A stretch of DNA of 11,426 bases. Source: Veillonellaceae bacterium (lineage in GTDB: Bacteria > Bacillota_C > Negativicutes > UBA1444). Below are positions 1-11,426 of the stretch, one piece after another. The position numbers and the translations under genes were made by a program. The DNA lies in contig JAAZNU010000262.1 of NCBI GenBank assembly GCA_012798135.1, positions 1 through 11,426 on the forward strand, given 5' to 3'. Below the pieces are notes generated by a model. That model saw only the letters and a program-made list of their open reading frames with translations. It was not told where the DNA came from and made no database searches. Each line of letters begins with the position of its first letter. The stretch's first letter is position 1.

Positions 1-15
1 ACCGGGTCTGCTCAT
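1..15 (-). CDS. Start of a downstream gene, cut by the window edge
   Basis: On the minus strand an ATG at 13-15 overlaps the TGA stop of the kinase gene (12-14) in an ATGA arrangement, and the frame stays open to the edge, reading M-S-R-P-G. The four-base overlap is the usual sign of translational coupling, and tight junctions are common in this operon. Only five codons are visible, so nothing can be said about function. Confidence 0.4.
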
Positions 16-656
16 CGGGTCAGCTCCTCGATCATGGCCTGGACGCGCGGCCGCAGCTCATCCACCGTGCCGCTCGTGTCCAGCTGGTAGTCCCACTGCG
101 ACCAGTGATCCAGCTCCGTCTCACTCACGTGATGCAGCTCGCTCGTTGGCGGCACAGAGCCATCGCGCGCCTGCAGCCGCTCGAGCATCAGTTCATCCGG
201 GCACACGCACCGCACCAGCGCGAAATCAGCACCCCGCAGCGCCGTCGCCTCGTTGCCGAACCGCAGGTCATCCACCACGCAGGTGACGTCCGGGTTCGCC
301 GCTGCACCCCGTGCAAGCAAACACTCGACCCAGACATCGGGCCACAGGCCGCGGTAGTGCATCCCGAGCTGCTGAAAGAACTGCCGCCTGGTCCATCGCC
401 CGAGCAGCTCACGCGACGCAGCGTCGCGCCAGGCGGTATACGCATCCTGAACGTGGACATGTTCGGGGGGCTGAAACAGGCTCGCCACCCACAGCCACCC
501 GCGCGGGTCGCTGACGTCGGTGTCGCGCAGGTTGTACAGCGTCCGCAGCGGCTCCGCAAAGCTCACCCTCACCGCACCCGCAGTGGCAACCATCTCCGCC
601 GCCGTGCTCTTCCCCGAACCCATCTTGCCGCTCAGCGCGATCCTCACGGGGCGCAT
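12..656 (-). CDS. Deoxynucleoside monophosphate kinase (phage type)
   Basis: A 214-residue P-loop kinase that would phosphorylate dNMPs to dNDPs in the cytoplasm, feeding phage DNA synthesis. Residues 10-18 (GKMGSGKST) form the Walker A loop. Residues 129-136 (DDLRFGNE) match the D-x-R-F-x-N-E signature of the T4 gp1-like dNMP kinase family, and the RRQFFQQLG segment near residue 90 followed by PDVWVE near 107 is also typical. The length is normal for the family. The ATG at 654-656 overlaps the end of the upstream gene (stop at 644) by 13 bases, suggesting coupled translation. Family assignment is strong. Which dNMPs it accepts cannot be read from the sequence, and a more general adenylate-kinase-like role is the main alternative. 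Confidence 0.88.
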   Translation of the reverse strand: MRPVRIALSGKMGSGKSTAAEMVATAGAVRVSFAEPLRTLYNLRDTDVSDPRGWLWVASLFQPPEHVHVQDAYTAWRDAASRELLGRWTRRQFFQQLGMHYRGLWPDVWVECLLARGAAANPDVTCVVDDLRFGNEATALRGADFALVRCVCPDELMLERLQARDGSVPPTSELHHVSETELDHWSQWDYQLDTSGTVDELRPRVQAMIEELTR

Positions 657-910
657 TGCAGGGCCTCCAGGCGAGCGATCACACGCTCCGCGCGGTGGTC
701 GGGGCGCGTGCCCATTGCCTCAATTGCACGCGCCGACGGCACGCAGCGCTGGCAGGCCATCCGCAGCGCGATCCGCAGTTCAGTGCCCACCACGCACTCA
801 CGGTCGCTCACCGCAATGTCCAGCGCTTCCTGCAGCGCATCCGGATCCACGCCCGCTTCCCGCGCAACGTCACCCACCGCTCTGTCCGCAAGCTCGTCAA
901 TGCTACCCAT
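644..910 (-). CDS. Small acidic protein of unknown function
   Basis: An 88-residue protein that I do not recognise. It is mostly predicted helix, with an acidic N-terminal half (MGSIDELADRAVGD...) and an arginine-rich C-terminus ending in ALQCAP. It has two cysteines near the centre (MACQRC) but no full metal-binding pattern, no signal peptide and no membrane segment. The start at 908-910 is supported by a ribosome-binding site GGGAGGA (minus strand, 915-921) about four bases upstream. It overlaps the dNMP kinase start by 13 bases, so the two are probably co-translated. It is preceded by a copy of the intergenic cassette. Confidence 0.7.
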   Translation of the reverse strand: MGSIDELADRAVGDVAREAGVDPDALQEALDIAVSDRECVVGTELRIALRMACQRCVPSARAIEAMGTRPDHRAERVIARLEALQCAP

Positions 911-930
911 GGCGTCCTCCCGTCGTCAGT

Positions 931-1014
931 GGCACGAGCGTCCCGCTCGTGTGCCGCTGCCGTTCATCCTGCTCATCCTGTCCATCCTGCGAGTCTGCCG
1001 TCAGCCGTTGCCGT
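931..1014 (+). repeat. Intergenic cassette 1: GGCAC hairpin plus 9-bp array
   Basis: A copy of the recurring intergenic element. It holds a hairpin (CACGAGCG at 933-940 pairing with CGCTCGTG at 944-951, loop TCC) and three 9-bp units ending in CATCCTG (963-971, 972-980, 981-989). After these comes CGAGTCTGCCGTC and a GCCGTTGCCGT tail that runs into the stop codon of the gene at 1015. Read with the genes (minus strand), the order is stop, GACGGC-type linker, 9-mer array, hairpin, ribosome-binding site. Confidence 0.85.
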
Positions 1015-1293
1015 TCACGCCGGCGCCAGCCGTCCCGGTCCGCCTGGCGGCCGCTCACATGCTGCGTCGGTGTTGAGCCGCCGGATGACCTCCGCGGCGA
1101 TCTCGCGCAGACGCCGGCAGCGGGCCCGGAATGACGCTGCGACGACCGGCCCGGCTGCGCCATCCAGCACCAGGTCCACCTGCTCCCCGATCATCACCGC
1201 AGGAAACATCAGGTCCTCCGCCATCGCCCGCAGGTACGCCCGCAGATGCTGATACTCCCGCGGGCCCTCCAGCACTACCGTTGCCCCGGCCAT
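1015..1293 (-). CDS. Hypothetical 92-residue protein
   Basis: I do not recognise this protein. Residues 1-75 look like a compact mixed fold: a short hydrophobic strand (ATVVLEG), helices (REYQHLRAYLRAMAEDLMF, then FRARCRRLREIAAEVIRRL), and a Pro/Gly-rich tail (PPGGPGRLAPA). The start at 1291-1293 is backed by a GGAGAGGGG stretch on the minus strand just upstream. The N-terminal two thirds of the ORF overlaps the last 80 or so codons of the frame of the neighbouring membrane protein (1055-1423). This ORF has the more protein-like composition in the shared region, so I take it as the real one there. No membrane segment. Confidence 0.6.
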   Translation of the reverse strand: MAGATVVLEGPREYQHLRAYLRAMAEDLMFPAVMIGEQVDLVLDGAAGPVVAASFRARCRRLREIAAEVIRRLNTDAACERPPGGPGRLAPA

Positions 1294-1423
1294 CGTTACC
1301 CCTCTCCAGTCTCTCTCGTCGTGCCTCTCGGATCAGCCACCGGCCGACCGCCCAGGCCAGGCCGATGGCGATGATGTGCACCATGTTCAGCGTCGGCAGC
1401 ATGGTCGGCATGTCAGGATCCAT
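1055..1423 (-). CDS. Small one-TM membrane protein, reading frame doubtful at the C-terminus
   Basis: The first 42 residues look real: a hydrophobic segment around residues 9-27 (MVHIIAIGLAWAVG) followed by a basic helix (RWLIREARRERLERG), as in small phage holin or spanin-like proteins. The start at 1421-1423 lies four bases after the stop of the upstream 35-residue gene and has a GGGGAG ribosome-binding site. After residue 42 the composition turns to Gly/Ala/Ser/Pro, and the frame simply shadows the 92-residue gene beginning at 1293. A TAA in the -1 frame sits at 1296-1298, two bases before that ATG, which is where one would expect this gene to end. A one-base error, a real frameshift or a true long overlap would each explain this. 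The 122-residue length should not be trusted. Confidence 0.45.
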   Translation of the reverse strand: MDPDMPTMLPTLNMVHIIAIGLAWAVGRWLIREARRERLERGNDGRGNGSAGGPAGVSASAGVPAGDGGGPDVSCGDDRGAGGPGAGWRSRAGRRSVIPGPLPASARDRRGGHPAAQHRRSM

Positions 1424-1426
1424 GGC

Positions 1427-1534
1427 CTACTCCCCGAGCTGTTGCGAGATCTGCGAGCTGCGCATGCAGGCTGCGATGACCATCCCCGAGACCGCCGCCC
1501 AGATTGCCACGACCACCGCGATCACCAGGAGCAT
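1427..1534 (-). CDS. 35-residue hydrophobic peptide, possible holin or lysis accessory
   Basis: A very short gene. The minus-strand ATG at 1532-1534 is preceded by a strong ribosome-binding site (AGGAGGTG) with seven-base spacing, and the TAG lies at 1427-1429. The product begins MLLVIAVVVAIWAAVSG and continues through a second hydrophobic stretch to the polar end SSQISQQLGE, giving one transmembrane helix (roughly residues 1-23) and a short polar tail. It sits directly after the GH25 lysozyme gene and directly before another one-TM protein, the place where phages keep holins, antiholins or spanins. Size and topology fit but do not prove such a role. The ribosome-binding site makes it likely to be translated. 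Confidence 0.62.
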   Translation of the reverse strand: MLLVIAVVVAIWAAVSGMVIAACMRSSQISQQLGE

Positions 1535-1546
1535 CTGCGCCACCTC

Positions 1547-2179
1547 CTACCGAATAACCAGTTGCGCCAGCTCCGCCGCCGAGCCGTTGAACATGTCCAG
1601 GTCCGTCGTCGCCTTGCCGTTGTTGATGCCGGTGATGCTGCCCTTGTCGGTGTATTGCCAGAAGCTCCAGTGGCCCCAAGGCGCGCAGGTCGGGTCGTCA
1701 AACGGAGCGTTGCGCGTATAGTGCGCAACCCAGAGCTTGTGATCAGGCACCAGCGTCGGCCGCAGGTGCTCCTCGGCGAAGCTTGGCGACACATACACGA
1801 AGGGCCGCAACGAGACCACACGCCGCACCTCGTCCGAGAACTCCCGCACCAGCGCCGTCATCTGGTCCCGATCGAGCTTGCCCGCCTCCTCGACGTCAAC
1901 CGCCGGCGGCAGCATCCCCGCGAGGCCCTCGCCGTAGCCAACCACCCACAGGAAGTGCGCTGCCTGGTCCTCGCCGCTGCCGGCGACGGGCTTCAGGTAG
2001 TGGTACGCGCCGACCAGGAGCTGGCAGCCCTGCGCTCGGGCCTTGTTCCGCGCATAGGCCGGGTCCCTCCATGCCGTCCCCTCCGTGGCCTTCAGGTACG
2101 CGAATCCGAACCCCTGCCGCGCCACGAGCGACCAGTTGATCTCGCCGTCTCCGTGGTACACATCCACGCCCTTGATCAT
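1547..2179 (-). CDS. GH25-family lysozyme (phage muramidase)
   Basis: A 210-residue glycoside hydrolase family 25 domain with nothing added, so a single-domain N-acetylmuramidase that cuts the peptidoglycan glycan chain. Visible family features are the N-terminal GVDVYHGDGEINW (D6 lies on the active-site strand), FAYLKATEGT near residue 27, GAYHYLKP near 57, the catalytic D-x-E in PPAVDVEE (D95, E97), LWVAHY near 149, and the closing FWQYTD plus DLDMFNG. There is no signal peptide or wall-binding domain, so export would depend on a holin. The start at 2177-2179 has a GGGAGG site. Two tiny membrane proteins follow immediately, forming a possible lysis cassette separate from the one at 7512-9702. 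It could instead be a virion-associated lysozyme. Confidence 0.9.
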   Translation of the reverse strand: MIKGVDVYHGDGEINWSLVARQGFGFAYLKATEGTAWRDPAYARNKARAQGCQLLVGAYHYLKPVAGSGEDQAAHFLWVVGYGEGLAGMLPPAVDVEEAGKLDRDQMTALVREFSDEVRRVVSLRPFVYVSPSFAEEHLRPTLVPDHKLWVAHYTRNAPFDDPTCAPWGHWSFWQYTDKGSITGINNGKATTDLDMFNGSAAELAQLVIR

Positions 2180-2194
2180 GCCCTGCCTCCCGCC

Positions 2195-2242
2195 GTCATC
2201 CTGTCCATCCTGTTCATCCTGTGAGACTCGCCGTTGCCGTCC
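2195..2242 (+). repeat. Intergenic cassette 2: 9-bp array
   Basis: Three 9-bp units ending in CATCCTG (2195-2203, 2204-2212, 2213-2221), then TGAGACTCGCCGTTGCCGTC, ending at the stop codon of the minus-strand ORF at 2243. It fills the gap between that stop and the ribosome-binding site of the lysozyme gene. No GGCAC hairpin is present in this copy. Confidence 0.85.
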
Positions 2243-2482
2243 TCACACACACACGCGGGCCGGCACGTCCCCGGGGGGTTGGGACAATGCCGGCCCGCCC
2301 TGTGTCACCCGGCCCACCAGCCGGTCGTGCATCCCGCTCCCGCGGGAAACAGATTGCCGTCCCACTACCTCCCCGTCGCCATCATCCTGTCCATCCTGTG
2401 AGATAGCCGTCGCCCTGCCGTGCGCCGTCGCCCCCACCAACGCCTCCACCACCATCCGCTGCCACTCACCGCTCGCGTGCAT
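2243..2482 (-). CDS. Doubtful small ORF containing an internal 9-bp array
   Basis: An open frame of 79 codons starting at an ATG (2480-2482) that overlaps a TGA in the neighbouring frame as TGATG. The first 27 residues (MHASGEWQRMVVEALVGATA...) look like a helix of a real protein. The middle encodes SQDGQDDGDG, which is just the translated intergenic cassette (2381-2403). After the cassette come a possible ribosome-binding site (GGGGAGG) and two later starts, GTG and the ATG at MHDRLVGRVTQ, so the region may hold two tiny genes whose separating stop codon has been lost. The distal part encodes a Pro/Gly-rich peptide ending DVPARVCV and lies over a strong hairpin (2256-2297). No function can be given. 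Confidence 0.3.
   Translation of the reverse strand: MHASGEWQRMVVEALVGATAHGRATAISQDGQDDGDGEVVGRQSVSRGSGMHDRLVGRVTQGGPALSQPPGDVPARVCV
2256..2297. other. Strong two-part stem-loop
   Basis: CGGGCCGGCA (2256-2265) pairs with TGCCGGCCCG (2288-2297). Inside it GTCCC (2267-2271) pairs with GGGAC (2281-2285) around a nine-base loop. No T-run follows on the minus strand, so it is not a classic intrinsic terminator. It may act as a pause, a processing site or a Rho-linked end just before the stop at 2243. Confidence 0.6.
2381..2412 (+). repeat. Intergenic cassette 3, two 9-bp units, inside an open frame
   Basis: Two units (2381-2389 and 2390-2398) followed by TGAGATAGCCGTCGCC. The layout matches the other cassettes, with a GGGGAGG ribosome-binding-like site on the 3' side when read with the genes, but no stop codon adjoins it, so the frame reads straight through. 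Confidence 0.75.
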
Positions 2483-2680
2483 CACCGCGTCACCCTCTGC
2501 CGCAGGGATCGCGCCAGGCTCACATGCAGTCGCGCCAGGCCCTCCAGCGCGGTGATCAGCACTGCGATCTCCCAGGGCTCCCACAGCCGTTCCTCCCGTT
2601 CGAAGGGTCTGCCGGCTCACGCCGCAGGCTTTGCGCACGGCCTGCAGCTCAGGCCCCTGGATCCCCCAGGGGCGGATCAT
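2482..2680 (-). pseudogene. Small gene with apparent +1 frameshift after the Cro-like gene
   Basis: The ATG at 2678-2680 overlaps the stop of the Cro-like gene as ATGA, a good start by context. The first 25 codons (MIRPWGIQGPELQAVRKACG..., with an HTH-like RKACGVSRQT) are protein-like. In the next frame, after skipping one base at 2605, a clean sequence follows: FEREERLWEPWEIAVLIT, then ALEGLARLHVSLARSLRQ, ending with a TGA at 2482-2484 that overlaps the next ATG. Joined, this gives a 65-residue protein of sensible composition. The unshifted frame becomes Gly/Ala-rich instead. Alternatives are a sequencing error, a programmed +1 shift at ACC-C-TTC, or a separate 34-residue gene starting at a CTG behind the internal GGGAGG. 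Confidence 0.4.
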
Positions 2681-2964
2681 GATTCGCTCACACCTGCCGG
2701 CTCAGGCTCTGGCTGTGCGTCATCCGGCTCCGGCTCAGGCTCGGTGCCCTTGCCCACCACTACGTCCTGGTACCGTTGCTCGGACTCAGTGTGCAGCTCG
2801 TCGATGGCCGTCAACAGCCGCGTGAACCAGTCAACCGTGAGCGGTCTCTCAGACGTCTCCAGCAGCGAGATGTATGCGGTCGAGCAGCCCAGGCGCGCGG
2901 CGACCTCGTCCAGCCGCAGCCGCGCCGCCTGCCTCAGTTGTCGCACGTACCGTCCCGGTTCCAT
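2677..2964 (-). CDS. Xre-family regulator, Cro-like position
   Basis: A 95-residue DNA-binding protein. Residues 5-55 form a Cro/CI-type helix-turn-helix, with LDEVAARLG (18-26) as the positioning helix and STAYISLLETS (28-38) as the recognition helix. The tail is very acidic and Pro/Glu-repetitive (TEPEPEPDDAQPEPEPAG), perhaps for protease turnover or contact with another protein. It is transcribed leftward, away from the CI-like repressor, from a near-consensus promoter at 3002-3030, and its leader has no clear ribosome-binding site. Position opposite the repressor suggests the lytic-side regulator (Cro role). That is inferred from layout, and an immunity-region activator is also possible. 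Confidence 0.8.
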   Translation of the reverse strand: MEPGRYVRQLRQAARLRLDEVAARLGCSTAYISLLETSERPLTVDWFTRLLTAIDELHTESEQRYQDVVVGKGTEPEPEPDDAQPEPEPAGVSES

Positions 2965-2967
2965 GTT

Positions 2968-3007
2968 GTTCAGTCCAGTTCAGTAGAGTTAGCTACGGTA
3001 GAGTGTA
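2968..3007. promoter_or_regulatory. Operator candidate: 10-bp phased repeats
   Basis: Four successive 10-base blocks read GTTCAGTCCA, GTTCAGTAGA, GTTAGCTACG and GTAGAGTGTA. GTTCAGT recurs at 2968 and 2978, and GTAGAGT at 2983 and 2998. The blocks cover the -10 element, the predicted start of transcription and most of the leader of the Cro-like gene. Spacing of one helical turn puts the repeats on the same DNA face, as expected of a repressor-binding array for one of the flanking Xre proteins. Confidence 0.55.
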
Positions 3008-3030
3008 GTAAAATGTTGGCGTCCTGTCAA
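3002..3030 (-). promoter_or_regulatory. Sigma70-type promoter for the Cro-like gene
   Basis: On the minus strand a perfect -35 TTGACA (3025-3030) is followed by a 17-base spacer and the -10 hexamer TACACT (3002-3007). Transcription would start near 2995, about 30 bases before the Cro-like ATG. This is the PR equivalent of the switch. Confidence 0.75.
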
Positions 3031-3079
3031 GCACTTTTTCGCCGCCCGTTGGGCCCGCCGCCCCACGCCGGTTGAGTCG

Positions 3080-3094
3080 TGCTATACTTGCCGC
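3080..3094 (+). promoter_or_regulatory. Extended -10 promoter giving a leaderless repressor mRNA
   Basis: TGCTATACT (3080-3088) is an extended -10 element. Transcription six or seven bases downstream would begin at or next to the A of the repressor ATG (3095). No ribosome-binding site lies in front of that ATG and no good -35 is visible. Lambda cI is likewise leaderless when made from PRM. Confidence 0.6.
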
Positions 3095-3586
3095 ATGGCC
3101 ACATTGGGGCGGATCATTGCGGGGGCCCGCATCGAGCGGGGTATGACGCAGGAGGAACTTGCCGACGCGATCGGCGTCAGCAAGAGCGCAGTCTGCCAGT
3201 GGGAAGCGGGTCGGTCCACGCCGCGCATGCACATCCGCGCACGCATCGCCAAGGCCCTGGGGCTCGAGACGATGGTGCTGCTGCCCGAGATCGAGCTCCT
3301 ACCCGAATTGGACCCACCGCGCACCAGGGAACAGGCCATTGCCGATATCAAAGCGCGCCTGGCAGAGCTCGAGCACGACGAGCACGAGGGCCGCGGCGAC
3401 GCGCCCGATCCGTACCCCGGAATTGAGGCGTTGCTCCAGGACCCCACGTTGCGCCAGGCTCTCCAGATCACGGATGCCGAAGCCGAGAGCTTACGGTCCG
3501 TCTCCGTAGGCACGGACCACAGCGTCGAGACGGTGGATCAGGCGATCGCGCTCCTCGCGCTGTTGCGGACACTGCGCCGCCGCTAA
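3095..3586 (+). CDS. CI-like Xre-family repressor
   Basis: A 163-residue regulator. Residues 4-58 carry a clear Cro/CI helix-turn-helix: GMTQEELADAIGV (16-28) then SKSAVCQWEAGRSTP (29-43). A hinge rich in Glu/Asp/His (EHDEHEGRGDAPDP, 93-106) leads to a helical C-terminal part (PGIEALLQDPTLRQALQITDAEAE, VDQAIALLALLRTL) resembling the oligomerisation tails of other short phage repressors. There is no S24 self-cleavage domain, so induction would not follow the LexA/RecA route and may need an antirepressor. The start is the first ATG after an extended -10 (3083-3088) with no ribosome-binding site. It lies opposite the Cro-like gene with 130 bases between. Calling it the lysogenic repressor is inference from fold and position. 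Confidence 0.82.
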   Translation: MATLGRIIAGARIERGMTQEELADAIGVSKSAVCQWEAGRSTPRMHIRARIAKALGLETMVLLPEIELLPELDPPRTREQAIADIKARLAELEHDEHEGRGDAPDPYPGIEALLQDPTLRQALQITDAEAESLRSVSVGTDHSVETVDQAIALLALLRTLRRR

Positions 3587-3700
3587 CTCCCGACGCACCT
3601 GCGCCACCAACTCAAGCGGCACGTCTGCCCCGAAAATAACCACCGTGTCCAGCAGGAGAACTCGAAACGGTCGTGGAACATCACCAGCAGTGACATGCAT
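3491..3700 (-). CDS. Hypothetical 69-residue protein, antisense to the repressor 3' end
   Basis: An unrecognised small protein starting MHVTAGDVPRPFRVLLLDTV, with a hydrophobic strand, a helix (PLELVAQVRRELAAAQ) and a second charged helix (EERDRLIHRLDAVVRAYG). The composition is protein-like. I chose the ATG at 3698-3700 because a GGGGGTG stretch lies about nine bases upstream. A GTG at 3707-3709 is an alternative. The last 96 bases run antisense to the end of the repressor gene, so transcription here would collide with repressor transcription. The overlap is long for a phage, which keeps confidence moderate. No signal peptide or membrane segment. Confidence 0.45.
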   Translation of the reverse strand: MHVTAGDVPRPFRVLLLDTVVIFGADVPLELVAQVRRELAAAQCPQQREERDRLIHRLDAVVRAYGDGP

Positions 3701-3753
3701 GAGCGTCACCCCCGCCAGGCCATTCGCTTCATTCGCGAAACATCCTCCCGGAT

Positions 3754-3764
3754 GGGGGGGGGGG
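3754..3764 (+). repeat. Run of eleven G residues
   Basis: An uninterrupted G11 tract in the spacer between the divergent genes at 3700 (minus) and 3837 (plus), upstream of both. Such tracts slip during replication and can vary promoter spacing. They also cause sequencing errors. Confidence 0.9.
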
Positions 3765-3782
3765 CGACGATTGCCACAGATT

Positions 3783-3791
3783 TGTTACGAT
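3783..3791 (+). promoter_or_regulatory. Possible extended -10 upstream of the membrane-protein pair
   Basis: TGTTACGAT fits an extended -10 (TG-n-TACGAT). The start point would be near 3798, leaving a leader of about 40 bases before the ATG at 3837. No clear -35 is seen, and the match is modest. Confidence 0.3.
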
Positions 3792-3836
3792 ACGTCCCGG
3801 GGCACAGGCGCTCAATCCGTGTGGTGGGTGACCGCA

Positions 3837-4325
3837 ATGATCACGCGCAAGTCGCTGCCATACTGGCTCGCCATGGTCGCCGTCGTCACGCTCGTCGCCG
3901 CCCTGCCGTCATACCTCTCGTACCGCGATGCCAAAACCAATCTGCCCGAAGCCCTGAGTAAACTCCCGCCCGAGCTGGGCGGAACCAACTACGCGCGCCC
4001 GGCCGCTCCGGCAATCCCCAGCGCTCCAACCACGCCGCCAGCAGCACCACCGGCGGCCAACCCCAGCGCCGCCCCACACAGCGTTGGGGACCCACCCGGC
4101 GACATGGCCAGCGACCCTCGGTTTGTCGCATGGCGCCAGGCGTGGGGGCAGCTACAGCGGGGGATGACGGTCGCCCAGGTGGAGTCGCTCATCGGTCCGG
4201 GCCATCGCACGTCATCAGCGGCGGGGCGCGAGAACTACCAGTGGACGCCGCCGGCGGATCAGTGGGGGATCCCATGTCAGTGCTGGTTCGAGAGCGGCCG
4301 CCTGACCGAATGGATCGGCTACTGA
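3837..4325 (+). CDS. Membrane-anchored protein with BamE-like domain, candidate lysogenic conversion factor
   Basis: A 162-residue protein with three parts. Residues 8-28 (PYWLAMVAVVTLVAALP) form an uncleaved signal anchor after a basic N-terminus. Residues 52-85 are a Pro/Ala linker (PAAPAIPSAPTTPPAAPPAA). Residues 97-162 resemble the small BamE/SmpA-OmlA fold, with QLQRGMTVAQVESLIGPG, then YQWTPP and a final strand CWFESGRLTEWIGY. The domain would lie outside the inner membrane. I chose the ATG at 3837 because the anchor begins there and GGTGGGTGA precedes it; the frame upstream is low-complexity and unlikely. It is transcribed with the repressor side of the switch and overlaps the next gene by one base. 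Superinfection exclusion or host-envelope change in lysogens is inference only. Confidence 0.68.
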   Translation: MITRKSLPYWLAMVAVVTLVAALPSYLSYRDAKTNLPEALSKLPPELGGTNYARPAAPAIPSAPTTPPAAPPAANPSAAPHSVGDPPGDMASDPRFVAWRQAWGQLQRGMTVAQVESLIGPGHRTSSAAGRENYQWTPPADQWGIPCQCWFESGRLTEWIGY

Positions 4326-4471
4326 TGCGCTACCCCGACGGCGAGCGTATCAGCCCCCAGGAGGGGATGGCCCGCCGCACGCACCTCGCCTGGCTCGCAG
4401 ATCTCCTCAGCGCACTGTTCCGGCACATCCGCTCAGCCCTGCACATCGGTTCACGCAAAGCGGCCCGGTGA
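4325..4471 (+). CDS. 48-residue protein coupled to the BamE-like gene
   Basis: The ATG at 4325-4327 overlaps the upstream TGA by one base (TGATG), a typical coupled junction. The product begins MRYPDGERISPQEGMARR and continues with an amphipathic helix (LAWLADLLSALFRHIRSAL) ending in basic residues. The helix is too polar for a confident transmembrane call but could lie on a membrane surface. The stop codon is inside the stem of the terminator at 4459-4488. I do not recognise it; the shared transcript suggests it works with the membrane-anchored protein. Confidence 0.55.
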   Translation: MRYPDGERISPQEGMARRTHLAWLADLLSALFRHIRSALHIGSRKAAR

Positions 4472-4488
4472 TCTCTCACCGGGCCGCT
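4459..4488. terminator. Bidirectional terminator between convergent units
   Basis: AGCGGCCCGGTGA (4459-4471) pairs perfectly with TCACCGGGCCGCT (4476-4488) around a TCTC loop, a 13-bp GC-rich stem. It separates the rightward unit ending at 4471 from the leftward unit ending at 4529. T-runs are weak on both sides. Confidence 0.75.
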
Positions 4489-4528
4489 GCCATTCATGGC
4501 ACGGATGTCCCGACGCGTGCCGGCGAAT

Positions 4529-5047
4529 CTACCCCGTTCGCGCCCCCGCATCCGCCCACGATCTCACGTCTCCCGCCCTGTAGATCCGCCGGTTCCCGAC
4601 CATGCGCGCCACCGGGAGGACGCCCGCGGCGGCCGCGCGGTGCACCGTGGTCCGATCGACGTTGGCGATGCGCGCCGCCTGCCCGCCGGTGACCTCGAGG
4701 TCGTCGGTGAGACTGCTCGTATCACCGATGCAAGCCCGCACGGCCTGCCCCAGCAATGTCTCCCAAAACGCCGGTGGGATGTCGTACACGTGCTCCGTCG
4801 GCGGCGAGAACAACATCTCGCAGATGTCCTGGCATTGCTCATAGACCTCCGCGACGTCGCGGTCGCCCAGGGCGTGGGCGAAGATGTCGCGCAGCATTGC
4901 CGCCAGCGGCGTGTCCCCCCAGTCGGGCCAGACCACCCCGAACACGCCCAGCTCCTCCGCCAACTTCCATGCCGTGCGCGCCAAAGCCTGGTGCACGCGT
5001 TGGATCTCCTGCTCACGATCCTGCTCCGTGCTGTCCGTCAGTCTCAT
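4529..5047 (-). CDS. Excisionase-like HTH protein, candidate recombination directionality factor
   Basis: A 172-residue protein. Residues 117-165 are a MerR/excisionase-type winged helix-turn-helix: VTGGQAARIANVDRTTVHRA followed by GVLPVARMVGNRRIYRAGDV and a closing helix. The N-terminal 100 residues are helical and acidic (REQEIQRVHQALARTAWKLA, then DVAEVYEQCQDICEMLF) and match nothing I know. The start at 5045-5047 is fixed by a GGGAGG site; the open frame upstream is a shadow of the neighbouring gene. It is the second gene of the early unit driven from 5911-5940 and faces away from the integrase. Controlling excision is a reasonable guess. It could equally be an early transcription regulator. 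Confidence 0.68.
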   Translation of the reverse strand: MRLTDSTEQDREQEIQRVHQALARTAWKLAEELGVFGVVWPDWGDTPLAAMLRDIFAHALGDRDVAEVYEQCQDICEMLFSPPTEHVYDIPPAFWETLLGQAVRACIGDTSSLTDDLEVTGGQAARIANVDRTTVHRAAAAGVLPVARMVGNRRIYRAGDVRSWADAGARTG

Positions 5048-5066
5048 GTTTGCCTCCCATATCGAT

Positions 5067-5088
5067 GAGGGGCCCCGCAGGGCCCCTC
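5067..5088. other. Stem-loop between the two early genes
   Basis: GAGGGGCCC (5067-5075) pairs with GGGCCCCTC (5080-5088) around CGCA. It lies between the stop at 5113 and the ribosome-binding site of the next gene. Without a T-run it looks more like an attenuator or processing site than a terminator. Confidence 0.6.
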
Positions 5089-5112
5089 TGACGACGCGCA
5101 GGTGATTTCCAT

Positions 5113-5838
5113 TCAGTCCGCGCTCGTACCCGACACGCCGTGGTTGATGACGACCTTCCAGCAGGTGCCCGCAGGGAGGCTGATGCACCCATGCTGACCG
5201 TGGCGCAGGACGCGCGAACCATCGGGCAGGTTCTCGAGCTGGTGCGACCGGGGCAGGGCGCCCAGGTTGTCGGTGCGCTGCTGGATGAGCCAGACGTCGC
5301 CCTGACGCAAGACCGTCCGGCCCTGGTCCTGGGCGTTGCGCACCGCAGCGGGGGTGATGTACGCCAGCGCCTCCGCAACAGTCGTCATGCGACGCGGCAC
5401 CCGCACCGCCCAGACCTGGCAGTCCTCGACGCCCGCGACGTAGCACGCGCCCGTCCACCAGTCGCCGAACTTGTTGCTGTAGTGATAGCGGTACTCGGCA
5501 CCGTACAGCCAGACGCCGCCGACGCGGTCGCGGATGCGGCCGCCGTCCCAGCCAGTAGGCCGATCCAGCCCGCGCTCGGTGATGGCCTGCTCGGTGCGCT
5601 CGATGAGGGTCTCAGTCACGCGGTCGATGAACCGGACGGGCACCTCCGGCGTGTAGCCCGGGCGGATCCGGTTTTGCCGGTCGACCTCGGCGTCCAGTTC
5701 GGCGAGACGGCCCGTGAGTGTTCCGCCGTGATGCGCGACGAGGGTACGGGCGACCTCGCGGCGGTCCCTGGCGGTCAGAGCGAAACGGCGGATACGAGAC
5801 GCGACGGCTGCGACTGTGTTATGCTGTGTCTGCGACAT
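5113..5838 (-). CDS. Early protein with a C-terminal RQGD/HPEH-like domain, function unknown
   Basis: A 241-residue soluble protein, the first gene behind the strong leftward promoter. The N-terminal half is helical and basic (SRIRRFALTARDRREVART, then VRFIDRVTETLIERTEQAI). The middle is aromatic (GVWLYGAEYRYHYSNKFGDW). The C-terminal 65 residues contain RQGDVWLI (178-185), SHQLEN (198-203), RHGQHG (212-217) and LPAGTCWKVV (221-230). This pattern recalls short proteins in phages and plasmids built around RQGD, a histidine and HPEH-LP-G. That is a remembered resemblance and I know no assigned activity. The start has AGGAGAG about ten bases upstream. Early position and cargo-like domain make an anti-host or DNA-metabolism role possible but unproven. 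Confidence 0.7.
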   Translation of the reverse strand: MSQTQHNTVAAVASRIRRFALTARDRREVARTLVAHHGGTLTGRLAELDAEVDRQNRIRPGYTPEVPVRFIDRVTETLIERTEQAITERGLDRPTGWDGGRIRDRVGGVWLYGAEYRYHYSNKFGDWWTGACYVAGVEDCQVWAVRVPRRMTTVAEALAYITPAAVRNAQDQGRTVLRQGDVWLIQQRTDNLGALPRSHQLENLPDGSRVLRHGQHGCISLPAGTCWKVVINHGVSGTSAD

Positions 5839-5865
5839 GGGAGCTCACTCTCCTGTGTTGTATGC

Positions 5866-5894
5866 GGGGCGTCGCCCTGACCCGACGGCGCCCC
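5866..5894 (-). promoter_or_regulatory. Leader stem-loop in the early transcript
   Basis: GGGGC pairs with GCCCC at the ends (5866-5870, 5890-5894) and GTCG with CGAC inside, with a bulge on one side. It lies between the promoter and the ribosome-binding site of the gene ending at 5838, so it would sit in the 5' leader of the early mRNA. Confidence 0.45.
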
Positions 5895-5910
5895 GCTTGA
5901 CTATGTACCT

Positions 5911-5940
5911 ATTATATATCGTTGCTATCGTTGCTGTCAA
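5911..5940 (-). promoter_or_regulatory. Consensus early promoter with a tandem 9-bp spacer repeat
   Basis: On the minus strand TTGACA (5935-5940) and TATAAT (5911-5916) are both perfect consensus hexamers. The 18-base spacer (5917-5934) is exactly two copies of a 9-mer, TATCGTTGC on the plus strand. The start would be near 5904. The duplicated spacer is a natural operator for a phage repressor. It drives the genes 5838 to 4529. Confidence 0.85.
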
Positions 5941-5996
5941 CCCCCTACAGCAGATTTCTCGCAGGTTTTTCCACGCACCCGCCGAAACTACTGCCC

Positions 5997-7475
5997 ATGA
6001 CCGCATGGATCTACTCCCGCGTCTCCACGCAGCGCCAGGTGCCCGGGCTCTCCCTCGATGCACAGGAGGAGCGCGCCCGAGCCCGCGCAGCCGCCGATGG
6101 TCACCAGGATGCACAGGTCGTCCGGGACGCCGGCGTTAGCGGCCGCTCCATGGACCGCCCGGGAATCTCGCACCTGCTCGACCAGATCCGCCCCGGTGAC
6201 ACACTATATGTGTGGTCGATCTCGCGCCTCGGCCGCAACGTGCGCGAGGTTCTGCGCGTGGTCGAGGATCTCATCATCCCCCAGCAGATCATCTTGGTCA
6301 GTGTGACCGAGCCCATCGATACCAGCAACCCCGTCGGCCGCTGCATGCTCTCGATCCTCGCATCGCTGGCCCAGCTCGAGCGCGAGCAGATCAGCGGCGA
6401 CATGCGCCGCGGGATGGAGGAGCGCGTGGCCAGGGGCCTGCACTGGAGCACGCCGCCCTATGGCTACCGCTGCGAGGACAAGCGGCTCGTGCCGGATCCC
6501 CAGTTCACGGCCGTGGTGCGCGAGTTGTACGTGCGCGCGGCCAACGGCGCCACACGCCGCGAGCTCGCACGCTGGCTCAACGACCAGGGCGTCCCGACGC
6601 GCAGCGGCAGGCCCTGGCACTATGCGTCGGTCGCCCGCATCCTGAGCAATCCCGCCTACATGGGCCGCATCCCGTTCCGCGGCGACGTGCTGCCGGGCAC
6701 GCACGAGCCGTTGGTGCCCGACGATCTCTGGGACCAGGTACAACGCATCGTCGCCGTCCGCTCGCGGATCCCGCCGCCTGCCAGGGTGAGCTCATGGGCG
6801 TCGCTGTACCGCTGCGGTGTGTGCGGCAGCAGTGTCTGCATCAGTTCCGCCGGCGCGCACCCACGCCGCACATACCAGTGCGTGGCCCGCCTGCACGTGG
6901 TGGCCGCCCGGCGCCACGAATCTATCGGGACGCCGGCAGCCAAAGCCGACCACTGGTTGTGGGAGAGCTTCTGCCGGACCATTGCCGGCGAGTCGTTGCG
7001 GGAGTGGGAGAGACTGACAGGGGAGGACGGCCGCGACGCCGCACGCGACGCCGAGCGCCACGAACTCGCGGCCGAACGCGACAAGTTATTGTTGTCACTG
7101 GATCGCAATCACAGGGGATGGGTCAGTGGGTTGGTGCCGGAGGGGTTGTACGCCCAGGTCAACCGCGAACTGATGGAGGCCCTGGGGGCGGCCGAGCGGC
7201 GCCTGGGGGAATTGGCAACGCTCGACGACGCCATGAGCATCTCCCAGACGCTCACGGGCGGCCGGGAGATGCTGGAGTTGCTGGACAGCCGACAGCGCCG
7301 GGACGTGCTGCTGCGTCTGGTGGACCACGTGGGGCTGCGCCATAACGACCTGACGGTGCACTGGGCACTGCCGACGTTGCCGCGCATGCGCATCGAGCTA
7401 CCGCGCTACTGGTCGCCAGCGCGCAACTACGGCACCGCCCGCATCACCTACCTCCCCGCCACACTGCGCGATTAG
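5997..7475 (+). CDS. int: Large serine integrase
   Basis: A 492-residue large serine recombinase that would integrate the phage at an attB site. The N-terminal catalytic domain has YSRVSTQRQ with nucleophile S10, GVSGRSMDRP, and the arginine motif SRLGR (76-80). The Recombinase domain runs from PPYGYRC (153) to NPAYMGR (224). A zinc-ribbon segment follows (CGVC at 273-276, then TYQC ending at 295), but the usual fourth cysteine is absent and a nearby histidine may replace it. A coiled coil lies around 342-406. I chose the ATG at 5997 because the family begins M-x-x-W-I-Y-S-R-V-S; an upstream in-frame ATG falls within the opposing promoter. No clear ribosome-binding site precedes it. It converges with the endolysin gene, 36 bases away. 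Confidence 0.93.
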   Translation: MTAWIYSRVSTQRQVPGLSLDAQEERARARAAADGHQDAQVVRDAGVSGRSMDRPGISHLLDQIRPGDTLYVWSISRLGRNVREVLRVVEDLIIPQQIILVSVTEPIDTSNPVGRCMLSILASLAQLEREQISGDMRRGMEERVARGLHWSTPPYGYRCEDKRLVPDPQFTAVVRELYVRAANGATRRELARWLNDQGVPTRSGRPWHYASVARILSNPAYMGRIPFRGDVLPGTHEPLVPDDLWDQVQRIVAVRSRIPPPARVSSWASLYRCGVCGSSVCISSAGAHPRRTYQCVARLHVVAARRHESIGTPAAKADHWLWESFCRTIAGESLREWERLTGEDGRDAARDAERHELAAERDKLLLSLDRNHRGWVSGLVPEGLYAQVNRELMEALGAAERRLGELATLDDAMSISQTLTGGREMLELLDSRQRRDVLLRLVDHVGLRHNDLTVHWALPTLPRMRIELPRYWSPARNYGTARITYLPATLRD

Positions 7476-7512
7476 GCTACGCCACCTTGGTCGCAGAGCG
7501 CAGTCGCGCAGT
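7463..7512. other. Inverted-repeat junction, weak attP or terminator candidate
   Basis: ACTGCGCGA (7463-7471) is mirrored by TCGCGCAGT (7504-7512), giving a 50-base segment with inverted ends that spans the integrase stop and the endolysin stop. Serine-integrase attP sites are about this size and often adjoin the integrase gene. A long-loop terminator is the alternative. Confidence 0.25.
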
Positions 7513-8144
7513 CATCCCACATAGACCTTCCCCTCATCTCGCAGGTGATCCGTGATGCGCTCCACGCCCATGGCCTCCAGCACCTCCCGCGCGGGCACCC
7601 ATAGCTCATCGCCGCGGATCTCACCCCGGCGCGTCAGCACCTCGCCGGACTCCCGCTGCACGATGACGTAGGCCTCCGCCAGGCGGTAGCAGCCGGTCAC
7701 GCGGTCGGCGACGTCCGCCAGGGGCGTGAGCTTCGTGCCCGGGCTCCGCGGATTGCCCCGGGTCGCGCTGCTCGTGTTCTCGGCGATCTGCCCGTCGCCC
7801 ACGTAGATGGCGATGTGCCCGTAGGTGCCGGAGTTGCGGTTGATGCCCAGGATGTCGCCGGGGCGCATGGTCGCCGGGTCCACCTGGCGGCCGCCGGCGC
7901 GGAGCCGGTCGCACATGTCGGTCGCAGTCCCGGCCGCATACTCCCAGCCGCCATCACTGAGCCCGCAGGCGATCTCATGCACCTGGCGCACGAATCGCGC
8001 GCAGTACCCGCCTCGGTTGAGGTCGAGCCGTTGCGCACTCGCACCGCTGCCCAGGGTGATGTTGCTCTGCCCGTTTTGCCGCGCCCGCGCTGCCTGGGTC
8101 GCGATCTCGATGACCCGCCTCACGTGTGCCGCTGTGTACCTCAT
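7512..8144 (-). CDS. Cysteine-peptidase endolysin (NlpC/P60 or CHAP-like) with stalk-like C-terminal domain
   Basis: A 210-residue predicted cell-wall hydrolase cutting the peptide part of peptidoglycan. The catalytic cysteine is in GGYCARFVRQV (C48), the histidine in TYGHIAIYVGDG (H110), with AENTS (about 121-125) supplying the third polar group. RPGDILGI just before the histidine is typical of NlpC/P60 and CHAP folds, and I cannot choose between them. Residues 160-210 (VIVQRESGEVLTRRGEIRGD, then LWVPAREVLEAMGVERI, then GKVYVG) resemble the copper-amine-oxidase N-terminal-like stalk domain, a likely wall-binding part. The start at 8142-8144 is chosen over the ATG at 8162 because GGGAGG sits six bases ahead. 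There is no signal peptide, so release needs a holin. Confidence 0.83.
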   Translation of the reverse strand: MRYTAAHVRRVIEIATQAARARQNGQSNITLGSGASAQRLDLNRGGYCARFVRQVHEIACGLSDGGWEYAAGTATDMCDRLRAGGRQVDPATMRPGDILGINRNSGTYGHIAIYVGDGQIAENTSSATRGNPRSPGTKLTPLADVADRVTGCYRLAEAYVIVQRESGEVLTRRGEIRGDELWVPAREVLEAMGVERITDHLRDEGKVYVG

Positions 8145-8157
8145 GTCTGCCTCCCGT

Positions 8158-8252
8158 GGCACGGGCGTCTCGCCCGTGTGCCGTCGACCGTCCGTGTGCC
8201 GTCAGCCGTTCATCCTGCCCATCCTGCTCATCCTGTGAGTCTGCCGTCGCCG
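8158..8252 (+). repeat. Intergenic cassette 4: GGCAC hairpin plus 9-bp array
   Basis: A hairpin (CACGGGCG at 8160-8167 with CGCCCGTG at 8171-8178), three 9-bp units ending in CATCCTG (8209-8217, 8218-8226, 8227-8235) and TGAGTCTGCCGTCGCCGTC, which runs into the lipoprotein stop at 8253. It is organised like cassette 1. Confidence 0.85.
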
Positions 8253-8555
8253 TCATCCCGTCCGCAGTCCGCCAGTCTGCAGATCCAGCACCACCCACCG
8301 ACCGCGCACCACCAGCATGCCGCCTGGCTCCGGCCCATCCCAGTTGCCGGTGACAATCTCGCCCACCCGCGCGCTCAGCGTCCGCGCGATCGGCGCCACG
8401 GCGTACGCGCTCACCAGGCACCCGCGCGGCTGCCCGTCAGCGCCGAGCCAGAACACGACGTACCGCAGCGGGCCCGTCGCGGCGGCGGGCCGGTCGTCGT
8501 CACAGCCGGCCAGGGCGGCGAGCGCCAGCAGCGTCACCAGCAACGCGTGCCTCAT
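8253..8555 (-). CDS. Phage-encoded lipoprotein
   Basis: A 100-residue protein with a classic lipoprotein signal: MRH, a hydrophobic core (ALLVTLLALA) and the lipobox LAGC with C18 as the acylated residue. Asp at position +2 (CDDD) would favour retention in the inner membrane by the E. coli Lol rule, if the host sorts that way. The mature part is a small beta-rich domain (LRYVVFWLGADGQPRG, then GGMLVVRGRWVVLDLQ). The start at 8553-8555 is preceded by GGGGAT, and an ATG six codons upstream is possible. It lies between a holin-like gene and the endolysin gene. Candidates are an outer-membrane spanin-like role or superinfection exclusion. Proline-rich Rz1 features are absent. Confidence 0.75.
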   Translation of the reverse strand: MRHALLVTLLALAALAGCDDDRPAAATGPLRYVVFWLGADGQPRGCLVSAYAVAPIARTLSARVGEIVTGNWDGPEPGGMLVVRGRWVVLDLQTGGLRTG

Positions 8556-8579
8556 GTCGATCCCCACATTCATCCATGG

Positions 8580-8618
8580 GCACGGGGTGCCGCGGCAGCA
8601 CGCGGCGGGGCCCCGTGC
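8580..8618. repeat. GCACGGGG hairpin, cassette-related
   Basis: GCACGGGG (8580-8587) pairs with CCCCGTGC (8611-8618). The loop holds a smaller palindrome, TGCCGCGGCA. The arms resemble the GGCAC hairpins of the other cassettes, and it fills the spacer between the holin-like and lipoprotein genes. Confidence 0.55.
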
Positions 8619-8626
8619 TGCCGTTG

Positions 8627-8845
8627 TCACAGCGATCCTCCCGGACGCACACGCCGCCGCACCAGCACGCAGAACCAGACGCCCACACAGAACCCTCCCG
8701 CAGCGCTCACAGCAGCCGCTGTGAGCCGATCCGGGATGCGCGCGCAGCCGACGGCCAGGAGCGTCCCTCCGGCGGCCGCAGCGACGCACACAGCCGGCAG
8801 CAGGAGCCGTCGCCAGACCCAGCGCCAGTCAATCAGTCCGCCCAT
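8627..8845 (-). CDS. Two-TM holin-like protein
   Basis: A 72-residue protein with two transmembrane helices, about residues 14-35 (LLLPAVCVAAAAGGTLLAVG) and 41-62 (LTAAAVSAAGGFCVGVWFCV), a short tryptophan-rich N-terminus and a basic C-terminus (RRRVRPGGSL). Size, topology and charged tail fit a class II holin that would open the inner membrane for the endolysin two genes downstream. The start at 8843-8845 has a GAGGTG site, but this site is partly inside a small hairpin and lies just after a terminator, implying tight control. Sequence alone cannot separate a holin from an antiholin or a membrane accessory. Confidence 0.7.
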   Translation of the reverse strand: MGGLIDWRWVWRRLLLPAVCVAAAAGGTLLAVGCARIPDRLTAAAVSAAGGFCVGVWFCVLVRRRVRPGGSL

Positions 8846-8847
8846 CG

Positions 8848-8860
8848 TGCACCTCGTGCA
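8848..8860 (-). promoter_or_regulatory. Ribosome-binding site hairpin of the holin-like gene
   Basis: TGCAC and GTGCA form a five-base stem around a three-base loop (8848-8860), trapping the GAGGTG ribosome-binding site of the gene starting at 8845. It directly follows the T-run of the terminator. It may delay holin synthesis. Confidence 0.4.
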
Positions 8861-8899
8861 AAAAGCCCCTGGCCGGCGGGTGGGTGCGCCGGCCAGGGG
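8860..8899 (-). terminator. Rho-independent terminator upstream of the holin-like gene
   Basis: CCCCTGGCCGGCG (8866-8878) pairs perfectly with CGCCGGCCAGGGG (8887-8899) around an eight-base loop, and on the minus strand the stem is followed by C then five T residues (8864-8860). It would stop transcription arriving from the tail genes unless antiterminated. Confidence 0.85.
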
Positions 8900-8929
8900 T
8901 TGCGGGAGGCCCGCCTCGCGGCGGACTAC

Positions 8930-9298
8930 TCAGAACGCGATCTCAAACGTCCGGGCGATCCTGGCATACAGGTCGCCATCGAACTCCTCGTCGCGCATCA
9001 CCAGGGCGCCGAGTCTGACCTCCACGCCGGCGACATCGGTCAGCCCGATCCACACCCCGCCGGCAGTCAGCCCGCCGACCTGCAGCAGGTCCACGCCGAA
9101 CTCTCTACCGGCGAGTAATGGGAGGTCGTTGGGCAGCGTCCCAAGCCGCAGACCCAGGCTCACGCTCACCTGCTGCTGGTGCAGGAACGTCGTGCCTGCC
9201 CCGAGCTCGGGCTGCAGATCCCAGGCGATGCCATCTGCCCGCACCATGCTCGCCGTCATTGCCAGCGCCCACAGGACGCAGATCAGTATGTACCTCAT
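8930..9298 (-). CDS. Exported protein, possibly beta-barrel
   Basis: A 122-residue protein with a cleavable signal peptide: MRY, hydrophobic ILICVLWALAMTAS, and a likely cut after A21 (VRA/DG). The mature part alternates hydrophobic and polar residues in several strands (VSVSLGLRLGTLP, GVWIGLTDVAGVEVRLGALV, DLYARIARTFEIAF) and ends in phenylalanine, features of small outer-membrane barrels. At about 100 residues it is short for a complete barrel. The start at 9296-9298 has GAGGAG about nine bases upstream. It lies just before the strong terminator in the lysis/tail block. Surface modification of the host or a role in lysis are guesses; no family is recognised. Confidence 0.65.
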   Translation of the reverse strand: MRYILICVLWALAMTASMVRADGIAWDLQPELGAGTTFLHQQQVSVSLGLRLGTLPNDLPLLAGREFGVDLLQVGGLTAGGVWIGLTDVAGVEVRLGALVMRDEEFDGDLYARIARTFEIAF

Positions 9299-9322
9299 CG
9301 CGCATCACTCCTCGCCGTTTGT

Positions 9323-9357
9323 GGCACACGGGCGTCCCGCCCGTGTGCCGTCGCCGT
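9323..9357 (+). repeat. Intergenic cassette 5: perfect GGCAC hairpin
   Basis: GGCACACGGGCG (9323-9334) pairs perfectly with CGCCCGTGTGCC (9338-9349) around TCC, a 12-bp stem. The tail GTCGCCGT adjoins the stop codon at 9358. This copy lacks the 9-bp array. Confidence 0.85.
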
Positions 9358-9702
9358 TCAGCCGCTCCTCGTCACCGCATGCACAGCCGCCTCGATGTCC
9401 GCCTCGTCAATCTGGATCCCGCGCTCAGCCGCCCACGCTTTCACCTGGGCGAGCTTTTCCTTGCCCGCCTTCCCCGAAGCGTCTTTGAACTTCTGCTCCG
9501 CGGCCGCGACCAGCGTCCGCACCATGAGCGCGTTGCTGGTGCCGATCGTCAGCTCCAGCTCTGCCAGCTTCTTGTCGCGCCAGGCTCGGATTGCCTGTGT
9601 CGCAACCGCACCGACCGCACTGAGCACCAGCAGCAGCACCGCACCCAGCAGGTTGACCACCTGTGACTGCAGTTCCGGCGTCCACACGTCCGTGATGTGC
9701 AT
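9358..9702 (-). CDS. LL-H-type phage holin
   Basis: A 114-residue protein matching the layout of the phage LL-H holin family: a short N-terminus, one transmembrane helix (about residues 14-38, QVVNLLGAVLLLVLSAVGAV), then a long soluble helical part with the typical NALMVRTLVAAAEQKF and GKEKLAQVKAWAAERGIQID, closing with IEAAVHAV. Holins of this family sit in the inner membrane next to endolysin genes. The start at 9700-9702 has GGGAGG with usual spacing. It lies between a coiled-coil membrane protein and an exported protein, some 1.2 kb before the endolysin. Together with the two-TM protein at 8627 it gives this phage at least two holin candidates. Confidence 0.85.
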   Translation of the reverse strand: MHITDVWTPELQSQVVNLLGAVLLLVLSAVGAVATQAIRAWRDKKLAELELTIGTSNALMVRTLVAAAEQKFKDASGKAGKEKLAQVKAWAAERGIQIDEADIEAAVHAVTRSG

Positions 9703-9732
9703 GTCCCTGCCTCCCTCTCACCAACATGATGG

Positions 9733-9789
9733 GCACGGGGTGTCCCGTGCGCCGTTGGTCGTCTGTAGGGCGGGGGTTCATCCCCCGCC
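9733..9789 (+). repeat. Intergenic cassette 6: two hairpins
   Basis: GCACGGG (9733-9739) pairs with CCCGTGC (9744-9750), and GGCGGGGG (9769-9776) pairs with CCCCCGCC (9782-9789) around TTCAT. Both hairpins lie between the stop at 9805 and the LL-H-type holin gene. The second hairpin is a different module from the GGCAC type. Confidence 0.8.
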
Positions 9790-9804
9790 GGCCGTCTACG
9801 CCCA

Positions 9805-10092
9805 TCACTTCATATGCGTCGCCAGCGCGTCAATCAGCGGCCCCAGCAGCGTCCCGAGCAGCACCATCAGACCCACGAGCACGGTGCCGCCAAAGCTCAG
9901 CGTAGCCGTCCTATCGTCCTGTTTCCGCTGCACCTCATCCAACTTCTGATTCACTGTTCGGAGGTCGCCCCGCAGATCCGCCGCCAGGGTCTTCTGCGCC
10001 GTTTCCATGGCATCGAGCCGCTCCTTCATGTTGCGGATGTCCGCCGTGTTGGTCGCGCCGCGGACACAGTCATCGCCTGTCTGGTGGTCCAT
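9805..10092 (-). CDS. Coiled-coil membrane protein, XhlA-like
   Basis: A 95-residue protein. Residues 16-60 form a charged coiled coil (NTADIRNMKERLDAMETAQ, then VNQKLDEVQRKQDD), and residues 66-90 a C-terminal transmembrane helix (SFGGTVLVGLMVLLGTLLGP) with a short tail. This is the layout of XhlA-type phage proteins, which accompany holins. The start at 10090-10092 is preceded by GGGGGGTG; an ATG 16 codons upstream lies in a GC-rich hairpin and is less likely. It directly precedes the LL-H-type holin gene. A role in lysis is inferred from topology and place. Small tail-linked coiled-coil proteins look similar. Confidence 0.65.
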   Translation of the reverse strand: MDHQTGDDCVRGATNTADIRNMKERLDAMETAQKTLAADLRGDLRTVNQKLDEVQRKQDDRTATLSFGGTVLVGLMVLLGTLLGPLIDALATHMK

Positions 10093-10119
10093 TACGCACC
10101 CCCCGGGAGAAATGGCAAC

Positions 10120-10138
10120 GCCCCCGGGGCCCGGGGGC
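10120..10138. terminator. GC-rich palindrome, weak terminator candidate
   Basis: GCCCCCGG (10120-10127) pairs with CCGGGGGC (10131-10138) around GGC. On the minus strand it is followed by GTTGCCATTTC, not a real T-run. It lies after the tail-fibre-like gene, so it could lower transcription into the lysis block. Confidence 0.4.
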
Positions 10139-10143
10139 ATATG

Positions 10144-10188
10144 TTCATCCTGCTCATCCTGTCCATCCTGTGAGACTGCCGTCCGCCA
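10144..10188 (+). repeat. Intergenic cassette 7: 9-bp array
   Basis: Three units ending in CATCCTG (10144-10152, 10153-10161, 10162-10170), then TGAGACTGCCGTCCGCC, which adjoins the TAA of the tail-fibre-like gene at 10189. The unit order (T-, C-, then T-type first bases) is the same as in cassette 1. Confidence 0.85.
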
Positions 10189-11025
10189 TTACCCCAGCAC
10201 GTCCCGCCGCACCACGACCGTCCCCCGCAGCGTCTGCACGCCGCCGCCGGCATAGGTGATCCGGATCGCGGCGGGATAGGTCACATCGCACTCGACGCTG
10301 TCGTTGTCGGTGTCGGCCGCGGCGCGCGCGAACGATACCGTGCCGTTCGCCGGATCACCGACGATGCTGCCCGTCCAGCTCCACAGCGGGCTGGCGGTGC
10401 GGTCGTCGAGGAGCTCCCGCGCCTGCGCGCTCAGGACGATGCTCGCGCCGGTGATGTCGATCGGGTCCCGCTCGCCGTCGCCGTCGAGGTCATCACCGAC
10501 GATCACGAGCTGCAGCGCGACAGTATCGCCACGCACGACCGCCAGGGCAAACTGCTCGCCGGCGGGATCGGCCGTCCCGGTCATCACCGCCGCGGCCGAC
10601 TGCTGGTACGACCCCTCACCATGCTCTGCCGCGATCGCCGCCTCAACGGCCTCGGCGACCTCCGAGATGGGCATGTCCAGGTTGGCCAGATCGCTCACAG
10701 TCAGCGCTCCCGACGCCGGTGCCCTGCTCGCGATCGTCGCGTCCAGATTGTTCCAGCACACGGGGATCATCATGGCATTGCTCGTGCTGCTATTGCCGCC
10801 GACGATGCCCAATGTGCCGGTGTTCTCGGCGCCGGTGAGGGCAACCTGGTACATCCCCGGCATGTTGGTCGCATCGACCTCCGCCGGGGCTGCTGTGATC
10901 GTACCGATGACGCCGTCCATCACGCGCCGCAGCGTCAGGTTGCCAGCGTCTCCGGTCACTGGCGCGCCGGTGGAGCGGTCAATGACCTGGAACTGCACAG
11001 TGATCGCCTGCCCGCTCACACTCAT
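10189..11025 (-). CDS. Tail fibre / baseplate-like structural protein
   Basis: A 278-residue beta-rich virion protein. Residues 1-90 form an Ig-like domain with a phage-fibre flavour (GMYQVALTGAENTGTLGIVG). A helical linker spans about 110-136 (SDLANLDMPISEVAEAVEAA). Residues 155-278 look like the N-terminal beta domain of baseplate upper proteins (GDTVALQLVIVGDDLDGD, ITGASIVLSAQARELLDD, ending GVQTLRGTVVVRRDVLG). A calcium-loop-like D-x-D-x-D-x-E lies at 179-185. The start at 11023-11025 overlaps the upstream stop by one base and has GGGAGG, so the two are coupled. The structural role is well supported by composition and place, but the exact part of the particle is not. Confidence 0.72.
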   Translation of the reverse strand: MSVSGQAITVQFQVIDRSTGAPVTGDAGNLTLRRVMDGVIGTITAAPAEVDATNMPGMYQVALTGAENTGTLGIVGGNSSTSNAMMIPVCWNNLDATIASRAPASGALTVSDLANLDMPISEVAEAVEAAIAAEHGEGSYQQSAAAVMTGTADPAGEQFALAVVRGDTVALQLVIVGDDLDGDGERDPIDITGASIVLSAQARELLDDRTASPLWSWTGSIVGDPANGTVSFARAAADTDNDSVECDVTYPAAIRITYAGGGVQTLRGTVVVRRDVLG

Positions 11026-11426
11026 CAGACATACCTCCCTGCGGCGACCAGCGCCGGGATGATGATTCCGGCGGCACCGCCGGTGCTCGCATGTGTCACC
11101 CGCAGCGCGCTCAGGATCGGCGTGGCCGACTTGGTGGCGTCGGCGCGCGGCTCCATGTAGACACGCACCCAGCGCGTCACGCCCGGCTGAACGGTCAGAT
11201 CAACCCCCGTTACAGGCGACGTCGGGTAGTCACCACCGACCGTGACCCAGGACGGCGCGACGTCGGTGCCTGTGTTGACCTGCACGCGGTAGATGCTGCC
11301 GTACGACGCGCCGAACGTGCCCGCCCAGTCGATGCCACTCACAACGCGGTCAGCCGCTTCCGCAGATTTCGTTAGCACCGTGTAGCCGCCCGATTTGTAC
11401 CTGCCGTGCGCGTCTGTCCGGTCGAG
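11025..11426 (-). CDS. C-terminal part of a structural protein, cut by the window edge
   Basis: The frame is open from the right edge to the TGA at 11025-11027, giving at least 133 residues; the true start is outside. Although a GTG exists at 11376-11378, upstream codons (reading LDRTDAHGRYKSGGYTV) are protein-like, so the gene most likely continues. The visible part is beta-rich (YRVQVNTGTDVAPSWVTVGG, then GVTRWVRVYMEPRADATKSA) and resembles a fibronectin-III or discoidin-like module of tail or receptor-binding proteins, ending with a glycine-rich segment and GRYV. It overlaps the next gene by one base, sharing its transcript. Assignment to tail or fibre rests on composition and neighbours. 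Confidence 0.6.
   Translation of the reverse strand, partial: LDRTDAHGRYKSGGYTVLTKSAEAADRVVSGIDWAGTFGASYGSIYRVQVNTGTDVAPSWVTVGGDYPTSPVTGVDLTVQPGVTRWVRVYMEPRADATKSATPILSALRVTHASTGGAAGIIIPALVAAGRYV

What the first reader, a model, noticed from the sequence alone, without database searches (positions are those of the whole stretch)
931..10188. Modular intergenic cassettes placed right after stop codons
At 931-1014, 2195-2242, 8158-8252, 9323-9357, 9733-9789 and 10144-10188, spacers share one plan on the gene strand: stop codon, GACGGC-rich linker, an optional array of two or three 9-bp units (CATCCTG core), an optional GGCAC hairpin, then a ribosome-binding site. All copies have the same orientation relative to the genes, and the linker begins within a few bases of the stop. 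Modules are swapped between copies: array only, hairpin only, or both. This could be host interspersed repeats captured by the phage, recombination joints for gene exchange, or RNA processing/stability signals. The layout is seen; function and origin are inference.
Basis: partly seen in the sequence, partly recalled or inferred. Interest (0 to 1): 0.72.

Follow-up and report, generated by a model that had tools for sequence, protein, structure and literature searches.

The report
REP-like repeats filling phage gene spacers
The gaps between this phage's genes carry small tagged hairpins and short tandem repeats of a type found in bacterial genomes, probably small mobile or copied DNA elements rather than signals tied to stop codons.

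Summary
The repeats are real. Four three-unit CATCCTG arrays and one missed two-unit array lie outside called genes and share a similar flank. Four hairpins carry a GTGG or GTAG tag at the stem base, the hallmark of REP elements. A GACGGC-type linker starts within 10 nt of the stop in 7 of 7 chosen spacers. The window is a whole 11,426-bp contig with phage genes; its host is unknown.

Stop anchoring and orientation are not general. In seven viral contigs picked by the hairpin, 81 arrays lie evenly between stop and start; tags sit on the gene strand in 10 of 21 cases over twelve contigs. Those seven have strict 7-10-nt arrays in 29 of 137 spacers against 1 of 36 in lysin relatives, but one contig, G006, gives 15 of the 29. 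Complete copies are palindromes with two array arms, some with a GTGG hairpin in the loop; Gemmatirosa megaplasmids carry similar ones. The window has one-armed copies.

Best reading: host-type REP-like hairpins and array elements that colonised phage spacers. Mobilisation by a host transposase is inferred; none was found in 15 records.

The parts
965..989 (+). 9-bp array, three CATCCTG units, one arm only
2197..2221 (+). 9-bp array, three units, one arm only
8211..8235 (+). 9-bp array, three units, one arm only
10146..10170 (+). 9-bp array, three units, one arm only
929..951 (+). REP-like hairpin GTGG-CACGAGCG-TCC-CGCTCGTG
   Evidence: stem differs from 8156-8178 by one compensatory A-T/G-C change
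8156..8178 (+). REP-like hairpin GTGG-CACGGGCG-TCT-CGCCCGTG
9321..9349 (+). REP-like hairpin with 12-bp stem and TCC loop; two bases of the GTGG tag lie in the stem
   Evidence: (z -3.1)
9732..9753 (+). variant GGCAC hairpin (GGCACGGGGTGTCCCGTGCGCC), no GTRG tag
9765..9789 (+). GTAG-tagged REP-like hairpin GTAG-GGCGGGGG-TTCAT-CCCCCGCC; a near-identical hairpin, with GCCGTT on one side and GGCCGTCT on the other, is in phage contig L092
10120..10138 (.). GC-rich hairpin next to array 10146-10170, untagged
8594..8622 (.). hairpin in a further spacer with an ACGGC linker near the stop
   Evidence: z -2.4
991..1014 (-). ACGGC-type linker between stop and array
2223..2242 (-). ACGGC-type linker between stop and array (stop of ORF 2243-2680)
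8237..8252 (-). ACGGC-type linker between stop and array
9347..9357 (-). ACGGC-type linker between stop and hairpin
10172..10188 (-). ACGGC-type linker between stop and array

Best explanation
The cassettes are copies of host-type interspersed intergenic repeats that have built up in the spacers of this phage. There are two kinds. The first is GTGG/GTAG-tagged hairpins of the REP superfamily. The second is one-armed members of an ACAGGATG tandem-array family, whose full form elsewhere is a palindrome with two complementary tandem arms. Short ACGGC hexamer linkers join the modules. Spacers carry them because coding DNA tolerates insertion poorly, and in tightly packed late genes that puts them just after stops and before ribosome-binding sites. 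Shown: the tag, loop and stem pattern, dispersal with similar flanks, absence from the held stretches of lysin-relative phages, and the same kinds of repeat in other phages; the array kind is also in bacterial megaplasmids. Inferred: host origin, spread of the hairpins by a host REP-associated tyrosine transposase acting in trans, and array growth by slippage or copying. Any effect on mRNA is taken to be a by-product or a later use.
For: GTRG tag within 4 nt of the stem start in 4 of 9 intergenic palindromes of the window, and 30 hits at 90 palindromes over 12 contigs (180 orientations, one palindrome counted in both; background 0.029 per 8-mer); controls 2 hits at 21. Over 69 held records the two commonest tetramers 5' of 212 8+3+8 palindromes are GTGG (25) and GTAG (8), and 26 of those 33 have a TCY loop. 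Without requiring a stem, 23 of 96 GTGG-N8-TCY-N8 sites pair at all 8 positions, with 10 distinct sequences and none at 6 or 7; controls 0 of 30. A REP survey reports GTRG and GTGG variants, 6-13-bp stems, short loops often TY, and a place near 3' ends of genes (PMC3733652, sections 5 and 15). Array copies share a GACGGCAGWCTCA-like flank. Contigs chosen by the hairpin have strict arrays in 29 of 137 spacers against 1 of 36 (p 0.006) and 1 of 47 (p 0.001). Two-armed arrays: 27 of 128 hairpin-selected spacers (shuffled 0), 8 of 140 Gemmatirosa spacers (shuffled 2), 1 of 74 controls (shuffled 0).
Against: One contig, G006, supplies 15 of the 29 strict-array spacers and 15 of the 27 two-armed ones; without it the strict counts are 14 of 104 against 1 of 36 (p 0.12), 1 of 47 (p 0.04) or both controls together, 2 of 83 (p 0.008), and spacers of one contig are not independent. 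No host genome is known, and scans of the genome collection for this array with its junction found nothing. No Y1 transposase in 13 virus records or 2 Gemmatirosa plasmids. The window arrays lack the second arm. Uniform orientation and the stop-adjacent linker in this window are not explained by random insertion. Two AT-rich contigs have lenient arrays in 3 of 12 and 3 of 8 spacers, so arrays alone do not mark the class. Arms of G006 copies do not covary in register (read by eye).
Confidence: 0.6

Rival explanations
1. Cis-acting RNA elements: after transcription of the late operon the hairpins block 3' decay or pace ribosomes between cistrons, and the CAGGATG arrays bind a protein or present SD-like AGGA sites, so each cassette sets the level of one gene.
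For: Cassettes lie between co-directional late genes. Three of seven spacers fold better than shuffles (z -3.1, -2.5, -2.4). One compensatory stem change separates 929-951 from 8156-8178. In viral contigs G002 and G003 four arrays sit 5-20 nt before starts. REPs within 15 nt of a stop are reported to lower translation (PMC12306157, passages), and two of the four tagged window hairpins lie that close: 15 nt and 8 nt (9323-9349, from coordinates).
Against: Four of seven spacers do not fold better than shuffles. On the gene strand the ATCCTG array reads the other way from the window in 5 of 6 G002/G003 copies; hairpin tag strand is 10 to 11 over twelve contigs. The other two tagged window hairpins lie 63 and 74 nt from the stop. 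The held stretches of lysin relatives lack them.
Confidence: 0.2
2. Phage-encoded repeats that spread within the phage by its own copying, not related to the host.
For: Uniform orientation and similar flanks in the window; six identical same-orientation hairpins in spacers of G006.
Against: The array type is present in bacterial megaplasmids, and GTRG hairpins are a bacterial chromosome feature (PMC3733652).
Confidence: 0.15
3. Recombination joints: repeated spacers give short homology at which phages swap single genes.
For: Repeats are dispersed, similar and lie between genes. The held 20.6 kb of L062 matches only two window proteins at E 1e-4, in the other order: 9358-9702, with cassettes on both sides, and 7512-8144, with a cassette on one side.
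Against: The held stretches of relatives lack the cassettes, so no joint is shared; shared blocks are about 45 bp and diverged. Not really testable with phages this distant.
Confidence: 0.07
4. Intrinsic terminators or chance GC-rich palindromes and microsatellites of a high-GC genome.
For: GC is 68%; one strong terminator-like site exists at 8899-8866.
Against: No cassette hairpin is among the five terminator-like sites; arrays and palindromes exceed shuffles; flanks and tags are shared.
Confidence: 0.03

Closest known systems
REP elements, GTAG superfamily, including the GTGG variant of Opitutus terrae GTAG-20 (PMC3733652; abstract, passages and sections 5 and 15 read, figures not held)
   Same: Tag at one end of a 6-13-bp stem, short loop often TY, intergenic, mostly between co-directional or convergent genes, near 3' ends.
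   Different: Here in phage contigs, alternating with tandem arrays and hexamer linkers; no RAYT seen; host copy number unknown; the GTAG-20 consensus itself could not be compared because it is in a figure.
REPINs and Pseudomonas REPs (PMC3116915, PMC3390384; passages read)
   Same: Small dispersed palindromes in extragenic space.
   Different: In the P. fluorescens group, mobile elements map to regions devoid of REPs (PMC3390384); here phage spacers carry them. Window hairpins are not inverted doublets.
TAACTGA heptamer direct repeats of Beggiatoaceae, Cyanobacteria and Bacteroidetes (PMC4679880; abstract, passages and section 24 read)
   Same: Short tandem direct repeats in intergenic DNA, patchy taxonomic spread, uncertain function.
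   Different: 7-nt unit close to starts, often where an SD would be; here a 9-nt unit with a separate RBS, hairpin partners, and a two-armed full form elsewhere.
Two-armed tandem-array palindromes in held contigs (L092, G006, G009, L032, L035) and Gemmatirosa kalamazoonensis megaplasmids
   Same: 7-10-nt units, intergenic; in G006 a GTGG hairpin inside the loop; in L092 GCCGTT linkers.
   Different: Window arrays have one arm only; most units differ in sequence.

Membership tests
REP (GTAG superfamily) | GTAG or GTRG tag at one end of the stem | tested here: met
   4 of 9 intergenic palindromes in the window; GTGG and GTAG the top two 5' tetramers over 69 records. The other window hairpins are untagged.
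REP (GTAG superfamily) | 6-13-bp stem, short loop, 20-40 bp in all | tested here: met
   8- and 12-bp stems, loops of 3 or 5
REP (GTAG superfamily) | mainly between co-directional or convergent genes, near 3' ends | tested here: met
   Tagged window hairpins lie between co-directional genes, 8-74 nt from the stop (9323-9349 from coordinates); two of four are more than 60 nt away
REP (GTAG superfamily) | high copy number in a host chromosome | not testable with these tools
   No genome held for the window; host unknown
REP (GTAG superfamily) | association with a RAYT (Y1 transposase) | tested here: inconclusive
   0 of 15 records; none among the window proteins scanned with Pfam; host chromosome not available
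REPIN | inverted REP doublet acting as one unit | tested here: not met
   The four tagged hairpins in the window all point the same way
TAACTGA/STRR heptamer arrays | 7-nt unit beside the start codon, overlapping the RBS site | tested here: not met
   9-nt unit; separate RBS; median 50 nt from the start for four arrays
Two-armed tandem-array palindrome | two complementary 7-10-nt arrays in one spacer | tested here: not met
   0 of 13 window spacers; 27 of 128 in hairpin-selected contigs, 15 of them in G006
Intrinsic terminator | GC-rich stem followed by a T-run | tested here: not met
   Five sites found, none at a cassette hairpin
Known Rfam RNA | match to a curated covariance model | tested here: not met
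   None at gathering scores or at E up to 1

The most novel reading that the evidence does not exclude
A class of bacterial intergenic elements that I found unnamed in the papers searched, palindromes with two complementary 7-10-nt tandem arms and sometimes a GTGG-N8-TCY-N8 REP hairpin in the loop, has colonised up to about half of the spacers of some tailed phages. Phages would then carry REP-like elements between hosts, against the picture of mobile elements as REP deserts.
Probability: 0.35. Interest if true: 0.75.

Novelty: new variant of a known kind. Interest (0 to 1): 0.55.

Why it matters
In the P. [quoted passage not shown] Phage genomes with tagged hairpins and array palindromes in many spacers would give a simple route for their horizontal spread. 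They might link a phage to hosts with the same repeat vocabulary, and they make the mobility of these elements testable by comparing closely related phages. They may also help explain odd spacers and spurious short ORFs in such contigs.

Tried and rejected
Rejected: stop-codon targeting as a general rule (32 of 81 arrays within 30 nt of a stop, 34 within 30 nt of a start, mean relative position 0.49). Rejected: a fixed gene-strand orientation. Rejected: terminators and Rfam families. A CsrA-like reading of ACAGGATG was considered from memory and dropped because the recalled ANGGA core does not fit; no call tested it.

Led nowhere: BLAST of single cassettes against plasmids and phages, apart from the Gemmatirosa arrays; host inference from lysozyme, lysin and integrase homologues, which named no consistent host group; the first paper search, too broad. 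Sequence-string paper searches for the array, the hairpin core and related arrays found no paper or three unrelated ones; the library lacks most subscription journals.

Rows dropped: of 11 hairpin stretches (10 contigs) I used 7 contigs. L027, L036 and L030 were left out of the spacer counts because the hairpin lies in coding sequence by eye; L031 and L033 are one contig. Of 26 array stretches, L011, L014 and L015 were used as array phages, L013 was dropped because it repeats L011, 9 were used as 'coding-array' controls, judged by eye (L025's array turned out to lie in a called spacer; L021 and L026 are near-duplicates). L001 and L006 were but not; the others were not used. Of the ten GTAG-hairpin stretches, L088 and L095 were not run for spacers, and seven (L086, L087, L089-L091, L093, L094) had 2 of 33 spacers with lenient arrays, so the GTAG string alone does not mark the class. 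L092 came from that search and was examined because its spacers looked alike. Phage genes were found by PHROGs in L092, L032, G001-G003, G005-G007 and G009; in G004 0 of 2 proteins matched, and L035 was not scanned.

Odds changed after checking: confidence in the best explanation lowered from 0.65 to 0.60 because of the weight of G006.
Full report
What the window is. The window is a complete 11,426-bp contig with no genome held. It encodes a GH25 endolysin, a holin-like protein, a CHAP/NlpC-like lysin (below the Pfam cut-off), a deoxynucleoside monophosphate kinase, HTH regulators and a serine integrase, so it is probably part of a temperate phage or prophage. Late genes lie on the minus strand. 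The host is unknown.

The observation. The CATCCTG arrays are real and far beyond chance: 9 two-unit matches against 0 in 200 shuffles. There are five, not four. Their copies share a GACGGCAGWCTCA-like flank on the stop side, with one to three differences, so they look like dispersed copies of one element and not independent microsatellites. Hairpins are in more spacers than listed: 8 of 13 spacers of 40 nt or more hold a perfect 8-bp palindrome, 0.0 expected. The ACGGC linker lies within 10 nt of the stop in 7 of 7 chosen spacers (P 0.0002 against random placement in the spacer), but a test over all 18 listed genes and all 5-mers gives only P 0.018. All cassettes point the same way, yet every flanking gene is on one strand.

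Four hairpins are REP-like. On the plus strand three read GTGG at or in the base of the stem and one reads GTAG. A 2013 survey of REPs describes a GTAG tag, degenerate to GTRG in some families and to GTGG in most Opitutus terrae GTAG-20 elements, with stems of mostly 6-9 bp and short loops often TY (PMC3733652, section 5). Over 69 held records of 1.02 Mb, GTGG (25) and GTAG (8) are the two commonest tetramers before the 212 8+3+8 palindromes, and 26 of those 33 have a TCC or TCT loop. When I searched twelve contigs for GTGG-N8-TCY-N8 without asking for a stem, 23 of 96 sites paired at all eight positions, in ten distinct sequences, with none at six or seven; 30 control sites gave none. Of seven other tags tried, GTAG gave one in the twelve contigs, and GAGG gave one in the controls. 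Nine of the 23 carry the stem that I had used to select contigs; fourteen do not, six of them identical copies in G006 (counted). A constant tag and loop with fully compensated stems is the expected mark of an element recognised as a hairpin.

The arrays belong to a larger class. In Gemmatirosa kalamazoonensis megaplasmids the ACAGGAT array occurs as an inverted pair around a loop. In phage contig G006 whole elements have two complementary arms of 9-nt units (from TTAACCGCAGAG or a close variant to GCGGTTAA) with a GTGG hairpin in the loop, at 28530, 30939 and 33727, and other families use 7-, 8- and 10-nt units. Phage contig L092, with terminase, portal and capsid genes, has a near-identical GTAG hairpin with GCCGTT on one side (8 nt further off in the window) and GGCCGTCT on the other, and CTCTGTG arrays at 9- and 8-nt steps preceded by GCCGTT. 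Two complementary arrays in one spacer occur in 27 of 128 hairpin-selected spacers, 15 of them in G006; 4 of 9 in L092; 4 of 68 in G001-G003; 8 of 140 in Gemmatirosa, where shuffles gave 2; 1 of 74 controls; and 0 of 13 in the window. The window therefore carries one-armed copies.

Association of the two modules. Seven contigs chosen because they hold the hairpin outside coding DNA have strict 7-10-nt arrays in 29 of 137 spacers, 1.08 per kb between genes against 0.125 per kb in genes. Held stretches of four lysin relatives of the window phage have 1 of 36 and nine other viral contigs 1 of 47 (p 0.006 and 0.001). G006 alone gives 15 of the 29; without it the comparison is 14 of 104, p 0.12 and 0.04, and 0.008 against both controls together. 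The window itself has 2 of 14 by the strict rule and 4 of 13 by the lenient one.

What does not hold. Over those seven contigs 81 lenient arrays between co-directional genes sit evenly from stop to start. In G002 and G003, four of six ATCCTG arrays lie 5-20 nt before start codons, and five of six read the other way from the window. Hairpin tags are on the gene strand in 10 of 21 cases. Within one genome orientation can be uniform (window 3 of 3, G006 6 of 6, same call), which I cannot explain. The held stretches of lysin relatives lack the window's repeats.

Mechanism. I judge most likely that these are host-type REP-like and array elements that entered and spread in phage spacers, the hairpins by a host RAYT in trans, and the arrays by copying and slippage. 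The first part rests on the tests above; the RAYT step is inference, and no Y1 transposase was found in 15 records. RNA effects are possible: three of seven spacers fold better than shuffles, four do not, and two of the four tagged hairpins lie within 15 nt of a stop, the range in which REPs are reported to act on translation (PMC12306157, passages).

Literature. In P. fluorescens group strains mobile elements map to regions devoid of REPs (PMC3390384, passages). TAACTGA heptamer arrays (PMC4679880; abstract, passages, section 24) are the nearest published short intergenic arrays that I found, but differ in unit and place. No paper in the held library contains the array or hairpin strings searched; the strings matched three unrelated papers.

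Noticed in passing
L077-L079 (G006, IMGVR_UViG_3300020005_000015): 20 of 32 spacers of this phage hold 6-10-nt tandem arrays by the lenient rule, of several families (CRCARAG, CGCAGAT, AATCCA, GGCTGAA), 15 of them two-armed by the rule; a good reference case for the class.
   Followed up: partly
L092 (IMGVR_UViG_3300035701_000714) 821-11302: Head-gene module with repeats in most spacers: AGCTGCA inverted arrays, CTCTGTG arrays, GCGACCATCCTGGTCGC palindromes, GTAG hairpin.
   Followed up: partly
G002 (IMGVR_UViG_3300044796_000433) 28905-28934, 30614-30649, 32853-32886: ATCCTG arrays 5-20 nt upstream of start codons, resembling the placement of TAACTGA repeats.
   Followed up: no
L069 about 18973-19330 (G002 38473-38830): Dense run of ACGGC dyads, many at 6-nt steps; not examined for coding or repeat nature.
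   Followed up: no
window 2180-2676: Long spacer with two arrays and an ORF (2243-2680) that the gene finder does not call; coding status unclear.
   Followed up: partly
window 5911-5940, minus strand: Perfect sigma-70 promoter consensus (12 of 12, 18-nt spacer) upstream of gene 5113-5838.
   Followed up: no
window 8866-8899, minus strand: Strong intrinsic-terminator-like hairpin with a T-run between late genes 8930-9298 and 8627-8845.
   Followed up: no
L035 (IMGVR_UViG_3300033233_000403): 5.9-kb contig with ten intergenic palindromes, eight with a GTRG tag, some stacked close together; phage genes not checked.
   Followed up: partly
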